Shown here: in pieces, positions 1 through 64,000 of the stretch | How the letters are laid out: each line of letters begins with the position of its first letter | Position numbering within the stretch: position 1 is the first letter of the stretch | NCBI RefSeq assembly: GCF_013085465.1 | Contig: NZ_CP049838.1 | Span: forward strand, 496,001 to 560,000 | Origin: Streptomyces asoensis | GTDB lineage: Bacteria > Actinomycetota > Actinomycetes > Streptomycetales > Streptomycetaceae | Length of the DNA: 64,000 nucleotides | Reading direction: 5' to 3' | The notes under the pieces: model-generated | The model's database searches: none | What the model was told of the DNA's origin: nothing | The model's input: only the letters and a program-made list of their open reading frames with translations | Translations under genes and position numbers: made by a program

Positions 1-180
1 ATGGCGGCCACCGAGGCGGGCCGGCGCCTGTGGACCCGGGCCGGTCGGACACTCGACCGCGAACTGGACTTCTCCTTCAGGACGCTGAGGTTCGACGAGC
101 GGTACGCGCACGTGGTGGCCCGCTTGTGCCGGGCCGAGGACGACAGGCCCGGCCACGCGCGCCACCACGAACCGCCGTAG
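1..180 (+). CDS. C-terminal fragment of an unrecognised protein, cut by the left window edge
   Basis: An open frame runs from the first base to a TAG at 178-180 and gives 59 residues, ending in a polar tail with RHHEPP. It is rich in Arg and Leu and its third positions are GC-rich, as in the neighbouring genes. The ATG at base 1 may be an internal Met, because the upstream sequence is missing. I do not recognise the family. It ends about 36 bases before the convergent TetR gene. The coding call rests on frame and codon bias only. Confidence 0.4.
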   Translation: MAATEAGRRLWTRAGRTLDRELDFSFRTLRFDERYAHVVARLCRAEDDRPGHARHHEPP

Positions 181-216
181 CGGGCCACGCATGCGACGGG
201 GCTCGCCGTCGGCGTC

Positions 217-825
217 TCAGGAGGCCGGCTCCGGCCAGATGGCCATGGCGAACTCGGCCACCTGCTGAAGCTCCGCGGTGCTGGCGCCGTCCCGGGCCTG
301 CTGGGACATGCCCTGGACGACCGCGGCGAAGTACACGGCCAGGGCCCGCGTGTCCGTTCCCTCGGGGAGCGCACCGCCGGCCCTGGCCGCGTTCAGTCGC
401 TCCTCGAAGGACCGCACGTTCGCCACCCGGCGCTCGCGCAGATCCTCCTTGATGTCGGCCGTCTGGGTGGAGTAGTTGGTCGCCGCGGTGATCACCAGAC
501 ACCCCGCGGGGTGGTGCGGGTCCGTGTAGGACACCGCCGCCGCCTCCAGCATGTCGGCGAACCCCGTGCGCGTGTCGCTCGCGTCGTCGAGCGCCTTGTT
601 CATGAACGCGCCGAACGTGTCGCCGTAGCGGTCGACGACCTCGACGAAGAGCGTGCGCTTGTCCCCGAACGCCGCGTACAGGCTCGGCGGCGAGATCCCC
701 ATGGCGGCGGTCAGGTCGGAGACGGACGTGCCCTCGTAGCCGTGCTGCCAGAAGAGCAGCGTGGCCTGGACGAGTGCCGCGTCCCGGTCGAAACTCCGCG
801 GTCGCCCGCGCTTCGTCGTCGTCAT
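217..825 (-). CDS. TetR/AcrR family transcriptional regulator
   Basis: A 202-residue protein with a basic N-terminus (TTTKRGRPRSFDRDAAL) and a TetR helix-turn-helix at about residues 25-55, with the typical pattern of VSDLTAAMGISPPSLYAAFGDK followed by a helical ligand-binding domain (quoted in part: GISPPSLYAAFGDK). The length is normal for the family. It lies divergent to the SDR gene that starts at 913, separated by 87 bases that hold a direct repeat, so it probably represses itself and the SDR. The effector is unknown. Family assignment is firm; the target assignment is inference from gene arrangement. Confidence 0.9.
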   Translation of the reverse strand: MTTTKRGRPRSFDRDAALVQATLLFWQHGYEGTSVSDLTAAMGISPPSLYAAFGDKRTLFVEVVDRYGDTFGAFMNKALDDASDTRTGFADMLEAAAVSYTDPHHPAGCLVITAATNYSTQTADIKEDLRERRVANVRSFEERLNAARAGGALPEGTDTRALAVYFAAVVQGMSQQARDGASTAELQQVAEFAMAIWPEPAS

Positions 826-842
826 GAACGAATTTTACAACG

Positions 843-895
843 ATCGCTACGGAATTCGTGCTACAGTCAAAACGTAGTCATCGCTACAGAATTCC
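843..895. promoter_or_regulatory. Direct-repeat operator candidate between TetR gene and SDR
   Basis: Two near-identical 16-mers, ATCGCTACGGAATTCG (843-858) and ATCGCTACAGAATTCC (880-895), lie 37 bases apart in the divergent spacer. The spacer is clearly more AT-rich than its surroundings. Their position between a TetR gene and its divergent neighbour is what is expected of TetR operators. Each copy contains a GAATTC core, but the flanks are not a good palindrome, so binding is inferred. Confidence 0.55.
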
Positions 896-912
896 GATGC
901 AGAGGGAAGGTC

Positions 913-1680
913 ATGGGAACGCTGACGGGTAAGAAGGCCTTGGTGACGGGCGGCAGCCGGGGGATCGGACGCGCGATCGCCGAGCGGCTCGGGCGGGACG
1001 GGGCGCTCGTGGCCGTCCACTACGGCCGCAACCAGGCGGCCGCCGACGAGGTGGTCGCCGGTATCCGCGCACAGGGCGGTGCCGCGTTCGCGGTCCACGC
1101 CGAGCTGGGCGTCGCCGGGGATGTGGAGACCCTCTGGGCGGCCTACGACCGCCAGGCCCTGGAGCACTCCGACGGCGCCGACCTCGACATCCTGGTCAAC
1201 AACGCGGGCATCACACCGCGCGGCGAGATCGAGGAGACCACCGTCGAGGCGTTCGACGAGGCCGTCGCGGTCAACATGCGCGCACCGTTCTTCCTCGCCC
1301 AGCAGGGGCTCAAGCGCCTGCGAAACGGCGGCCGGATCATCAACATCTCCTCCGGTGCGACCCGGATCGCGCTCACCGACATCATCGCCTACGCCATGAC
1401 CAAGGGGGCCATCGAAGCCTTCACCCTGACCCTCGCCAAGTCGCTCGGCGGTCGCGGCATCACGGTCAACTCGGTGGCCCCCGGCATCATCGACACCGAC
1501 ATCAACGCCTCCTGGCTGCGGGGCAACGAGGCCGCCGAGCAGTCGGCCGCCGAACTCTCCGCCCTCGGCCGCGTGGGACGCCCCGAGGACGTCGCCGACG
1601 TGGTCGCCTTCCTCGCCTCCGACGACGGGCGCTGGGTGACCGGCCAGGTCGTCGACGCCACCGGCGGTTCCCAGCTCTGA
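913..1680 (+). CDS. SDR family NAD(P)-dependent oxidoreductase
   Basis: A 255-residue classical short-chain dehydrogenase. The cofactor motif TGGSRGIG is near residues 10-17, NNAG follows near residue 97, the catalytic Tyr-x-x-x-Lys is YAMTK, and the C-terminus ends in TGQVVDATGG. The ATG at 913 was chosen because the protein then begins MGTLTGKKALVTGG, as in the family, with AGAGGGAAGG just upstream. It would act on an alcohol or ketone using NAD(P)H; the substrate is unknown. It is probably controlled by the divergent TetR protein. A perfect stem-loop follows its stop. Confidence 0.9.
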   Translation: MGTLTGKKALVTGGSRGIGRAIAERLGRDGALVAVHYGRNQAAADEVVAGIRAQGGAAFAVHAELGVAGDVETLWAAYDRQALEHSDGADLDILVNNAGITPRGEIEETTVEAFDEAVAVNMRAPFFLAQQGLKRLRNGGRIINISSGATRIALTDIIAYAMTKGAIEAFTLTLAKSLGGRGITVNSVAPGIIDTDINASWLRGNEAAEQSAAELSALGRVGRPEDVADVVAFLASDDGRWVTGQVVDATGGSQL

Positions 1681-1688
1681 CCCGGTGA

Positions 1689-1712
1689 CCGGCCGGGTGC
1701 CCACCCGGCCGG
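1689..1712 (+). terminator. Stem-loop terminator after the SDR gene
   Basis: A perfect 10-bp inverted repeat (CCGGCCGGGT at 1689-1698 and ACCCGGCCGG at 1703-1712) with a 4-base loop sits 8 bases after the stop codon. There is no T-tract, which is common in Streptomyces. Confidence 0.6.
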
Positions 1713-1787
1713 AACCGGAGCCTGCACGGGTGTCAACGGGGACACCGTGACATCGCGCACGACAGACACTCTGTACAGGGAGGCCCC

Positions 1788-2141
1788 ATGCACGTCGTCA
1801 TCGCCTGGTGGGACGGGACACGAGGTGCCGTATCCGGCACCGCCCGGACGGACCGGTCCGGAGAGGCCGGCTTCGGTCCGGGGGCCGCGGCCTCGTTCGC
1901 CGGCGAGTACCCCGGCCTGAGGGACGGTCAGTGGATCGACGAACCCGTGGCGGGCTGGGAGGGGCTGGCGCTGATCTGGGACTGCGCGGACAGCGCCGAC
2001 CTCTTCCTCCCGGTGATCTCCGAGCAGACGTTCGGCTGCGCCCCTTCGCACCGATGGGCCTTCGAACTGGACGACGCGCCGAGCACACCCGGAGACCCCG
2101 GCATGCACCCGGCCGAACTGGAGCTGCTGCTGCGCGCCTGA
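1788..2141 (+). CDS. Small hypothetical protein
   Basis: A 117-residue acidic protein beginning MHVVIAWWDG, with tryptophans scattered through it and no visible signal peptide, membrane segment or metal motif. The ATG at 1788 is preceded by an AGGGAGG ribosome binding site at a suitable distance, and codon third positions are GC-rich, which supports a real gene. I do not recognise the family. It stands alone between the SDR and the ABC exporter operon and is followed by a strong stem-loop. Confidence 0.65.
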   Translation: MHVVIAWWDGTRGAVSGTARTDRSGEAGFGPGAAASFAGEYPGLRDGQWIDEPVAGWEGLALIWDCADSADLFLPVISEQTFGCAPSHRWAFELDDAPSTPGDPGMHPAELELLLRA

Positions 2142-2167
2142 ACGTCTGAACGTCGCAGTCCCCCGCC

Positions 2168-2205
2168 TTCCGCGCCCCGGGCCACCCCCGCCCCGGGGCG
2201 CGGAA
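2168..2205. terminator. Strong stem-loop terminator
   Basis: A perfect 13-bp inverted repeat (TTCCGCGCCCCGG at 2168-2180, CCGGGGCGCGGAA at 2193-2205) with a 12-base loop lies 27 bases after the hypothetical gene. It could also end transcripts of the ABC exporter operon arriving on the other strand. From 2206 to about 2362 one frame stays open without a convincing start and may be a gene remnant. Confidence 0.7.
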
Positions 2206-2362
2206 CTGTTCACGGCCGCCCTGCTGGACTCATCGTCCGGAGTCACCCGGGCCCGGCGGGCGGCCGATGACGCGAACGGGGCGGCGTGCGCCGACGCGGT
2301 GTCGGAGTACGCCGCCCTCGGGCGGAACAAGGTGCGGGAGGCGACCCGCGCCGGCACGGCGG

Positions 2363-3154
2363 TTACTTCGGGTCGCGGTCGAACAGTGACTTGGACCAGA
2401 AGTAGCCGAGCACGGCGAGGCCCAGGCACCAGGCGACCGCGAGCCATCCGTTGTGGCCGATCTCGCTGCCGAGCAGGAGCCCGCGCAGGGTTTCGATGGC
2501 CGGGGTGAACGGCTGGTACTCGGCGATCGGCTGGAACCAGCCCGGCATCGCGTCGACCGGGACGAAGGCGCTGGAGATGAGCGGCAGGAAGATCAGCGGC
2601 ATGGCGTTGTTGCTGGCCGCCTCGGGGTTCGGGCTGGACAGGCCCATGCCGACCGCGAGCCAGGTGAGCGCCGTGGCGAACAGGACGAGCAGTGCGAACG
2701 CCGCCAGCCACTCCAGGGCCGTGGCGTCCGTGGACCGGAAGCCGATGGCCACCCCGACGGCGCCGGCGAGGGTCACGCTCATCACGCACTGGATCACGCT
2801 GCCGACGACGTGCCCGAAGAGCACGGACCCGCGGTGGATGGCCATCGTCCGGAAGCGGGCGATGATGCCCTCGGTCATGTCCATGGAGACGGACACGGCG
2901 GTGCCGATCGTGGTGGAGCCGATGGTCATCAGCAGCAGGCCCGGCACGAGGTAGGCGATGTAGTCGGAGCGGTCGGCGCCGTCGCCCCCGATGCCGGCGC
3001 TCATCGCGTCGCCGAAGACGTAGACGAAGAGCAGCAGCAGCATGACGGGCGTGAGCAGCAGGTTCAGCGTCATCGACGGGTAGCGCCGCGCGTGCAGGAG
3101 GTTGCGGCGCAGCATCGTGGAGGAGTCGCGCACGGCGAGGGAGAGGGAGCTCAT
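2363..3154 (-). CDS. DrrB-like ABC-2 type transporter permease
   Basis: A 263-residue integral membrane protein with about six hydrophobic segments (for example the run around LLLTPVMLLLLFVYVFGD near residue 35) and the ABC-2 permease layout. The ATG at 3154 overlaps the TGA of the upstream ATPase gene by four bases and has an AAGGAGG site, so translation is probably coupled. It pairs with the DrrA-like ATPase as an exporter of hydrophobic compounds, possibly drugs. The substrate cannot be told from sequence. Confidence 0.9.
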   Translation of the reverse strand: MSSLSLAVRDSSTMLRRNLLHARRYPSMTLNLLLTPVMLLLLFVYVFGDAMSAGIGGDGADRSDYIAYLVPGLLLMTIGSTTIGTAVSVSMDMTEGIIARFRTMAIHRGSVLFGHVVGSVIQCVMSVTLAGAVGVAIGFRSTDATALEWLAAFALLVLFATALTWLAVGMGLSSPNPEAASNNAMPLIFLPLISSAFVPVDAMPGWFQPIAEYQPFTPAIETLRGLLLGSEIGHNGWLAVAWCLGLAVLGYFWSKSLFDRDPK

Positions 3155-4128
3155 CGGACAGCCTCCTTGGGCTGGTCGGGCCGGCTGGACCGGACCGGCA
3201 CGGTGGAGCCGGTCAGGGCGAAGAAGACGTCGTCGAGGTCGGGGGTGTGCACGGTCAGCTCGTCGGCCTCGATGCCGGCCGAGTCCAGCCGGTCGAGGAT
3301 CGAGCGCAGCTCGCGCTGGCTGCCGTCGCTGGGGATCTGGAGCGCGAGCGCCTCGTCGTCCCGGGTGACCTCGCGCAGCGTGGAGGCGGCGTCCTGGTAG
3401 GCGGCCGGGTCGGAGAAGCGGAGCCGGACGTGGCCGCCGGGGATGAGCCGCTTGAGCTCCTCGGCGCTTCCCTCGGCGGCGATCCTGCCGTCGTTCAGCA
3501 CGGCGATGCGGTCGGCGAGTTCGTCGGCCTCTTCCAGGTACTGGGTGGTGAGGAAGACGGTGACGCCGTCGGAGACCAGTTCGCGGATGATCTGCCACAT
3601 GTTGTGCCGGCTGCGCGGGTCGAGGCCGGTGGTCGGCTCGTCGAGGAAGATGATCCGCGGGCTGCCGACGAGGGTCATGGCGATGTCGAGGCGGCGCTTC
3701 ATGCCGCCGGAGTAGGTGGCGGCGGGCTTCTTCGCGGCGTCGACCAGGTCGAAGCGCTCCAGCAGCTCGGCGGCGACCCGCCTCCCCTCGGCCCTGGACA
3801 GGTGATGCAGATCCGCCATGAGGAGCATGTTCTCCTCGCCGGTGATCAGCCCGTCCACCGCGGAGAACTGCCCCGTGACACCGATCGCGGCACGCACCGC
3901 CTGCGGGTCGGCGGCGAGGTCGTGTCCGCCGACGCGGATCTCGCCGGAGCCGGGGTCGGGGGAAATGAGGGTGGAGAGGATCTTGACGGCGGTGGTCTTG
4001 CCGGCGCCGTTCGGGCCGAGCAGGGAGAAGATCGTTCCTTCGGGGACGGCCAGGTCGACGCCGTCGAGGACGGTCTTGTCGCCGTAGGACTTGCGCAGCC
4101 CGTTCGCCGCGATGGCCGGGTCGGTCAT
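3151..4128 (-). CDS. DrrA-like ABC transporter ATP-binding protein
   Basis: A 325-residue ATPase of the daunorubicin-resistance type. Walker A GPNGAGKT is near residue 38, the signature YSGGMKRR near residue 140, Walker B IIFLDEP near residue 160, and the C-terminal extension ends with the PDLDDVFFALTG element typical of DrrA. It energises the DrrB-like permease encoded immediately downstream, with which it overlaps by four bases. The operon is preceded by a DUF4097 gene and is divergent from a GbsR-like regulator, so export is probably induced by a compound or stress sensed by that regulator. Confidence 0.93.
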   Translation of the reverse strand: MTDPAIAANGLRKSYGDKTVLDGVDLAVPEGTIFSLLGPNGAGKTTAVKILSTLISPDPGSGEIRVGGHDLAADPQAVRAAIGVTGQFSAVDGLITGEENMLLMADLHHLSRAEGRRVAAELLERFDLVDAAKKPAATYSGGMKRRLDIAMTLVGSPRIIFLDEPTTGLDPRSRHNMWQIIRELVSDGVTVFLTTQYLEEADELADRIAVLNDGRIAAEGSAEELKRLIPGGHVRLRFSDPAAYQDAASTLREVTRDDEALALQIPSDGSQRELRSILDRLDSAGIEADELTVHTPDLDDVFFALTGSTVPVRSSRPDQPKEAVR

Positions 4129-4140
4129 GACGATTGCTCC

Positions 4141-4806
4141 TCAGAGGCTGCGGGCGACGATGTCGCCGTAGGCGGTGGTCGCGTGGATGTTCAGGTCGGC
4201 GGCGCCTTCGGTGTTCTTGAGCGCGTTGTGGATGCGGCCGTAGGTGGTGCCGGCGTCCAGGGAGGCGGAGACTCCACGGGCGGCGCCGACCGACACCTCG
4301 CCGGCCTCGGTGCGCAGCATGACCGTGCCGTGCACGGCCTCGGCGATCCGGATGTCGCCCTTCTTGGTGCTGATCTCCGCGGGGCCGTTGAGGCGGCCGA
4401 CCGCGACGTCACCGGCGAGCAGGGTGAGTCGGGCGCTCGCGGCCTCGTCGAGCTTGACCGAGCCGTGCGAGCCCTCGAAGACGACGTCACCGAGCCGTCC
4501 GACGCCCCGGAACTCGGCGCTGGCCGCCTTCGCCTCGACCCAGGAGTCGGCGGGCAGCTGGATGGTCACCTCGACGGATCCGGACTTGCCGAGGATCCGG
4601 TTCTGCACCGAGGCCTCGACCCGCAGGACTCCGCCGCCGAACTCGACCCTGGCCTGCTCCGCCGCCTTCACGTCGCGGCCGTTCGAGGCGTCCGCGGGCA
4701 GGACCTCGACCGTGGTGTCGGCCCGGTCGGCGGCGATGAACCGGATGCGCCCCGCGGGGATGTCGAGGACGGCGGCGATCGGGGCGGGGGTGTCGAACTT
4801 CTGCAT
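4141..4806 (-). CDS. DUF4097 family beta-helix protein
   Basis: A 221-residue protein made of short repeated beta strands (AEISTKKGDIRIAEAVHG and similar turns), which fits the DUF4097 adhesin-like beta-helix family. There is no signal peptide or membrane segment. The ATG at 4806 was chosen because AAGGAGAGC precedes it and the protein then begins MQKFDTPAP; an upstream ATG at 4857 lacks such a site. It is the first gene of the operon with the DrrA and DrrB genes, 12 bases from DrrA. This trio recurs in actinobacteria from memory; its biochemical role is unknown. Confidence 0.82.
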   Translation of the reverse strand: MQKFDTPAPIAAVLDIPAGRIRFIAADRADTTVEVLPADASNGRDVKAAEQARVEFGGGVLRVEASVQNRILGKSGSVEVTIQLPADSWVEAKAASAEFRGVGRLGDVVFEGSHGSVKLDEAASARLTLLAGDVAVGRLNGPAEISTKKGDIRIAEAVHGTVMLRTEAGEVSVGAARGVSASLDAGTTYGRIHNALKNTEGAADLNIHATTAYGDIVARSL

Positions 4807-4848
4807 CGTGCTCTCCTTCGGCCCGTTGTTTCTGACATCGGAAAAGCT

Positions 4849-4973
4849 ACGTTGCATTCATAGATCCTTCAACGCTGTCGTTGCACTCAATCGCTATAAT
4901 ACCAGTTCAGAGCCTATAAATCGTTGCAATGGTTTGAAATTCAATGCAACGACAGCAGCCCGTTCGTTGCAAT
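4849..4973. promoter_or_regulatory. Array of five CGTTGCA boxes in a divergent promoter
   Basis: The AT-rich spacer between the DUF4097-DrrAB operon and the GbsR-like gene contains ACGTTGCA (4849-4856) and TCGTTGCA (4878-4885, 4921-4928, 4964-4971), plus the reverse complement TGCAACGA (4945-4952). The copies at 4921 and 4945 form an inverted repeat with 16 bases between arms. A TATAAT at 4895-4900 lies just after the second box. The boxes are the natural candidates for binding by the regulator encoded at 5028, controlling both transcripts. Confidence 0.75.
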
Positions 4974-5027
4974 GGATGAAGGGTGAACGCTATGCTGGAG
5001 ACACCACGGCACACGAAGGAGATCCCC

Positions 5028-5783
5028 ATGCCGGGAGGCAGACTCACCCAGCAGGAACGCCAGCAGATCTCGCTGGGACTGGCCGACGGCCTCGCCTACG
5101 CGGAGATCGCCAGACGTCTGGATCGCCCGACCTCGACGATCACCCGTGAGGTGATGCGGAACGGCGGCCCCACCGCCTACCGCGCCGACCTGGCCCACCA
5201 CGCGACCGAACGCCGTACCCACCGGCGAAGGCAGGTCACGCCCCGAGGGGCGGCGGCGCCCGCGCCGGCCCACGGACGCGACGCCGAGGCCGTGCGCGAG
5301 TACGAGGAGATGTTCACCACCCTCCTCATGGGACAGGGCCTGCCCAAGATGATGTCCCGGGTGCTGACCTGCCTCTACACCACCGACGCGGGCAGCCTCA
5401 CCGCGTCCGAGCTCGTCCAGCGCCTCGAGGTCAGCCCGGCGTCCGTCTCCAAAGCGGTCGCGTTCCTCGAGAGTCAGGGCCTCATCCGCCGGGAACGGGA
5501 CGAACGCCGCCGCGAGCGCTACGCCGTCGACGACGACGTCTTCTACCAGTCGACGATCGGCAGTGCCCGGTCCAGCGCCCAGCTCGCCGAGGCCGCTCGG
5601 CAGGGCGTCGGCGTCCTCGGCTCCGGCACCCCGGCCGCCGCCCGTCTGGAGAACATCGCCCGCTTCGTCGACTTCGTCGCCGAGGGCATAACCCGCGCCG
5701 CGGAGCAGGCCCGCGAGGTCCTCCACACGAAAGCCAAAGCGCCCTCGGACGGCACTGCCGAGCCGGCTTCAGAGCACGGATAG
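5028..5783 (+). CDS. GbsR/MarR-type regulator with an N-terminal IS30-like HTH (HTH_38)
   Basis: A 251-residue protein with two DNA-binding modules. Residues 1-60 (GGRLTQQERQQISLGLADG, EIARRLDRPTSTITREV) match the HTH found at the N-terminus of IS30 transposases. Residues about 85-230 form a GbsR/MarR winged helix with TASELVQRLEVSPASVSKAV as recognition region and RRERDERRRERY as wing. The ATG at 5028 has GAAGGAG seven bases upstream; an alternative ATG at 4983 lacks one. It is divergent from the DUF4097-DrrAB operon across an array of CGTTGCA boxes and probably represses it. Confidence 0.85.
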   Translation: MPGGRLTQQERQQISLGLADGLAYAEIARRLDRPTSTITREVMRNGGPTAYRADLAHHATERRTHRRRQVTPRGAAAPAPAHGRDAEAVREYEEMFTTLLMGQGLPKMMSRVLTCLYTTDAGSLTASELVQRLEVSPASVSKAVAFLESQGLIRRERDERRRERYAVDDDVFYQSTIGSARSSAQLAEAARQGVGVLGSGTPAAARLENIARFVDFVAEGITRAAEQAREVLHTKAKAPSDGTAEPASEHG

Positions 5784-5896
5784 TCACCCACCGCTGATCG
5801 GCCATCGTCCCCATCGGCAGCGACCTCCGGACCACCGAGGACCTCGCCCGCGCCCTCGCTCCCGAAATGCGCGAGTTCCTCGGTGGCAGGGGCGGT

Positions 5897-8062
5897 TCAG
5901 CCGGTCAGGTGACGCTGAAGCCAGTCCGCGGCGGCCCGGCGGAACAGTCGCCGGTTGTCCGCGCGCAGGAAGTCGTGCCCCTCGTCGCGCAGGGTGAGCA
6001 CCTCGGCCGGGATGCCCCGGTCACGCGCCGCTCGTACGAACTGCTCGGACTCCCCCGGCGGCACGTTGGTGTCGTGTTCGCCGTGGACGGCGAGCAGGGG
6101 GACGCGCAGCGCGTCGATGCGGGTCATCGGCGAGAGCTCCCGCAGCAGTTCGCGGTCGCGCTCGGGGTGGCCGTACTTGTGGGCCGCCGACTCCGCGAGC
6201 CAGGGCTCCGTACCGGCGAAGAAGGTCGCGAAGTCCGACATGCCGCAGACGGCGACGCCGGTGCGGAACAGATCCGGGTGCCGTACGAGAGAGGCGAAGG
6301 TCAGGTAGCCGCCGTACGAGCGCCCCATGACCGCCAGTCGGGTCGGGTCGGCGGGGCCCGCGGGCACCGCGTGAGCCGCGCAGTCCGCGACGTCGTCCAG
6401 CGCGGCGAAGCGTCCGGCGCCCAGGTCGGCGTCGACGAACGATCTGCCGTGCCCCGAGGAGCCTCGGACATCGGGGGCGAAGACGTCCAGCCCCCGCCCG
6501 GTCAGCTCGTGGTAGAGCGGGCTGAAGACCGGGCGTTCGTGCTCCTCCGGACCACCGTGCAGGTGGATCACGCAGGGCGCCGGGTCGCCCGGCGCCCGGC
6601 CCGGCGCCCGGTAGTACCAGCCGCTCAGGGGCAGCCCGTCCCGCGCCGTGAGCCGCAGGAGGACGGGCCGTACGGGCGAGCGGCCCGGCGCGACGGCGTC
6701 CTCGTCACGGGACGACCAGGGGGTGCGCAGCACGGACACGCCCTCGTAGGCCCACCACACCCCGGGCCGACGCTGGGACCCGGACAGCGCCGGCAGCAGT
6801 CCCCGCGGGCCGGCCGCCTCGACGCGGGTGACGACCTCGTGGGGCAGGGGGACGGGCGTCGTCGGCAGCGGGCCGTAGGGGGCCCGTCGCGTCGGGAGGG
6901 GCTCGACGAGTTCGAGCCGGCTCTCGCCCCGTTCGTTCCAGGAGAGTGCGGCGGTGCGGCCGTCGTGGGAGAACGCCAGGAGGTCGAGGTCGCTGTCCGG
7001 CCGTTCCGCCATGACGGACGTGCCGTGCGGTCGGCCGTCGGCGCCGAGGGCGACGGCGAGGAGTGCCGCGTACTCACGTTCGGCGTCGCTGCGCAGCCAC
7101 AGCGTCCGCCCGTCGGGCGAGAACCGTCCGATCCACGGATCGCCGTCGGCGACCGGCACGGTGCACGTCGTCTCGGAGTCGGCCGTGCGCCGGACGGCCG
7201 CCTCCCGCCGTCCTCGCGGCCCCCGGCGCAGCAGCACGAGCCTGCCGTCGCGACTGATGTCGCACACCCGCAGGGTGGCGGCGTGCGTCTCCACGGTGAG
7301 GAGTACGGGGGACGAAAGACCGTCGGGATCGATCAGGTAGGCCGACAGACCGCCGTCGGGACGGACCGCCGGTACCGGGGGCCCCGTGGCGTCGGCCGCC
7401 TTCACGGTCTGCCCCGTTCCCTGTGCGGTTTCGTACGGAGTACCGCCCAGGAGCGTCGCCCGGCCGTCCCGGTCGGCCCAGTTCGTCGGCAGAGCGGCGT
7501 CCGCTCGGGTCGGCCCCGCACCGTCCGCGTGCGTGCGGGCGTCCGGCGCGGCGAGCGTGACGGCGACGGCCGAGCCGTCGTGCGCCCAGCAGCCCAGGTA
7601 GGCGGTACTGCCCGGGTCGGCCCCGGCCAGGACGCGGCGGCCGGTGCCGTCGGGTCGTACGCACAGCACCCTGGTGTGCTCACCACCGCCCGGTGCGGTG
7701 GTGTAGGCGATCCAGCGGCCGTCCGGCGACCAGGACACCTCCTTGACGGGATCCGGGAGGGAGTCGAGCAGTCGCACCTCGTCCCCGTCCAGGGGCCCGA
7801 CCCACAGCTGGGGAACGCCGCCCCGGTCGCAGATGAAGGCCACCTCGGAGCCCTCGGGGTTGGCGGAGGGATACCAGCAGCCGTGAGCGCGCAACCGGAT
7901 CACGGCGTCCCGCGGGCCGCTCGCCTCCGGCAGTTGAACCGGCGCCGGGGCCGGGGCGGCGGGGGCGGCGGCGCCCCCCGCGTCCGCCGACCGGGTGTCG
8001 GTGGGCGGCGCGGCGGCTGGGTCGCCGCTCAGCGCCGTCGGTGCGCTCCGCCCGTCACTCAC
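5897..8062 (-). CDS. S9 family peptidase (prolyl oligopeptidase family)
   Basis: About 721 residues. After an Ala/Pro-rich N-terminus, residues about 50-420 carry WD-like strands (SWSPDGRWIAYT, FSPDGRTLWL) of a beta-propeller, followed by an alpha/beta hydrolase domain. The catalytic triad is visible as Ser582 in GRSYGGY, Asp664 in HGEHDTNVP and His696 in DEGHDF. I chose the GTG at 8062 because it overlaps the amidotransferase stop as GTGA; an ATG at 8086 is possible. It would cleave or remodel a short peptide or acyl-peptide. Third gene of the ligase-amidotransferase-peptidase operon, hence probably linked to that product. Confidence 0.88.
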   Translation of the reverse strand: MSDGRSAPTALSGDPAAAPPTDTRSADAGGAAAPAAPAPAPVQLPEASGPRDAVIRLRAHGCWYPSANPEGSEVAFICDRGGVPQLWVGPLDGDEVRLLDSLPDPVKEVSWSPDGRWIAYTTAPGGGEHTRVLCVRPDGTGRRVLAGADPGSTAYLGCWAHDGSAVAVTLAAPDARTHADGAGPTRADAALPTNWADRDGRATLLGGTPYETAQGTGQTVKAADATGPPVPAVRPDGGLSAYLIDPDGLSSPVLLTVETHAATLRVCDISRDGRLVLLRRGPRGRREAAVRRTADSETTCTVPVADGDPWIGRFSPDGRTLWLRSDAEREYAALLAVALGADGRPHGTSVMAERPDSDLDLLAFSHDGRTAALSWNERGESRLELVEPLPTRRAPYGPLPTTPVPLPHEVVTRVEAAGPRGLLPALSGSQRRPGVWWAYEGVSVLRTPWSSRDEDAVAPGRSPVRPVLLRLTARDGLPLSGWYYRAPGRAPGDPAPCVIHLHGGPEEHERPVFSPLYHELTGRGLDVFAPDVRGSSGHGRSFVDADLGAGRFAALDDVADCAAHAVPAGPADPTRLAVMGRSYGGYLTFASLVRHPDLFRTGVAVCGMSDFATFFAGTEPWLAESAAHKYGHPERDRELLRELSPMTRIDALRVPLLAVHGEHDTNVPPGESEQFVRAARDRGIPAEVLTLRDEGHDFLRADNRRLFRRAAADWLQRHLTG

Positions 8063-9843
8063 GTGATGCCGTGCGTCTGAAGCCATATCTCCAGCAACGC
8101 TACCTGCCACAGGGCGTTCGCTCCCCGTTTGGTGCGGTGCTCGTCGGGCGCCTCGAGGAGCTCGGACACGTAGGACTCCTGGAAGAGGCCGCGCCGCCTC
8201 GCCTCGGGTGCCTCGAGCGCTTCGCGCACCCGCTTCAGGACGGGGCCCGCCATGTGCCTGATCGCCGGGACCGGGAAGTAGCCCTTGGGACGGTCGACGA
8301 TGTCCGGGGGCAGCAGCTGACGGCCGGCTGCCTTCAGCACGCCCTTGCCGCCGTCGGCCAGCTTGAGTTCCGGCGGGCAGGCCGCGGCCAGCTCGACCAG
8401 TTCGTGGTCGAGGAACGGCACTCGGGCCTCCAGTCCCCAGGCCATGGTCATGTTGTCGACCCGCTTGACCGGGTCGTCGACGAGCATGACGTGCGTGTCC
8501 AGACGCAGGGCCGCGTCCAGGGCCGTCTCGGCTCCGGGAGCTGCCATGTGGTCCCGGACGAAACGGCCCGAGACGTCGTCGCCGGGCAGCATGCCGGGCT
8601 CCAGGATCCGGGCGAGGTCGGCGTGCGGCCGGTCGAAGTACGTGTCGGCGTACCGCTCGGCCGCGTCCGCGCGGGCGGCCTCGGCGAGTCGCGGGTACCA
8701 GTGGTAGCCGGCGAGCACCTCGTCGGCGCCCTGCCCGCTCTGCACGACCTTCACCTCCTTGGACACCTGCTCGGACAGCAGATAGAAGGCGACCACGTCG
8801 TGGCTGGTCATCGGCTCGCTCATCGCCGCTACGGCGCCGTCCAGGGCCGTCGACACCCGGTCGGAGGGAACCATCAGCCGGCGGTGGTCGGTGCCGAACT
8901 CCCGGGCCACCAGATCCGAGTACCGGAACTCGTCGCCCTCCTCCCCGCCCTCGGACTCGAACCCCACGCTGAACGTCATCAGGTCCCGCTGTCCCGCCTG
9001 GGCCAGCAGCGCGACGATCAGACTGGAGTCCAGGCCGCCGGAGAGCAGGACGCCGACCTGGACGTCGGACACCATCCGTCGGCGTACGGCCGTACGCAGC
9101 GCCTCCAGCATCGCGTCACGCCAGTCGTGCGCGCCCATCGCCGCGTACTCGGCCCGTCGCGTGTACGACGGCTGCCAGTAGCGGTGGTCGTGTTGGGTGC
9201 CGTCCGGTTCGACGACCCGCACGGTGGCCGGCGGGAGCTTGCGCACACCGCCGAGGACGGTGCGCGGAGCGGCGACCGTGGCGTGCCAGCTCAGGTACTG
9301 GTGGACGGCGACCGGATCGAGTGAGGTGTCCACCTCGCCGGCGGCGAGAAGGGCGGGCAGGGAGGACGCGAACCGTAGCCGCCCCGGCGTCCGTGCCAGG
9401 TACAGGGGTTTGATACCGAGCCGGTCGCGCCCCAGCACCACGCGTCCGGACCGGTGCTCGACGAGGGCGAAGGCGAACATGCCGTAGAAGCGCTCCACGC
9501 AGGCGGTGCCCCACTGCCGGTAGGCCTTGAGCACCACCTCGGTGTCGGATGTCGTCGTGAACCGGTGTCCGAGGCTCCGCAGCTCTTCGCGCAGCTCCCG
9601 GTAGTTGTACACACAGCCGTTGAAGACTCCGGTGATCCCGGCCCGGGAGTCGGTCATCGGCTGCGCCGCGAGGTCCGACAGGTCGATGATCTTCAGTCGC
9701 CGATGCCCCAGCGCCACCGCGCCCCGCGTCCAGATTCCCCGGCCGTCGGGACCACGGGCCGCGAGCCGCTCGCTCATGCGCTCGACGGCCGCGAGGTCGG
9801 GTCGTTGACCGTCGAAGCGGATCTCCCCGCTCAGACCGCACAT
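8059..9843 (-). CDS. Asparagine-synthetase-type amidotransferase (N-acetylglutaminylglutamine amidotransferase-like)
   Basis: A 594-residue class II glutamine amidotransferase. Cys2 follows the initiator Met (MCGLSGEIRFDG), the glutaminase domain covers about residues 1-210, and the synthetase domain has the PP-loop VLLSGGLDSSLI near residue 270 and QSGQGADEVLAGYHWYP. The latter, together with LGHRRLKIIDLS and LRFASSLPALLA, recalls the proteobacterial enzyme that amidates N-acetylglutaminylglutamine to the osmoprotectant NAGGN, rather than plain AsnB. Its neighbours are a carboxylate-amine ligase (upstream, 98 bases) and a peptidase (overlapping). The exact dipeptide amide product is inferred. 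Confidence 0.88.
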   Translation of the reverse strand: MCGLSGEIRFDGQRPDLAAVERMSERLAARGPDGRGIWTRGAVALGHRRLKIIDLSDLAAQPMTDSRAGITGVFNGCVYNYRELREELRSLGHRFTTTSDTEVVLKAYRQWGTACVERFYGMFAFALVEHRSGRVVLGRDRLGIKPLYLARTPGRLRFASSLPALLAAGEVDTSLDPVAVHQYLSWHATVAAPRTVLGGVRKLPPATVRVVEPDGTQHDHRYWQPSYTRRAEYAAMGAHDWRDAMLEALRTAVRRRMVSDVQVGVLLSGGLDSSLIVALLAQAGQRDLMTFSVGFESEGGEEGDEFRYSDLVAREFGTDHRRLMVPSDRVSTALDGAVAAMSEPMTSHDVVAFYLLSEQVSKEVKVVQSGQGADEVLAGYHWYPRLAEAARADAAERYADTYFDRPHADLARILEPGMLPGDDVSGRFVRDHMAAPGAETALDAALRLDTHVMLVDDPVKRVDNMTMAWGLEARVPFLDHELVELAAACPPELKLADGGKGVLKAAGRQLLPPDIVDRPKGYFPVPAIRHMAGPVLKRVREALEAPEARRRGLFQESYVSELLEAPDEHRTKRGANALWQVALLEIWLQTHGIT

Positions 9844-9941
9844 GATGTGCCGCCTCCGTTTCGTTCGGCGTGGGCCGAGCGCCGGGACGTGGGTGCCGGA
9901 CGGTCGGCGTAGGGAAATGGGTCGTCGGTGTCCATGGCGAT

Positions 9942-11129
9942 TCACCTGCGGGTCAGCGGCCGCGCGAACCGGTGGGAGGGGTCTGTCACCCCGGCGGCGG
10001 GCGGAAGCTTCTTGCGGCGGGTGGCCGCCGCCCTGCCGGGCGCGCGTTCGCCGCGGGTCTCGGCGATCAGCATGTCGACACAGGCCAGCAGATCCTCTTC
10101 CTCTGCGATACGGCGCATACGGCGAGCCGCACTGCCCTCGGTGAGGGTCTCCTCCGCCAACGAGCGGACGGTCCCCCAGTCGCCGTCCGCCTCCAGGGCG
10201 GGGCGCAACCGGGCGAGCAGCTTGTGCACGACCTCCCCGGCGGGCGCCTCCAGGTGGGTCTCGGGATCCACCAGGCCGCCTTCGAGCCCGGACCGGGCCG
10301 CCCGCCAGGAGGCGCCGCGCAGCCACTCGTGCCGACCTTCGCAGTCCGGGGCGGCGCCCGTCCGAAGCCTCTCGCAGGCCTCGGTGACCAGGGCGCGGAA
10401 CAGTCCGGCGACGAGCACGACGGTCTCCGCTCGCGGGCAGGAATCGCAGATGCGCAGTTCCAGCGTCTGGAGATGCGCGGAGGGGCGTACGTCGTAATAG
10501 ATCATCCCCACATCGCTGATGATCCCGGACCGGACGAGATCGCGCACTGTGGCGTCGTACTCGGCCGCGCTCGCGAAGCAGCCGACCGGGCCCGCGGTGG
10601 GCCAGCGCTGCCAGAGCATGGTGCGCCAGCTCGCGTACCCGGTGTCGGCCCCCTGCCAGAACGGGGAACCGGCGGAGAGCGCCAGAAGCACGGGCAGCCA
10701 GGGCGAGACCGCGCACATCACCCGCACCGCCGTGTCGCGGTCGGGGACGTCCACATGGACCTGGGCACCGCAGATGAGCTGCTCGTCGGCGACCGTGCGG
10801 TAGTCCTCGACCATACGGCGATAGCGCGCTCCGGCGGTGGGGTGCGCGGCCGCCGCCGGCGCGAGTGGCGCCGCGCCGGCGGCCACCGCCGCCAGTCCCA
10901 GCGAAGACGCGGCCGCGTCGAGCCGCCGTCTCGTTGCGGCGAGGTCGGCGTACAGATCGTCGAGGGATGTGTGCACCTCGCTGTTCGACTCCACGGTGGA
11001 CTGGTGCAGCTCGGTGGTGAAGGTACGCCGTGGGAGGCGTCGCAAGAGCGAATTGGCGCGCGGCACGAGCAGCCCGCTCTCCACCTCCAGGACGTGGAAC
11101 TCCTCCTCCACTCCGATACGAACGCTCAC
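9942..11129 (-). CDS. Carboxylate-amine ligase, glutamate-cysteine ligase type 2 (YbdK/EgtA-like)
   Basis: A 395-residue GCS2-family enzyme starting with GVEEEFHVLE, which carries the acidic ATP/metal-binding cluster, followed by QLICGAQVHVDVPD and LELRICDS motifs. Such enzymes join an amine to the gamma-carboxyl of glutamate with ATP. The GTG at 11129 was chosen because GAGGAG precedes it and the conserved GVEEEF then lies near the N-terminus. It heads an operon with the NAGGN-type amidotransferase and an S9 peptidase, so it may build the peptide or amide bond later amidated. Not obviously a glutathione or ergothioneine gene by context. Confidence 0.87.
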   Translation of the reverse strand: MSVRIGVEEEFHVLEVESGLLVPRANSLLRRLPRRTFTTELHQSTVESNSEVHTSLDDLYADLAATRRRLDAAASSLGLAAVAAGAAPLAPAAAAHPTAGARYRRMVEDYRTVADEQLICGAQVHVDVPDRDTAVRVMCAVSPWLPVLLALSAGSPFWQGADTGYASWRTMLWQRWPTAGPVGCFASAAEYDATVRDLVRSGIISDVGMIYYDVRPSAHLQTLELRICDSCPRAETVVLVAGLFRALVTEACERLRTGAAPDCEGRHEWLRGASWRAARSGLEGGLVDPETHLEAPAGEVVHKLLARLRPALEADGDWGTVRSLAEETLTEGSAARRMRRIAEEEDLLACVDMLIAETRGERAPGRAAATRRKKLPPAAGVTDPSHRFARPLTRR

Positions 11130-11637
11130 GGTCACTCCTCGGGGTGATGCGGAGCGGCTGTTCGCCGCAGGCGAAGGGTCCCTCACCGGCGCGCACGGCG
11201 GCAGGTGAGGGACTTCGAGTCACCAGAACGGCGATTTATAAGCACACATTGCATATGTGACGTGAGCAAATCATGGATGAGCAGGTACATGGCCGGTGAC
11301 ATCTGGGATCCGGCGGTGACCGACACCGCCGACTGTGCCGTCGCGAAGACCTCTCGACCGCCCGCCGATGGCGGTCACCTGATTCCTCACCTTCGCGGCG
11401 GCAAGACAGCCGACCGCGCCGGGTCGGATTCCTGCGTCAGCACAGCGCGCCGACGCACGACCGGCTCCTGCGCGAACGCTTCCACGGGCCCGCCCGGAAC
11501 CACCCATGGTCGCCGAGCAGACGGGCCAGAACTGACGCCCCTGAGCCGCCGAGGCGGTATTCCGGCCCGTTCGGCCAGGTCCATGGCCGGTCCGCGTAGG
11601 CTTCGCTCAGCACGGACGCGGCGGGGGGGCGAGGCAC
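11130..11637. other. 508-base stretch without a supportable gene; AT-rich promoter region with small palindrome
   Basis: The part near the ligase gene is AT-rich (GATTTATAAGC around 11233) and holds the palindrome CACATTGCATATGTG at 11245-11259 (5-bp arms). This is probably the promoter and operator of the ligase operon. The remainder up to the DUF4139 gene is GC-rich; short frames exist on both strands but none has both a ribosome binding site and a recognisable protein. It may be decayed coding sequence. Confidence 0.5.
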
Positions 11638-13836
11638 ATGACGGCTCGGACGGCACTGAGGTGGGGGTCGACCCTCGATTCGGTGGTGGTGTACGCGCAG
11701 GGCGCGGTCTGCCGCCGCCTGGCCTCGGGCAGCGTGCCACCGGACGGCCGGGTGCGGGTGACGGGACTGCCCCGCTCGCTGGACCCAGGGTCCCTGCGGG
11801 CCCGTGTCACCGGTACCCCCGGTGTGCGCGTCACCGAGGCACGGGTGGAGGTCGAGGCCGAACCGCTCGCCGAGACCGCCCCCGACGCGCTGCGGCGCGA
11901 GGTGGAGCGGCTGCTTGACGAGTGCGCGGCCGCACGGGGGCGCCGGGACCGGCACCTGAGCCTGATCGAGGAGGTCAAGGGGCTGCGGCCGGTCCCGCCG
12001 GCCCGTAGGCGCGATGACCCGCACCGCCGCACCCCGGTCGACGCGTGGCTGGAGCTCGCCGAGTTCGTCGACGAGCGGCTGACCGGGCTGCACACCCGCC
12101 TCGTCGAGCTGGAGGAGGCACTGGGCCACGCCGAGCACGCGCTCTCCGTGGCCGCCGACCGGCTCGCCCGCGCCTCCACCGACGCACCGGCGGCGCACGT
12201 GGAGACCACGGTATCGGCGGTTCTGACCCTCGACGGCACCGGTGACGCGGAAGTGGAGCTGGAGTACGGCGTGCCGGGCGCGGTCTGGGTGCCGACCTAT
12301 CGGCTCACCTACCGTCGGGACGACAGCAGCGGCCGTCTGGTGCTGCGCGCATCGGTCGCCCAGCGCACCGGCGAGGACTGGACCGGCGTGCGCATCGCCC
12401 TGGCCACCGCCGACCTACGGCGCCGTACCGACCTGCCCAGGCTCCGCTCGGTCCGGATCGGACGCCGTCAGCCCGCACCCCTGCCGTCCGGCTGGCGCGA
12501 GCCGCCGACGGGCCTGTCCGACCTGTTCGCCGGGTACGACATGGCACCGCTTCGGCCGGCCACGACCGTCACTCCCCTGACTCCCGGGGGCGTTCCCGTA
12601 GCCGCGGCCGCAGCGGTCGGCTCCACGTCCGGTCCCGTTCCGCCGATGCAACCGTCACCGCGGGGGTACGGCGAGTCGCTCGCGGCGGCACCACCGGCGT
12701 ACGGCGCGCCGACCCCTCCGATGCAGTCGGCGCCGCAGGCCTACGGCGCACCGCCCCCTGTGCCTCCGCCGGGCAGCGCGGGCAGCGCCTACCCGGAGCC
12801 CTTCGGCGGCGGAACGAACGAGTTCGCGCAGCCGGTCCCGTCACGACCGGGCAGCGGGGGCCGGGGGCGAGCCCGCAGCCTGCCCCCCGCGGCGCCCGCC
12901 GCCATGGCTCCCCCGGCCCCTGCCCGCGCTGCCGCGCCCCCGGCACCCGCTGCCCCTGGCAGCGCCGCACCGGGGCAGGCTGCGGCGCCGGCCGCCGGTC
13001 CGCCACGGCCGAGCGGCGCCGAACTCGACTACACCGCCCTCGTGTTGTGCGGCCCCGACGTGCAGGGCGGTCGCCGGGGCCTGCTGTTCCCGGACTCCCC
13101 CTTCGACCCGGTGGCGGCCGAGCACCGCCGCCGCGCCGAGGCGGTGACCGCACTGCCGCTGCCCGGACACGCCGTGCGGCCTCGCGAGTCGGCCGGCTCC
13201 TTCGACCACCGCTTCGACGCCGTCGCCCGCGCCGACATCCCCTCGGACGGCACCTGGCACACCGTCACCGTCGGCGAGATCCCGGTCGGTCTGCGCACCG
13301 AGTACCTCTGCGTGCCGTCCGTCGAGCAGACCGTGTACGCGACGCTGGTGCTCTCCAACTCCACCGACCAGGCTCTGTTGGCCGGCCCGGTGGAGGTCAC
13401 CGCCGGTGACGACTTCCTGCTGACCACCGCCCTGCCCACACTCGCCCCGGGTGGTGAGCGCCGGGTGGGGCTCGGTCCGGCCCAGGGCGTCCGGGTCACC
13501 CGCCGTACGAACCTGCACGAGTCGACCTCGGGGCTGCGCAACAGCACCACCGTGCTCGACCACCGCGTCCACGTGGAGCTGGCCAACCAGCTCGGCGAGC
13601 CCGTCACCGTCGAGGTCCGCGAGCGGGTCCCGGTCACCTCCGACGCGGACATCCGGATCGAGGAACGGGCCGACTGGACGGCGCCCCGGGACGGCGCGGG
13701 ACCGGAGCAGCACGCACCCGGCACCCGCGTCTGGCGGGTCGACCTGCCCGCCGGCGCCACCACCGCCCTCGACGGCGGCTACGAGATCCGCATCGCGTCC
13801 GCCAAGACGCTGGCCGGCGGCAACCGCAGGAGCTGA
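11638..13836 (+). CDS. DUF4139/DUF4140 protein with a long Pro/Ala/Gly-rich insert
   Basis: A 732-residue protein of the mucoidy-inhibitor MuiA-like family. Residues about 10-70 form the DUF4140 N-terminal beta domain (VVVYAQGAVCRRLA), residues 80-190 a charged helical, probably coiled-coil stretch (VERLLDECAAARGRRDRHLS), and the rest the DUF4139 domain (VPGAVWVPTYRLTY, QRTGEDWTGVRIALAT). Residues about 300-460 are low-complexity, rich in Pro, Ala, Gly and Gln with repeated PPMQ/AYGAP patterns, and interrupt DUF4139. No signal peptide is visible. Function is unknown. It is seven bases upstream of a shorter paralogue. Confidence 0.85.
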   Translation: MTARTALRWGSTLDSVVVYAQGAVCRRLASGSVPPDGRVRVTGLPRSLDPGSLRARVTGTPGVRVTEARVEVEAEPLAETAPDALRREVERLLDECAAARGRRDRHLSLIEEVKGLRPVPPARRRDDPHRRTPVDAWLELAEFVDERLTGLHTRLVELEEALGHAEHALSVAADRLARASTDAPAAHVETTVSAVLTLDGTGDAEVELEYGVPGAVWVPTYRLTYRRDDSSGRLVLRASVAQRTGEDWTGVRIALATADLRRRTDLPRLRSVRIGRRQPAPLPSGWREPPTGLSDLFAGYDMAPLRPATTVTPLTPGGVPVAAAAAVGSTSGPVPPMQPSPRGYGESLAAAPPAYGAPTPPMQSAPQAYGAPPPVPPPGSAGSAYPEPFGGGTNEFAQPVPSRPGSGGRGRARSLPPAAPAAMAPPAPARAAAPPAPAAPGSAAPGQAAAPAAGPPRPSGAELDYTALVLCGPDVQGGRRGLLFPDSPFDPVAAEHRRRAEAVTALPLPGHAVRPRESAGSFDHRFDAVARADIPSDGTWHTVTVGEIPVGLRTEYLCVPSVEQTVYATLVLSNSTDQALLAGPVEVTAGDDFLLTTALPTLAPGGERRVGLGPAQGVRVTRRTNLHESTSGLRNSTTVLDHRVHVELANQLGEPVTVEVRERVPVTSDADIRIEERADWTAPRDGAGPEQHAPGTRVWRVDLPAGATTALDGGYEIRIASAKTLAGGNRRS

Positions 13837-13843
13837 CACACCC

Positions 13844-15403
13844 ATGTCCATCGCACCGGAGCCGATCCCCCTCCCCGTCACCGCCGTCACCTGTCTGGAG
13901 GACCGCGCCCACGTCGAGCGCACCACCGTGCTCGACCTGGAGGCAGGAGTCCAAAGGCTGCGTCTCGGGCCCGTCAGCGCACTGGCCGTCGACCGCACGC
14001 TCCACGCCGAGCTGACCGCCGAACACCCGGCGACCGTGCTCGACGTGCGGATCGTCCGCGACTGGACGCCGCGCGGGCCGCAGCCGACCGGCGACGACTC
14101 CGCCCTGCGCCACCGCGTGCACACGCTCGAAGAGGAGTTGCTCGCCCTGGGGCGCCGGCGCGACCGGCTGCACGCCCGCCTCGACGCGCTGGGCCGTCTC
14201 GCCGCCGATCTGCTGCGGGAGATCGCCGAAGGCGCCGGCTCGGGAGAGACCGAAGGGCTCCGCTGGACCCGCGAACTGGACCGGGTGGACGAGGAGCGCG
14301 ACTCCCACGGCGAGCAACTGCGCACCGTGGAAGCCCGGCTGACGGCCCTCGGTGCCGAACTCGCCGAGGCCCGGCGGGTCATGGACCTCGCGGAGGAGCA
14401 ACCGGCCGAACTGGTCGGTCACATCGAACTGACCCTCGAGGCCGCGGCCGCCGGGCCGGCCGATCTGCGCCTCAGCCACCTCACCCCGTGTGCGCTGTGG
14501 CGGCCCGCCTACCGGGCCGTACTCGACGGCGACTCCCTGACGCTGGAGACCGACGCGATGGTCTGGCAGCGCACCGGCGAGGACTGGTCCGACGTACGGC
14601 TGACGCTGTCGACGGCCCGCTCGGCACAGTCCACCGAGCCACCCCGGCTGGGCGAGGACCGGTTGACGCTCCAGGACCGCTCCCCCGCAGAGCGCCGCAC
14701 CGTCGACGTCGAGCTGCGCGAGGAGGCGATCGCGGACCTCGGTCCGGCACCGGTGTTCGGTCTGCCGGGAGTGGACGACGGCGACGAGGTGCGGGTGCTG
14801 AACTCCCCCGCACCGGTCTCCGTGCCCGCGGACGGCCGCGCCCACCGTGTGCCGCTCTCCTCCTTCACCACGACCGCGAGCATCGAGTACGCCTGCACAC
14901 CCGAGCTGTCCCCGCTGGTCACGCAGGTGGCGCGGTTCGACAACCGGTCCGGCCACGCACTGCTCGCCGGACCCGTCGACCTGATCCTCGGCAGCGGATT
15001 CAGCGGTCGCGGCACACTGGACTTCACTGCTCCCCACGCCCCCGTCGAACTCGCCTACGGCAGCCGCGACGACCACCGGGTCGTCCGGCACACCGAGGAG
15101 ACCCGCGACACCGCCGCGCTCACCCAGCGGACCGTGGTCACCCGCACTGTCCGCCTCCATGTGTCCCGGTTCTCCTCCCCCGGTGAGCACGGCGACCGGG
15201 CGATCGTCCTGCGCGAACGGATCCCGGTCTCCGAGGTCTCGGCGGTGGAGGTACGGCTGCGTAAAGAGGCCTGCTCTCCCGCCCCCGACACGGTCGACGC
15301 CGATGGCATCGCCGGCTGGAGCCTGGCCCTGCCACCCGGCGGCCGACGCACCGTCACCCTGGTGTACGAGCTGTCGGCGAGCGCGAAGGTCGCCGGGCTG
15401 TGA
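13844..15403 (+). CDS. DUF4139 domain protein, paralogue of the preceding gene
   Basis: A 519-residue protein with the same order of N-terminal DUF4140-like domain (VTCLEDRAHVERTTVL), helical coiled-coil (HRVHTLEEELLALGRRRDRL) and C-terminal DUF4139 (ALWRPAYRAVL, QRTGEDWSDVRLTLST), but without the low-complexity insert. The ATG at 13844 follows the upstream stop by seven bases with AGGAG nearby, so the two genes are one operon and the proteins may act as a pair. There is no secretion signal. The biochemical function is unknown. Confidence 0.86.
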   Translation: MSIAPEPIPLPVTAVTCLEDRAHVERTTVLDLEAGVQRLRLGPVSALAVDRTLHAELTAEHPATVLDVRIVRDWTPRGPQPTGDDSALRHRVHTLEEELLALGRRRDRLHARLDALGRLAADLLREIAEGAGSGETEGLRWTRELDRVDEERDSHGEQLRTVEARLTALGAELAEARRVMDLAEEQPAELVGHIELTLEAAAAGPADLRLSHLTPCALWRPAYRAVLDGDSLTLETDAMVWQRTGEDWSDVRLTLSTARSAQSTEPPRLGEDRLTLQDRSPAERRTVDVELREEAIADLGPAPVFGLPGVDDGDEVRVLNSPAPVSVPADGRAHRVPLSSFTTTASIEYACTPELSPLVTQVARFDNRSGHALLAGPVDLILGSGFSGRGTLDFTAPHAPVELAYGSRDDHRVVRHTEETRDTAALTQRTVVTRTVRLHVSRFSSPGEHGDRAIVLRERIPVSEVSAVEVRLRKEACSPAPDTVDADGIAGWSLALPPGGRRTVTLVYELSASAKVAGL

Positions 15404-15418
15404 ACCGCCGTCCGGAGA

Positions 15419-16828
15419 TCACTCGTCGTTCACCCAGCGCATGAGCCGCTGGAGCGGGTAGAACCCGTCGTGGGAGAGACCCGGTGGCATGCCGCCCGCC
15501 CCGCCCAGGGACACCACGCGCTGGACGCCGGCGCAGGCGAGGGCGTCGCGCAGCTCCGCCTTGCGGGTGGGGGGATACACGCCGACCGTCTGGGTGGCGA
15601 CCCCGGCGTGTCCGACGGCTTCGGAAAGATCGGCGACCGGGACGACGTCGACGATCTTTCCGTCGGGGTGGAAGTCCACCGGTTCGGGCGAGCGGATGAC
15701 CAGTCCTCGGCCGTCGTAGCCGCCCCACACCCGGTACTCGGGCGCCAGGGAACGCAGTACGTCGATCTCCTCGCGGAGTCCCGCCGCCACCCGCGGGCCG
15801 TCGGCCGAACTGAACTCCCTTGCCACTCCCAGGCGTTCGCAGAGCAGGGCGGCATAGCGGTCGGCGTCGTCCCGGGAACCCTCGACGAACTGGAAGCGGC
15901 TGGCCACGCACGCCTGCTGGTTGAAGAACGTGGCGTCGGCGGCGCCCGCCTCGGCTGCTCGGGCCAGGGTCTCGGGGGACTCGAACGCCTCGCGGCCGAT
16001 CAGCGAGATGGATGTCTTGGGGTCGAAGGAGACCAGCTCGAATCCCGGGCCCACGTATCTCAGGGCGCCGCGGATGGTGGCCTCGCCGCCCCAGGCGACC
16101 AGCTTGTCGAAGAACTGCGGGCGGAACAGCACGCTCTCCACCGTCTCGTCGCCGCCGCGCCAGTACACCGCGGAGAACGAGCGCACCACAGGGTGACCGG
16201 GCGCCACCGCGGCCATCGTCCGCAGGATCGCGGTGGCGGTGAACAGGTCGTTCGACGGTAGCTTCAGGAGGTTGACGCCCTTGGTGAGGGCGCCGCGCAC
16301 GACGGACATCGCCGCGACTCCGGGCGCGTTGCCGGCGATGATGTGCACCAGGCGTGGCGGGAACGCGCGGACGGCGGCCGTCCGGTCATCGGGCAGTCCC
16401 ACCTCGCGCCAGCCGTCGAGCACGTCCGTCCCGCCGAGTTCGTGGTCGATCTGGGCATACAGGTTGGGTCGTCGGAAGCTGCGCCACAGCACGGCGTAGG
16501 CGCGCTCGAGCACCTGCGCCGGCAGCGGGCTGACGCGGACCATACGCTCCAGCGCCTCGGCGAGCAGGCCCGCGCGGTCCGCGCGGAGGGCCTCGCCGGT
16601 CTCCACCAACAGGTCGACGATCTCCGCGACGGGCACCTGGAAAGCGGGGCCGGGTTCGCTGCGGGGCCACACCAGACGGTCCAGGTCGAGGGCCGGTGCG
16701 GTGAAGGCCGCGCCCGGGCGGCCGTGGGTGGTCTGGGCGCCGTGGTCGACCTCGCCGCGGACGATGTGGACGACAGCCACCGAACCCGCCGCAGTGCCGG
16801 CCACGCCGTCGAGCGTCGTGTCGCTCAT
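15419..16828 (-). CDS. LuxC-like acyl-CoA/acyl-protein reductase
   Basis: A 469-residue member of the LuxC fatty-acid reductase family within the aldehyde dehydrogenase fold. The nucleophilic Cys is Cys307 in FFNQQACVAS, and the nucleotide-binding region lies around HIIAGNAPGVAAMSVV (residues 162-177). LuxC reduces an activated acyl group to the aldehyde with NADPH. It overlaps the LuxE-like gene by four bases (ATGA) and is the last gene of the operon with binding protein and LivF. No luciferase LuxAB pair is next to it, so the aldehyde probably feeds metabolism rather than light. The operon points to a substrate taken up by the ABC system. Confidence 0.9.
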   Translation of the reverse strand: MSDTTLDGVAGTAAGSVAVVHIVRGEVDHGAQTTHGRPGAAFTAPALDLDRLVWPRSEPGPAFQVPVAEIVDLLVETGEALRADRAGLLAEALERMVRVSPLPAQVLERAYAVLWRSFRRPNLYAQIDHELGGTDVLDGWREVGLPDDRTAAVRAFPPRLVHIIAGNAPGVAAMSVVRGALTKGVNLLKLPSNDLFTATAILRTMAAVAPGHPVVRSFSAVYWRGGDETVESVLFRPQFFDKLVAWGGEATIRGALRYVGPGFELVSFDPKTSISLIGREAFESPETLARAAEAGAADATFFNQQACVASRFQFVEGSRDDADRYAALLCERLGVAREFSSADGPRVAAGLREEIDVLRSLAPEYRVWGGYDGRGLVIRSPEPVDFHPDGKIVDVVPVADLSEAVGHAGVATQTVGVYPPTRKAELRDALACAGVQRVVSLGGAGGMPPGLSHDGFYPLQRLMRWVNDE

Positions 16829-18192
16829 CCGTGGATCATCCCCCGCACATAGGAGTCGAGAGTCGCGGCGCAGGTGATCTTGTCATCGCCGCCGAGGTCG
16901 CCGTAGCGCTGGATGTCCGGCAGGACGACCGGTCCCGCTCTGCCGCACTCGCACGGGGAGAAGTCCACCAGGACGCGGTCGCCGCTGATCAGCCCGCCCC
17001 AGCGGCCCTCCAGGGAGACGTCGAGGAAGGCGAACCGCCCTTCCACGACGCCGTGTTCGGCGTTCAGCAGTGTCTCGCCCGGCTCGTCGAGCACCAGGGG
17101 GATCACCCACGGCGGTATGTGGTACCTGCTCTTCTCACAGGCGAGGCAGGAGCCCTGGAGCTCCGTCATGCCGTAGCTGCGCACGCGCCGTACGCCGGCG
17201 TAGAAGGCGGCGAACTGCTGCTGGTAGTCGTCGGGCAGCGCGCGGCCCTTGTTGCCGCCGCCGCTGAGCACCAGCGTGTCCGGGTGGAGGCTCCCGTCGG
17301 GCACACCGCGGGCGCGCAGCGCCTGGATCAGCGAGAACTGCTGGTTGTTCATGCCGGCGATCAGCAGCGGCTCGTCGCGGTGCGCGGCGATGTCCTCGAC
17401 GATCCGGGCCAGGGCCGCGCCCAGTTCCCGCTCGCGGGTCTCGGACGCGGACTCGAAGGAGCTGATCTCCCGGGGGGTCGCGGTGCCCTCCGCCATCCGG
17501 CGGCGCAGCAGCGCGCTGCTCATCAGCTCGGACACCCGCATCGGGTCCTCGGTCAGCAGCCGGGTTTCCTCGGGCCGCGCGAAGACCTCGGCGTGCCACC
17601 GGAAGCCGTCGATGGAACGCATCGGGCCGCTCGCCGGTGCGAGCAGATAGCCGCGGCGGACGGGCTTCGGCGGGAGCGGGTCCGGCCAGCAGGTGAGCTG
17701 CTCCAGGATGTCGTGCAGGAAACTCAGGTCGCTCGCGTCGCAGTTGAGGAAGGAGACCTTCCCGGAGGTGCCGCTGGTGATGTACGGGCGGTGGCCGGCG
17801 GCGGTGACACGGTCCGTCCATTCGTCGATGTCGCGCACGCCGTCCACGTCCACGTCGTCAGGTTCGACCGCCGAGACGGTGGTGTACCAGCGCAGGAGCC
17901 GGTCCCATCGGCCGGCGGTGATGAGGGAGACGGGGTACGACTTGTAGCTGGTGTGCGAGAAGAGCAGCGGCACGAGGTCGTCGAGACTCGTGATCTCGCG
18001 GACGCCGGTCTCCTCCGCCCGGGTACGCAGCAGCGGGATCCGCTCGCGATGGGCGGTGAAGGTCTCCCGCGCGGCCTCCAGCCGCAACTCCTTCAGCTCA
18101 TCGGCGGGTTGGTCGAAGGGGTCGCCGGACAGTACGAGGGATCGGATCTGCTCGCGGGCGCTTGCCACGGCATTCACCTCAATCAGTTGCAT
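16825..18192 (-). CDS. LuxE-like acyl-protein synthetase / AMP-forming acid activator
   Basis: A 455-residue ANL-superfamily protein of the LuxE/PaaK type. The phosphate-binding loop is YITSGTSGKVSF (residues 137-148) and SYGMTELQGS is the later adenylate motif. A C-terminal cluster of cysteines (CLACEK, CECGRAG) may bind metal or carry the acyl group. It activates a carboxylic acid with ATP and hands it to LuxC. The ATG at 18192 overlaps the end of livF by 14 bases; a GTG at 18177 is an alternative. The start lies inside an AGTTGCATGAATTG box also found at another promoter in the window. Confidence 0.87.
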   Translation of the reverse strand: MQLIEVNAVASAREQIRSLVLSGDPFDQPADELKELRLEAARETFTAHRERIPLLRTRAEETGVREITSLDDLVPLLFSHTSYKSYPVSLITAGRWDRLLRWYTTVSAVEPDDVDVDGVRDIDEWTDRVTAAGHRPYITSGTSGKVSFLNCDASDLSFLHDILEQLTCWPDPLPPKPVRRGYLLAPASGPMRSIDGFRWHAEVFARPEETRLLTEDPMRVSELMSSALLRRRMAEGTATPREISSFESASETRERELGAALARIVEDIAAHRDEPLLIAGMNNQQFSLIQALRARGVPDGSLHPDTLVLSGGGNKGRALPDDYQQQFAAFYAGVRRVRSYGMTELQGSCLACEKSRYHIPPWVIPLVLDEPGETLLNAEHGVVEGRFAFLDVSLEGRWGGLISGDRVLVDFSPCECGRAGPVVLPDIQRYGDLGGDDKITCAATLDSYVRGMIHG

Positions 18193-18892
18193 GAATTGTC
18201 TTTTCCGCGAGGTACGACGACTCGATCGCGTCCAGGTCCGCGCGCAGTTCCGCCGGGGTGCCGGTCATGGTGACGCGGCCGCGGTGCAGGACATACACGC
18301 GGTCCGCGATGTCCAGCACCTTGCGCACGTGCTGTTCGACCAGCAGCGCTCCCATTCCGCGGTCCGCCGCCTCGCGTACGGCGCGCAGGAGCCGGTCGAC
18401 CACGAGCGGGGCCAGGCCCAGCGACAGTTCGTCCGCGAGGAGCATCCGGGGGGCACGGCACAACGCGCGGGCCAGCGACAGCATCTGCTGTTCGCCGCCC
18501 GACAGCATGCCCGCGCCGGTCCTCAGGCGCTTCGCGAGCTCGGGGAAGAGCTCCAGCGCCTGCTCCGTCGTCACCCGGCCGACCCGCAGGTTGTCCGCGG
18601 TGTCGAGCCGGGTGAAGACCGCCCGCTCACCGACGTACGCCAGGCCCTGCCGGGCGCGGCGGTGCAGCGGTGCGCGGCTGGGCTCGCCCAGCCAGTGTGC
18701 CTCGCCGTGCATCGGGAGCAGGCCGCCGGAGAGCGCCCGGAGGGTGGTGGTCTTGCCCGCGCCGTTGGGTCCGAGCAGGGCGACCACCTCACCGGGGCGG
18801 ACCTCGAGTTCGAGGTCGCGTACGACGGGTCGGCTGCCGTATCCGGCGGACAGGGCGCGGGCTTCGATCAGGGGCACATCGGTGTCGTGCAC
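18179..18892 (-). CDS. LivF-like ABC transporter ATP-binding protein
   Basis: A 237-residue ATPase of the branched-chain amino acid (HAAT) family. Walker A GPNGAGKTTT is near residue 42, the signature is MLSGGEQQML, Walker B is MLLADELSLGL, and the H-loop is LVEQHV. The GTG at 18892 was chosen for the GGAGAG site upstream; it lies 11 bases after the binding-protein stop. It pairs with the ATPase domain of the LivH-LivM-LivG fusion encoded divergently. Note that Walker B ends in ADE rather than LDE, which still keeps the catalytic Glu. Confidence 0.92.
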   Translation of the reverse strand: MHDTDVPLIEARALSAGYGSRPVVRDLELEVRPGEVVALLGPNGAGKTTTLRALSGGLLPMHGEAHWLGEPSRAPLHRRARQGLAYVGERAVFTRLDTADNLRVGRVTTEQALELFPELAKRLRTGAGMLSGGEQQMLSLARALCRAPRMLLADELSLGLAPLVVDRLLRAVREAADRGMGALLVEQHVRKVLDIADRVYVLHRGRVTMTGTPAELRADLDAIESSYLAEKTIHATD

Positions 18893-18903
18893 GGGCTCTC
18901 TCC

Positions 18904-20145
18904 TCAGCCGGACGACGCGGCCGTCAGCACCTTGCGGACGTCGACGAAGGTCGATCCGGCCTTGGCCCACTCGATCTTCCCGTCGTGGATGGTCAGTTCG
19001 GTGGCGGTGGTGTTGTGGATGCGGTTGAGACCCTTGATCGGCAGGGCCGTCGCCGCCTTCCAGGTCAGCGGCGGCGTCAGGCCTCCGGTGTCGATGCCCG
19101 ACGTGGTGTCCAGCTCCTGCACCAGCGCCTTCGCCGTGATCGTCGGCAGCCGCTTCACGGCCTCGGTGAAGACCTTGAAGGCCACCCAGGTGGTCCCGTT
19201 GGCGCCGTTGGTGGTGTCGATGTCCTTGTCGCCCTTGGTGGCTGCGAGGAAGTCCTTCCAGGCGGCGTCGGAGGTCGGCGGGTAGTAGCCGGTGATCGCG
19301 GAGCCCTCCAGGGGGCTGCCGCTCCCGCCGGTGCTCTCGGCCAGCTGCGGGGTGAGGTTGCCGACGACGCTGCCGAGTCTCGTCTTGGCGCCGGACTGCA
19401 CATAGGACTTCACGAACAGGTCCGAGTGGGTGCCCAGGATGACGCTCACGCAGTCGCTGCCCTTGGTCGCGGCGGCCACCTGCGGGGCGAGGTCGGTGGC
19501 GGTGACCGGCACCTTGAGGTCCTTGGGCGCCGATCCTCCGGCGGAGGTCACGCCGAGGGTGAGGAACTGCGAGACGATGGCGGCGGCCGCCAGGTCGTAC
19601 CGCACCCCGGAGATCTTCTCGCAGCCCTGCTCCACCAGCTGACGGCCGTGCGCCGCGAAGACCACCGGGGTACCGCCGTTGACCGGGAACGACAGCGGGT
19701 TGGAGAACTCCGCCGCCGAGACGCCGGTCCCGCCGAGGTACGGGATGCCGGCCTTCTCCAGGATGGGCATGTAGCGGTCACCCGCGAGGCTGTACGACCC
19801 CACCACCGCGACCACCTTCTCGGCGACCGCCTGCTGCGCGCACTTCTCGGCCTCGTCCGGGTCGTTCTTCTCGTTGCAGGTGAGCACCTTGAGCGGGGCG
19901 CCCTTGATGCCGCCGTTGGCGTTGATCCACTTCTCGTACGCCTGGGCGGTGAGCCGGACTCCGGGCTGGGCGCTGCCCTGGGTGTCCTCCGGCGTCCAGA
20001 CCATCACCTTGACGGGTGTGCCCTTGAGCGAGGAGGTCTCGGCCGAGCTGCCGGACGCCTCTCCCCCACAGCCGGCGGCGAGCAGGGCTCCGGTCACCGC
20101 GAGACAGCTCGCTGCGGCGGTTCTGCGTCGGCGTGAGTCGTTCAT
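18904..20145 (-). CDS. Branched-chain-amino-acid-type ABC transporter substrate-binding lipoprotein
   Basis: A 413-residue periplasmic-binding-type lipoprotein. The N-terminus has RRRR, a hydrophobic stretch and the lipobox LLAAGC with the lipidated Cys at residue 26, followed by a Ser/Gly linker. The mature protein has the type I binding fold of the LivJ family (VKVMVWTPEDTQGSAQPG, AEKVVAVVGSYS). It would capture a substrate outside the membrane for the Liv-type permease. Because it shares an operon with LivF, LuxE and LuxC in a fatty-acid island, the ligand is more likely a carboxylic acid than leucine. That is inference. Confidence 0.92.
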   Translation of the reverse strand: MNDSRRRRTAAASCLAVTGALLAAGCGGEASGSSAETSSLKGTPVKVMVWTPEDTQGSAQPGVRLTAQAYEKWINANGGIKGAPLKVLTCNEKNDPDEAEKCAQQAVAEKVVAVVGSYSLAGDRYMPILEKAGIPYLGGTGVSAAEFSNPLSFPVNGGTPVVFAAHGRQLVEQGCEKISGVRYDLAAAAIVSQFLTLGVTSAGGSAPKDLKVPVTATDLAPQVAAATKGSDCVSVILGTHSDLFVKSYVQSGAKTRLGSVVGNLTPQLAESTGGSGSPLEGSAITGYYPPTSDAAWKDFLAATKGDKDIDTTNGANGTTWVAFKVFTEAVKRLPTITAKALVQELDTTSGIDTGGLTPPLTWKAATALPIKGLNRIHNTTATELTIHDGKIEWAKAGSTFVDVRKVLTAASSG

Positions 20146-20219
20146 GGTTCCTCCGCGGGGCTCGTCGTCGAGATGGCGAACAGCATGGGGTGCGTTTTCG
20201 GGTTAGTGAAGTACTCTCG

Positions 20220-20243
20220 GCACAATTATTTAAATGAATGTGC
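20220..20243. promoter_or_regulatory. 24-bp near-palindrome in the divergent Liv promoter region
   Basis: Between the binding-protein gene and the permease-fusion gene lies an AT-rich, near-perfect palindrome with arms GCACA and TGTGC around an ATTTAAAT core; 20 of 24 bases match the reverse complement. It contains AAATGAAT, resembling the ATGAAT core of the other boxes in the island. Probably an operator controlling both Liv transcripts. Confidence 0.65.
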
Positions 20244-20274
20244 TGTCTGGCCCCTGCTACTGGGAGGTTCCCCG

Positions 20275-22971
20275 ATGGACGACATCCTGCGGTTCGCGCT
20301 GCTCGGCCTGGGGCTGGGCGCGCTCTACGCGCTCACCGCGCACGGCATCGTGCTGGTCTACCGGGGCTCCGGCGTCCTGAACTTCGCGCACGGCGCGATC
20401 GGGATGACCGGCGCCTACGTCCAGTGGGAGCTCGCCGGCCGGCAGGGCGTGCCGTACTGGCCGGCCACCGCGTGCGGCGTGCTCGCCTCCGCCACGCTGG
20501 GCGTGCTCACCCATCTGCTGGTGCTCCGTCCCCTGCGCAGGGCGTCCTCGCTGGCCCGGCTGGTCGGCACCCTGGCGGTGTTCATCGTGCTCACCGCGAT
20601 CGCCGTCAAGCGCTACGGCGACAGCCTTCAGCTGGTACCGGGCAAGCTGCCCACCCGGCTGCTGACCATCGGCGGCGCGACGGTGACCGAGGACCGCGTC
20701 TGGCTGCTCGGCATCGCGGTGGCCGTGACCGCGGCCCTGCATCTCCTCTACAAGCGCACCCTGTTCGGCCTCGGCACCTCCGCGGTCGCGGAGAACGAGG
20801 CCACCGCCGCCTCCCTCGGCTGGTCCCCGGATCTGATCGCCACCGGCAACTGGGCGCTGGGCTCGGCGCTCGCGGGACTGACGGGCATCCTGATCGTGCC
20901 GGTCATCGGTCTGTCGGTGACCGGGCTGACGACCCTCCTGCTGAGCGCCCTGGCCGCCGCCCTGGTCGGCAGGTTCTCGTCGTTCCCCGCCACCCTCGCG
21001 GGCGGTCTGGTCATCGGGGTCGTGCAGTCCGAGCTGACCCGCTTCGGCTCCGACGTCACCGGGCTCGCCTCGTCGGTACCGTTCCTGTTCATCGCCCTGG
21101 TCCTGATCGCGCGCGGCCGGGCGCTGCCGCTGCGCGGCACGTTCCTGGAGCGTCTGCCCGCCCTGGGCACCGGCCGGGTGCGCCCCGTGCCGCTGGCTCT
21201 CGCCGCCGTGGTCGCGCTGGTGCTGGTGAGCCTGTCGACACCGCTGTGGGCCGACGCGATCACCACCACCCTGACGCTGTCCCTGATCATCCTGTCGATC
21301 GTCGTGGTCACCGGGTACGCGGGCCAGGTCTCCCTCGCGGCCTACGCCCTCGCCGGGACCGGCGCCTTCATCGCCGGGCATGCGGCGGCCGACTGGGGAT
21401 GGCCGTTCGAACTCGCCCTGCTGGTCGGCGTGTTGGGCACGGTGCCGATCGGGCTGCTGTTCGCACTGCCGGCGGTCCGCACGCGCGGCGTCAACCTCGC
21501 CATCATCACGCTCGGGCTCGGCACCACGCTGGAGGCGATGGTCTTCCAGAACACCGACCTGTCGACGACCCCCGGCAGCGACGGCATCGCGGTGGGCAAG
21601 CAGACCCTGTTCGGCATCAGTATCTCCGGAGTCGACCATCCGCAGCGGTACGCCGCCGTGGTGCTCCTGCTGTTCGTCGCCACCGCGCTCGTGGTCGCCA
21701 ACGTGCGGCGCAGCCGGACCGGCCGCCGGCTCGTCGCCGTACGGGCGAACGAGCGGGCCGCCGCCGCGCTCGGCATCGACGTCCGCGCGGCCAAGCTCTA
21801 CGCCTTCGGCCTGTCCGCGGCCATCGCCGCGCTCGCCGGCGTACTCACCGGCTTCCGCTCGACCTCGGTGGTCTTCTCCGACTTCGCCAGCTTCGACTCC
21901 ATCACCGCGCTCGGGCTCGCGGTCATCGGCGGCGTCGGCTTCCTCGTGGGCCCGCTGTTCGCCGCGACCTTCGCGGCCGGTACGGTCGGGGCCCGGTTCG
22001 GCGACCTGGTGCTGCCCGGTCTGAGCGAGTGGATGCCGCTGATCGGCGGGATCATCCTGGTGCTGACCCTGGTGGGCAACCAGGACGGCATCGCCAAGGA
22101 ACTCGGCGGCCGGGCGGCGGGCGTCCGGCGCAGGCTGTCCCCGAGGCGGGCACCGATGGTCCGGCAGGAGGCGTCGGCCGCCGTCGCGGACGTGCCCCGC
22201 GCCGCGCCCCTCCCGCTCCAGGTACGTGACCTCACCGTCCGCTACGGCGGTGTCGTCGCCGTCGACGGGCTCTCGCTGGACGTGGAGCCGGGCCGGATCG
22301 TCGGGCTCATCGGCCCCAACGGCGCCGGCAAGACCTCCGCCATCGACGCCGTCACCGGCTTCACCCGGGCCGCGTCCGGCACCGTGCGCCTCGGCGACCG
22401 GGACGCGACCCGCCTCCCGGTGCACCGGCGGGCGGCGGCCGGGCTGAGCCGGTCCTTCCAGTCGCTGGAGCTGTTCGAGGACATGACCGTCCTGGACAAC
22501 CTGTACGCGGCCTGCGACCGGCCCGGCCGATGGGCGTACCTCACCGACCTGGTCCGGCCAGGCAGCCGCCCGCTCCCCTCCCATGTGCTCGTCGCGGTGC
22601 GGGAGTTCGGCCTCCAGGACAGTCTGGACCGGCCGGTGGGCGACCTGTCGTACGGCGAGCGGCGGCTGCTGGCCATCGCCCGCGCGGTGGCGGCCTCGCC
22701 GTCCGTGCTGCTCCTCGACGAACCGGCCGCGGGGCTGTCGGACGACGAGACGCGGGAACTGGCCCGGCTGGTGCGGCGGCTGGCCGAGGACTGGGGCATG
22801 GGAGTGCTGCTGGTCGAGCACGACGTCGACATGGTCATGAGCGTCTGCGACCAGGTCGTCGTCCTGGACTTCGGACGCCGGATCTGCGCCGGACCGCCGG
22901 AGGAGGTGCGCCGCGATCCGGCGGTCCGGGCCGCCTACCTGGGCGACCTGGAACCGGAGGCGCTGTCCTGA
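20275..22971 (+). CDS. Fused LivH-LivM-LivG ABC transporter (two permeases plus ATPase)
   Basis: One 898-residue polypeptide holds three subunits normally made separately. Residues about 1-290 are a LivH-type permease (LNFAHGAIGMTGAY), 300-620 a LivM-type permease (VSLAAYALAGTGAF, VRANERAAAALGI), and 645-898 a LivG-type ATPase with Walker A GPNGAGKTSA near residue 680, signature LSYGERRLL, Walker B LLLDEPAAGLS and H-loop VEHDV. The ATG at 20275 has GGGAGG upstream. With the divergent binding protein and LivF it makes a complete importer. Confidence 0.93.
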   Translation: MDDILRFALLGLGLGALYALTAHGIVLVYRGSGVLNFAHGAIGMTGAYVQWELAGRQGVPYWPATACGVLASATLGVLTHLLVLRPLRRASSLARLVGTLAVFIVLTAIAVKRYGDSLQLVPGKLPTRLLTIGGATVTEDRVWLLGIAVAVTAALHLLYKRTLFGLGTSAVAENEATAASLGWSPDLIATGNWALGSALAGLTGILIVPVIGLSVTGLTTLLLSALAAALVGRFSSFPATLAGGLVIGVVQSELTRFGSDVTGLASSVPFLFIALVLIARGRALPLRGTFLERLPALGTGRVRPVPLALAAVVALVLVSLSTPLWADAITTTLTLSLIILSIVVVTGYAGQVSLAAYALAGTGAFIAGHAAADWGWPFELALLVGVLGTVPIGLLFALPAVRTRGVNLAIITLGLGTTLEAMVFQNTDLSTTPGSDGIAVGKQTLFGISISGVDHPQRYAAVVLLLFVATALVVANVRRSRTGRRLVAVRANERAAAALGIDVRAAKLYAFGLSAAIAALAGVLTGFRSTSVVFSDFASFDSITALGLAVIGGVGFLVGPLFAATFAAGTVGARFGDLVLPGLSEWMPLIGGIILVLTLVGNQDGIAKELGGRAAGVRRRLSPRRAPMVRQEASAAVADVPRAAPLPLQVRDLTVRYGGVVAVDGLSLDVEPGRIVGLIGPNGAGKTSAIDAVTGFTRAASGTVRLGDRDATRLPVHRRAAAGLSRSFQSLELFEDMTVLDNLYAACDRPGRWAYLTDLVRPGSRPLPSHVLVAVREFGLQDSLDRPVGDLSYGERRLLAIARAVAASPSVLLLDEPAAGLSDDETRELARLVRRLAEDWGMGVLLVEHDVDMVMSVCDQVVVLDFGRRICAGPPEEVRRDPAVRAAYLGDLEPEALS

Positions 22972-22978
22972 CCGCGGT

Positions 22979-23773
22979 TCACGCGTCGCGGAGGTCCGCC
23001 ACATACGGCTGGTGGGACAGCAGTCCGCCGTCCACGCGCAGGGTGTGCCCGGTGATGAACGCCGACTCGTCGGAAGCGAGGAAGACGACCGCCGACGCGA
23101 CGTCCTCCGGGCGCCCCAGCCGCGGTGTGAGGTGATGACGCAGCATCGCCTCCCGGATCGCCCCGTGCGCCGAACCGGCGCTGGCCGGCGTGACGATGAA
23201 GCCCGGCGCGATGGCGTTGCACCGGATTCCCTGCTTGCCGTACTGGGTGGCGACGTACTGCGTGAGGTTGACGAGGGCGGCCTTCGAGGCGCCGTACGCG
23301 GGGTTGCGCAGGTCGCCCGCGAGGCCCGCCCCCGACGAGGTGTTGACGATCGAGCCGCCGCCCCGGGCGATCATGTGGGGGACGGCGGCCTGGATGGCGA
23401 CCATCGTCCCGCGGAGGTTGATCCGCATCGTGTCGTCCCAGACCCCCGGATCGGCCTCCACGACGGCGAGGTCCCGGCGAGCGGCCAGGTGCGTGGCCGC
23501 CGCGTTGTTGTGCAGGACGTCGAGGCCGCCGTACGTCTCGAACGCGGCGGCCACCATGGCCCGTACGCTCTCGACGTCACCGAGGTCGACGGGGACGGCC
23601 GTCGCGGTGCCCCCGGCGGCGCGGATGTCCTGCGTCACCGCCTCGGCGCCGTCGAGGTTCAGGTCGGCGACCACCGTGTGCGCGCCCTCGGCCGCCAGGC
23701 GACGCGCGGTGGCCGCGCCGATGCCGGACGCGGCCCCGGTGACCACGGCCACCTTGTCTTCGAGTCGTCCCAT
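22979..23773 (-). CDS. SDR family oxidoreductase
   Basis: A 264-residue classical SDR: TGAASGIG near residue 13, NNAAATHL near residue 90, catalytic Ser in NTSSGAGL, YGASK as Tyr-x-x-x-Lys, and a C-terminal VDGGLL. The ATG at 23773 places the cofactor motif at its usual distance. It is the last gene of the minus-strand operon with two thiolases, an HMG-CoA-synthase-like protein and another SDR, so it probably oxidises a 3-hydroxyacyl-CoA or ring hydroxyl. It converges on the Liv fusion gene with only seven bases between. Confidence 0.88.
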   Translation of the reverse strand: MGRLEDKVAVVTGAASGIGAATARRLAAEGAHTVVADLNLDGAEAVTQDIRAAGGTATAVPVDLGDVESVRAMVAAAFETYGGLDVLHNNAAATHLAARRDLAVVEADPGVWDDTMRINLRGTMVAIQAAVPHMIARGGGSIVNTSSGAGLAGDLRNPAYGASKAALVNLTQYVATQYGKQGIRCNAIAPGFIVTPASAGSAHGAIREAMLRHHLTPRLGRPEDVASAVVFLASDESAFITGHTLRVDGGLLSHQPYVADLRDA

Positions 23774-23789
23774 GGCCGAACCGCCTTTC

Positions 23790-24998
23790 TCAGTCGGTGA
23801 GTTCGCTGCCGACGACGGAGACGAACGAGACGCATTCACCGGGTCCGCCGCCGAGGTTGTGCGTCAGGGCGAGCGAACGCCCCTCGGCCACGGACCTGAC
23901 CGTCCGCTCGGGCGGTGCCTCGCCCCGCAGTTGCAGCCAGGCCTCGAACATCATGCGCAGTCCCGATGCGCCGATGGGGTGGCCGAAGGCCTTCAGGCCG
24001 CCGTCCGGGTTGACCGGCAGCGGGCCGTCCAGGTCGAAGACGCCGCTGGTGACGTCCTGCCAGGCCTGCCCGCGTTCGGAGAAGCCCAGGTCCTCCATGA
24101 GCACCAGCTCCGTGGGCGTGAAGCAGTCGTGGACCTCGGCGAGGGCGAGCTCGGCGCGTGGGTCGGTGATGCCCGCCTGCCGGTAGGCCTCCCGCGCGGA
24201 GGCGACGACCTCGGGGAAGGTGGTGAAGTCGTACGCCGGGTCGAGGAGCCCGTCCGCGGGGCCGGCGACGAAGGAGAGCGCCTTCACGTAGACCGGCCGG
24301 TCCGTGTACTTGTGGGCGTCCTCGGCCCGTACGACGATCGCCGCGGCCGAGCCGTCCGAGACGCCCGAGCAGTCGAACACGCCGAGCATGCCGGCGACGA
24401 TCGGGGCCGACCGGATGCGCTCCGGCGGGACCTCCTTGCGGAACTGGGCGCGGGGGTTGCGGGCCCCGTTGACATGGTTCTTCCAGGCGATGCGGGTGAT
24501 GACGTCCTTCAGCTCGTCCTGGGCCAGTCCGTACTTGGCGGCGTAGGCGGGGGCGAGGAGGGAGAAGTTCGCCGGCGCGGTGATCTCGCCGCGGCTGTCG
24601 TCGCCGGCACCCGGGATGACGGTGCCGGACAGCCCGGACATGCCGGAGTCCTTGAGTTTCTCCACGCCGACCGCCATGGCCATGTCGTACGCGCCGGACG
24701 CGACCGCGTAGCAGGCGTTGCGCAGGGCCTCGGAGCCGGTGGCGCACATGTTCTCCACGCGGGTGACCGGCTTGTGGGGCAGGTGGAGCGCCCGGCTCAG
24801 GGTCAGCCCGGACACGCCGGAGGCCTGGGTGCCGAACCAGTACGCGTCGATGTCGTCGAGCGTGATGCCGGCCGAGGTCACCGCCTCGCCCACGGCATCG
24901 ATCAGGAGGTCGTCCGCCGATCGGGTCCAGTGCTCGCCGAAGGGCGTGCAGCCCATGCCGACGATCGCGACCCGGTCCCGGATTCCGTGTGAGCTCAT
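23790..24998 (-). CDS. SCP-x/lipid-transfer-type thiolase (acetyl-CoA acetyltransferase)
   Basis: A 402-residue thiolase-fold protein of the SCP-2/SCP-x group. The nucleophilic Cys85 lies in VENMCATGSEA, the His motif is AFGHPIGASG, and the C-terminal glycine loop is LGGGPGECV. It would cleave a beta-ketoacyl-CoA with CoA. Its ATG overlaps the stop of the HMG-CoA-synthase-like/DUF35 gene by four bases, so the two probably form a complex, as thiolases and DUF35 proteins do in archaea and in steroid degradation (established for those families). Unlike the Ltp2-like protein at 51472, it keeps the catalytic Cys. Confidence 0.88.
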   Translation of the reverse strand: MSSHGIRDRVAIVGMGCTPFGEHWTRSADDLLIDAVGEAVTSAGITLDDIDAYWFGTQASGVSGLTLSRALHLPHKPVTRVENMCATGSEALRNACYAVASGAYDMAMAVGVEKLKDSGMSGLSGTVIPGAGDDSRGEITAPANFSLLAPAYAAKYGLAQDELKDVITRIAWKNHVNGARNPRAQFRKEVPPERIRSAPIVAGMLGVFDCSGVSDGSAAAIVVRAEDAHKYTDRPVYVKALSFVAGPADGLLDPAYDFTTFPEVVASAREAYRQAGITDPRAELALAEVHDCFTPTELVLMEDLGFSERGQAWQDVTSGVFDLDGPLPVNPDGGLKAFGHPIGASGLRMMFEAWLQLRGEAPPERTVRSVAEGRSLALTHNLGGGPGECVSFVSVVGSELTD

Positions 24999-26434
24999 CC
25001 GCGTGCCTCCCCAGTCCCGCCCGCGCGCACCGGCCGGGCCTTCCAGAAGTAGTTGTGGACGCCGGCGGCGGTGACGGTACGCCGGAACGTCATCTCCACC
25101 CGGGCGCCGATGACGGCGTCGGCCTCGGTGGCGTCGGTGAGCTGGCAGCGGAACCGGCCGCCGTCGTCGTAGTCGACGACCACGACGAGCATCGGCGGAC
25201 TCGGGGTGTGGGCCAGCCGGTCGACGGTGAACGTGGCGACCGTGCCGCGCACCTGCTCCATCGGCTCGGCGGTCATGGCGTCGACACTCCGGCAGGAGGT
25301 GCACACCCGGTCCGGCGGCAGATGCCGGGCACCGCACTTCTCGCAGCGGGAGGCGACGAAACCGTACTTCCAGCCGGAGCGGCGGTGCGCGGGCGGCGCG
25401 CAGGGGGGTTCGGGGTCCGGCCGGCGGGGTGGTTCGCGGTCGAGGAGGCCGCGCCAGGAGAGGTAGGTGGCGTACGGCATGGGGGCGCCGCCCGCGGCGA
25501 TCTGGGCGGCGACGGGGCGGGCGCCGCGATGGGCGGGCAGCGCGTCGGTGGTGCGCAGCAGCAGGACTCCGGCGCCGTCGCCGAGCACCACGAGCGCGAT
25601 GGTCTCGCCGGGCCGGGCCCGGTCGAGGACGTCGGCGAGGAGCAGACCGGGCTGGGCGGTGCCGGCGTTGCCGATCGTCCCGGTGAGGTCCGGGGTCACC
25701 GCCTCGGGCGCCACGCCCGCCGTGCGCCGTACCGACGCGCACGCGCGCGCATGCAGGCCGGAGACGACGAAGTGGTCGATCGCCTCCCGTTCCAGACCCG
25801 CCTGCTCGAGGGCGCCGCTCAGCGCCTTGTCCGCGAGGGACACGTAGATCTCCTCGGCGAAGCGTTCCTCCCAGACCCGGGAGGCGGGCGCGCCCGGCAG
25901 CCGCCAGCGGTCGAGGATCTCGTCGCTGACCGTGTCGTGGGCGAGCAACTCCGCCAGGACGGGGGCGCCGTTGCGGTGTCCGCCGAAGACGAACGCCGCG
26001 GCGCCGTCGCCGCCGGCGACCTCGTCGCCGCCGCCCGGCAGACCGGTGCGCAGATCGGACAGGACCGTCAGGGTCGCCACCGGGGAACGGGCCGCCGTCA
26101 CCAGGGCGGCGAGGCCGGAGCGGACCGAACCCGCCATGTCGGCGGCGAGCACGTGCTCGTCCAGGCCGAGCGCGGCGTGCACGGCGGTCGCGTTCGTCTT
26201 GTCCAGGTAGGCGGGGGCGGCGGTGGCGAGGAAGAGCTGGCCGATGCGGGGGCGCAGTCCGTCGCGGGCGAGGGCGCCGCGGGCCGCCTCGACGGCCATG
26301 GACGTGGTGTCCTCGTCGTAGCCCGCGACCGCGCGGGTCCCCTTGCCCGCCCCCGTGCCCAGGACGGCGGCTACATCCGTCCGCGCGAGACGGTGGTACG
26401 GCACGTAGGCGCCGTATGCGATCAGTCCGGCCAT
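24995..26434 (-). CDS. HMG-CoA-synthase-like domain fused to DUF35 (rubredoxin-like Zn ribbon plus OB fold)
   Basis: A 479-residue two-domain protein. Residues 1-310 have the ketosynthase/HMG-CoA-synthase fold (GAYVPYHRL, LGDGAGVLLL). Residues about 355-479 are a DUF35 module with a zinc ribbon (Cys364, Cys367, Cys378, Cys381) and an acyl-CoA-binding OB fold. The region where these enzymes normally carry the catalytic Cys reads AADMAGSVRSG (98-107) with no Cys, so the first domain may be non-catalytic or use other chemistry. ATG at 26434 has GGAGG upstream. It sits between two thiolase genes, overlapping one. Confidence 0.82.
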   Translation of the reverse strand: MAGLIAYGAYVPYHRLARTDVAAVLGTGAGKGTRAVAGYDEDTTSMAVEAARGALARDGLRPRIGQLFLATAAPAYLDKTNATAVHAALGLDEHVLAADMAGSVRSGLAALVTAARSPVATLTVLSDLRTGLPGGGDEVAGGDGAAAFVFGGHRNGAPVLAELLAHDTVSDEILDRWRLPGAPASRVWEERFAEEIYVSLADKALSGALEQAGLEREAIDHFVVSGLHARACASVRRTAGVAPEAVTPDLTGTIGNAGTAQPGLLLADVLDRARPGETIALVVLGDGAGVLLLRTTDALPAHRGARPVAAQIAAGGAPMPYATYLSWRGLLDREPPRRPDPEPPCAPPAHRRSGWKYGFVASRCEKCGARHLPPDRVCTSCRSVDAMTAEPMEQVRGTVATFTVDRLAHTPSPPMLVVVVDYDDGGRFRCQLTDATEADAVIGARVEMTFRRTVTAAGVHNYFWKARPVRAGGTGEARG

Positions 26435-26435
26435 G

Positions 26436-27686
26436 TCAGCGTCCTCCATGAGCGTTGGTTGCGTCCGTCGGCCGCGCGAAGACCGCGGCCAGGCCCTGGC
26501 CACCGCCGAGACACATGGTCTCCAGGCCGTATCGGGCCTGGCGGCGGTCGAGTTCGCGCAGCAGGGTGGCGAGGATGCGGCCGCCGGTGGCGCCGACGGG
26601 GTGGCCCAGCGAGATGCCGGAGCCGTTGACGTTGAACCGCTGGAAGTCGGTCTCGGTCAGGCCCCATGCGCGGGTGCAGGCCAGTACCTGGGCGGCGAAG
26701 GCCTCGTTGAGTTCGATCAGGTCGATGTCGGCGAGTTTCAGTCCGGCCCGTTCCAGGGCCCTGGCGGTGGCGGGCACCGGCCCGATGCCCATCGTCTGCG
26801 GCGGTACGCCGACGACGGCCCAGGAGACCAGACGGCCCAGCGGGCGCAGGCCGAGTTCGGAGGCCCGCTCGGGGTGGGTCACGACGCAGAGCGCGGCTCC
26901 GTCGTTCTGCCCGCTGGCGTTGCCGGCCGTGACGGTCGCCTCCGGGTCCTGGCGGCCGAGGACGGGCCGGAGCCCCGCGAGTTTCTCCAACGAGGAGTCG
27001 GGGCGCGGGTGCTCATCGGTGTCGACGACCGTCTCGCCCTTCCGCGTGCGTACCGTGACGGGCACGATCTCGTCGGCGAACCGGCCCTTCCGCTGGGCCG
27101 CGACGGCCTTCTCGTGTGAGCGCAGGGCGAGTCGGTCCTGCTCCTCGCGGGGGATGGCGTACGCACGGCGGAGGTTCTCGGCGGTCTCCAGCATGCCGCC
27201 CGGAACGGGGTGGTTGACGCCCCCGGAGGTGACCCGGCCGCGGGCCAGCCGGTCGTGCAGCGTGGTGCCCGCGCCGCGCACGCCCCAGCGGAGGTCGGTG
27301 CTGTAGAACTCGGCCCGGCTCATGGACTCGACGCCCCCGGCCAGGACGAGATCGCTCGCGCCGGTCTGCACCTGCATCGCCGCGGTGATGATCGCCTGGA
27401 GTCCGGAGCCGCACCGGCGGTCGATCTGGAGGCCCGGCACCTCCACCGGGAGGCCCGCGTCCAGGGCGGCCACGCGGCCGATGGCGGGAGCCTCGCCGTT
27501 GGGGTAGCACTGGCCCAGCAGGACGTCGTCCACGGCGGCGGGCGGTATGCCGGTGCGCTCCAGCACGGCCCGTACGACCGTGGCCGCGAGCTCGGCCGCG
27601 GTCACGTCGCGGAAGACGCCGCCGTAGCCGCCGACGGGGGTGCGCACGGGTTCGCAGATCACCGCGTCACGCAGGAGAGCGGGCAT
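26436..27686 (-). CDS. Acetyl-CoA C-acyltransferase (FadA-type thiolase)
   Basis: A 416-residue classical thiolase with all three active-site motifs: nucleophile Cys92 in DRRCGSGLQ, the His in GHPVGATGGR, and the second Cys in MCLGGGQG. It performs thiolytic cleavage of beta-ketoacyl-CoA, the last step of a beta-oxidation cycle. The ATG at 27686 follows GAAAGG. It lies 22 bases after the SDR at 27709, a likely 3-hydroxyacyl-CoA dehydrogenase, so the pair supplies the last two steps of the cycle. Confidence 0.93.
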   Translation of the reverse strand: MPALLRDAVICEPVRTPVGGYGGVFRDVTAAELAATVVRAVLERTGIPPAAVDDVLLGQCYPNGEAPAIGRVAALDAGLPVEVPGLQIDRRCGSGLQAIITAAMQVQTGASDLVLAGGVESMSRAEFYSTDLRWGVRGAGTTLHDRLARGRVTSGGVNHPVPGGMLETAENLRRAYAIPREEQDRLALRSHEKAVAAQRKGRFADEIVPVTVRTRKGETVVDTDEHPRPDSSLEKLAGLRPVLGRQDPEATVTAGNASGQNDGAALCVVTHPERASELGLRPLGRLVSWAVVGVPPQTMGIGPVPATARALERAGLKLADIDLIELNEAFAAQVLACTRAWGLTETDFQRFNVNGSGISLGHPVGATGGRILATLLRELDRRQARYGLETMCLGGGQGLAAVFARPTDATNAHGGR

Positions 27687-27708
27687 CAGGCATGCCTTTC
27701 ATGAGTGA

Positions 27709-28455
27709 TCACATGTACCGGCCGCCGGTCACCTCGACCACGGCTCCGGTGACGTAACTCGCCAGGTCGGAGGCGAGGAAGAGGACGACCTGGGCGACCT
27801 CGGCGGGTTCGCCCGCGCGGCCCAGGGGGATCTCGGCGAGCTTGGCGTCCCAGGCGGCCTCGGGCATCGCCTCGGTCATGGCGGTGCGGATCAGACCGGG
27901 CTGCACGGCGTTGACGCGGATGCCCGCCTTCGCGAGCTCCTTGGCGGAGGCCTTGGTGAGGCCGACGAGTCCGGCCTTGGCCGCGCTGTAGTTCGTCTGG
28001 CCGAAGTTGCCCACCTTGCCGGCGATGGAGGAGATGTTGACGATGCTGCCGCCCCGGCCGTGCGCGCGCATGGCCTCGGCGGCGTACCGGGTGCCGTTCC
28101 AGGCGCCGGTCAGGTGCACGTCGACAACGGCGCGGAAGTCGGCCAGGGCCATCTTGCGCAGGGTCGCGTCCCGGGTGATCCCGGCGTTGTTCACCATGAC
28201 GTCGACCGGTCCGAAGGTGTCGGTGCAGTGGGCGACCAGGGCGGCGACCTCGTCCTCGTCGGTGACGTCGCAGCGCAGCGAGGTGGCGGCCACACCGCGC
28301 TCGGCCAGGCGTTCGGCGGCCCGCGCGGCGGCCTCTTCGTGGATGTCACCGAGGACGACGGCCGCGCCCTCGGCGCCGAGGACCGCGGCGATCTCCAGGC
28401 CGATGCCCTGTGCGCCGCCGGTGATCACCGCGTTCCGGCCGTCCAGCAGTCCCAT
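27709..28455 (-). CDS. FabG-like SDR, probable 3-hydroxyacyl-CoA dehydrogenase
   Basis: A 248-residue SDR of FabG/PhaB character: TGGAQGIG near residue 12, NNAGITRD near 88, [21 protein letters not shown] containing the Ser and the Tyr-x-x-x-Lys (quoted in part: [12 protein letters not shown]), and VTGGRYM at the end. It is the first gene of the five-gene minus-strand operon ending at 22979. Its promoter region, shared with the divergent acyl-CoA dehydrogenase, holds an AAATAG-CTATTA box. The substrate is inferred from context. Confidence 0.9.
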
Positions 28456-28489
28456 GTCAGCCCGCTTCCGACTCGCCGCTATTCCCCTT

Positions 28490-28506
28490 AAATAGATAAC
28501 CTATTA
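28490..28506. promoter_or_regulatory. AT-rich inverted-repeat box, copy 1 of the TAAATAGMTAACCTATT element
   Basis: AAATAG-ATAAC-CTATTA lies between the divergent SDR (28455) and acyl-CoA dehydrogenase (28569) genes. It matches 15 of 17 bases of AAATAG-CTAAC-CTATTT at 55764-55780. The arms form an inverted repeat with a five-base centre. It is probably an operator acting on both divergent transcripts. Confidence 0.7.
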
Positions 28507-28568
28507 TGCTGAAACAATCAATACAGCGATGAGCTGTGCCAGCGGGGCCGGACGAGGAGACAGACCAG

Positions 28569-29816
28569 GTGGACATCCGCTATCCCCCGGAGACCGAGAC
28601 GTTCCGCACCGAGGTCAGGGCGTTCCTCACCGAGACACTGCCGGCGGACTGGAAGGGCATCGGCGCCCTCGACGAGGGCCCGGCCCGGGACTTCGCCCGC
28701 GACTGGCGCCGACGGCTCGCCGAGCGCCGGTACCTCTCCCTCACCTGGCCCGAGCGGTACGGCGGCCGGGGCCTGTCCAAGCTCCACCAGGTCGTCCTGA
28801 TGGAGGAGCTCGCCCTGGCCGGTGTGCCGTTCGGGCTGCCGCAGGACACCTTCGGCGTGAAGATGCTGGCGAACACGCTGCTGCGCTGGGGCACGGAGGA
28901 GCAGAAGGCGCACTTCCTCCCCCGCATCCTCAGCGGCGAGGACACCTGGTGCCAGGGGTACTCGGAGCCGGACGCGGGCTCGGACCTGGCTTCGCTGCGC
29001 ACCCGAGCGGTCCTGGACAAGGGGGGTGCGGGGAGCGAGGGGGGCGAGTGGGTGATCGACGGTCAGAAGGTGTGGACGTCCGGCGCCCATCACAGCGACT
29101 GGATCTTCGTCCTCGCCCGCACGAACCAGGACGTCTCGCCGCACCGTGGCATCTCCTTCCTTCTCGTCCCGCTCGGTCGGCCCGGGGTCGAGGTGCGGCC
29201 CTTCCGCATGATGAGCGGGCAGCTGCACTTCAACGAGGTCTTCTTCACCGGCGCCCGCACCCGTGCCGATCTCGTCGTCGGCGGCGTCGACAACGGCTGG
29301 GCGGTCGCCCAGAGCCTGCTGGGAGTGGAGCGCGGGGAGGAGGCGGCGACCAACCCGATCCTGTTCAAGGCCGAGGTCGAACGTCTCGTCGAGCTGGCTC
29401 GCCTGCACGGCAAGGACCGGGATCCCGTGATCCGGCAGCGGATCGCCTGGTGCTGGTCCAAGGTCGAGATCATGCGCTACCTCGGCTACCGGATCCTGAC
29501 CGGCTGGCTCAAGGGCGCCGATCCGGGCCCCGAGTCGTCGATCGCGAAGCTGTACTGGAGCGAGTACCACACCGCGGTCACCGATCTGGCGATGGACATC
29601 ATGGGTCTGCACGGCCAGGTGCCGGTCGGCCGGCCACCGCTGCGCACCTACCGCGCCGACGACCCCGGCGCCGCGAACTCGTCGGCGTCCTGGTCGACGA
29701 CCTATCTGATCGCCCGCTCCGGAACCATCTACGCGGGTACCTCGCAGGTGCAGCGGAACATCCTCGCGGAGAAGGTGCTGGGGCTGCCGCGCGAGCCGCG
29801 GGTCACGAGTCCGTAG
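28569..29816 (+). CDS. Acyl-CoA dehydrogenase (FadE family, alpha type)
   Basis: A 415-residue FAD-dependent dehydrogenase. The FAD/acyl-binding strand reads CQGYSEPDAGSDLASLRTRA (a 20-residue stretch near 140) and the C-terminal FAD loop is TIYAGTSQVQRNIL. It introduces the alpha,beta double bond into an acyl-CoA. GTG at 28569 follows GAGGAG and gives the usual MDIRYPPETE start; a GTG at 28536 is possible. It is a single-gene transcript divergent from the thiolase operon and ends overlapping the convergent DUF2889 gene by 14 bases. Its partner subunit, if any, is encoded elsewhere. Confidence 0.9.
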   Translation: MDIRYPPETETFRTEVRAFLTETLPADWKGIGALDEGPARDFARDWRRRLAERRYLSLTWPERYGGRGLSKLHQVVLMEELALAGVPFGLPQDTFGVKMLANTLLRWGTEEQKAHFLPRILSGEDTWCQGYSEPDAGSDLASLRTRAVLDKGGAGSEGGEWVIDGQKVWTSGAHHSDWIFVLARTNQDVSPHRGISFLLVPLGRPGVEVRPFRMMSGQLHFNEVFFTGARTRADLVVGGVDNGWAVAQSLLGVERGEEAATNPILFKAEVERLVELARLHGKDRDPVIRQRIAWCWSKVEIMRYLGYRILTGWLKGADPGPESSIAKLYWSEYHTAVTDLAMDIMGLHGQVPVGRPPLRTYRADDPGAANSSASWSTTYLIARSGTIYAGTSQVQRNILAEKVLGLPREPRVTSP

Positions 29817-30384
29817 GCGGTTCGAAGGTGCTGAGCTCCGGGACCGGGCGCGGGCCGGTCCCCGGGAGCCAGCCCGCGTCGAGCTTGCGCAGGCCGACGC
29901 CGTCCGGCGCCCAGATGTGGCAGCTGTTCAGCACCCCGGCCGTGGAGCGCGGGCCATGGGCGGGCTCACCCGCGTCACGCCGCCGCGCGTTGGCGGCCAT
30001 GGCCGCCTGCACGACCGCCGGGCCGAGCACCCGGGTGAGCTCGTAGAGGTGGGAGCAGCCGGATACCCCGCGAAACCGCTCCTGGATCGCCCGGTTGTAC
30101 CCGGCGGCGACACTGCGCCCGACCAGGCCGTCGAAGACCGGGGTGACGAGCGGGCACTCGGCGTGCGGAAAGGTCCGCATGTCCGCGTCGGCGGCCACGA
30201 CGACCATGTCCGCGAGCCGGACACGCACCGTGAGCGTCATCCGGTGCACGACGGCGGCCGACGGCTCCGCCCATGGCCGCTCGTCGCGCAGCTCCGCGGC
30301 CACCGAGATCTCGTCGCCGCCCTCCTCCTCGTAGGAGGTGACGGCGATGGTACGGCGGTGCAGCGGGGATTCGGCCCGGGTCAT
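29803..30384 (-). CDS. DUF2889 domain protein
   Basis: A 193-residue protein that starts PLHRRTIAVTSYEEEGG and contains HRMTLTVRV and the later motif RFRGVSGCSHLYELTR with the conserved Cys-Ser-His, as in DUF2889. Proteins of this domain are found next to acyl-CoA catabolic genes in actinobacteria and proteobacteria, from memory; their biochemical role is not established. Its ATG overlaps the stop of the upstream crotonase by four bases, so the two are co-translated. Confidence 0.8.
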   Translation of the reverse strand: MTRAESPLHRRTIAVTSYEEEGGDEISVAAELRDERPWAEPSAAVVHRMTLTVRVRLADMVVVAADADMRTFPHAECPLVTPVFDGLVGRSVAAGYNRAIQERFRGVSGCSHLYELTRVLGPAVVQAAMAANARRRDAGEPAHGPRSTAGVLNSCHIWAPDGVGLRKLDAGWLPGTGPRPVPELSTFEPPTDS

Positions 30385-31232
30385 GACGCGGTCTCCGGCT
30401 CCGACCGGGACGCGGAGCCGCCGGGGACCGCCGCGGTCTCCCCCAGCCCCGCGAACTCCGGTGGCCGGCGCTCGATGAAGCTGAGGACGCCCTCGCGGTA
30501 GTCCGGGGCGCGCTTCGCCGTGGCCAGCAGCGCGGCCGCACGGTCGCGGCTGCCGGTGAAGGTCCGCGCCTGGTCGTCGGCGAGCTGCCGCTTGATGAGC
30601 GACATCGCGTACGGGCTGGCCGAGCGGGCCAGTTCGGTCGCGTACGCGAGTGCGGCCGGCAGCAGGTCCTCCGGTTCGGCCAGGCGGTTGACCAGGCCCA
30701 TCGCCAGAGCCTCCGTCCCGGTGATCCGGCGTGAGGACAGCAGCAGATCGGCGGCGTTGCCGTAGCCGACCAGCCGGGGCAGGAGCCAGGACACGCCGTC
30801 CTCGGCCACCAGCCCGCGGGCACTGAAGGCGGCGGCGAACTTGGCGTGCGGCACGGCGAACCGGACGTCGCACATGAGCGCCTGATTGAACCCGATGCCC
30901 GCGCAGGCGCCGTTGACGGCCGCGACGACGGGCTTCGGGAAGGACATGGGGCGGGTGCGCGGAGGCAGCTGCTCCGTGGGCCACGGACGGGCGCCGGACG
31001 ACGCCCCGTCCAGCACGCTCATGTCCATCCCCGGGCAGAAACCGCGTCCGGCGCCGGTGAGCACCACGGCCCGAACCCCCGGATCCGCCTCCGCACGGTC
31101 GAACAGCTCGTTGTAGAGCAGCTCCATCTCCAGCGTCCAGGCGTTGTGCCGGTCGGGCCGGTTGAGGGTGAGGAGCATGACCCCGTCGTCGGTGTACTCG
31201 GTGAGGATCACCGGGGTCGGATTCTCGGTCAT
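30381..31232 (-). CDS. Enoyl-CoA hydratase/isomerase family protein
   Basis: A 283-residue crotonase-fold protein with RPDRHNAWT near residue 30, the oxyanion-hole motif GACAGIGFNQALMCDVRF near residue 113, and a Glu in GLVAEDGVSWLLPR as the only evident catalytic acid; the other canonical Glu is absent (FNQ). This pattern fits hydratases or isomerases with one acid. ATG at 31232 has GGGAG upstream. It is divergent from the GntR gene at 31429 across a palindromic operator, so it is a likely direct target. Confidence 0.9.
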   Translation of the reverse strand: MTENPTPVILTEYTDDGVMLLTLNRPDRHNAWTLEMELLYNELFDRAEADPGVRAVVLTGAGRGFCPGMDMSVLDGASSGARPWPTEQLPPRTRPMSFPKPVVAAVNGACAGIGFNQALMCDVRFAVPHAKFAAAFSARGLVAEDGVSWLLPRLVGYGNAADLLLSSRRITGTEALAMGLVNRLAEPEDLLPAALAYATELARSASPYAMSLIKRQLADDQARTFTGSRDRAAALLATAKRAPDYREGVLSFIERRPPEFAGLGETAAVPGGSASRSEPETAS

Positions 31233-31283
31233 CGAGGTCACTCCCACGGGCCCGTCGGCCTTGCGGCCGGCTCAGCTTATAGC

Positions 31284-31298
31284 TAGATGAATCATCTA
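31284..31298. promoter_or_regulatory. Perfect palindrome TAGATGA-A-TCATCTA, FadR-type operator candidate
   Basis: A 15-base palindrome with perfect 7-bp arms, preceded by TTATAGC, lies 52 bases upstream of the crotonase start on the minus strand. A related site occurs in opposite orientation at 31392-31415 before the GntR gene. The size and symmetry suit a GntR/FadR dimer. Confidence 0.72.
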
Positions 31299-31368
31299 TA
31301 TACCACCGGCAGCCCGGGCGCCAGATCGGGCCCGGACCGGCTGCCGCGAACAGAGGATCACCCATCCC

Positions 31369-31415
31369 TTGACCTGGTACCCTCGATGCACTAAGACGAT
31401 TCATTTTGCTATATG
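31369..31415 (+). promoter_or_regulatory. Promoter and overlapping operator of the GntR gene
   Basis: TTGACC (31369-31374) and TAAGAC (31392-31397) are spaced by 17 bases and could be -35 and -10 elements. Overlapping the -10 and start area, the reverse complement reads ATATAGCAAAATGAATCGTC, which matches most of TTATAGCTAGATGAATCATC at 31279-31297. The placement predicts that the regulator represses itself. Confidence 0.6.
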
Positions 31416-31428
31416 AGGAGAGCCCACC

Positions 31429-32232
31429 GTGGCCGAGGCAGCCCGCGCAGCAGTACCGGCGACCGTGCCCGCCCCCTCCCGCAACCGGGTCGGACGCCAG
31501 GTCCGAGTGCCGAAGACCGCCGAACTGGTCGCCGCGCACCTGCGCCGCCAGATCGTGCGGGGCGAACTGAAGCCCGGCGACGCGCTGCCGCCGGAGTCGG
31601 GACTGATGGAGCAGTTCGGCATCTCGCGGCCGACGCTGCGCGAGGCGTTCAGGGTCCTGGAGTCGGAGTCCCTGATCACGGTGCGCCGCGGCGCCCACGG
31701 CGGCGCCCGGGTGAGCGCGCCCGACGCGGAGGTCGCCGCCCGCTTCGCCGGCCTGATCCTCGAGTACCGCGGCGCCACGCTGGGTGACATCTACCGTGCG
31801 GCGGCCCTCATCGAGCCGCCCTGCGCCCGCCAACTCGCCCTCAAGCACACGGCGGACGACATCGAGCGGCTGCGTGCCGCGCTGGCGGCCGAGAAGGCCG
31901 TACTGGACGACGCGCTCGACCTGGTGGACGCACAGGACGCCTTCCATGCCCTGCTGATCGAGCTCACCGGCAACCAGACGCTCATCCTGCTGTGCAGCAT
32001 GCTGCGCAACATCATCGACCGGGCCAATGCCTCCTACACCGCGGGCGCCGCCGACGCCGACGCCCAGAAGGCGCAGGCCCTCAAGGGACACCGGGCCCAT
32101 GTGCGGCTGGTCGGCCTGATCGAGTCCGGCAAGGCCGACGAGGCCGAGAAGCTCTGGCAGCGGCACATCTCCAGCGCCGACGACGTCGTGAACGCGGCCG
32201 GACCGAAGACGGTGCTCGAGCTCCTCGACTGA
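31429..32232 (+). CDS. FadR-subfamily GntR transcriptional regulator
   Basis: A 267-residue regulator. Residues about 30-95 are the GntR winged helix (AELVAAHLRRQIVRGELKPG, then GISRPTLREAFRVLESESLI as recognition helix), and the rest is the helical FCD ligand domain. GTG at 31429 has GAGGAG upstream. FadR-type proteins sense acyl-CoAs or organic acids. The DNA-binding domain is nearly the same as in the GntR protein at 50277, whose recognition segment SRPTLREAFRVLESESLI is identical, so both may bind the same sites. It sits in the middle of the island and is the best candidate master regulator. Confidence 0.93.
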   Translation: MAEAARAAVPATVPAPSRNRVGRQVRVPKTAELVAAHLRRQIVRGELKPGDALPPESGLMEQFGISRPTLREAFRVLESESLITVRRGAHGGARVSAPDAEVAARFAGLILEYRGATLGDIYRAAALIEPPCARQLALKHTADDIERLRAALAAEKAVLDDALDLVDAQDAFHALLIELTGNQTLILLCSMLRNIIDRANASYTAGAADADAQKAQALKGHRAHVRLVGLIESGKADEAEKLWQRHISSADDVVNAAGPKTVLELLD

Positions 32233-32286
32233 GCCCCGGCGACAAGCCGCCCTCACTCACCCCCGGCGACCCCTTGCGCTCTATAA

Positions 32287-32319
32287 ACAGTTAGATAATT
32301 ATAGAAGGCGTACTGAATA
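32287..32319 (+). promoter_or_regulatory. Conserved bipartite promoter element, copy 1
   Basis: ACAGTTAGATAATTATAG (32287-32304) is followed after seven bases by ACTGAATA (32312-32319), 26 bases before the amidohydrolase start. Both parts and the spacing recur exactly at 43452-43484. Such identity in a GC-rich genome implies a common protein binding site or promoter. Confidence 0.75.
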
Positions 32320-32345
32320 GCTCCTGGGGTCCGGAGGCGACGGCC

Positions 32346-33527
32346 ATGGCCGAACAGCGCAAGCGCATCTTCGACTGCGACCAGCACATGTACGAGGAGC
32401 GGGACTCCTTCACCCGCTACCTCCCGAAGGAGTTCCTCGGTGCGGCGGTCGCACCGGTGACCCTGCCGGACGGGCGGGAGGTGATCCTCGCCGGGAACCG
32501 GATCGTCGTATGCCTGGAGCCGGAGTTCGGGCAGGTCTACCGTCCCGGTTCACTGAAGGAGATGCTCAAGGCGATGGCCTCGGGCAACCCGGAGGAGACG
32601 TACCAGTTCGAGCCGATGCACGAGTCGTACCAGAACCGCGACGCCCGGCTGCGGGTCATGGACGAGCAGGGCCTGGACCAGACGATCATGTACCCGGGCG
32701 GCTGGGCGCTGGTGGCGGAGGAGTACGTGAGCGGCGTCGAGCCGCTCTACGCGAACTACCACTCGTTCAACCGGTACATGAACGAGGTGTGGGGCTTCGA
32801 CCACCAGGGCCGCATCTACGCCCCCGCCCTGCTCTCGCTGCGCGATCTGCCCAGCGCGGTAAAGGAGCTTGAGTACGTCCTGGAGCAGGGCGCCCGCTTC
32901 ATCCTGATGCCCACCGGCCCGGTGTACGGCCGCTCGCCGGGCGACCCGTACTTCGACCCGTTCTGGAAACTGGTCAACGAGGCCAAGGCGAGCGTCTGCT
33001 ACCACATCAGCGAGTTCTACTACAACTCACAGGTGGCGCCCGCCTGGGGCTACGACCCCAGCCCCATCCACTTCCGGATGTCGGCCTGGCAGTGGCAGAA
33101 CACCTACGGCCGGCGTCCCATCGAGGAGACGCTGTCCGCGCTGATCTTCGACAACCTCTTCGGCCGCTTCCCCGACATCAACGTCCTGGTCTCCGAGTTC
33201 GGCTCCGAGTGGGTGCCGCACTTCGTGCGCCACATGGACAAGAGCCGCGGGATGGGCCGCAACGGCCCCTGGATCGGCGGGCAGTTGGACGAGCGGCCCA
33301 GCCAGATCTTCCGCCGGCACGTCCGTGTGGTGCCCTACCCGGAGGACGACATCGTGAACGTCGTCAGGCGCCTCGGCCACCACGAGTCCATCGTCATGGG
33401 CTCCGACTTCCCGCACGCCGAGGGCCTGGCCAATCCGGCCGACTTCCGCAAGCTCATCGCGGAACTCGACGAGTCCGCCCAGGACGACATCATGTTCCAC
33501 AACGCCCAGCAGCTGATCACCCGCTGA
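32346..33527 (+). CDS. Amidohydrolase family protein (ACMSD-like, amidohydrolase 2)
   Basis: A 393-residue TIM-barrel metal-dependent hydrolase or decarboxylase. The N-terminal metal site is DCDQHMYE (only one His of the usual HxH), a barrel His lies in CYHISEFYY near residue 220, and the C-terminal metal Asp is in GSDFPHAEG near residue 360. Relatives decarboxylate aromatic acids or hydrolyse C-C or C-N bonds. GGAGGCGACGGCC precedes the ATG. It is monocistronic, with a promoter element identical to that of the crotonase at 43500, and ends at a strong terminator. Its reaction here is unknown, possibly ring opening or decarboxylation. Confidence 0.85.
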   Translation: MAEQRKRIFDCDQHMYEERDSFTRYLPKEFLGAAVAPVTLPDGREVILAGNRIVVCLEPEFGQVYRPGSLKEMLKAMASGNPEETYQFEPMHESYQNRDARLRVMDEQGLDQTIMYPGGWALVAEEYVSGVEPLYANYHSFNRYMNEVWGFDHQGRIYAPALLSLRDLPSAVKELEYVLEQGARFILMPTGPVYGRSPGDPYFDPFWKLVNEAKASVCYHISEFYYNSQVAPAWGYDPSPIHFRMSAWQWQNTYGRRPIEETLSALIFDNLFGRFPDINVLVSEFGSEWVPHFVRHMDKSRGMGRNGPWIGGQLDERPSQIFRRHVRVVPYPEDDIVNVVRRLGHHESIVMGSDFPHAEGLANPADFRKLIAELDESAQDDIMFHNAQQLITR

Positions 33528-33546
33528 GCCCGCGGGAACAGGCCCC

Positions 33547-33578
33547 GAGCCCGGTACCGGAAGTGCGGTACCGGGCTC
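33547..33578. terminator. Bidirectional terminator between convergent genes
   Basis: A perfect 12-bp inverted repeat (GAGCCCGGTACC at 33547-33558, GGTACCGGGCTC at 33567-33578) with an 8-base loop lies between the amidohydrolase and serine hydrolase genes and touches the latter's stop codon. It can terminate both transcripts. Confidence 0.75.
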
Positions 33579-34701
33579 AGTCCGTGAGATCCGCCGCGAG
33601 GTTCGCGATGTTCGTGAGCAGGGCCGTGCCACGCCGGGAGTGGTCGTAGCCGGCGAGCGGGTAGCCATTGCTCAGACACGCGAAGGACAAGCCGGTCTCC
33701 GGGTCCATGAACCCGAGTTGGTACGCGGCTCCGGCGCTGCCGAAGAGGGCGGGCGACCCGGTGGACGGCAGATTACTGCCGGCGTCGGGGCCGGCCACGG
33801 TGACGAACAGCCCCATGCTGGTTCGGCGGCCGGAGCCGCCCCCGTAGAGCCGGTCCCCGTACGGATGCTCCGTCAGCCGGATCCGGGTGCCCTCCGCCAC
33901 CGCCTCCGGCTTCCACAGGCCCGAGTGCTCCAGTGCCTGGAAGTACAGGGCGACGTCGGCGGCCGTGGCGACCAGCGCGTGGCTGGGCTCCCCGGCCGCG
34001 AGCACCCGCGGATCGGACAGATACCAGGGGCCCCAGGGGTCGGCCTCCTGGTCGTCGCTCGAGCGGTCGGTTGCCGTCATCGGCGCGACGCTCCCTGGCT
34101 GCCGGTCCACCGGGACACCGAGTTCGAGCGAGGACAGGCCGAGCGGCCCGGCGATCCGCTGCCGCAGATACGCGGCGAAGGTCAGGCCCGTACGCCGTTC
34201 GACGATCTCGGCGATCAGCCAGGCGGCCGAGGTGAGATGGAACTGGAAACGGCTGCCCGGAGGCTGGTCGAGCCGCCAGCGGCCGAAGGCGGCGAGCCGC
34301 TGCTCGCGGTCGAGTGCCTTCGAGAGACCGAGCGGCGCGAAGGGGAAGCCCGCGGTGTGCGTGAGCACCTGCTCGACCGTCACCGTCTCCTTCCCGTTCG
34401 GGGCGAACTCCGGGACGATCGCGGCGACTTGCTCGCCCACGTCCAGGAGACCCTCGCCGATCAGCTTCCACACCACTCCCGCGACGATCGACCGCCCGAC
34501 CGACTGAAGGACGTACCGGGTGTCCGGGGCCGCGTCGCCCCAGGTTTCGAAGGCCACCAGCCGGCCACCTCTCGCGACGGCCACCTGGGCGGACGGCAGC
34601 GGTCCGTGGTCGACTTCCAGGCGGATCCGGCGCAGGAGTACGTCCAGTCGGTGCGGATCGACACCCACGGTGTCCGGGCCGACCGGCGAGCGGTCGATCA
34701 T
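33577..34701 (-). CDS. Serine hydrolase of the beta-lactamase/esterase (class C) fold
   Basis: A 374-residue protein of the beta-lactamase family, with the Ser motif at LQSVGRSIV (Ser67-Val-Gly-Arg70), the HTAGFPF segment near 130, and the C-terminal FGSAGAAYQLGF. The usual Ser-x-x-Lys has Arg at the Lys position, so catalysis may differ or the enzyme may be an unusual esterase. There is no signal peptide, which argues against antibiotic resistance and for a cytoplasmic esterase or acyltransferase. ATG at 34701 has AAGGAGG and overlaps the ligase stop (ATGA). It ends the six-gene operon starting at 38433. Confidence 0.85.
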   Translation of the reverse strand: MIDRSPVGPDTVGVDPHRLDVLLRRIRLEVDHGPLPSAQVAVARGGRLVAFETWGDAAPDTRYVLQSVGRSIVAGVVWKLIGEGLLDVGEQVAAIVPEFAPNGKETVTVEQVLTHTAGFPFAPLGLSKALDREQRLAAFGRWRLDQPPGSRFQFHLTSAAWLIAEIVERRTGLTFAAYLRQRIAGPLGLSSLELGVPVDRQPGSVAPMTATDRSSDDQEADPWGPWYLSDPRVLAAGEPSHALVATAADVALYFQALEHSGLWKPEAVAEGTRIRLTEHPYGDRLYGGGSGRRTSMGLFVTVAGPDAGSNLPSTGSPALFGSAGAAYQLGFMDPETGLSFACLSNGYPLAGYDHSRRGTALLTNIANLAADLTD

Positions 34702-36146
34702 GGGTTCCTCCTTGGGGCGGGTTCCCGAAGACTTCGGCGTACGACCTTGCCGTTCGCGTTGCGTGGCAGATCGGGCACGAACCACCAGCGAACCGGGACC
34801 TTGAACCCGGACAGCCGGGTGCGGGTGTGCGCCCTGAGCGCCGCCGGGTCGGGCGGGGCGTCGGGGTCGGACGGCACGACGAAGGCGACGACGGTCTGGC
34901 CGAGCCGCTCGTCCGCAACGCCGGTGACCGCCACGTCCGCCACGCCGGGATGCGTGGCCAGGATCGTCTCGACCTCCAGCGGATGGACGTTCTCACCACC
35001 GCGGATGATCATGTCGTTGTGCCGGCCGAGGAGGTAGAGATACCCGTCCTTCGCCATACGGCCGAGGTCGCCGCTGTGCAGCCAGCCCTCGGTGTCGGTC
35101 CGGAAGAGGTGATCGGCGCGGGCGTGGATCTCACCGACGCCGTCCGGTCCGGCGTCCGCGACCCTGACCTCGACCCCGGGGGCGGGCCGCCCCACGGACC
35201 GCAGCAGCTCGGTGCGTCCCGCGACCGCGTCCCGGTGGTCCTCGGGGGTGAGCACGCTGATGGGCGAGCCCTCGGTCTGTCCGAACATGTTCAGCATCCG
35301 GACGCCGGGCATCGCCTCGTACGTCTGCCGCAGGGTGCCGGGACGGACGGGCGCGCCGCCGTACTGGAGGACCCGCAGGGTGCCATGGCGGGCCTCGCCC
35401 GCCGCCAGCAGCGTCTCCAGCATCGCCGGGACCATGCTGGTGTGGGTGGTACCGAGGTTCCGCAGCAGGGTCCAGCCCTCGACCGTGAAGCGGGGCAGGC
35501 CGGTGATCAGCGCGCCGGCGGCGAGAGCGACGGCGAGATTGCCGAGGCCCGCGATGTGGTGGAAGGGCGCACTGCCGCCGTAGAAGCTGTCGGGGGCTAG
35601 CAGGCACAGGCTCCCGTTGACCCGGGCGCGGGCGGCCAGTCGGCGCTGGGTCATGGGCACGGGTTTGGGGAGTCCTGTCGTGCCGGAGGTATGCAGGACG
35701 GCGGCCAGGTGGTCCGGCTCAGCCGTCAACTCCCTTTGGATTGTGCACAGTTCGGGTACGACAGCCAGCCGTCGGCCGGAGAGGGCGGCGACCTGTCGGC
35801 CCAGATCCGCGAACTCGGGCTGGGTCAGCAGGACTTGGGAGTCCATCGCCTTCACCACCTCGGCTGTCTCGTACGCCGTCATGCGGACGCCGAGCGGTGC
35901 GAGCGGGTGGCCGGACCCGGCGCCGCCGATCACCAGGGCGAGGGCGTCGGCGGAGGTGGCGACCAGGGCGGGCACCGGTTCGCCGGGTTCGAGGCCGAGG
36001 CCGTCGAGCCGTTCGGCCGCGCCGCCCGCCCGGTCGAGGAGTTCGCGTCCGGTCCAGGTCCGCTCGCCGAAGCGGACGGCGGGGCGGGCATGGTCGTAGG
36101 CGCGGCTCACCATGGCGGTCCAGGTGACGGTCGTCGCGCCGGCCAC
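34698..36146 (-). CDS. Class I adenylate-forming acyl-CoA ligase (FadD-like)
   Basis: A 482-residue ANL-superfamily enzyme. The phosphate loop HTSGTTGLPKPV is at residues 152-163, NMFGQTEG is the adenylate motif, GWLHSGDLGRMAKDGYLYL follows, and the hinge and C-terminal domain carry GRHNDMIIRGGENVHP and NANGKVVRRSL with the catalytic Lys. It activates a carboxylic acid to its CoA thioester using ATP. GTG at 36146 is four bases after the MaoC stop. The operon adds two hydratase subunits, a crotonase and a thioesterase, so this ligase could admit the substrate to the pathway. Confidence 0.9.
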   Translation of the reverse strand: MAGATTVTWTAMVSRAYDHARPAVRFGERTWTGRELLDRAGGAAERLDGLGLEPGEPVPALVATSADALALVIGGAGSGHPLAPLGVRMTAYETAEVVKAMDSQVLLTQPEFADLGRQVAALSGRRLAVVPELCTIQRELTAEPDHLAAVLHTSGTTGLPKPVPMTQRRLAARARVNGSLCLLAPDSFYGGSAPFHHIAGLGNLAVALAAGALITGLPRFTVEGWTLLRNLGTTHTSMVPAMLETLLAAGEARHGTLRVLQYGGAPVRPGTLRQTYEAMPGVRMLNMFGQTEGSPISVLTPEDHRDAVAGRTELLRSVGRPAPGVEVRVADAGPDGVGEIHARADHLFRTDTEGWLHSGDLGRMAKDGYLYLLGRHNDMIIRGGENVHPLEVETILATHPGVADVAVTGVADERLGQTVVAFVVPSDPDAPPDPAALRAHTRTRLSGFKVPVRWWFVPDLPRNANGKVVRRSLREPAPRRNP

Positions 36147-36150
36147 CGGC

Positions 36151-36573
36151 TCAGGGCTCCAGGAGGGCTGCCGCGGTGCCGGTGACCACCTCGACGCCGT
36201 GCTGGTTGACCGTACGCACGGAGAAGTGCGCGACGGGGCCGTCCAGGGTGTCCTCGAACGACTCGACGGTGGCCGTGGCGGTGAGGGTGTCGCCGGGCCA
36301 GACCTGGGCCTTGAAGCGCACACCGAAGCGGAGAAGCGCCTCGGGGCCGACCCAGTCGGTGAGGACCCGGCCGGTCATGCCCATCGTCAGCATGCCGTGG
36401 GCGAAGACACCGGGGTAGCCGGCCGCCTCGACAGCGAACCTCTCGTCCGAGTGCAGCGGGTTGAAGTCACCGGAGGCGCCCGCGTACTGGACGATCCGGG
36501 TCCGTTTCAGGTCGTCCACCAGGACGCTCTCACGGGTCTCGCCGACCTTGATGTCGTCCGTACTCAGGCTCAT
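36151..36573 (-). CDS. MaoC-like (R)-hydratase subunit
   Basis: A 140-residue hot-dog protein with the hydratase-2 motif YAGASGDFNPLHSDERFA near residue 30, containing the catalytic Asp and His, and PGVFAHGMLTMGMTG after it. It hydrates enoyl-CoA to 3-hydroxyacyl-CoA. Its start overlaps the stop of the preceding MaoC-type gene by four bases (ATGA), so the two probably form a heterodimeric hydratase like ChsH1-ChsH2 or HadAB, where only one subunit carries the catalytic residues. Confidence 0.9.
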   Translation of the reverse strand: MSLSTDDIKVGETRESVLVDDLKRTRIVQYAGASGDFNPLHSDERFAVEAAGYPGVFAHGMLTMGMTGRVLTDWVGPEALLRFGVRFKAQVWPGDTLTATATVESFEDTLDGPVAHFSVRTVNQHGVEVVTGTAAALLEP

Positions 36574-37022
36574 CGGGTGTCCTTCGGGGTTGCGGGGCCC
36601 TCGGGCACGACGGCCACGGTGACGGCGCTGACGACGCGCTCGCCGTCGGCGTCCCGGTACTCGGTGACGCGCTCGCTGAACAGCAGCCGGCCGGTTCGGC
36701 CCTGCTTCTCCCAGCTGCGTCCGGGGACGGTGTGCGCGTACAGGGTCTCGCCGGCGCGTACCGGCCGGTGGTACTCGAAGTGCTGCTCGGCGTGCAGCCC
36801 GCCGCCGCCCTCCGGCATCGCGCCGGGGCCGCCGCCGGAACCGAACCACTCCTGACCGGGCTTGGGCCGCAGATGGTATTCGGGGTCGTAGTGGGCGCTC
36901 GCCATGGTGAAGGTGGGCGGCGCGAACGCGGCCTCGCCCCGGTACGCCGGGCTCTCGTCGCCGATGGCGCGGGCGAACAGCATGATGTGCCCGGCCTCGA
37001 CGGGGAACGGCTGCCCTGTCAT
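36570..37022 (-). CDS. MaoC-like N-terminal hot-dog subunit (partner of the hydratase)
   Basis: A 150-residue hot-dog protein resembling the N-terminal non-catalytic half of MaoC-type dehydratases: FARAIGDESPAYRG without the catalytic His, then APPTFTMASAHYDPE and HFEYHRPVRAGETLYA. A GAGGAG site precedes the ATG. Co-translation with the catalytic subunit (four-base overlap) supports a heterodimer that can house a bulky acyl-CoA, as the known steroid enzymes do. The substrate is unknown. Confidence 0.85.
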   Translation of the reverse strand: MTGQPFPVEAGHIMLFARAIGDESPAYRGEAAFAPPTFTMASAHYDPEYHLRPKPGQEWFGSGGGPGAMPEGGGGLHAEQHFEYHRPVRAGETLYAHTVPGRSWEKQGRTGRLLFSERVTEYRDADGERVVSAVTVAVVPEGPATPKDTR

Positions 37023-37076
37023 CGTCGTGCTCCTCGTTCGGTACAGCGGGTGAGTACGGCAGGTCGGTCCGGCCGG

Positions 37077-37937
37077 TCAGTACGGCAGGAAGGCGTCGCG
37101 GGTGGCCTCGGCCGGGTCGAAGTCCGGCGGCAGTCCCTCGAACTTCGGCTCCCGCTTCTCCATGAAGCTCGCCACGCCCTCGCGGAAGTCCGGCGAGCCC
37201 GCGAAGTACTCCATGGCGGAGTAGGAGCGGGCCAGGGCGTCGGTGAAGGTACGGTCCAGGTCGCCGTACACCTGGTGGCGTACGACGGCCATGGCGCGCG
37301 GGGAGCAGCTGCGGGCGATGTCCCGGGCGTAGGCACGGGCGGCGCCGAGCAGGTCCGCGGGTTCCACGACACGGCTGACGAGGCCGAGGTCCTTCGCCTC
37401 GTCGGCGTCGAAGATCCGGCCGGAGAGCAGCAGGTCGAGCGCGTTCTCCAGGCCGACGACGCGCGGCAGGACGTACGGCAGGTTGTACTCGCCGGCCAGA
37501 CCGCGCCGGGTGAAGGCCGTGGTGAAGCGGGCCCCGCGGGCGGCGAAGCGAATGTCGCAGATGAGGGCCTGGACCAGGCCGATGCCCGCGCAGGCGCCGT
37601 TGACGGCGGCGATCATCGGCTTCGGCATGTCCCGCCTGCTGTACATGGGGACACGGGCCCGGAGGTTCAGCGACTGGCCCGGCCGCGCGTTCTGCTCCAG
37701 TCGCTCGACGTCCATCCCGGGGCAGAATGCCTTGCCCGACCCGGTGACGATCACGACCCGGACGGCCGGATCGTGCGCGGCCTCGTCGAGGAGCGCGAAG
37801 AAGCGGCGCTCCATGGGGATGCTCCACGCGTTCCTGCGCTCGGGCCGGTTGAGGGTGACGACGGCGACGCCGTCCTCGTCCACCTCGTACAGCACCAGGT
37901 CCGGGTCCTGGGGAGACGGCACGGGCTCCTCGGGCAT
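37077..37937 (-). CDS. Enoyl-CoA hydratase/isomerase family protein
   Basis: A 286-residue crotonase-fold protein with RPERRNAWS near residue 33, GACAGIGLVQALICDIRF in the oxyanion region, and one acid in RRGLAGEYNLPYVLPR. It is closely similar in layout to the protein at 30381 (both have FCPGMD, GACAGIG and an LPR-V-G segment), so they may be paralogues with related substrates. ATG at 37937 is preceded by GAGGAG; the GTG just before it is less well placed. Second gene of the 38433-33577 operon. Confidence 0.9.
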   Translation of the reverse strand: MPEEPVPSPQDPDLVLYEVDEDGVAVVTLNRPERRNAWSIPMERRFFALLDEAAHDPAVRVVIVTGSGKAFCPGMDVERLEQNARPGQSLNLRARVPMYSRRDMPKPMIAAVNGACAGIGLVQALICDIRFAARGARFTTAFTRRGLAGEYNLPYVLPRVVGLENALDLLLSGRIFDADEAKDLGLVSRVVEPADLLGAARAYARDIARSCSPRAMAVVRHQVYGDLDRTFTDALARSYSAMEYFAGSPDFREGVASFMEKREPKFEGLPPDFDPAEATRDAFLPY

Positions 37938-37941
37938 CACG

Positions 37942-38433
37942 TCACTCCTCGTCCAGCGGTTCGATGGGGTCGCCGACGCCCGGCCGTTCCCCGGAGATGG
38001 TCACCACCACCTGACCCCGGGCGCAGATGCGTCCACCGGTCATCACGTCGACGTCGGCGAAGTGCACCCTGCGGCCGCGTCGCACACAGCGCCCGTAGGC
38101 GACGGCTTCCGGGCCCCGGGCGGGCGCGAGGTACTGGACCGACATCGACACGGTGCTGAGCCGGCTCCCGTTCGCGAAGTCGTGCCCGGCGATCACGGCT
38201 CCGGCGCCGGCGGTGTCGATGAGGGCCGAGATCACCCCGCCGTGGAAGATCTCCTCGTGTGCGGAGAGGGTCTCGGCGTAGGGCAGTACGATCTCGACGC
38301 CGTCCGGCTCCCAGCGCGTCACGCGGATGCGGCAGAGCCGGTTGAAGGCGACCCCGCGCTCCCAGCGGGCCCGGAACCACGCCCGGCGTTCGCGCTGTTC
38401 CTGGTCGGTGAGGGTCCTTGCCGCGACGGTCAT
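37942..38433 (-). CDS. PaaI-type thioesterase (hot-dog fold)
   Basis: A 163-residue hot-dog thioesterase with HEEIFHGGVISALIDTAGAG, which contains the HGG and helix Asp typical of PaaI/4HBT enzymes (quoted in part: FHGGVISALIDTAG). It would release CoA from stalled or dead-end acyl-CoA intermediates. ATG at 38433 follows GGAGGG; a GTG six bases upstream is an alternative. It heads the six-gene operon and lies next to an AT-rich divergent promoter shared with the CoA transferase gene. Confidence 0.87.
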   Translation of the reverse strand: MTVAARTLTDQEQRERRAWFRARWERGVAFNRLCRIRVTRWEPDGVEIVLPYAETLSAHEEIFHGGVISALIDTAGAGAVIAGHDFANGSRLSTVSMSVQYLAPARGPEAVAYGRCVRRGRRVHFADVDVMTGGRICARGQVVVTISGERPGVGDPIEPLDEE

Positions 38434-38466
38434 CCGCACGCCCTCCGGTCTCGGCCTGTCGGCCGA

Positions 38467-38560
38467 TTTATATAGTTACATGAATTGGATAGTTGAGCAA
38501 TCACAGGGGGACACAGGCAGCAGCCTAGTTGTATTATTTATATAACTGATTAGCTCGTCG
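38467..38560. promoter_or_regulatory. AT-rich divergent regulatory region with two box elements
   Basis: AGTTACATGAATTG (38474-38487) matches 13 of 14 bases at the luxE-like start (18185-18198). Further right, TTATATAACTG (38538-38548) is the reverse complement of CAGTTATATAA, one mismatch from CAGTTAGATAA of the bipartite element at 32288 and 43453. One box lies near each transcript: thioesterase operon on the minus strand, CoA transferase on the plus strand. Confidence 0.65.
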
Positions 38561-38579
38561 AGACCAGAGGGAGAACCCG

Positions 38580-39791
38580 ATGCCGTCAACTGCCCTGGCC
38601 GGGATCCGCGTCCTCGATCTGTCCCGCGTCCTCGCCGCGCCGCTGGCCACCCAGATGCTGGCCGACCTGGGCGCCGAAGTGATCAAGGTGGAGCGCCCCG
38701 GAACGGGCGACGACTCACGGACGTACGGCCCGCCCTTCGCGCACGGCCCCGGGGGCGAGCGGACCGACACCGCCGCCTTCTACCTCTCCTGCAACCGCAA
38801 CAAGCGGTCGGTGACCGTCAACCACGCCACCGCCGAAGGACAGGAGCTGATCCGGGCTCTCGCCGCCCGGTCGGACGTACTGGTCGAGAACTTCCGGGCG
38901 GGGACGCTGGCGAAGTACGGGCTCGACCACGAGAGTCTGCGCGCGGTCGACCCGCGGCTGGTCTACCTGTCCGTGACCGGCTTCGGCCAGACCGGGCCGT
39001 ACGCCTCGCGCCCCGGCTACGACGGCATCTTCCAGGCCATGTCCGGGATGATGAGCGCCTCCGGGCACCCTGAGGAACCGATGAAGGTCGGCGTCAGCAT
39101 GGTCGACATCCTCACGGGGCTCTATGCCTCCACGGCCGTGCTGGCCGCCCTGCGGCACCGCGACGCCACCGGTGAGGGCCAGTTCATCGACCTGTCCCTG
39201 CTGGACTGCGGCCTGGCCTCGCTGTCGCACTTCGCGATGAACTACCTGGTCTCCGGCGATGTTCCGCGGCGGCGCGGAAACGGCGGCTACGGCGGGATCC
39301 CGTCGCAGGCGTTCCGCTGCAAGGACGAGCCGCTGTTCCTGGTCGCGGGCAACGACAAGCAGTTCGCCGGGTTCTGCGCGGCGGCCGACCGCACCGACCT
39401 CCTCCAGGACGCCCGGTTCGCCACGACCTCCGCCCGGATCGCCCACCGCGAGGAGATCCTGCCGGTGCTGGAGTCGATCCTGCGCACCCGGACCCGCGAC
39501 GAGTGGCTTGCCGTACTCGACGAACACGGGGTCCCCGCAGGCCCGTTCAACGAGATGCCCGAGGTCTTCGCCGACCCGCAGATACGGCACCGGGGGATGC
39601 TGGTCGAGGTCGAGGACCCGGTGTCGGGGCGGTTGCCGCTGCTCGCCAATCCGATCCGGTTCACGGCGACGCCGGTCGAGGGCTACACGGCGCCGCCCGC
39701 CTTGGGTGAGCACACCGCCGAAGTGCTCGCCGACCTCGTGGGAGTGACGGATCATCATCTTGCCGGGCTGCGGGCCCGCGGGGTCGTGTGA
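38580..39791 (+). CDS. Family III CoA transferase (CaiB/BaiF)
   Basis: A 403-residue family III CoA transferase. The N-terminus has GIRVLDLSRVLAAPLATQML and DLGAEVIKVERPGTGD; the catalytic Asp lies in PGYDGIFQAMSG near residue 144. It moves CoA from a donor thioester to an acid without ATP. The ATG at 38580 follows AGAGGGAG. It is monocistronic and converges on the SDR gene with five bases between stops. A second family III enzyme is at 58601; substrate choice cannot be told. Confidence 0.92.
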   Translation: MPSTALAGIRVLDLSRVLAAPLATQMLADLGAEVIKVERPGTGDDSRTYGPPFAHGPGGERTDTAAFYLSCNRNKRSVTVNHATAEGQELIRALAARSDVLVENFRAGTLAKYGLDHESLRAVDPRLVYLSVTGFGQTGPYASRPGYDGIFQAMSGMMSASGHPEEPMKVGVSMVDILTGLYASTAVLAALRHRDATGEGQFIDLSLLDCGLASLSHFAMNYLVSGDVPRRRGNGGYGGIPSQAFRCKDEPLFLVAGNDKQFAGFCAAADRTDLLQDARFATTSARIAHREEILPVLESILRTRTRDEWLAVLDEHGVPAGPFNEMPEVFADPQIRHRGMLVEVEDPVSGRLPLLANPIRFTATPVEGYTAPPALGEHTAEVLADLVGVTDHHLAGLRARGVV

Positions 39792-39796
39792 CGGCG

Positions 39797-40561
39797 TCAG
39801 CCGAGCAGGGTCCGGCCGCCCTCCAGCATGAGGGTCGCACCGGTCAGATAGGCCATGTCGTCGCTGACGAGGGCGGCCACCGCCCGGCCGATGTCCCCCT
39901 CCGGGTCCCCGAGGCGGCCCAACGGGATCTCCCTGGCGAGTTCCTCCGCCTTCTGCGGATGCGCGGCGAGATACTCCTGCGCCGCCGGGCTCAGCGCCGC
40001 CGGGCAGATGACGTTCACCCGGATCCCGTACGCACCCCACTCCCGCGCGGCCACCCGGGTCAGGCCGCGGATCGCCTCCTTGGCCATCGCGTACGCCGCG
40101 AAGGTCGCCTCGCCCTGCACCGCGGCCGAGGAACCGAGGTTCACTACGCTGCCGCGGCTCTCCTTGAGATGGGGCAGGGCCGCCTGCATCGCGTGGAAGG
40201 CTGCCAACGGGCCACTGCGGTAGGTGAGTTCGACATCGTCGTACGACGTCTTCTCCAGCCGCCGCTGCACCGAGGACTGGGCGTTGTTGACCAGCACGTC
40301 GAGTCCGCCGAACGTCCGTACCGTCTCGGCCACCATGCGGTCGACGTCGTCCCGCTCCCCCACGTCCCCGATCACGCTGTGCGCCCTGCCGCCCCGCCCA
40401 CGGATCTCTCCCGCGGCGTCCCTCAGCTTGCCCTCGGTGCGGCCGGTGATCACCACCGCCGCCCCCTCGGCCGCCAGCGCGAGCGCGATACCGCGCCCCA
40501 CCCCCTGCCCCCCGCCGGTGACCAGGGCCGTCTTCCCGGCCAGCCGTGTGCCTCGCTCCAT
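39797..40561 (-). CDS. SDR family oxidoreductase
   Basis: A 254-residue SDR with TGGGQGVG near residue 16, NNAQSSV in place of the usual NNAG, NLGSSAAVQGEATFAAYAMAK carrying the Ser and Tyr-x-x-x-Lys (quoted in part: FAAYAMAK), and CPAALSPAAQEYL instead of the common PG-I-T segment, which suggests a distinct substrate pocket. ATG at 40561 overlaps the TGA of the SnoaL-like gene (TGATG). Last gene of the operon beginning at 43399 with the paired acyl-CoA dehydrogenases. Confidence 0.88.
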   Translation of the reverse strand: MERGTRLAGKTALVTGGGQGVGRGIALALAAEGAAVVITGRTEGKLRDAAGEIRGRGGRAHSVIGDVGERDDVDRMVAETVRTFGGLDVLVNNAQSSVQRRLEKTSYDDVELTYRSGPLAAFHAMQAALPHLKESRGSVVNLGSSAAVQGEATFAAYAMAKEAIRGLTRVAAREWGAYGIRVNVICPAALSPAAQEYLAAHPQKAEELAREIPLGRLGDPEGDIGRAVAALVSDDMAYLTGATLMLEGGRTLLG

Positions 40562-41073
40562 CACGTCTCCTTCCAGAAGGCCGCCCAGGTGGGAAAGGCC
40601 GTGGGCAGCGCCGGCGTGCCGGCTCCCGCCCAGCCGGTGAAGTCCACCGCCTGGGGGCGCTCCGTCACGTCGGCCGCGTACCAGTGCCGCTCACGCCGCC
40701 GGGAGAAGTACCACTCCCCGTCCACGCGCGCGTAGTCGTCCCGGTAACAGATCGCCATCACGATCCAGCGGTCCCCCACCTCGTGCTCGGCCCGGCAGTA
40801 GACGGCACCGGTCGCGGTGTCGCGGCCGGTGAACTCGACGCGGTGGCCGCAGATCTGGTGGACGGACCGGCAGAAGCCGCGGAGCAGGGGCTCGATGTGC
40901 TGCCGCAGGACCTGCCGGCCACGGCCGTGGCGCCCCATGTCCACGTCCGGCCGGAAGCAGCCGGCCCAGGCGTCGAGGTCACGGCCGTCCACGGCCAGCG
41001 CGTAGCGGACGGGCAGTTGCTGGATGGCCAGCTGCGACTCGATGCGGTCGACGCGCTCCTCGATGGTGGTCAC
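40561..41073 (-). CDS. SnoaL-like / nuclear transport factor 2 family protein
   Basis: A 170-residue alpha+beta cone protein: EERVDRIESQLAIQQLPVRY begins a helix, RYALAVDGRDLDAWAGCF follows, then GHRVEFTGRDTATGAVYCRA and a C-terminal aromatic-rich tail. This is the SnoaL_4-type fold, found in hydratases, isomerases and dehydratases with an Asp/His pair. GTG at 41073 overlaps the upstream TGA (GTGA). Being between an acyl-CoA dehydrogenase and an SDR it may act on a ring or enoyl intermediate. The reaction is not known. Confidence 0.82.
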   Translation of the reverse strand: MTTIEERVDRIESQLAIQQLPVRYALAVDGRDLDAWAGCFRPDVDMGRHGRGRQVLRQHIEPLLRGFCRSVHQICGHRVEFTGRDTATGAVYCRAEHEVGDRWIVMAICYRDDYARVDGEWYFSRRRERHWYAADVTERPQAVDFTGWAGAGTPALPTAFPTWAAFWKET

Positions 41074-42248
41074 GGCCGTGGCTCCTTCGGAAGGCCGAGG
41101 ATCTGCTCCCCGATGATGGTGCGCTGGATCTCGCTCGAACCGCCGTAGATCGTCTCCGCGAGCGAGAGCAGAAAGGAGCGCTGGCGGGTGTCCAGGCCGT
41201 AGTCCTCGCCGACGATCTGTCCGGCCGGGCCCGCCAGTTCCAGGGCCAGGTGCCCGAGTCGCTGGTGCCGCGTCGATGCGTACAGCTTCGCGGTCGTGGC
41301 CTGCGCGCCCGGGGTGCGGCCCGCGGTCAGTTCGCCGATGGTCCGCAGGTTGGTGGTACGCATGATGCGTACGGAGATCCAGGCGTCGACGATCCGGCGG
41401 CGCAGCATCGGATCGTCGAGCGCGCCCCTTTCGCGGGCCAGGCCGATCAGCGCCTCGGCCTCCCGCTCGAAGGTGAGCTGCTGGGGCAGGAGCGTGGTGC
41501 CGCGTTCGATGCCGAGCGTGGCCATCGCCGTGCGCCAGCCCTGGCCGACCTCGCCCACCACCATGTCCGCGCCGGTCCGCGCGTCGGACAGGAAGACCTC
41601 CGCGAACTCGTCCTGACCGGCCAGGTTGCGGATGGGGCGGATCTCCACACCCGGCTGGTCCGTGGGCAGGAGCAGCATGGTCAGGCCCTTGTGGCGCACG
41701 GATCGCGGGTCGGTGCGGGTGAGGACGTAGAGCCAGTCGGCGTGGACACCGAACGAGGTCCACACCTTCTGTCCGCTGACCACCCACTGCTCGCCGTCGC
41801 GCTCGGCCCGGGTGCGGACCGACGCCAGGTCGGAGCCGGCGCCGGGTTCGCTGAAGCCCTGGCCCCACAGCTCCTCGACGGCGAGGACCGGTGGCAGGAA
41901 GCGCTTCTTCTGTGCCTCGTCGCCCATCGCGAGGAGCATGGGTCCGAGCAGGTCGAGGGCGTTGACCGTGGCCCGGTAGGGGGCGTCGGCCCGGGCGTAC
42001 TCGTACTCGAAGACGATCTCCTCCAGGAGCCCGAGCCCGCGGCCCCCGTACTGCCGCGGCCAGCCCACGCCCAGCCAGTTCCCGGCGGACAGCTCGCGGT
42101 CCCAGGCGAGGCGGACCTCCCAGGCCGCGCCGTCCGTCGGGCCGCCCACGCCCCGGTGCTCGGCGAACTCCCCCACGAGGTGGTCCGCGAGCCAGTCCCG
42201 CAGTTCGTCGCGGAATTCGCGTACCGCGGGGCCGAAGTCCAGCTCCAT
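41070..42248 (-). CDS. Acyl-CoA dehydrogenase, alpha-type subunit
   Basis: A 392-residue acyl-CoA dehydrogenase beginning MELDFGPAVREFRDELRDWL, with GQGFSEPGAGSDLASVRTRA in the acyl/FAD region and the C-terminal TIYGGSSEIQRTIIGEQILG. It lies directly downstream of the subunit at 42269. In mycobacterial steroid catabolism such neighbouring pairs make alpha2beta2 dehydrogenases (ChsE1-ChsE2), one subunit providing the catalytic base (established for that family). The pairing here is inferred from adjacency and domain features. Confidence 0.9.
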   Translation of the reverse strand: MELDFGPAVREFRDELRDWLADHLVGEFAEHRGVGGPTDGAAWEVRLAWDRELSAGNWLGVGWPRQYGGRGLGLLEEIVFEYEYARADAPYRATVNALDLLGPMLLAMGDEAQKKRFLPPVLAVEELWGQGFSEPGAGSDLASVRTRAERDGEQWVVSGQKVWTSFGVHADWLYVLTRTDPRSVRHKGLTMLLLPTDQPGVEIRPIRNLAGQDEFAEVFLSDARTGADMVVGEVGQGWRTAMATLGIERGTTLLPQQLTFEREAEALIGLARERGALDDPMLRRRIVDAWISVRIMRTTNLRTIGELTAGRTPGAQATTAKLYASTRHQRLGHLALELAGPAGQIVGEDYGLDTRQRSFLLSLAETIYGGSSEIQRTIIGEQILGLPKEPRP

Positions 42249-42268
42249 GTCTGCTTCTCCCTGGGGTC

Positions 42269-43399
42269 TCAGATGCCGAGCCGGGTGGCGAGCAGTTCCC
42301 GGTGGTACGACGGTGTGCCGAGCAGCGTCTCCGAGCTCTTGGCCCGCTTGAAGTACAGATGCGCGGGGTGCTCCCAGGTGAAGCCGATCCCGCCGTGCAC
42401 CTGGATGTTGTCGCCGGCGGCCTTGACGAAGGCCTCCGAGCAGAAGGTCCCGGCAAGGGCCGCCGCGATCGCGATCTCCTTCTCGTCGCCCGCGTCCAGG
42501 GCCCACAGTCCGCCGTACGCCGCGGAACGGGCGGACTCGATCTCCACGAGCAGGTCGGCGCACTTGTGCTTGACCGCCTGGAACGAGCCGATGGGCCGGC
42601 CGTACTGCTCGCGGATCTTCGCGTACGCCACGGCGGCGTCCAGGGCGGCGGCCGCTCCCCCGACCTGTTCGGCGGCCAGGAGGACGGCGGCGGTGGCGAG
42701 GGTGCGTTCCAGCGCCGGCCAGGCCCCGCCCTCGGTGCCCAGCAGGCGGGCCGGAGTGTCCGTGAACTCCACCCTGGCCTGCTTGCGGGTCTGGTCGAGG
42801 GTGGGGAGAGGGGTACGGGCGAGGCCCGGCGCGTCCTCGGTGTCGACCGCGAAGAGGCTGATGCCGGTGGGGGTGCGGGCCGCGACCAGGAGCAGGTCGG
42901 CGAGGTGCCCGTCGGGGACGTACGTCTTCGCGCCGGTCAACCGCCATCCGGCCGCGGTGTCGCGTGCGGTGAGGCGGATGCCGGGCTCGTCCCAGCGGCC
43001 GCTGTCCTCGGTGAGCGCCAGCGTGGCCACCGTCTCGCCGGACGAGATGCCCGGCAGCAGGTCGTGTCGTGCCTGCTCGTCGGCACAGCGCAGCAGCGCC
43101 TCGGCGGCCAGGGCGACGGTGGCGAAGTACGGGCCGCACAGCAGCGCGCGGCCCGCCTCCTCGAAGACGATGCCGAGGTCGACGTAACCGAAGCCCGAAC
43201 CGCCGTACTCCTCCGGCACGGCGAGCCCCTGGAGGCCGAGTTCGCCTGCCATCCGCCGCCAGACGACGGAGTCGTGACCCCGCGGGTCGGCGGCCAGGCG
43301 GCGCACCTGCGCCTCGTCGGAGTGCTTGGCGAGGAACGACCGTACGACCTTGCGCAGTTCGTCCTGTTCCTCGCTGAACGTGAGATCCATGCCGGGCAT
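42269..43399 (-). CDS. Acyl-CoA dehydrogenase, beta-type subunit
   Basis: A 376-residue protein starting MPGMDLTFSEEQDELRKVVR. It has LTEDSGRWDEPG in place of the SEP-AGSD segment and the C-terminal NIQVHGGIGFTWEHPAHLYF, which mark the second subunit type of heteromeric acyl-CoA dehydrogenases. ATG at 43390 (MDLTFSEEQ) is an alternative start. Upstream lies the AT-rich divergent region with the crotonase at 43500. It heads the four-gene operon 43399-39797 that supplies dehydrogenation, an unknown SnoaL-type step and SDR oxidation. Confidence 0.9.
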   Translation of the reverse strand: MPGMDLTFSEEQDELRKVVRSFLAKHSDEAQVRRLAADPRGHDSVVWRRMAGELGLQGLAVPEEYGGSGFGYVDLGIVFEEAGRALLCGPYFATVALAAEALLRCADEQARHDLLPGISSGETVATLALTEDSGRWDEPGIRLTARDTAAGWRLTGAKTYVPDGHLADLLLVAARTPTGISLFAVDTEDAPGLARTPLPTLDQTRKQARVEFTDTPARLLGTEGGAWPALERTLATAAVLLAAEQVGGAAAALDAAVAYAKIREQYGRPIGSFQAVKHKCADLLVEIESARSAAYGGLWALDAGDEKEIAIAAALAGTFCSEAFVKAAGDNIQVHGGIGFTWEHPAHLYFKRAKSSETLLGTPSYHRELLATRLGI

Positions 43400-43451
43400 C
43401 CCGTCCTCGGTGCGGGCGGGCCTGCCACCCGCTTGCCGCCCACCGCTCGAT

Positions 43452-43484
43452 ACAGTTAGATAATTATAGTATCCGCACTGAATA
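43452..43484 (+). promoter_or_regulatory. Conserved bipartite promoter element, copy 2
   Basis: ACAGTTAGATAATTATAG (43452-43469), seven bases, then ACTGAATA (43477-43484), 15 bases before the crotonase start. It is identical in both parts and spacing to 32287-32319. TTGCCG at 43433-43438 is spaced 17 bases from TTAGAT inside the element, a possible promoter. It also lies upstream of the divergent dehydrogenase operon at 43399. Confidence 0.75.
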
Positions 43485-43499
43485 CACCAGGAGCGCGAC

Positions 43500-44321
43500 G
43501 TGACCGATCTCTACGCCCCGTTCACGAGCCTGACCTTCGAGCGGCCCGCGCCCGGCGTGCTCCGTATCGTGCTCGACGCCCCGAACCTCAACGCCGTGGA
43601 TCCGCGGATGCACGGTGAGCTCGCCGACATCTGGCCCGTCGTGGACCGGGACGAACGGACCCGCGCGGTCCTGGTCCAGGGGGCGGGCAGGGCGTTCTCG
43701 GCGGGCGGGACCTTCGATTCCATCGAGGCCATGACCGGGGACTACGCGGTGCGGGCCCGGGTGATGCGCGAGGCACGGGACATGGTCTACGGAGTGATCA
43801 ACTGCTCCAAGCCCGTGGTCTCCGCGATCCACGGCCCGGCGGTCGGCGCGGGGCTGGTCATCGGCATGCTGGCGGACATCTCCGTCGCCGCCCGCAGCGC
43901 GAAGATCGTCGACGGGCACACCCGACTCGGGGTCGCGGCCGGTGACCACGCGGCCATCTGCTGGCCGCTGCTGTGCGGCATGGCGAAGGCCAAGTACTAC
44001 CTGCTGACCTGCGAGACGCTCACCGGCGAAGAGGCCGAGCGGATCGGACTGGTGTCGAAGTGCGTGGACGACGCGGACGTGCACGCCGAGGCCCTGCGGG
44101 TGGCGACCGCGCTGGCCGCCGGGCCGGCCAGCGCCATCAGCTGGACCAAGCGCTCCCTCAACCACTGGTACCGCACCGCTCAGCCGCTCTTCGAGGCCTC
44201 GCTGGGGCTGGAGTTCTTCGGGTTCGCGGGACACGAGGTCGTCGAGGGACTCGCCGCCCACCGCGACAAGCGCACCCCGGACTTCGAGGGCGTGAGCGGC
44301 AGACACCCGCTCGACCTGTGA
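43500..44321 (+). CDS. Enoyl-CoA hydratase/isomerase family protein
   Basis: A 273-residue crotonase-fold protein beginning at GTG 43500. It has NLNAVDPRM near residue 32, AGRAFSAGG near 62, the oxyanion-hole region [18 protein letters not shown] near 115, and an Asp rather than Glu at the catalytic position ([16 protein letters not shown]). The single Asp suggests an isomerase, hydrolase or atypical hydratase. It shares an operon with a MaoC-like gene 23 bases downstream and uses the same promoter element as the amidohydrolase. Confidence 0.9.
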
Positions 44322-44344
44322 CCACCGTACGAGAGGAACCGATC

Positions 44345-44845
44345 ATGGCGCCGGAACAGCTCAGCACCGAAGTCGCCCCGCTGGTGAGGGGCCTGACCTA
44401 CGAGGAGATGCCGGTCGGGCAGGTCTTCCGGACCGCCCGCCGCACCGTCACGGAGACCGACCTCGTCAACTTCGTCACCTGGGGCGGCTTCACCGAGCCG
44501 CTCTTCTGGGACGCCTCGCACGCCGCGGACGGCGGCTACACGGGCCGGCTGGTCCCCGGAGCGCTGACGTACTGCCTCGCCGAGGGACTCGTCCTCCAGA
44601 CGAACGTGCTGCACGGCACGGGTCTCGCCTTCCTGCACATGGAACTCACCGTGCGGCGGCCGGTGTACGTCGGGGACACCCTGTACGCCGTCGTGGAGAC
44701 CATCGGCTCCCGCCCCTCCGGGAAGCCCGGCCGGGGCGTGGTGACCAGCCGTGTCACCGTACGCAACCAGCGGGACGAGGACGTCCTCGTCTACACCCCG
44801 GTGCGGCTGATCCGCGGCAGGGACTACGAGGCTCCGGCGCCCTGA
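44345..44845 (+). CDS. MaoC-like dehydratase/hydratase
   Basis: A 166-residue hot-dog protein: YEEMPVGQVFRTARRTVTET, then TETDLVNFVTWGGFTEPLFWD in the position of the hydratase motif, RLVPGALTYCLAEGLV, and PVYVGDTLYAVVETIG. The catalytic Asp and His of hydratase-2 are not evident (FTEPLFWD), so it may be a partner subunit or act on a different thioester. ATG at 44345 follows GAGAGGAACC. It follows the crotonase at 43500 and ends inside the convergent GH1-like gene by 22 bases. Confidence 0.83.
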   Translation: MAPEQLSTEVAPLVRGLTYEEMPVGQVFRTARRTVTETDLVNFVTWGGFTEPLFWDASHAADGGYTGRLVPGALTYCLAEGLVLQTNVLHGTGLAFLHMELTVRRPVYVGDTLYAVVETIGSRPSGKPGRGVVTSRVTVRNQRDEDVLVYTPVRLIRGRDYEAPAP

Positions 44846-46239
44846 GCCGGGGGCGCGGCCGGTACCAGGCGCAGACCGGCCGCGCGGCCCGCCTCGGGTA
44901 CGGCGGCGCCGGCGAACGTGCCACGGCTCAGCCAGTCGGAAGGGATCGGCGGGCGCGGCGGGGGCTCGTGGTCCGGGACCGCCATCGCGTACAGGCGGGT
45001 GTAGCGGAACTTGGCCTCCAGATTGTCGAGGACCGACCAGTACTCGTATCCGCGCACGTCCACGCCGGCCGCCACGAGTCCTGCCAGCCAGGAGAGCCGG
45101 GCGCGCAGCAGGGCCCGGCGCCGGGCGTCGTCGCTGTGCCCCGTGTCGTCGACCAGGTCCAGGTCGCCCATGCCGTTGTCGATGACGGACAGCGGCGGCA
45201 GCAGTTCCCCGTACAGATCGTGCAGGCCGGCGATGGCGTCGGCAAGTCCTTCGGGGATGATGGGCCAGCCGTAGGCGGTCGTCTCCACGTCCTCGAACGG
45301 GACGATCGCGAAGCCGAGGCCCACGAGCAGGCGGTTCACCTCGTTGAGGGCGCTCTGGCAGTTCACGGTGGGCAGCACGCGCGGCAGGTTCTCCGGCGCG
45401 GTGACCCGGAACGGGGTGTGCCAGGACAGGCCCAGCAGGTCCTGTCCGGTGGCGATCGTCGCCAGGTCGCCGGGGCGTACGCAGCCGGTGGCCCCGACCG
45501 GTGAGACGTCGTCCTCGGTCACCATGTGCTCGCCGAGCAGCAGGGGGTCGAGGAAGAGGCGGTTGGTCCAGCTCTCCAGGCGCTCCAGGGCGAGGCGGTC
45601 GTAGGGATCCTCGGTGGCGGTATAGCCGCCGACGAGGGTGACCGTGGTGCCGATCCGGCCCTTCGCGCCGACCGCCCTGAGGGCCTGGGCGGCGAGCCCG
45701 TTGGCGAGCAGGATGTGGTGGACGGCGGGCAGCCCCGCCAGGCCGATGCCCCGGCCCGGTGGATACATTCCGGCCACGTGGTCCGCGAGCGTCGGCCCGG
45801 CCAGGTCGGACGAGGTGATCCAGCGTTCCACCCGGTCACCGAAGCGGCGGCCCAGTTCGGCGGCGTACCCGGCGAAGTGCTCGGCGGTGTCGCGGGCGAG
45901 CCAGCCACCCCGGTCGTCCAGCCACGGCGGCAGGGTGCGGTGGAGCAGCGTCAGGCCGGGCCGCAGACCCTGCGCGAGCAGGGAGTCGAGGGCCCGGTCG
46001 CAGCGGTCCAGGGCGTCCGGGTCCCAGCTGCCGGGGCCGTCGGGCTGAAGCCGCGGCCATCCGGCGACCATGCGGTGCGTGTCCGCGGTGGCGCCGGTCA
46101 CGTGCCGGAGGTCGTCGGTCCACTGCCGGAAGTGGCCGCCGCGCTCGGCGGCGGGCGGCGGTGGGGCCGCGATCATGTCCGCGGTGGCGACCCCCCAGTC
46201 GACACCGCGAAGGGATGCGTGCGGGAAACCATCGTTCAT
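44824..46239 (-). CDS. GH1 (beta-glucosidase) family-like protein with both catalytic Glu replaced by Asp
   Basis: A 471-residue protein with the GH1 TIM-barrel hallmarks: WGVATADMIAAP near residue 15, GWPRLQPDGPG near 60, GWPIIPEGLADAI near 324 and VDVRGYEYWSVLDNLEAK near 393. The acid/base motif, normally TxNEP, reads ITSSDLAG (Asp145), and the nucleophile motif, normally ITENG, reads SVIDNGMG (Asp354). Both changes predict loss or alteration of glycosidase activity. It is the only carbohydrate-type gene in the island. A palindrome at 46274-46287 precedes it, so it probably belongs to the same regulon. Confidence 0.85.
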   Translation of the reverse strand: MNDGFPHASLRGVDWGVATADMIAAPPPPAAERGGHFRQWTDDLRHVTGATADTHRMVAGWPRLQPDGPGSWDPDALDRCDRALDSLLAQGLRPGLTLLHRTLPPWLDDRGGWLARDTAEHFAGYAAELGRRFGDRVERWITSSDLAGPTLADHVAGMYPPGRGIGLAGLPAVHHILLANGLAAQALRAVGAKGRIGTTVTLVGGYTATEDPYDRLALERLESWTNRLFLDPLLLGEHMVTEDDVSPVGATGCVRPGDLATIATGQDLLGLSWHTPFRVTAPENLPRVLPTVNCQSALNEVNRLLVGLGFAIVPFEDVETTAYGWPIIPEGLADAIAGLHDLYGELLPPLSVIDNGMGDLDLVDDTGHSDDARRRALLRARLSWLAGLVAAGVDVRGYEYWSVLDNLEAKFRYTRLYAMAVPDHEPPPRPPIPSDWLSRGTFAGAAVPEAGRAAGLRLVPAAPPAQGAGAS

Positions 46240-46272
46240 GGTTACCGTCCAGGCGGGGGTGAATGGTTCAGC

Positions 46273-46287
46273 GCATTCAACTGAATG
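46273..46287. promoter_or_regulatory. Palindrome upstream of the GH1-like gene
   Basis: CATTCA-AC-TGAATG (46274-46287) is a 6-bp inverted repeat 34 bases upstream of the GH1-like start. The 10-mer GCATTCAACT (46273-46282) recurs exactly at 47271-47280. Probably an operator for the minus-strand GH1-like gene. Confidence 0.62.
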
Positions 46288-46350
46288 ACCGCCGACCGGA
46301 CGCTAACACTCCGAGCAAACTACGACAATGTTTCGGCCAGATCTCGCCAC

Positions 46351-47217
46351 CTACGTCCCGAGGGGCCGGAACTCCTCCTCGTCCCACCAGGGGTATACGG
46401 GCGGCAGGTCCGTGCTGACCCGGCCCGGGAACGCGGGCGGTCGCTTGGCGAGGAACGACTCGACACCCTCCCTGGGGTCCGGGCCGCCGCCGATCTGGCT
46501 CATGATCCGCGAGTCGAGCCGGTGCGCGGCCATCGGATGGGGCTCGCCGAGCATGCGCCACATCATCTGGCGCGCGAGGGCGACCGAGATAGCGGAGGTG
46601 TTCTCGGCGATCTCCCGGGCGAGCCCGTACGCCGCCGGCAACAGCTCCTCCGGAGGGTGGACGGAACGGACCAGACCGGCCGCCAGCGCCTCCTCGGGCC
46701 CGAAGACGCGGCCGCTCGCCACCCATTCCATGGCCCGCTGGATGCCGACGGCCCGCGGCAGGAACCAGCTCGCCGCGGACTCCGGCACGATGCCGCGCCG
46801 CGCGAAGACGAAGCCGAACTTCGCCGAGGTCGAGGCCAGCCTGATGTCCATGGGCAGGGTCATGCTGGCCCCGACGCCCGCCGCGGGGCCGTTGACCGCC
46901 GCGATCACCGGCTTGGTGCTGGAGAAGATCCGCAGCGCCACCCGTCCGCCGGTGTCCCGGTGCCACGCACCCGCCTCGCGGTGATCGAAGGACGAGCCTG
47001 CGGAGCTGATGTCCGCACCGGCGCAGAAGCCGCGGCCGGCGCCGGTCACCACGATCACCCGCACCTCGTCGTCGGCGTCCGCCGCGTCGAGGACGTCGAG
47101 CAGGTCGGCCATCATCCGGGGGTTGAAGGCGTTGAGCCTCTCGGGCCGGTCGAGCGTGACGGTGAGGATCCGGTCCGCCACCTCGGCTCGCACGGTCTCG
47201 TACTCCTGCTGCGGCAT
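46351..47217 (-). CDS. Enoyl-CoA hydratase/isomerase family protein
   Basis: A 288-residue crotonase-fold protein: RPERLNAFNPRMM near residue 25, GAGRGFCAGADISS near 58, GPAAGVGASMTLPMDIRL in the oxyanion region, and RRGIVPESAASWFLPR with one catalytic acid (Glu). ATG at 47217 has GGAGGACGC upstream. It is a single gene, divergent from the crotonase-dehydrogenase-LLM operon at 47302 across an AT-rich spacer. Similar in the PESAxxWFLPR segment to the proteins at 30381 and 37077. Confidence 0.9.
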   Translation of the reverse strand: MPQQEYETVRAEVADRILTVTLDRPERLNAFNPRMMADLLDVLDAADADDEVRVIVVTGAGRGFCAGADISSAGSSFDHREAGAWHRDTGGRVALRIFSSTKPVIAAVNGPAAGVGASMTLPMDIRLASTSAKFGFVFARRGIVPESAASWFLPRAVGIQRAMEWVASGRVFGPEEALAAGLVRSVHPPEELLPAAYGLAREIAENTSAISVALARQMMWRMLGEPHPMAAHRLDSRIMSQIGGGPDPREGVESFLAKRPPAFPGRVSTDLPPVYPWWDEEEFRPLGT

Positions 47218-47256
47218 ACGCGTCCTCCGTCACTCCGCCGAGCCGTTTCCAGAAAG

Positions 47257-47285
47257 CTTAATTAGTTATAGCATTCAACTCTACT
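47257..47285. promoter_or_regulatory. AT-rich divergent promoter region between two crotonase genes
   Basis: TTAATTAGTTATAGCATTCAAC lies here in full (47259-47280, quoted in part: TTAGTTATAGCATTCAAC). It combines TTATAGC, also found at the GntR-flanking operator, with GCATTCAACT, also found at 46273. It probably controls both the minus-strand crotonase (47217) and the plus-strand operon (47302). Confidence 0.6.
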
Positions 47286-47301
47286 AACTCGTTGATGACT
47301 G

Positions 47302-48099
47302 ATGGCGGTGAAGATGACGGACCTCTTGGTGACGGCCGTCGGGCCGGTCCGGCTGATCGAGCTGAACCGGCCGGACCAGCTCAACTCGATGAGCGAAGAA
47401 CTGCACTCCGCCCTCGCCTCGGTCTGGGACACGGTCGCCGGGGATCCGGAGGCACGGGTGGTCGTGCTCACCGGACGCGGCCGGGCGTTCAGCGCCGGCG
47501 GCGACTTCGGCATCATGACCCGGGTCCAGCGCGACCGCGCCTTCCGGGAGCGGAACGTCGACGAGGCCCGGCGGATCATCACCGGCATGCTCCACTGCCC
47601 GCTGCCGGTGATCGCCGCGGTCAACGGCCCCGCCGTGGGCCTCGGATGCAGCCTCGCCCTGCTCAGCGACCTCGTGCTGATCGCCGACGACGCGCACCTG
47701 GCCGACCCGCACGTCCAGGTCGGGCTCGTCGCCGGCGACGGCGGAGCGCTGATCCTGCCTTTGCTGGTGGGGCCGGCCCGCGCGAAGGAACTGCTGTTCC
47801 TCGGCGACCGGGTGAGCGCCGACGAGGCGGTCCGGCTGGGAATCGCCAATCGTGCCGTACCGAAGGACAAGCTCCTGGACGAGGCCATGGACCTGGCCGG
47901 GCGGCTGGCCGCACTGCCCGCGCAGGCGTTGCGCGAGACCAAGCGGGCGGTGAACCTGCATCTGGAACACGCGCTCGCGACCGTGCTGGAGACCGCCCTG
48001 CTGGCCGAGCGGGACAGCATGCACTCACCGGACCACATCGCCGCCGTCGAGAAGATCATCGCGTCCCGCGGTCGTCGCCGAGCCCACGCGGAGGGCTGA
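47302..48099 (+). CDS. Enoyl-CoA hydratase/isomerase family protein
   Basis: A 265-residue crotonase-fold protein: RPDQLNSMSEE near residue 24, [13 protein letters not shown] near 58, GPAVGLGCSLALLSDLVL, and LVAGDGGALILPLL with Asp at the catalytic position, as in the protein at 43500. An internal ATG at 47314 (MTDLLVTAVGP) is a plausible start with GGCGGTGAAG before it. It is followed after three bases by an acyl-CoA dehydrogenase and then an F420-type oxidoreductase, so it opens a three-gene operon. Confidence 0.9.
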   Translation: MAVKMTDLLVTAVGPVRLIELNRPDQLNSMSEELHSALASVWDTVAGDPEARVVVLTGRGRAFSAGGDFGIMTRVQRDRAFRERNVDEARRIITGMLHCPLPVIAAVNGPAVGLGCSLALLSDLVLIADDAHLADPHVQVGLVAGDGGALILPLLVGPARAKELLFLGDRVSADEAVRLGIANRAVPKDKLLDEAMDLAGRLAALPAQALRETKRAVNLHLEHALATVLETALLAERDSMHSPDHIAAVEKIIASRGRRRAHAEG

Positions 48100-48102
48100 C
48101 CG

Positions 48103-49251
48103 ATGGACTTCGCGTTCAGCGACGAGCAGGAGGAACTGGGGCGCACGGTCAGGGCGTTCCTGGCGCACACCTCACCCGAGACCGAGGTCCGGCGCCTGAT
48201 GGAGACCCCGGAAGGATTCGACCGGGCGCTGTGGCGCCGGATGGGATCGGAGCTCGGCCTCCAGGGACTGGCCGTCCCCGAGGAGTACGGCGGTGCCGGA
48301 TACGGGCCGGTCGAAGTGGGCGTGGTCATGGAGGAGATGGGCCGTGCCATGGTGTGCGCGCCGTTCCTGTCCTCGGCCGTGCTCGCGACGACCACGCTGC
48401 TGCGCTGCGCCGACGAGGGCGCCCGCAAGCACCTGCTGCCGGGCCTGGCCTCCGGTGAACTCGTCGGGACACTGGCCCTGACCGAGGACTCCGCGCGTTG
48501 GGACACGGCGGGCGTCCGGCTCACGGCCCGTGAGAGCGGCGGGAGTTGGCTGCTCTCCGGGCACAAGACGTTCGTCCTCGACGGCGCGGCCGCCGACGTC
48601 GTCCTCACCGTCGCCCGCACCGGCGACGGCATCGGTGTCTTCCGGGTGGCGGGTGACGCGGTCGGCCTGACCCGTACGCCCCTGCCCACGATGGATCCGA
48701 CCCGCCGGCAGGCACGCCTCGACTATCACGACGTACCGGCGACCCGGCTGCGGACGCACGGAAACGGCTGGGACCTGGTGGCGGAGGTACTCGACCGGGC
48801 CGCGGTGGCACTGGCCGCCGAGCAGGTCGGCCTGGCCTCCCGCGCGCTCGACATGGCGGTCGGGTACGCCAAGGTGCGGCACCAGTTCGGGCGGCCCATC
48901 GGCTCGTTCCAGGCGGTCAAGCACCTCCTGGCCGATGTCCTGCTGGAGGTGGAGTCGGCGCGCGCCGCGGCCCATTACGCGCTGCTCGCCGCCGAGAGCG
49001 GGGACCCGGAGCTGCCCGCCGTGGCGAGCCTGGCCAAGGCGTTCTGCTCCGAGGCCGGTCTCCGGGCGACGGAGGCGAACATCCAGGTGCACGGTGGCAT
49101 CGGCTTCACCTGGGAGCACCCGGCCCACCTCTTCCTGAAGCGGGCCAAGACCTCACAGCTGCTGTTCGGCGACCCGGCGTACCACCGGGAACTGCTCGCA
49201 CGGCGCATCGGGATGGACACAGGCACCGGCACGTGCGAAGGAGCGGCATGA
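48103..49251 (+). CDS. Acyl-CoA dehydrogenase, beta-type subunit
   Basis: A 382-residue protein starting MDFAFSDEQEELGRTVRAFL with LTEDSARWDTAG and NIQVHGGIGFTWEHPAHLFL, the same beta-type signature as the proteins at 42269 and 62397. There is no alpha-type partner beside it, so it may pair with the lone alpha-type gene at 28569 or work alone. Its end overlaps the F420-dependent oxidoreductase start by four bases (ATGA). Confidence 0.9.
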   Translation: MDFAFSDEQEELGRTVRAFLAHTSPETEVRRLMETPEGFDRALWRRMGSELGLQGLAVPEEYGGAGYGPVEVGVVMEEMGRAMVCAPFLSSAVLATTTLLRCADEGARKHLLPGLASGELVGTLALTEDSARWDTAGVRLTARESGGSWLLSGHKTFVLDGAAADVVLTVARTGDGIGVFRVAGDAVGLTRTPLPTMDPTRRQARLDYHDVPATRLRTHGNGWDLVAEVLDRAAVALAAEQVGLASRALDMAVGYAKVRHQFGRPIGSFQAVKHLLADVLLEVESARAAAHYALLAAESGDPELPAVASLAKAFCSEAGLRATEANIQVHGGIGFTWEHPAHLFLKRAKTSQLLFGDPAYHRELLARRIGMDTGTGTCEGAA

Positions 49252-50273
49252 AGGTCGACGGCAAGCTCAGTGTGTGGCGCACCGCGGAGGTCGTGGCGGA
49301 GGCCCGGCACCACGAGAAGGCCGGCTACGACGGCCTGTGGGCGTCGGAGTCCAAGCACGATCCCTTCCTGCCGCTCGTGCTGGCGGCCGAGCACACCGAA
49401 CGGCTGGAGGTCGGCACGGCCATCGCGGTGGCCTTCGCCCGCTCCCCCATGCAGCTCGCGTACACCGCGCACGACCTCCAGACCTACGCCGGCGGGCGGT
49501 TCTCGCTCGGCCTCGGCAGCCAGATCAAACCGCACATCGAGCGGCGCTTCGACATGCCGTGGAGTCGGCCCGCGGCCCGGATGCGGGAGTACGTGAGCGC
49601 GCTGCGCGCCATCTGGGCCGCCTGGAACGAGGGCGAGCGGCTCGACTTCCGCGGTGACTTCTACACGCACACCCTGATGTCGCCCTTCTTCTCTCCCCCG
49701 CCCGCTCCCGGCGGCGCGCCCAGGGTGTTCGTGGCCGCGGTCGGCGAGGCGATGACCCGGGTCGCGGGCGAGGTCGCCGACGGGCTCCTCGCGCACGGCT
49801 TCACCACCGAGCGGTATCTGCGGGAGGTGACCCTGCCGACCGTGCAGGCGGGACTGGCCACGTCCGGCCGGACCCGGGACGACTTCTCCGTCTCCCACCT
49901 GCTGCTGACCGCGACCGGCCGGACGGAGGAGGAGATGGCCCGCGCGATCGAGGGCACCCGAGCTCAGATCGCCTTCTACGGCAGCACCCCCGCCTACCGC
50001 GGGGTGCTGGAGCTGCACGGGTGGGGTGACCTCGGCGACGAACTGCACGCGTTGTCGACGTCCCGGCGCGAGGACAAGTGGCAGGCGATGAGCGGGCTCG
50101 TGGACGAGGAGGTGCTGCGCACCTTCGCGGTCGTGGCGGAACCGGAGCGGGTCGCGGGCGAGATCCGGCGCCGGTACGGGGCACTGGTCGACCGGGTGTC
50201 CTTCTACACCGCGTACGAGAGCGACGCCGAGGTGTGGGAGCCGATCGTCCACGAGCTGCGCGAGGCCGCCTGA
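49248..50273 (+). CDS. LLM-class F420-dependent oxidoreductase (luciferase-like)
   Basis: A 341-residue TIM-barrel protein of the luciferase-like superfamily. It starts MKVDGKLSVWRTAEVVAEAR, with EKAGYDGLWASESKHDPFLP near residue 28, the flavin/F420 strand VGTAIAVAFARSPMQLAY, and FSLGLGSQ near residue 87. It resembles the F420-dependent MSMEG_2256-type group and would reduce or oxidise an intermediate with F420. ATG at 49248 has GAAGGAG and overlaps the dehydrogenase stop. It is not a LuxA or LuxB subunit, although LuxC and LuxE homologues are in this window. Confidence 0.88.
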   Translation: MKVDGKLSVWRTAEVVAEARHHEKAGYDGLWASESKHDPFLPLVLAAEHTERLEVGTAIAVAFARSPMQLAYTAHDLQTYAGGRFSLGLGSQIKPHIERRFDMPWSRPAARMREYVSALRAIWAAWNEGERLDFRGDFYTHTLMSPFFSPPPAPGGAPRVFVAAVGEAMTRVAGEVADGLLAHGFTTERYLREVTLPTVQAGLATSGRTRDDFSVSHLLLTATGRTEEEMARAIEGTRAQIAFYGSTPAYRGVLELHGWGDLGDELHALSTSRREDKWQAMSGLVDEEVLRTFAVVAEPERVAGEIRRRYGALVDRVSFYTAYESDAEVWEPIVHELREAA

Positions 50274-50276
50274 CGG

Positions 50277-51047
50277 TCAGCCGAGCAGGTCCAGGACCGT
50301 CGTCATGGACCTGCTCCGCAACAGGTAGTCCTCGGCCTCCTGGAGGTGGAGGCGCCACAGTTCCTCGGCCGCCTCGGCCCGGCGCGCGGCCACCAGCTCG
50401 ACCAGCGCGCCGTGCGCGCGGAAGCCCCGGCGGTTGGCCCGGACGTTCTCGGGGCTGCCGGCGTCGAGGTCGACATGGGACCAATTCGCCTGGTCGATGA
50501 TGTGCCGGACCATGCCGTTGAGGACGCTCAGCGTCTCGTTGCCCGCCAGCTCGACGACCAGGGCGTGGAACTCCATGTGGGCGCGGATGAATGCCGACGG
50601 GTCGTCCATGAGCCGTTCGGCCTCGGCGACGGCCGCGCGCAGCCGCGCCAGGTCCTCGTCCGTGCGGCGCCCGGCCAGCAGACCGGCACACGGAGCCTCG
50701 ATGACCGTGCGGGCGTCGTAGACGTCCTTGAGCGTGGTGCCCCGGTATTCGAGGACCACCCCGGCGTAGCGGGCCGCGACCGTGCCTTCCGGGGTCTGCA
50801 CCCGGGCCCCGCCCCGGGCGCCCCTGCGCACGCTGATCAGGGACTCCGACTCCAGTACCCGGAACGCCTCGCGCAGCGTCGGCCGCGAGACGGCGAACTC
50901 CGCCATCAGCGCCGTCTCGGCCGGCAGCGCCTCCCCCTCCGCCAGCTCCCCGCGCACGATCTTGCGGCGCAGCTGTGCCGCCACCAGCTCGGCCATCTTG
51001 GGGACCCGTACCGGCGTGTTCGCCACCGCGCCCACCTCCGCCCTCAT
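50277..51047 (-). CDS. FadR-subfamily GntR transcriptional regulator (paralogue of that at 31429)
   Basis: A 256-residue GntR protein with the winged helix in residues about 15-85 (AELVAAQLRRKIVRGELAEG; SRPTLREAFRVLESESLISV) followed by an FCD domain (EFHALVVELAGNETL). The recognition region is identical to that of the regulator at 31429 over SRPTLREAFRVLESESLI, and the ligand domains are also alike. ATG at 51047 overlaps the DUF35 gene stop (ATGA), so it is the last gene of a five-gene operon it may autoregulate through the box at 55764. It probably senses an acyl-CoA. Confidence 0.92.
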   Translation of the reverse strand: MRAEVGAVANTPVRVPKMAELVAAQLRRKIVRGELAEGEALPAETALMAEFAVSRPTLREAFRVLESESLISVRRGARGGARVQTPEGTVAARYAGVVLEYRGTTLKDVYDARTVIEAPCAGLLAGRRTDEDLARLRAAVAEAERLMDDPSAFIRAHMEFHALVVELAGNETLSVLNGMVRHIIDQANWSHVDLDAGSPENVRANRRGFRAHGALVELVAARRAEAAEELWRLHLQEAEDYLLRSRSMTTVLDLLG

Positions 51048-51475
51048 TCGGTTGCCGCTCGCTCGTGTGTCGTGTCCGGTACGAAGTACGGAAGCGTGAT
51101 CTCGTCCGTGAAGTGCCGGAAGGCCACGCGAACCCGCATGCCGATGGCGACGTCGTCCGGATCGCCGGCGTCGACGTGGGAGAGCAGGGCGGCGCCGTCG
51201 TCGAGGTCGATCACGGCGAGCGCGAAGGGTGTGTCGAACCCCGGGCCGGGAGCGCGGTGGACGACGGTCACCGAGTAGACCGCCCCGCGTCCCGCGCTCG
51301 GCACGTACCGCCAGTCCCGCGCCATGCACCCGGGGCAGGCCGGCTCGGGGACGAAGAAGCGCAGTCCGCAGGTCGGGCAGTGCGGGACGACGAGGTCGCC
51401 GCGCCGGGCCGCGTCCCAGAAGGGCCGGGAAAGCTCCGTGGGGACGGGGACGGGCCGGTCGCCGAGGGAGCTCAT
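51044..51475 (-). CDS. DUF35 OB-fold acyl-CoA-binding protein with zinc ribbon
   Basis: A 143-residue protein with a zinc ribbon (CPTCGLRFFVPEPACPGC, four Cys) and an OB fold (GAVYSVTVVHRAPGPGFD, PFALAVIDLDDGAALLSH). DUF35 proteins bind acyl-CoA and pair with thiolase-fold partners. It overlaps both the Cys-less thiolase upstream (ATGA) and the GntR gene downstream (ATGA), so a complex with that thiolase is likely. This is the arrangement known from the Ltp2-ChsH2 aldolase of steroid catabolism. Confidence 0.88.
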   Translation of the reverse strand: MSSLGDRPVPVPTELSRPFWDAARRGDLVVPHCPTCGLRFFVPEPACPGCMARDWRYVPSAGRGAVYSVTVVHRAPGPGFDTPFALAVIDLDDGAALLSHVDAGDPDDVAIGMRVRVAFRHFTDEITLPYFVPDTTHERAATE

Positions 51476-52623
51476 CGCATCCTCCCGAGCACGCTCATCT
51501 CGTAGTGCTGCGCCCCGGAGCCGGCGTTGCCGACGACCGCCAGCTCCGCGCCCTCCACCTGGTGCACGGCGGTCCCCCTCAACTGCCTTACGGCCTCGAC
51601 GACTTTGAGCGTCATCTGCTGCGTGCCGTTCCACGCGTACGACAGACAGCCACCGTCGGGATTGACGGGATGCCTGCCCTTCACGGCGATGGCACCGCCG
51701 GCCGCCAGTGGTCCGCCCTCGCCCTCCCCGCACAGGCCGAGGATCTCCAACTGCCGGATGATCTCGAAGGAGTTGGGGTCGTAGAGGGAGAAGACGTCCA
51801 CGTCGTGGGGGCTGACGCCGGCCATCGCGTAGGCGCGGCCGGCGGCCTCCCGGCCGAGCTGACCGACCTCCCGGTACAGCGCCGGGTTGGCGTACGCGGC
51901 CTGGTGGTACTCCATTCCGCCGCCGAGGACGGCCACGGGAGGGTGCGGGAGGTCCCGGGCCCGTTCGGCCGTGGTCACCACGAGGGCCGCGCCGCCCTCG
52001 CCGACGATGCAGCAGTCCAGCAGGTGGAACGGTGTGGCCACCAGCCGGGAAGCGAGCACGTCGTCGGCGGTGTACGGGCCGCGGCCGTACATCATCGCCT
52101 CGGGGTTGGTGGTGCCGTTGTTGCGGATCGTGGCGGCGACCTCCGCGAGCTGGCGGGAGGTCGTCCCGTACTCGTGCATGTGCCGGGCCGCCACGAGGGC
52201 GAACTGGGGAACCACATAGCTGCCCCACACATCGGCGAACTCCAGTGGCACCCCGGCCCCGACGGGTCCCGCCCCGCGTGAGACCAGCTTGCAGCCGCCG
52301 ACCACGACGGTGTCCGCGAACCCGGCACGGACCGCTGCCGCCGCCTTCAGCAGACCCCGCGAGCCCGCGTTGTCGAGCATCGAGTCGCTGGTCCAGCGCA
52401 GACCCCGGCCGAGCAGACGGGCCCAGGAGCTGCCCTCGCCGGGCACGCCGCCCGGGCCGGGCCAGTCGACCTGGGCCCCGTCGACGTCCGCGCGGGTGAG
52501 TCCGGCGTCCTCGATCGCGCCGCGCACCGCCTCGAGGGCGAGGTCCATGGCGGAGCGGTCGGGGAGCCTCAGCGCCTGTTCGGTGGCGTGGACGCCCACG
52601 ATGACGGGACGGCGGCCGGTCAT
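51472..52623 (-). CDS. Ltp2-like thiolase-fold protein lacking the nucleophilic Cys
   Basis: A 383-residue thiolase-fold protein of the lipid-transfer/Ltp group. The usual nucleophile motif (NxCxSG) reads LDNAGSRG with Gly87 where Cys is expected, and the usual GHPxG His segment is replaced by DGGCLSYAWNGTQQ. These losses are known in Ltp2, a retro-aldolase that cleaves a C-C bond of a hydroxylated CoA ester together with a DUF35 protein. A DUF35 gene follows with four-base overlap. The aldolase role is therefore likely but inferred. Confidence 0.85.
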   Translation of the reverse strand: MTGRRPVIVGVHATEQALRLPDRSAMDLALEAVRGAIEDAGLTRADVDGAQVDWPGPGGVPGEGSSWARLLGRGLRWTSDSMLDNAGSRGLLKAAAAVRAGFADTVVVGGCKLVSRGAGPVGAGVPLEFADVWGSYVVPQFALVAARHMHEYGTTSRQLAEVAATIRNNGTTNPEAMMYGRGPYTADDVLASRLVATPFHLLDCCIVGEGGAALVVTTAERARDLPHPPVAVLGGGMEYHQAAYANPALYREVGQLGREAAGRAYAMAGVSPHDVDVFSLYDPNSFEIIRQLEILGLCGEGEGGPLAAGGAIAVKGRHPVNPDGGCLSYAWNGTQQMTLKVVEAVRQLRGTAVHQVEGAELAVVGNAGSGAQHYEMSVLGRMR

Positions 52624-52627
52624 GCGC

Positions 52628-54202
52628 TCACCGCCCCGCGCCGAGCGTTTCGCCACCGGGATATCCGCCGCCGCCGAAGCGGTCGTCGAGCGCCTCGTAG
52701 TCCTTGGCGAAGTCCTTGGTGCGGGGCAGCGCCTCGACGAACTCCACCGTCTTCGGCTTCTTGTACGAGGCGATCCGCTCCCGGCAGTGCCCGATGAGGT
52801 CCGCCGCGGTGACCCCGTCGGCGTCCGGGTGGAGCACCACGACCGCCTTGACGTCCTGGGCCCAGCGCTCGTTGGGCACACCGATCACGGCGGCTTCCTT
52901 GACCGCCGGATGCGCTTCGATGCAGTTCTCGACCTCGGCCGGGAAGATGTTCTCGGCGGCCGACTTGAGCATGCGGGTGGTGGTCCCGAGGAAGCTGATC
53001 GTGCCGTCGGGCTCGCGCCGGCCGAGGTCGGTGGTGTGCCACCAGCCGAAGCGGAAGCGTTCCTCGTTGAGCTCGGGCCGGTTCCAGTAGCCGAGATGCA
53101 CGAGATCACCGCGGACGCAGATCTCACCGGCCTCGCCGGCCGCGCACTCCTTGCCGGCGCCGTCCAGGACGCGTACGGCGGCGAAGGGGCCCGGCCGTCC
53201 CGCGTTGCCGGCGCCCTGGCCACCGTAGGCGCCGGTCACGGCGAAGCCGGTGACCTCGGTCTGCCCGTAGCCGCGTCCCTCGCCGCCGCCGTTGCGGGTG
53301 AACCGGCTGCTGTCGGTGGGCACGGTGCCCTGCCACAGGGGTGCGGCGACGCTGGCCCGCAGATGGGAGAGGTCGTGGCCGGCCTCGCGGTTCAGCGCGA
53401 CGAGCCGCGCGATGGTCGGGGGCATCAGATACGCGTGGGTGCACCGCTCCGCCGCCAGCAGGGGGAGCAGTTCCTCGGCGACGACCCGGCGGGCGATCAC
53501 GTTCTTGCCGCCGTGGACGAAGGCGGGGACGCCCCAGAACTGGTAGTTGCCGATGTGGAACATCGGTCCGGCGCCGAGGAAGGCGGTCTCCGTGCCGATG
53601 TCCCCCATCCAGGCGGCGCCGGCGCCCATCGCGAGCAGGTTGCGGTGCGAGAGCATCGAGCCGGACTGGCGTCCGGTGATCGCCGCGGTGTAGATGACCA
53701 GGAGCGCGGAGTCCGGGTCAACGTCGACAGCGGGGTCCTCGGGCGAACCGGCGGCCAGGAAGGACTCGTAGCCGTCCGGGCCGTCGGTGTCGTGGCGGAG
53801 CCACAACGCCCGGTGGTCGTCGCCCAGTTCGGCGCGTGCCTTGCCGACCGTGTCGCCGATCTCCTCGTCCTGCCAGACGACGACCGCGGGGTCGAAGTCC
53901 TGGACCGCGAAGACCATTTCCGGAGCGGCCCACCGCCAGTAGCCGGGACAGACCATGGCGCCGATCTTCGCGGCGGCGCCGAGCAGCTCCCAGATGCGGA
54001 AGGAGTTCTGGCCGAGCCACAGGATCCGGTCGCCGGGGCCGACACCCCGAGCCACGAGGGCGTTGGCCAGCCGGTCGGTGCGCTCGTCCAGCTGTGGCCA
54101 GGTCAGCCGGACCTCGCCGTCGACGACGGCCACGTTGTCGGGGAAGGACCTTCGGTGCTCACGGATGATGTCGCCGAACGTCAGGCGGCGGGCGGGATGC
54201 AT
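52628..54202 (-). CDS. AMP-binding acyl-CoA ligase-like protein with altered phosphate loop
   Basis: A 524-residue ANL-superfamily protein (LTFGDIIREHRRSFPDNVAV; GYGQTEVTGFAVTGAYGG; LGRREPDGTISFLG; MLKSAAENIFPAEVE). The phosphate loop, usually YTSGTTGxPKG, reads YTAAITGRQSG (171-181), and the C-terminal motif lacks the usual Gly-Lys pair (LPRTKDFAKDYEAL). Similar changes occur in some FadD groups. It may still activate an acid. It is four bases upstream of the Ltp2-like gene and follows the aldehyde dehydrogenase. Start at ATG 54202, though its Shine-Dalgarno match (AAAGAGC) is weak. Confidence 0.85.
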   Translation of the reverse strand: MHPARRLTFGDIIREHRRSFPDNVAVVDGEVRLTWPQLDERTDRLANALVARGVGPGDRILWLGQNSFRIWELLGAAAKIGAMVCPGYWRWAAPEMVFAVQDFDPAVVVWQDEEIGDTVGKARAELGDDHRALWLRHDTDGPDGYESFLAAGSPEDPAVDVDPDSALLVIYTAAITGRQSGSMLSHRNLLAMGAGAAWMGDIGTETAFLGAGPMFHIGNYQFWGVPAFVHGGKNVIARRVVAEELLPLLAAERCTHAYLMPPTIARLVALNREAGHDLSHLRASVAAPLWQGTVPTDSSRFTRNGGGEGRGYGQTEVTGFAVTGAYGGQGAGNAGRPGPFAAVRVLDGAGKECAAGEAGEICVRGDLVHLGYWNRPELNEERFRFGWWHTTDLGRREPDGTISFLGTTTRMLKSAAENIFPAEVENCIEAHPAVKEAAVIGVPNERWAQDVKAVVVLHPDADGVTAADLIGHCRERIASYKKPKTVEFVEALPRTKDFAKDYEALDDRFGGGGYPGGETLGAGR

Positions 54203-54237
54203 GCTCTTTGCTCCAAAAGGGCTTCGGAAGGCGGGAG

Positions 54238-55728
54238 TCAGACGCGGCTGATGCCGACACCCTTGACGTTGAGGAACTCGTCCAGACCGGCCTTGCCGCC
54301 CTCCCGCCCGAACCCGCTGAGGCCGACCCCGCCGAACGGCGTGGCAGGTGAGGTGATCGGGTTCGGGCCGGGATTGACGTAGACCGTCCCGGCCTTCAGC
54401 CGCGACACCAGGCGGTGGACGCGGGCGACGTCCCGGGACTGGACGTAGGCGGACAGGCCGTACTCGGTGTCGTTGGCGAGGGCGACCGCCTGGTCCTCGG
54501 TGTCGAACGGGGTGATGGCCAGGACCGGGCCGAAGATCTCCCGCTGGGCGAGGTCGCTGCGGTTGTCCACGTCGGCGAAGACGGTCGGGGAGACGAAGTA
54601 GCCGTCGCTGTCGATGCGTTCGCCGCCGTACACGAGCCGCCCCGCCCCGCCGTCGATCGCCTTGTCGATCACGCCCTGGACGCGGTCGCGGGCGGCCGCG
54701 TCGATGAGGGGGCCGATGTACGTCGCCGGGTCGAGCGGGTCGCCGACCGGAAGGTGGGCCACCACCCCGGCAACGCGCGCGACGACCTCCTCGTAGACCG
54801 GGCGCTCGACGAGCAGGCGGGTCGGCAGGGCACACCCCTGACCGGTGTTGCTCATGGCGAAGGCCGCGCAGTACGGGACGACGGTGTCCAGGTCGGTGTC
54901 GGCGAAGAGCAGGTTGGCGGACTTGCCGCCCAGCTCGAACACGACGGGCTTCAGGCTCGGTGCCGCGTCGGCCATGATGCGGCGGGCGGTGGCGGGCCCG
55001 CCGGTGAAGGAGATCTTGTCCACGCCGGGGTGGGTCACCAGGGCGGATCCCGCGTCGCCGAGCCCGGTGACGACGTTGACGACCCCTTCGGGGAGGCCCG
55101 CCTCGCGGGCCAGGTCGGCGAAGAGCAGTGCGGAGAACGGCGTGGACTCCGCCGGTTTGATCACCACGGTGTTCCCGGCGGCGAGCGACGGCGGGACCTT
55201 CATCGCCAGGGACAGGGCGGGCGAGTTCCAGGTGATGATGTGGCCGATCACGCCGTACGGCTCGGGGATGGTGTACTCGACGTTCTCGTGCGGGCTGAAG
55301 GCCGCGCCGACCATGCCCTCGATCTTGTCGGCCCAGCCGGCGTAGTACTCGGTCCACTCGGCGACGTGCGGTCCGACGCTCGTGGCCCAGCCTCCGATAC
55401 AGACGCCGTTCTCCAGCGGACAGACGGCCGCGAAGTCGGGGATGTGGTCGCGCAGCAGTCCGGCGAAGCGGGTGAGCAGGCGGCGGCGCTCGGCGGGGCG
55501 CATGGTGCCCCAGACCTCGAAGGCCCGGCGGGCCGCCCCGACCGCCTGGTCCACCTCGGTGGGGCCTGCGAGCGGGATGTGGGCCTGGACCAGACCGGTC
55601 GCCGGGTTGCGGTGCTCATGGACTCCACCGGAGGCGTCCGTCACGTCCTTGCCGCCGATGACGAGCCGGGGCCGTGGCAGATCGCGCTCGGCTCTGTCCT
55701 GGTGCAGCTGCACATCGACCGTGACCAC
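54238..55728 (-). CDS. NAD(P)-dependent aldehyde dehydrogenase
   Basis: A 496-residue aldehyde dehydrogenase with the catalytic Cys299 in NTGQGCALP and the general base Glu265 in FELGGKS. The N-terminal cofactor region is HIITWNSPALSLAMKVPP and FGGVGLSGFGREGG closes the C-terminus. It would oxidise an aldehyde to the acid. The GTG at 55728 has GAGGAG six bases upstream. It heads the operon with ligase, Ltp2-like aldolase, DUF35 protein and regulator; aldehydes released by an aldolase or made by LuxC are possible substrates. Confidence 0.92.
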   Translation of the reverse strand: MVTVDVQLHQDRAERDLPRPRLVIGGKDVTDASGGVHEHRNPATGLVQAHIPLAGPTEVDQAVGAARRAFEVWGTMRPAERRRLLTRFAGLLRDHIPDFAAVCPLENGVCIGGWATSVGPHVAEWTEYYAGWADKIEGMVGAAFSPHENVEYTIPEPYGVIGHIITWNSPALSLAMKVPPSLAAGNTVVIKPAESTPFSALLFADLAREAGLPEGVVNVVTGLGDAGSALVTHPGVDKISFTGGPATARRIMADAAPSLKPVVFELGGKSANLLFADTDLDTVVPYCAAFAMSNTGQGCALPTRLLVERPVYEEVVARVAGVVAHLPVGDPLDPATYIGPLIDAAARDRVQGVIDKAIDGGAGRLVYGGERIDSDGYFVSPTVFADVDNRSDLAQREIFGPVLAITPFDTEDQAVALANDTEYGLSAYVQSRDVARVHRLVSRLKAGTVYVNPGPNPITSPATPFGGVGLSGFGREGGKAGLDEFLNVKGVGISRV

Positions 55729-55763
55729 GGATGCCTCCTCGGAGCCGCACACAGGTTGAGTCT

Positions 55764-55780
55764 AAATAGCTAACCTATTT
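55764..55780. promoter_or_regulatory. AT-rich inverted-repeat box, copy 2 of the TAAATAGMTAACCTATT element
   Basis: AAATAG-CTAAC-CTATTT is a perfect 6-bp inverted repeat 36 bases upstream of the aldehyde dehydrogenase start on the minus strand. It matches 15 of 17 bases at 28490-28506. It lies just after the stop of the upstream acyl-CoA dehydrogenase and marks a separate promoter for the 55728-50277 operon. Confidence 0.75.
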
Positions 55781-55787
55781 ATCCAAG

Positions 55788-56948
55788 CTAGTCAATGACT
55801 CCCGCCTGGAGCCCCAGCGACCGGCCCACGATCTCCTGCATGATCTCCGAGGTGCCGCCGAACACCCGCTGCACCCGGCTGTCCCGCCAGATGCGCGCGA
55901 TCTCGTACTCGTTGACGTAGCCGTAGCCGCCGTGCAGCTGCATACAGCGGTCGATGACCTCCCAGCAGGTCTCCGTGGTCCAGTACTTGGCCGCGGCGGC
56001 CTCGTCGGCGGTCAGCTCGCCCCCGACCAGCGCCATGATGCAGCCGTCGAGGTACCCGCGGGCAGCGGCGATCCGGGCCTTCATGTCGGCGAGGGCGAAC
56101 CGGTTGGCCTGGAACTCGCCGATCGGCCGCCCGAAGGCGGTGCGGTCCTTGGCGTAGGCCAGAGTGACGCCGAACGCCTTCTCGGCCGAGGCCAGCGAGG
56201 AGACGGCGATGGCGAGCCGCTCCGTCGGGAGGTTGCCCATCATGTGATAGAAACCGCGCCCCTCCTGCCCGATCAGATTATCGGCGGGCACACGGACCTC
56301 ACGGAAGAAGAGCTCGGCGGTGTCCTGGGCCTTCATCCCGACCTTGTCGAGCTTGCGCCCGCGCTCGAAGCCCTCGGCGCCGCGCTCGACGACGATCAGG
56401 CTGATGCCCTTGTGGCCGGCCTCCGGGTCGGTCTTGCACGCGACGATGACCAGGTCGGCCAGGATGCCGTTGGTGATGAAGGTCTTGGAGCCGTCGATCA
56501 CCCACTCGTCGCCGTCCCGGCGGGCGGTGGTGCGGATGCCCTTGAGGTCGGACCCGGCGGACGGCTCGGACAGCGCGAGCGCGCAGATCGTCGCGCCGCT
56601 GATCACGCCGGGCAGCCAACGGGCCTTCTGTTCCGGGGTGGTGAGGCGCATCAGATAGGGCGGGACGACGTCGTTCTGGAGCCCGAGCCCGATGCCGACC
56701 GCGCCGGTGGCCGCCATCTCCTCGGCCATGATGGCGTTGTAGCGGAAGTCCACGACTCCCTGGCCGCCGTACTCCTCCGGGAACTGCCAGCCGATGAGCC
56801 CGGCCTTGCCCGCCGCCAGCCACGCGGCCCGGTCCACCTGGCCGTCACGCTCCCACTGCTCGGCATACGGGACGCATTCGCGCAGGTAGAAGGTGCGGGC
56901 GGTCTCGCGGAACAGCTCGTGCTCCTCGGTGAAGATCGTGCGACGCAT
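55788..56948 (-). CDS. Acyl-CoA dehydrogenase
   Basis: A 386-residue homomeric-looking acyl-CoA dehydrogenase: FTEEHELFRETARTFY near residue 5, ALSEPSAGSDLKGIRTTA near 125, GSKTFITNGILADLVI, and VQRVFGGTSEIMQEIVGRSL at the FAD loop. It has a full set of features of a general FadE enzyme. ATG at 56948 has GGAG upstream; a GTG at 56960 is an alternative. It is divergent from the BadH-like operon at 57034 across an AT-rich spacer. Confidence 0.9.
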   Translation of the reverse strand: MRRTIFTEEHELFRETARTFYLRECVPYAEQWERDGQVDRAAWLAAGKAGLIGWQFPEEYGGQGVVDFRYNAIMAEEMAATGAVGIGLGLQNDVVPPYLMRLTTPEQKARWLPGVISGATICALALSEPSAGSDLKGIRTTARRDGDEWVIDGSKTFITNGILADLVIVACKTDPEAGHKGISLIVVERGAEGFERGRKLDKVGMKAQDTAELFFREVRVPADNLIGQEGRGFYHMMGNLPTERLAIAVSSLASAEKAFGVTLAYAKDRTAFGRPIGEFQANRFALADMKARIAAARGYLDGCIMALVGGELTADEAAAAKYWTTETCWEVIDRCMQLHGGYGYVNEYEIARIWRDSRVQRVFGGTSEIMQEIVGRSLGLQAGVID

Positions 56949-56971
56949 ACTCGGCTCCACTCATGCATCTC

Positions 56972-57006
56972 GCTTATTTAGCTGAAGTAGTTATACGATA
57001 GCGCTG
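56972..57006. promoter_or_regulatory. AT-rich divergent promoter region
   Basis: Between the acyl-CoA dehydrogenase (56948) and the SDR (57034) lies CTTATTTAGCTGAAGTAGTT followed by ATACGATAGC. The TTATTTAGCT part recalls the AAATAGCTAA box at 55764 (reverse strand), and AGTTATA the other boxes of the island. It is weaker than the other copies, so the assignment is tentative. Confidence 0.45.
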
Positions 57007-57033
57007 TATCGGGAGCTGGGCGAGGGAGGGCGC

Positions 57034-57789
57034 GTGAGCGTACGGGACAAGGTGGCGCTCGTCACCGGAGCGGGACGCGGCATCGGCGAGGCGATCGCCG
57101 ACCGGCTCGCCGCCCACGGGGCTGCGGTCGCCGTCTGCGACCTGGACCCGGCGGCCGCCGACAAGGTCGCGGTCCGGCTCGCGGAACGGTATGCGGTGCC
57201 CACGACGGGGGTCGGCGCGGACATCTCCGACAGTACGGCCGTACGCGCGGCCGTACAGCGGGTGACCGCCGAGCTGGGTCCGGTGGACGTGCTGGTCAAC
57301 AACGCGGCCGTCGACGTCATCGGCCGCTTCGTCGACAGCGGCGAAGAAACCTGGGACCGGATCATCGCCGTCAATCTGCGGGGCACGATCACGATGACCC
57401 GGGCCGTCCTCGACTCCATGATCGAGCGCGGCGGCGGGCGGGTCGTCCTCATCGCCTCGGACGCGGGCCGCGTCGGTTCCTCCGGCGAGGTCGTCTACTC
57501 CGCGACGAAGGGCGGGGTCATCGCCTTCGGCAAGGCCCTGGCCCGCGAGGTCGCCCGGTACGGCATCACCGTGAACAGCGTGTGCCCCGGGCCGACCGAC
57601 ACCGCATTGCTCGGGCAGGTCGCCGAGTACAGCCAGAAGATGTACGACGCGACCGTGCGGGCGATCCCGCTGCGCCGCGTCGCCCAGCCCGCCGAGATCG
57701 CCGGTGTGGTGGCCTTCCTCGCATCCGACGACGCCGCCTACATGACCGGGCAGACGCTCTCGGTCAGCGGCGGCCTCACGATGGTCTGA
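57034..57789 (+). CDS. SDR resembling 2-hydroxycyclohexanecarboxyl-CoA dehydrogenase (BadH-like)
   Basis: A 251-residue SDR: TGAGRGIG near residue 11, NNAAVDVIG near 90, LIASDAGRVGSSGEVVYSATK with the Ser and Tyr-x-x-x-Lys (quoted in part: GRVGSSGEVVYSATK), NSVCPGPTDTALL and VSGGLTMV. The ASDA-RVGSSGE-VY and CPGPTDTALL stretches match BadH of Rhodopseudomonas from memory. It would oxidise a 2-hydroxyacyl-ring-CoA or 3-hydroxyacyl-CoA. GTG at 57034 has GGGAGG upstream. It opens a six-gene operon with a classical hydratase just behind it. Confidence 0.88.
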   Translation: MSVRDKVALVTGAGRGIGEAIADRLAAHGAAVAVCDLDPAAADKVAVRLAERYAVPTTGVGADISDSTAVRAAVQRVTAELGPVDVLVNNAAVDVIGRFVDSGEETWDRIIAVNLRGTITMTRAVLDSMIERGGGRVVLIASDAGRVGSSGEVVYSATKGGVIAFGKALAREVARYGITVNSVCPGPTDTALLGQVAEYSQKMYDATVRAIPLRRVAQPAEIAGVVAFLASDDAAYMTGQTLSVSGGLTMV

Positions 57790-57790
57790 G

Positions 57791-58570
57791 GTGAGCACCG
57801 TGCTGCGTGTCGAACTCCGCGACAGGATCGCCGTGTTGACCCTCGACCGGCCGGAACGCCTCAACGCCGTCGGCTCCGGGACGGTGGACCGGCTCACCCG
57901 GGCGCTGAACGACATCCGCGACAACGACGACGTACGGGCCCTGGTCGTGACCGGGGCGGGCCGGGCCTTCTCGGCCGGTGCCGACCTCGGTGAGATCGAG
58001 TCGTTCACGACACCGGGGCAGTTCCGTGCCTTCGTGGGGCGTCTGACCGAGGCGTACGCGCTGCTGGAGGACTTTCCCAAGCCCTCGGTCGCGGCCGTTC
58101 ACGGGTTCGCCTTCGGCGGCGGCCTGGAGCTGGCGCTCGCCTGCGACCTGCGGGTCGCCGAGCGGGGCGCCCTGCTCGGCCTGCCGGAGATGAAACTCGG
58201 GGTGCTGCCGGGCGCGGGCGGCACCCAGCGGCTGCCACGTCTGGTGCCGCCCGCGGTCGCCAAGCAGATGATCCTCACCGGCGAGCCGATCGACGCCGAA
58301 CGGGCCCGGGAACTGGGGCTGGTCAACGAACTGGCCGAACCCGGTGCTGTGCTGGAGACCGCGCGGGCCCTGGCAGCCCGGCTGGCCGCGGGCGCCCCGC
58401 TGGCTCTCGCCGCCGGCAAACGGCTGATCGACTACGGCCTCGGCATGGACCTGGAGGCGGCGGTCGCCTACGAGCGCGAGACCGTCTCGGTGCTGTTCTG
58501 CACCGAGGACCGGACCGAGGGGCTCAAGGCCTTCCGGGAGCGCCGACCGGGCGAGTTCCGCGGCATGTAG
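57791..58570 (+). CDS. Enoyl-CoA hydratase with both canonical catalytic Glu
   Basis: A 259-residue crotonase that keeps both catalytic acids: Glu in GFAFGGGLELALACDL near residue 115 and Glu in GLPEMKLGVLPGAGGTQRLP near residue 136. It is therefore a straightforward syn-hydratase, unlike the other five crotonase-fold proteins here. GTG at 57791 is one base after the BadH-like stop. Hydration followed by dehydrogenation by the upstream SDR fits a beta-oxidation or cyclohexene-carboxyl-CoA (BadK-BadH-like) sequence. Confidence 0.93.
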   Translation: MSTVLRVELRDRIAVLTLDRPERLNAVGSGTVDRLTRALNDIRDNDDVRALVVTGAGRAFSAGADLGEIESFTTPGQFRAFVGRLTEAYALLEDFPKPSVAAVHGFAFGGGLELALACDLRVAERGALLGLPEMKLGVLPGAGGTQRLPRLVPPAVAKQMILTGEPIDAERARELGLVNELAEPGAVLETARALAARLAAGAPLALAAGKRLIDYGLGMDLEAAVAYERETVSVLFCTEDRTEGLKAFRERRPGEFRGM

Positions 58571-58600
58571 CAGGCGTTCCGACAGATCTGGAGGTGGGCC

Positions 58601-59767
58601 GTGCGGCCACTGGAGGGCATTGCCGTCGTCGAGCTGGGCATGTGGGTGGCGGCACCGGCCGCGGCCACCATGCTCGCGGACTGGGGCGCGGACGTGGTGA
58701 AGGTGGAGGCGCCGACCGGGGACCCCAACCGGTACACCCTCCGGCATGTCGGCCAGGACATCGACAGCGCGCCGCCGTTCGAGACCGACAACCGCGGCAA
58801 GCGCGGAATCGTCCTCGACCTGCGCTCGGAGGACGGCAAGGAGGTACTGGAGCGGCTGCTCGAACGTGCCGATGTGTTCGTGACGAACCTCCGGCCGGGC
58901 GCTCTGGAACGGCTGGGTCTGTCCCCGGACGAGGTGCGTGCCCGCCATCCCCGCCTGGTCGTCGGCACGTTGACGGGCTACGGCTGGACGGGGGCCGAGC
59001 GCGACCGGGCGGGCTACGACGTCTCCGCCTTCTGGGCCCGGCCCGGCATCGCCGCCATGCTCAATCCGGCCGGGGAGCCGCCACCCGGTATCCGGCCCGG
59101 CCTCGGCGACCGTACGGCCGCGTCCAATCTGGTGGCCGGGGTGCTGGCCGCGCTGCTGCGCCGTGAACACACCGGCGAGGGCGCCGTGGTCGACGTCTCG
59201 CTGCTGCGCTCCGGGACGTACGCCAACGGCAATGACCTCGCCCTGCACAACTTCTTCGGCAGACGCGGGCGTACCCGTCACCGCACCGAGCACGAGTCCC
59301 CCCTCTACAACTGCTACCGGGCCGCCGACGACCGGTGGTTCTGGCTGGTCGGCCTGGAGGGCAGCCGGCACTGGCCCGGTGTGGTCAAGGCGCTCGGGCG
59401 AGAGGACCTCTCGGCCGACGAGCGGTTCGCCACGGGCAAGGCCCGGCGTGGGCACGTACGCGAACTGATCGCCGTGTTCGACGAGGAGTTCGCGACCCGG
59501 CCGCTGGCCGAGTGGGCCGGGCGGTTCGACGCCGAGGGCGTGTGGTGGGCGCCCGTGCAGACGCTGGCGGAGGTCTCGGCCGACCCGCAGGCCGAGGCGG
59601 TCGGGGCGTTCGTCGAACAGCCCGGCATGGGTGACGCGCCGACGCTGCGGACGGTGGCGACGCCCGTCGCCTTCTGGGGCGTCGACGACAAGCCGCGCGG
59701 CGGCGCGCCGACGCTCGGCGAGCACACCGACGAAGTACTCCGCGAACTCGACAACCCCGGGAGGTAG
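58601..59767 (+). CDS. Family III CoA transferase (CaiB/BaiF)
   Basis: A 388-residue family III CoA transferase beginning at GTG 58601 with GIAVVELGMWVAAPAAATML and DWGADVVKVEAPTGD; the catalytic Asp is in AGYDVSAFWARPG near residue 138. It would activate an acid by CoA transfer inside the BadH-like operon, 30 bases after the hydratase. Similar in domain layout to 38580 but different in sequence, so the two probably serve different acids. Confidence 0.92.
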   Translation: MRPLEGIAVVELGMWVAAPAAATMLADWGADVVKVEAPTGDPNRYTLRHVGQDIDSAPPFETDNRGKRGIVLDLRSEDGKEVLERLLERADVFVTNLRPGALERLGLSPDEVRARHPRLVVGTLTGYGWTGAERDRAGYDVSAFWARPGIAAMLNPAGEPPPGIRPGLGDRTAASNLVAGVLAALLRREHTGEGAVVDVSLLRSGTYANGNDLALHNFFGRRGRTRHRTEHESPLYNCYRAADDRWFWLVGLEGSRHWPGVVKALGREDLSADERFATGKARRGHVRELIAVFDEEFATRPLAEWAGRFDAEGVWWAPVQTLAEVSADPQAEAVGAFVEQPGMGDAPTLRTVATPVAFWGVDDKPRGGAPTLGEHTDEVLRELDNPGR

Positions 59768-59770
59768 AGG

Positions 59771-60685
59771 GTGGGCATCCTCGACGACAAAGTGGCGATC
59801 GTGACCGGCGGTGGCCGGGGCCTCGGCCGCGCACACTGCCTGGCGCTCGCCGAGGCCGGGGCGACCGTGGTGGTCAACGACCTCGGCGCGGGCGTACACG
59901 GCGAACGGACCGGTGACTCCCCGGCCGACGACGTCGTCGCCGAGATCACCAAGCTCGGCGGGCGGGCGGTCGCCAACCACGCATCGGTCGGCGACTGGGG
60001 CGCGACGGAGGCGATGATCGCGGACACCGTCGCGGAGTTCGGGCGGCTGGACGTCGTCGTGAACAACGCGGGGATCGTGCGTGACCGCATGCTGTTCTCG
60101 ATGAGCGAGGCCGAGTTCGACGCGGTGATCGCCGTACATCTGAAAGGCACGTTCGCGCTCACCCGGCATGCCTGCGCCTACTGGCGCGAGGCCTCCAAAC
60201 GGGGTGAGCGGGTCGCCGGCCGGATCATCAACACGACCTCGGGAACAGGCCTGTTCGGCAACCAGGGCCAGTCCAACTACGGCGCCGCCAAGGCCGGGAT
60301 CGCCGGGCTGACGATCCTCACCGCGCTGGAGATGCGCCGCTACGGCGTCACCGCCAACGCCATCTCGCCCATCGCGGCGACCCGGATGACGGAGGGACTC
60401 GAGGTCGGCGCCGAACTGGAGGCCGGCGTCGGCGGCTTCGACCCGCGCGATCCCGCCAACGCCTCCGGGGTCGTCGTCTACCTGGCCTCCGACGACGCGT
60501 CCTGGCTGACCGGCCAGGTACTGCGCATCGAGGGCAACCGGCTCAACCGCCTCGAGGGCTGGACCGTTTCGGGCGTCTACCCCAGCAGGTCGGGCGAGGC
60601 ACTCACCCCCGAGGAACTCATCGACGCCGTACCGCGGTTGTACGGCGCCGCGCCTGCGGGCCGCGCCACCGGGGTGGGCCAGTGA
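59771..60685 (+). CDS. MFE-2/HSD17B4-type SDR (3-hydroxyacyl-CoA dehydrogenase-like)
   Basis: A 304-residue SDR of the multifunctional-enzyme type: TGGGRGLGRAHCLALAEAGA near residue 12, VNDLGAGVHGER typical of the family, NNAGIVRDRML near 97, and YGAAK as the Tyr-x-x-x-Lys. A C-terminal extension follows the core. MFE-2-type SDRs act on (R)-3-hydroxyacyl-CoA. GTG at 59771 is three bases after the CoA transferase stop. Its own stop overlaps the DoxX gene start (GTGA). Confidence 0.9.
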   Translation: MGILDDKVAIVTGGGRGLGRAHCLALAEAGATVVVNDLGAGVHGERTGDSPADDVVAEITKLGGRAVANHASVGDWGATEAMIADTVAEFGRLDVVVNNAGIVRDRMLFSMSEAEFDAVIAVHLKGTFALTRHACAYWREASKRGERVAGRIINTTSGTGLFGNQGQSNYGAAKAGIAGLTILTALEMRRYGVTANAISPIAATRMTEGLEVGAELEAGVGGFDPRDPANASGVVVYLASDDASWLTGQVLRIEGNRLNRLEGWTVSGVYPSRSGEALTPEELIDAVPRLYGAAPAGRATGVGQ

Positions 60686-61194
60686 AGGGCCAGGACGCCG
60701 CCGCGCTCGCGCTCCGCGCGACGCTCGGTCCGATGCTCTTCGCCCACGGCTGGAACAAGGTCGCGGGGCCGGGCGGGCTGAAGGGCACCACCGGCTGGTT
60801 CGAGGCGCTGGGTCTGCGGCCCGCCGGGGTGCACGCCCGGATGGCGGCCGGCACCGAGATGGCGGCGGGGGCGGGCATCGCCCTGGGACTGGCGGGCCCG
60901 CTCCCCGCCGCGGCCACCGTCGGCCTGATGGCGGTGGCGGCCCGCACCGACCACCGCGGCAAGGGCTTCTTCGTCTTCAAGGGCGGCTGGGAGTACGTCG
61001 GTGTGGTGGGAGGCGCGGCCGTGGCACTGGCCGCGCTGGGCAACGGCCGGTACTCGGTGGACGGACTGCTCGGACGCCGACGGTCGGGCGCCGGGCCCGC
61101 GTTGTTCGCGGCCGGGCTGGGCGTGGTGAGCGCGGCGGCACTGCTGGCGGCCTGCTACCGGCCCGACGAGAAGCCGAACGGGACAGACGAGTGA
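60682..61194 (+). CDS. DoxX family membrane protein
   Basis: A 170-residue membrane protein with about four hydrophobic segments, starting LALRATLGPMLFAHGWNKVAG, in the DoxX family. The GTG at 60682 overlaps the upstream TGA (GTGA). Its presence in a CoA-degradation operon recurs in actinobacteria from memory, but no reaction is established; it may hold a redox component or help membrane association. It is followed by an acyl-CoA dehydrogenase 17 bases downstream. Confidence 0.82.
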   Translation: MKGQDAAALALRATLGPMLFAHGWNKVAGPGGLKGTTGWFEALGLRPAGVHARMAAGTEMAAGAGIALGLAGPLPAAATVGLMAVAARTDHRGKGFFVFKGGWEYVGVVGGAAVALAALGNGRYSVDGLLGRRRSGAGPALFAAGLGVVSAAALLAACYRPDEKPNGTDE

Positions 61195-61211
61195 GGGGCA
61201 AGGGAGACCAC

Positions 61212-62369
61212 ATGGACGCGGACGACTTCACAGCGGTGCTGTCGGAGGTCCGGCGCTTCGTCCGGGAACGCGTCGTGCCGCTGGAGGCGGAGATCGACGA
61301 GAAGGACGAGATGCCGACGGACATCCGCGAGGCGGCGAAGAAGATGGGCCTCTTCGGCTTCGCGCTGCCCGAGGAGTACGGCGGGCTGGGCCTGTCGATG
61401 TACGAGGAGGCCCGGCTGATGTTCGAACTGGGCTACACCACCCCGTCGCTGCGGTCGATGTTCGGCACCAACAACGGCATCGCCGGACATGTCCTGATGG
61501 TCGGCGGCACGGAGGGCCAGAAGGCGGAGTGGCTGCCCCGGATCGCCTCCGGCGAGGTGCTGGCGTCCTTCGCGCTCACCGAGCCGGACGCCGGTTCCGA
61601 CCCGTCGACGCTCACCACCCGCGCGCACCGGGAGGGGGACACCTGGGTGATCAACGGCGCCAAGCGGTACATCACCAACGCGCCGCTCGCCGACGTCTTC
61701 ATGGTCTTCGCCCGGACCGACCCCGACGCCCCGCGCACCCGGGGCATCTCCACCTTCCTGGTCCCGGCCGGCACGCCGGGCCTCACGGTGGCGCCCAAGG
61801 ACCACAAGATGGGCCAGTTCGGCGCCTGGACCGCCGACGTGTACTTCGACGACGTACGCGTACCGGCCGAGGCCCTCGTGGGCGGCGAGGACGGTCTGGA
61901 CCGTGGCTTCCACACGGCGATGGGCTGTATCGCGCACGGCAGGGTGCACATCTCGTCCCTCTGTGTCGGCATGGCCGAACGGCTGGTCGACGAGTCGGTG
62001 GAGTACGCCCGCACCCGCAGACAGTCGGGGAGGGCCATCGGCTCCTACCAGCTCGTCCAGGGCCTGATCGCCGACTCGATGACCGACTACTACGCCGGAC
62101 GTGCCACGGTCCTGGAGGCGGCCCGCGCCTTCGACGCCGGCACGGACACCAAGATCGGGCCGTCCTGCGCCAAGTACTTCGCCAGCGAGATGGTGTGGCG
62201 GGTGGCGGACCGCGCGGTACAGATCCACGGCGGCGCGGGCTATATGCGCGGGGTCGCCGTCGAGCGCTTCTACCGCGACGCCCGGCTGTTCCGCATCTAC
62301 GAGGGGACCAGCCAGATCCAACAGGTGATCATCGCGAAGGCACTGCTCGGCGAGGCCGCCCGCGGCTGA
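61212..62369 (+). CDS. Acyl-CoA dehydrogenase with canonical catalytic Glu
   Basis: A 385-residue acyl-CoA dehydrogenase: FALTEPDAGSDPSTLTTRAH near residue 120, GAKRYITNAPLADVFMVFAR, and the C-terminal RLFRIYEGTSQIQQVIIAKA, in which Glu of YEGT is the canonical catalytic base. It looks like a complete homotetrameric enzyme. ATG at 61212 has AAGGGAG upstream; the earlier GTG at 61191 is less likely. Last gene of the 57034 operon, so it could begin the oxidation that the hydratase and SDR continue. Confidence 0.93.
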   Translation: MDADDFTAVLSEVRRFVRERVVPLEAEIDEKDEMPTDIREAAKKMGLFGFALPEEYGGLGLSMYEEARLMFELGYTTPSLRSMFGTNNGIAGHVLMVGGTEGQKAEWLPRIASGEVLASFALTEPDAGSDPSTLTTRAHREGDTWVINGAKRYITNAPLADVFMVFARTDPDAPRTRGISTFLVPAGTPGLTVAPKDHKMGQFGAWTADVYFDDVRVPAEALVGGEDGLDRGFHTAMGCIAHGRVHISSLCVGMAERLVDESVEYARTRRQSGRAIGSYQLVQGLIADSMTDYYAGRATVLEAARAFDAGTDTKIGPSCAKYFASEMVWRVADRAVQIHGGAGYMRGVAVERFYRDARLFRIYEGTSQIQQVIIAKALLGEAARG

Positions 62370-62374
62370 ACCCG

Positions 62375-62400
62375 CTGAGGCGGCCCACCCGCCGCCTCAG
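62375..62400. terminator. Bidirectional terminator between convergent dehydrogenase genes
   Basis: A perfect 10-bp inverted repeat (CTGAGGCGGC at 62375-62384, GCCGCCTCAG at 62391-62400) with a 6-base loop. It follows the plus-strand gene by five bases and covers the stop of the minus-strand gene, so it can end both transcripts. Confidence 0.7.
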
Positions 62401-63512
62401 ATGCCGAGCCGGTCCAGCAGCCGCTCGTGGTAGACGGCCGGACCACCGAAGAGCAGCTGGGAGGACTTGGCCCGCCTGAAGTACAGGTGGGCCGGGTGCT
62501 CCCAGGTGAAGCCGATACCGCCGTGCACCTGGATGTTCTCCATGGCCGCGACCATGTACGCCCGTGAGCAGCAGGCGTGCGCCACCGCCGACGCGACCGG
62601 GAACCCCTCGGACTCGTCGTCGGCCAGCCGCGCCGCCTCACGGGACGCCGCCTCGGCCAGTTCCACCTGTACCAGCATGTCGGCGCACTTGTGCTTGACC
62701 GCCTGGAAGGACCCGATCGGCCGGCCGAACTGGTGACGGACGCGGGCGTGGTCCACGCTCGTCTCGAGGCAGCGGCGCGCCCCTCCCGCCTGCTCGGCGG
62801 CCAGCCCCGTCGAGGCGGTGTCCAGCACCCTGGCCATGATGCGCCCGCCCGCCCCCTCCGCGCCGACGAGCGTCGCGGGCACGGCGTCGAAGGTCAGCCG
62901 GGCCATGGCCCGGGTGGCGTCCAGGGTCTCCATCGGTTCCGCCGTCAGCCCCGTGGCCATCCGGTCCACGGCGAAGAGCGAGGGGCCGGCCACAGTGCGG
63001 GCGACGACGAGGATCAGATCCGCCGTTGTGCCGTCGACGACGAAGCTCTTGCGTCCGCGCAGCTTCCACCGGCCGTTTCCGGCCGGTACGGCGCGCGCGG
63101 AGACCATGGCGGGGTCCCAGGAGCCACTGTCCTCGGCCACGGCGAGGGTAGCCGTGGTCCGACCGGCCGCGATGCCGGGGAGGTGCTGCGCGCAGGCCGC
63201 CGCGTCGCCGGCGGCGAGCAGCGCCTGAGCGGCGAGAACCACGGTGGCGAAGAGCGGGGCACACCACAGGGCGCGGCCCGATTCCTCCAGCACGACGCCG
63301 AGTTCGACCATTCCGAAGCCGTCGCCGCCGTACTCCTCGGGGAGGGCCAGTCCCGGCAGCCTCAGTTGGTCGGCCGCCTGCGCCCACACCGCCGGATCGA
63401 AGCGCGGCTCGCTCTCCATGAGCTTGCGCACGGCTTCCTCCGGCGACTTGTCCTCCAGGAACTCCCGTACGGAGGACCGAAGTTCGCGCAGTGCGCTTTC
63501 GTCGGCGGTCAT
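62397..63512 (-). CDS. Acyl-CoA dehydrogenase, beta-type subunit
   Basis: A 371-residue protein with VAEDSGSWDPAM in the FAD/acyl region and NIQVHGGIGFTWEHPAHLYF near the C-terminus, the beta-type signature shared with 42269 and 48103. ATG at 63512 overlaps the stop of the upstream acyl-CoA dehydrogenase (ATGA), with GGAGGTGCGGCC before it. With that protein it should form an alpha-beta dehydrogenase. Confidence 0.9.
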   Translation of the reverse strand: MTADESALRELRSSVREFLEDKSPEEAVRKLMESEPRFDPAVWAQAADQLRLPGLALPEEYGGDGFGMVELGVVLEESGRALWCAPLFATVVLAAQALLAAGDAAACAQHLPGIAAGRTTATLAVAEDSGSWDPAMVSARAVPAGNGRWKLRGRKSFVVDGTTADLILVVARTVAGPSLFAVDRMATGLTAEPMETLDATRAMARLTFDAVPATLVGAEGAGGRIMARVLDTASTGLAAEQAGGARRCLETSVDHARVRHQFGRPIGSFQAVKHKCADMLVQVELAEAASREAARLADDESEGFPVASAVAHACCSRAYMVAAMENIQVHGGIGFTWEHPAHLYFRRAKSSQLLFGGPAVYHERLLDRLGI

Positions 63513-64000
63513 GGCCGCACCTCCTTGGCAGCGGTGGTCGCCGGTTCCTTGGGCAGACCGAGGACGCGTTCCGCGAGGATGTTCTTCATGATCTCCTCGG
63601 TGCCCCCGAGGATCCTGAGTGCGGGGGTGGCGAGGAGCAGCTCGGTCCAGGCGTACGTGCCCCACTGACCGGTGTCGGCGATCGCCCGCGGTCCGAGGGC
63701 GTCTGTGACGAAGTGGGCCGCCCTGGTGAGGTTCTGACCGTACATCAGCTTTGAGACGGACATCTCGGCGCCCGGCGACACCCCGCTGCGGAGCTTGCGC
63801 AGGGCGCGTGCGTTGAGGTGTTCGGTGGCCAGGGCGTCCACGAGGAGTTCGGCGAGGCGGGCGCGCAGGGCGCGGTCGTCCCAGGTCCAGGTGGCCCGCA
63901 TGAGTGCCGAGAGGCGGTCCGGGGACAGGGCGGCAGCCACCGGGCCCGCGCCCTCGCTGCCGACCGTGGCCCGCTCGTTCATCAGGGTGGTCAGGGCGAC
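63509..64000 (-). CDS. C-terminal part of an alpha-type acyl-CoA dehydrogenase, cut by the right window edge
   Basis: The frame is open from the edge to the stop at 63509 and gives the last 163 residues. It carries YGQNLTRAAHFVTDALGPRA and the FAD loop RILGGTEEIMKNILAERVLG, which mark the alpha type. A Met at 63982 is internal in all likelihood, since the frame stays open to the edge and the acyl-CoA-binding half is missing. It is co-translated with the beta-type subunit downstream, matching the pair at 41070-43399 with reversed gene order. Confidence 0.88.
   Translation of the reverse strand, partial: VALTTLMNERATVGSEGAGPVAAALSPDRLSALMRATWTWDDRALRARLAELLVDALATEHLNARALRKLRSGVSPGAEMSVSKLMYGQNLTRAAHFVTDALGPRAIADTGQWGTYAWTELLLATPALRILGGTEEIMKNILAERVLGLPKEPATTAAKEVRP

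What the first reader, a model, noticed from the sequence alone, without database searches (positions are those of the whole stretch)
15419..20145. Binding protein, LivF, LuxE and LuxC in one operon: uptake coupled to acid reduction
The order lipoprotein binding protein, LivF, LuxE-like, LuxC-like, with overlaps of 4 and 14 bases between the last genes, joins an importer to an acid-to-aldehyde reductase pair. LuxC and LuxE are known from bioluminescence, where they make the luciferase aldehyde; here no luxAB is present. A transporter-linked acid reductase in a non-luminous actinomycete, beside an acyl-CoA island, may be an undescribed route for handling an imported carboxylic acid.
Basis: partly seen in the sequence, partly recalled or inferred. 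Interest (0 to 1): 0.8.

Follow-up and report, generated by a model that had tools for sequence, protein, structure and literature searches.

The report
Importer-linked two-part acid reductase operon
A few percent of Streptomyces species carry a conserved stretch of catabolic genes in which the uptake system for an unknown acid shares an operon with a two-protein enzyme, related to the one that makes aldehyde for bacterial light, that probably turns the imported acid into an aldehyde without making any light.

Summary
On the minus strand lie a lipoprotein binding protein, LivF, a LuxE-like and a LuxC-like gene; a divergent fused LivH-LivM-LivG gene completes the importer. The order is kept in 21 of 24 Streptomyces loci and in 13 of 13 other LuxE-bearing genomes of a genus survey; the two sets overlap. 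LuxE occurs in 14 of 295 genomes, all with the binding-protein orthologue.

The LuxE-like protein folds like the adenylating domain of PaaK-type ligases, lacks their C-terminal domain and has an invariant tail cysteine. LuxC keeps its catalytic cysteine. A LuxE relative accompanies LuxC in 76 of 80 loci from several phyla, but binding protein and LivF stand beside them only in Streptomyces.

New here: an 18-bp AT-rich operator-like site recurs in nine intergenic regions of the island, including this operon's, and upstream of luxE in three loci where luxE does not follow livF directly.

Best reading: import of a carboxylate, ATP-dependent activation on LuxE, reduction to an aldehyde by LuxC. 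Substrate, direction and activity are untested.

The parts
15419..16828 (-). LuxC-like acyl/thioester reductase, 469 aa; catalytic Cys307 in NQQAC
   Evidence: PF05893 5e-49; PDB 7xc6_A E 2.6e-33, Cys aligned with the QQAC of 7xc6_A
16825..18192 (-). LuxE-like adenylating protein, 455 aa (probable start 18168, 447 aa); no ANL C-terminal domain; invariant tail Cys441
   Evidence: fold search and VIA alignment; C441 invariant in 46 of 46; Pfam LuxE only E 0.097
18179..18889 (-). LivF-type ATPase (longest ORF 18970-18179; start placed by homology at GTG 18889)
   Evidence: ABC_tran 6e-26; UrtE/LivF-type in NCBIfam, below cut-offs
18904..20145 (-). lipoprotein substrate-binding protein of an HAAT (Liv-type) importer, 413 aa
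   Evidence: Peripla_BP_6 7e-32; lipobox in the translation
20222..20241 (.). AT-rich operator-like site between the binding-protein and LivHMG genes
   Evidence: 22.5 bits with a matrix built only from other operons of the island; a site >=17 bits just upstream of the binding protein in 21 of 21 Streptomyces loci that hold it; aligned and conserved in 14 genomes; not matched by the 14-base core pattern
20275..22971 (+). LivH-LivM-LivG fusion, 898 aa, divergent from the LuxEC operon
   Evidence: BPD_transp_2 twice, ABC_tran, BCA_ABC_TP_C
22979..23839 (-). SDR oxidoreductase (SDR3)
   Evidence: NCBIfam SDR models; syntenic in 13 of 13 genomes
23836..25002 (-). thiolase of the lipid-transfer/PhlC-like type
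   Evidence: Thiolase_C_1, Thiolase_N in the longer ORF 23790-25742; no NCBIfam model at 1e-15 and no solved relative at 1e-5
24995..26503 (-). HMG-CoA-synthase/PhlA-like ketosynthase fused to a DUF35-type OB/zinc-ribbon domain
   Evidence: PDB 6esq_I 2e-20, PhlA 5m3k_A 2e-17, DUF35 chain 6esq_E 1.1e-5
26436..27686 (-). acetyl-CoA acyltransferase (thiolase)
   Evidence: NF004853 711 bits, cut-off 551
27709..28455 (-). SDR oxidoreductase, FabG-like (SDR1)
   Evidence: NF004198 356.5 bits, cut-off 296
28536..29816 (+). acyl-CoA dehydrogenase, PimC-like
   Evidence: TIGR03204 223 bits, below cut-off 624
28490..28507 (.). operator-like site between SDR1 and the acyl-CoA dehydrogenase
   Evidence: training site of the matrix
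31277..31294 (.). operator-like site between an enoyl-CoA hydratase and a GntR/FCD regulator (a second one at 31397, not used for training)
31429..32232 (+). GntR/FCD regulator 1
   Evidence: GntR, FCD
32285..32302 (.). operator-like site before the amidohydrolase gene
   Evidence: training site; matched
38470..38551 (.). two operator-like sites between the 4HBT and CoA-transferase genes (38470 training, 38534 not)
43450..43467 (.). operator-like site between an acyl-CoA dehydrogenase and an enoyl-CoA hydratase
   Evidence: training site; matched
47260..47277 (.). operator-like site between two enoyl-CoA hydratase genes
   Evidence: 19.9 bits with the seven-site matrix, not used for its training
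49233..50273 (+). F420-dependent luciferase-family oxidoreductase (not LuxAB)
   Evidence: TIGR03617 498 bits, cut-off 278
50277..51329 (-). GntR/FCD regulator 2, with an 81%-identical relative near LuxEC in Actinomadura; candidate regulator of the operator
54238..55752 (-). aldehyde dehydrogenase
   Evidence: Aldedh 7e-149; phenylacetaldehyde-dehydrogenase-like, below cut-off
55764..55781 (.). operator-like site, near-perfect palindrome, before the aldehyde dehydrogenase gene
   Evidence: training site
56976..56993 (.). operator-like site between an acyl-CoA dehydrogenase and an SDR
   Evidence: training site

Best explanation
The operon couples uptake of a carboxylic acid to its reduction. 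Steps: (1) the lipoprotein binds a carboxylate outside the cell, and LivHMG (fused) plus LivF import it with ATP (inferred from family). (2) The LuxE-like protein, an adenylation domain without the CoA-handling C-terminal domain, makes the acyl-adenylate and passes the acyl group to its own tail cysteine, Cys441 (inferred from fold and conservation). (3) LuxC takes the acyl group on Cys307 and reduces it with NAD(P)H to an aldehyde (inferred). (4) SDR and acyl-CoA enzymes of the same island use the product (inferred). The operon is regulated together with the acyl-CoA island through a shared AT-rich operator, probably bound by an FCD-type GntR protein (inferred). Shown: gene content, conserved order, conserved active-site cysteines, fold match, presence/absence linkage, shared operator-like sites.
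For: Order kept in 21 of 24 Streptomyces loci and 13 of 13 genomes of a partly overlapping survey. LuxE in 14 of 295 genomes; the binding-protein orthologue (85% or more) in those 14 plus one, no other listed match above 45%. A LuxE relative lies beside LuxC on the same strand in 76 of 80 loci. LuxC catalytic Cys aligned with the solved LuxC; the LuxC model's top PDB hit is 7xc6_A, E 1e-22. LuxE model (pLDDT 88.9) matches PaaK-type ligases and EhpF, and PaaK1 only up to residue 331 of a 425-residue chain. C441 invariant in 46 of 46 and in all 11 rows of a wider set, 7 of them new. Operator matrix trained without this operon scores its promoter 22.5 bits; the best position outside the island is 12.7. 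Where luxE does not follow livF directly: L018 25.2 bits at -50 (0 of 2000 permuted matrices reach it), L024 24.9 at -107 (49 of 2000; here luxE stands behind a promoter of the binding-protein type), Actinomadura 19.2 at -83 (49 of 2000). Parallel: an Azospirillum plasmid has annotated acyl-CoA ligase-acyl-CoA reductase-ABC ATPase-permease-binding protein-reductase genes in a row.
Against: No activity, ligand or expression data. Pfam does not recognise LuxE, and a profile of the family finds no solved LuxE at E 0.01. LuxC scores 154 bits against the luminous LuxC equivalog cut-off of 750. The LuxC model is weak (pLDDT 67.8). An aldehyde dehydrogenase behind the same kind of site would work the other way. 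G264 keeps importer and island genes without LuxE/LuxC. Actinomadura has LuxEC without a binding-protein match at E 1e-30. Operator: sites were first picked by eye with this promoter in view; permuted matrices reach its score in 11 of 1000 trials, and the same control gives 1 of 1000 for the site at 18181, which I reject as unconserved, so the control is not strict; a Pseudomonas luxE (L073) has a 20.3-bit site, above the Actinomadura one; the 14-base core pattern does not match this promoter even with two mismatches.
Confidence: 0.55

Rival explanations
1. The pair runs the other way or stops at the thioester: LuxC oxidises an aldehyde made by the island (for example by retro-aldol cleavage) to an acyl-enzyme, and LuxE or CoA takes the acyl group on, so the pair is an aldehyde-disposal or acyl-transfer device rather than an acid reductase.
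For: The LuxC model also matches aldehyde dehydrogenases. The island is catabolic in make-up: several acyl-CoA dehydrogenases, hydratases, thiolases, a CoA ligase and a CoA-transferase. It also holds an aldehyde dehydrogenase.
Against: An adenylating LuxE partner accompanies LuxC in 76 of 80 loci, which an oxidising enzyme would not need. The LuxE protein lacks the C-terminal domain that CoA ligases use. The described LuxC-LuxE reaction is reductive (recalled).
Confidence: 0.2
2. The island is biosynthetic: the thiolase/PhlA-like/DUF35 set builds an acyl or acyl-aryl product and LuxE-LuxC releases it as an aldehyde signal or metabolite; the importer takes up a precursor or the signal.
For: The ketosynthase-OB fusion matches PhlA and PhlB. 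LuxE-LuxC of another subfamily sits beside a polyketide synthase in Pseudonocardia.
Against: No polyketide synthase, peptide synthetase or carrier protein was among the island proteins scanned, which were many but not all of its ORFs. Neighbours of the pair elsewhere are often SDR, MFS and TauD proteins and regulators. Most island proteins scanned look like acyl-CoA breakdown enzymes.
Confidence: 0.15
3. Importer and LuxEC merely share a promoter by history and work in unrelated pathways.
For: Each is found without the other: G264 importer only; Actinomadura LuxEC only; in the genome of L024 the two lie on different contigs.
Against: Joint presence in 14 of the 15 genomes that have either orthologue, among 295. 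In S. himalayensis (L018), S. scabichelini (L024) and Actinomadura (L027) luxE has an operator-like site upstream although it does not follow livF directly.
Confidence: 0.07

Closest known systems
LuxC-LuxE of the luminous bacterial fatty acid reductase (PDB 7xc6)
   Same: LuxC domain along most of its length with the catalytic Cys; adenylating partner with a Cys close to its C-terminus; genes adjacent
   Different: LuxC 30% identical over 74% of its length to the reductase of a laboratory plasmid that I take to carry luxCDE; LuxE not recognised by Pfam; no LuxD-like gene among the four of the operon; no luxAB among the window proteins scanned; apart in the tree on long branches
EhpF-EhpG of D-alanylgriseoluteic acid biosynthesis
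   Different: Biosynthetic phenazine operon; EhpF is shorter; whether EhpG is a LuxC-family protein was not tested here
PaaK-type aryl-CoA ligases (PaaK1) and 2-hydroxyisobutyryl-CoA ligase
   Different: C-terminal CoA-handling domain missing; LuxC partner instead of CoA release
Carboxylic acid reductase (CAR)
   Same: Expected overall reaction: acid + ATP + NADPH to aldehyde
   Different: CAR is one chain with adenylation, carrier and reductase domains (recalled); here two proteins and no carrier domain
Azospirillum lipoferum plasmid cluster: CoA ligase-acyl-CoA reductase-ABC importer-reductase
   Same: LuxC-family reductase behind an adenylating-enzyme gene, next to ABC importer genes and a 3-oxoacyl-ACP reductase
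   Different: The first gene is annotated long-chain fatty acid-CoA ligase (350 aa) and gave no match to the LuxE family here; LuxC 28% identical over 74%; other gene order
Mycobacterium marinum mel2 locus
   Same: Lux-like genes in an actinobacterium, including a LuxC-like MelK (PMC1793995, passages read)
   Different: No clear LuxE according to its authors; has a luciferase-like member; proposed role in defence against reactive oxygen and nitrogen species

Membership tests
LuxC acyl-CoA/acyl-protein reductase family (PF05893) | domain score over the curated cut-off | tested here: met
   167.7 bits, cut-off 21
LuxC acyl-CoA/acyl-protein reductase family (PF05893) | catalytic cysteine in the QxAC motif | tested here: met
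   C307 invariant in 16 of 16, aligned to 7xc6_A; a motif search found it in 66 of 68 diverse rows
Luminous LuxC (NCBIfam equivalog NF052251) | score over the equivalog cut-off | tested here: not met
   154.3 bits, cut-off 750
LuxE acyl-protein synthetase (PF04443) | domain score over the curated cut-off | tested here: not met
   12.0 bits, cut-off 24.9, E 0.097
LuxE acyl-protein synthetase (PF04443) | acyl-accepting cysteine near the C-terminus | tested here: inconclusive
   C441 invariant in 46 of 46, in a KxCA context like the KGCALS of the presumed luminous LuxE on a laboratory plasmid, matched by eye; acylation cannot be tested here
LuxE acyl-protein synthetase (PF04443) | fold match to the solved LuxE (7xc6_E) | tested here: inconclusive
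   not among the rows shown; sequence match E 0.0039 only; none at E 0.01 with the family profile
LuxE acyl-protein synthetase (PF04443) | gene next to luxC | tested here: met
   same strand and within about 1.4 kb in 76 of 80 loci
PaaK-type CoA ligase | adenylation-domain fold | tested here: met
PaaK-type CoA ligase | C-terminal domain for CoA thioester formation | tested here: not met
   the match ends at PaaK1 residue 331 of a 425-residue chain and at model residue 434 of 455, leaving 21 residues
HAAT (branched-chain amino acid type) ABC importer | lipoprotein binding protein, two permease domains, two ATPases | tested here: met
Bacterial bioluminescence (lux) operon | luxAB luciferase genes | tested here: not met
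   the one luciferase-family protein among the window proteins scanned is an F420-type oxidoreductase, TIGR03617; not every window ORF was scanned and luxAB was not sought in the rest of the genome
Two-component carboxylate reductase (functional) | ATP- and NAD(P)H-dependent aldehyde formation | not testable with these tools
   needs purified proteins

The most novel reading that the evidence does not exclude
A dedicated uptake-and-reduce module: a plant- or soil-derived carboxylic acid whose carboxyl group cannot be removed by ordinary beta-oxidation is imported, reduced to the aldehyde by a carrier-free two-protein reductase, and only then fed into a roughly 60-kb regulated acyl-CoA island. 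The LuxE-LuxC pair would then be a general catabolic device of soil bacteria, of which light production uses one specialised branch.
Probability: 0.2. Interest if true: 0.72.

Novelty: new variant of a known kind. Interest (0 to 1): 0.52.

Why it matters
LuxC and LuxE are known mainly from light production (recalled). Here a distant pair is wired into the uptake operon, and by its operator-like site into the regulon, of a catabolic island, and similar pairs occur in several phyla in genera not known to glow. If the chemistry holds, reduction of acids to aldehydes by a small two-protein system would be a common but unlisted step in bacterial catabolism. It would also give a split, carrier-free alternative to carboxylic acid reductases for making aldehydes. 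The shared operator and the binding protein give direct handles for finding the substrate.

Tried and rejected
(1) An operator of its own at luxE in the window (18181, 19.3 bits; 1 of 1000 permuted matrices): rejected. In the other Streptomyces loci with the order, leaving out L018 (which has a separate site at -50), the best score near luxE is at most 15.1 and otherwise under 10, so it is a chance match; it also shows that the permutation control is not strict. (2) A real luciferase in the island: rejected. The luciferase-family gene at 49233-50273 is an F420-type oxidoreductase. (3) Naming the substrate from the binding protein: failed. PDB matches are weak (best 3lop_A, 8e-7) and no plasmid record holds a relative at E 1e-40. 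(4) Literature: ten searches listed no paper on a LuxE-LuxC pair in a Streptomyces catabolic cluster, as far as titles and abstract starts show; only open-licence papers are searched. (5) Fold search for the solved LuxE: 7xc6_E does not appear in the listed rows; this excludes nothing. (6) Site 'i' as first aligned by hand failed a leave-one-out test (-3.1 bits) and was dropped from the matrix. (7) Co-occurrence of the LivHMG, ketosynthase and luciferase-family genes across the genus could not be counted: no answer.

Rows dropped: for the LuxC tree, 29 near-identical or truncated loci of the 90 in hand were left out by hand; the neighbour census used 109 of the 119 proteins selected, from 30 of 56 non-Streptomyces loci, with genes called by a crude composition rule that also lets in false ORFs. 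An earlier count said about 28 Streptomyces loci; the recount is 21 of 24.
Full report
Observation. The binding protein has a lipobox and a Peripla_BP_6 domain; LivF is an ABC ATPase; the last gene is a clear LuxC (PF05893, 167.7 bits). The third gene reaches Pfam LuxE only at E 0.097, so 'LuxE-like' rests on other evidence. The LuxE/LuxC overlap of 4 bases is sound. The 14-base LivF/LuxE overlap depends on an upstream start; the 98%-identical homologue is 447 aa and most close ones listed are 445-450 aa (P0007 is 455), which suggests GTG 18168 and no overlap. The window is 496001-560000 of a 10.04-Mb single-contig genome, in which this is the only match along the whole LuxC model; six others are partial.

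Conservation. A scan of public genomes with a LuxC alignment kept 80 loci; 24 are from Streptomyces. Binding protein, LivF, LuxE and LuxC stand in this order in 21 of the 24. In 3 of the 21 (L009, L011, L018) more than 600 bases separate LuxE from LuxC. The three exceptions are L024 (LuxEC without the binding protein) and L035 and L050 (only a partial LuxC found). None of the 56 other loci shows a match to the binding protein in the fetched stretch; one, L039 (Nocardioides), has relatives of LivHMG and LivF about 8 kb from LuxE. A genus survey found LuxE in 14 of 295 genomes, own genome included. In the 13 others the block acyl-CoA dehydrogenase, SDR, thiolase, ketosynthase-OB fusion, thiolase, SDR, LivHMG, binding protein, LivF, LuxE, LuxC is syntenic in 13 of 13, at 83-96% protein identity. 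In the 8 of the 13 that I followed 40 kb further, the order continues: in 6 as far as the gene at 57.0-57.8 kb of the window, while in G140 and G292 the fetched stretch ended earlier because of insertions. The binding-protein orthologue (85% or more) occurs in those 14 genomes and in G264; no other listed match exceeds 45% identity, and these belong to a different copy widespread in the genus (231 of 295 genomes have some match at E 1e-60). G264 has importer and thiolase genes but no LuxE or LuxC at E 1e-20. So the linkage is strong but not absolute.

Elsewhere. A LuxE relative lies beside LuxC on the same strand in 76 of 80 loci, with gaps up to about 1.4 kb; of the four without one, L072 begins at a contig end, L040 is a 3.5-kb contig, and L035 and L050 hold partial LuxC matches. 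The LuxC tree puts the window's clade among proteobacterial and actinobacterial relatives, with the presumed luminous LuxC outside on a long branch (the tool warns about long branches). Of 109 proteins within two predicted genes of LuxEC in 30 non-Streptomyces loci, 19 are SDRs, 9 MFS transporters, 7 TauD dioxygenases, 6 AraC-type regulators and 3 luciferase-family proteins. Annotated plasmid records show ligase-LuxC-SDR in Pantoea, a cluster with oxidases and a P450 in Novosphingobium, and, most telling, an annotated acyl-CoA ligase, LuxC-family reductase, ABC ATPase, permease, binding protein and 3-oxoacyl-ACP reductase in a row in Azospirillum, a second and distant link between such a reductase and an importer. 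The Azospirillum ligase gave no match to the LuxE family here, so calling it LuxE rests on its place.

Regulon. Intergenic stretches of the island share an 18-bp AT-rich near-palindrome (best TAAATAG-CTAAC-CTATTTA, before the aldehyde dehydrogenase). I picked the sites by eye from a list that included this operon's promoter, but built the matrix from seven sites of other operons. It finds five more positions of 19 bits or more in the 64-kb window: 38534, 20222 (between binding protein and LivHMG), 31397, 47260 and 18181. The next, outside the island, is 12.7. Without 18181 the sites lie in nine intergenic regions, all within the island. Matrices with permuted columns reach the observed score in the binding-protein promoter in 11 of 1000 trials. 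All 21 Streptomyces loci with the binding protein have a site of 17 bits or more just upstream of it; these are orthologous, not independent. The site at 18181 passed the same control (1 of 1000) but is not conserved and is discarded, so the control alone is not strict. Three loci in which luxE does not follow livF directly are informative. In L018, where about 0.7 kb separate them, a further site of 25.2 bits lies 50 bases before luxE (0 of 2000 permutations). In L024 luxE stands directly behind a promoter of the binding-protein type, with a 24.9-bit site, the only one of 17 bits or more in the 21-kb locus (49 of 2000); this is the same promoter moved, not an independent site, and the binding-protein orthologue of that genome is on another contig. 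In Actinomadura a 19.2-bit site lies 83 bases before luxE (49 of 2000); it is weaker, that locus has stronger sites elsewhere, and a Pseudomonas luxE (L073) scores 20.3, so it could be chance. Genome-wide, a 14-base core made from island sites matches, with up to one mismatch, three times in 10.04 Mb, all three at training sites of the island, against 0 for the reversed control. With two mismatches 10 of 14 matches lie in 527.2-571.9 kb, against 11 control matches genome-wide, so the looser pattern is informative only by position. Neither search matches this operon's own site, which fits the core less well. Two of the ten matches lie beyond the window, one of them before another acyl-CoA dehydrogenase, so the island probably runs to about 572 kb. 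Actinomadura shares an SDR (66%), thiolase (74%), a GntR/FCD regulator (81%) and a luciferase-family F420 oxidoreductase (63%) around LuxEC, with a site close to the regulator's start. This makes the relative at 50277-51329 my first guess for the regulator, although in the window it is the other GntR gene (31429) that has sites in its own promoter.

Mechanism. I take the operon as import of a carboxylate, adenylation and self-acylation of LuxE, and reduction by LuxC to an aldehyde, which the SDR and acyl-CoA enzymes then use. The first and last steps are family inference; the middle steps rest on fold and conserved cysteines; nothing is assayed. The substrate is open. Hints are a family-1 glycosidase and a beta-lactamase-family protein, possibly an esterase, in the island, pimeloyl-CoA-dehydrogenase-like and IpdE2-like enzymes, all below equivalog cut-offs, and the aromatic-acid-activating relatives of LuxE. 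They point to plant-derived ring compounds but do not prove it. Why a catabolic route should spend ATP and NADPH on a reduction is not explained; one idea is a carboxyl group that beta-oxidation cannot reach.

Novelty. A new variant of a known kind: LuxE-LuxC-type acid reduction, here tied by operon and probably by operator to an HAAT importer in a conserved Streptomyces island. Ten paper searches listed no description of it, within an open-licence library only.

Noticed in passing
window 24995-26503: HMG-CoA-synthase/PhlA-like ketosynthase fused to a DUF35-type OB domain, next to a PhlC-like thiolase: the three parts of PhlACB-type complexes (composition recalled) in two genes.
   Followed up: partly
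window 20275-22971: LivH, LivM and LivG fused in one 898-aa protein.
   Followed up: partly
window 49233-51329 and L148, L147: F420 luciferase-family oxidoreductase and GntR/FCD regulator, with relatives (63% and 81%) near LuxEC in Actinomadura.
   Followed up: partly
L150 (G000:C1:558001-578000): The island goes on beyond the window to about 572 kb, with two more operator-like matches, acyl-CoA dehydrogenases, a thiolase, an SDR and another luciferase-family gene, then a LexA gene.
   Followed up: partly
L128 4589-10430: Azospirillum lipoferum plasmid: annotated acyl-CoA ligase and acyl-CoA reductase followed by ABC ATPase, permease, binding protein and 3-oxoacyl-ACP reductase.
   Followed up: no
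L122 and L075-L087: Sphingomonads and some others carry a second, distant LuxE-LuxC subfamily (about 36% LuxC identity), several on plasmids of Sphingobium strains.
   Followed up: no
L126 5367-11337: Mycobacterium avium plasmid: luciferase-family F420 oxidoreductase, LuxE-like, LuxC, phosphotransferase, SDR in a row.
   Followed up: no
window 11638-15403: Two neighbouring, overlapping ORFs with DUF4140/DUF4139 domains just outside the LuxC end of the operon.
   Followed up: no
L119, G264: A Streptomyces genome with the importer and thiolase genes but neither LuxE nor LuxC: a natural control for the role of the pair.
   Followed up: partly
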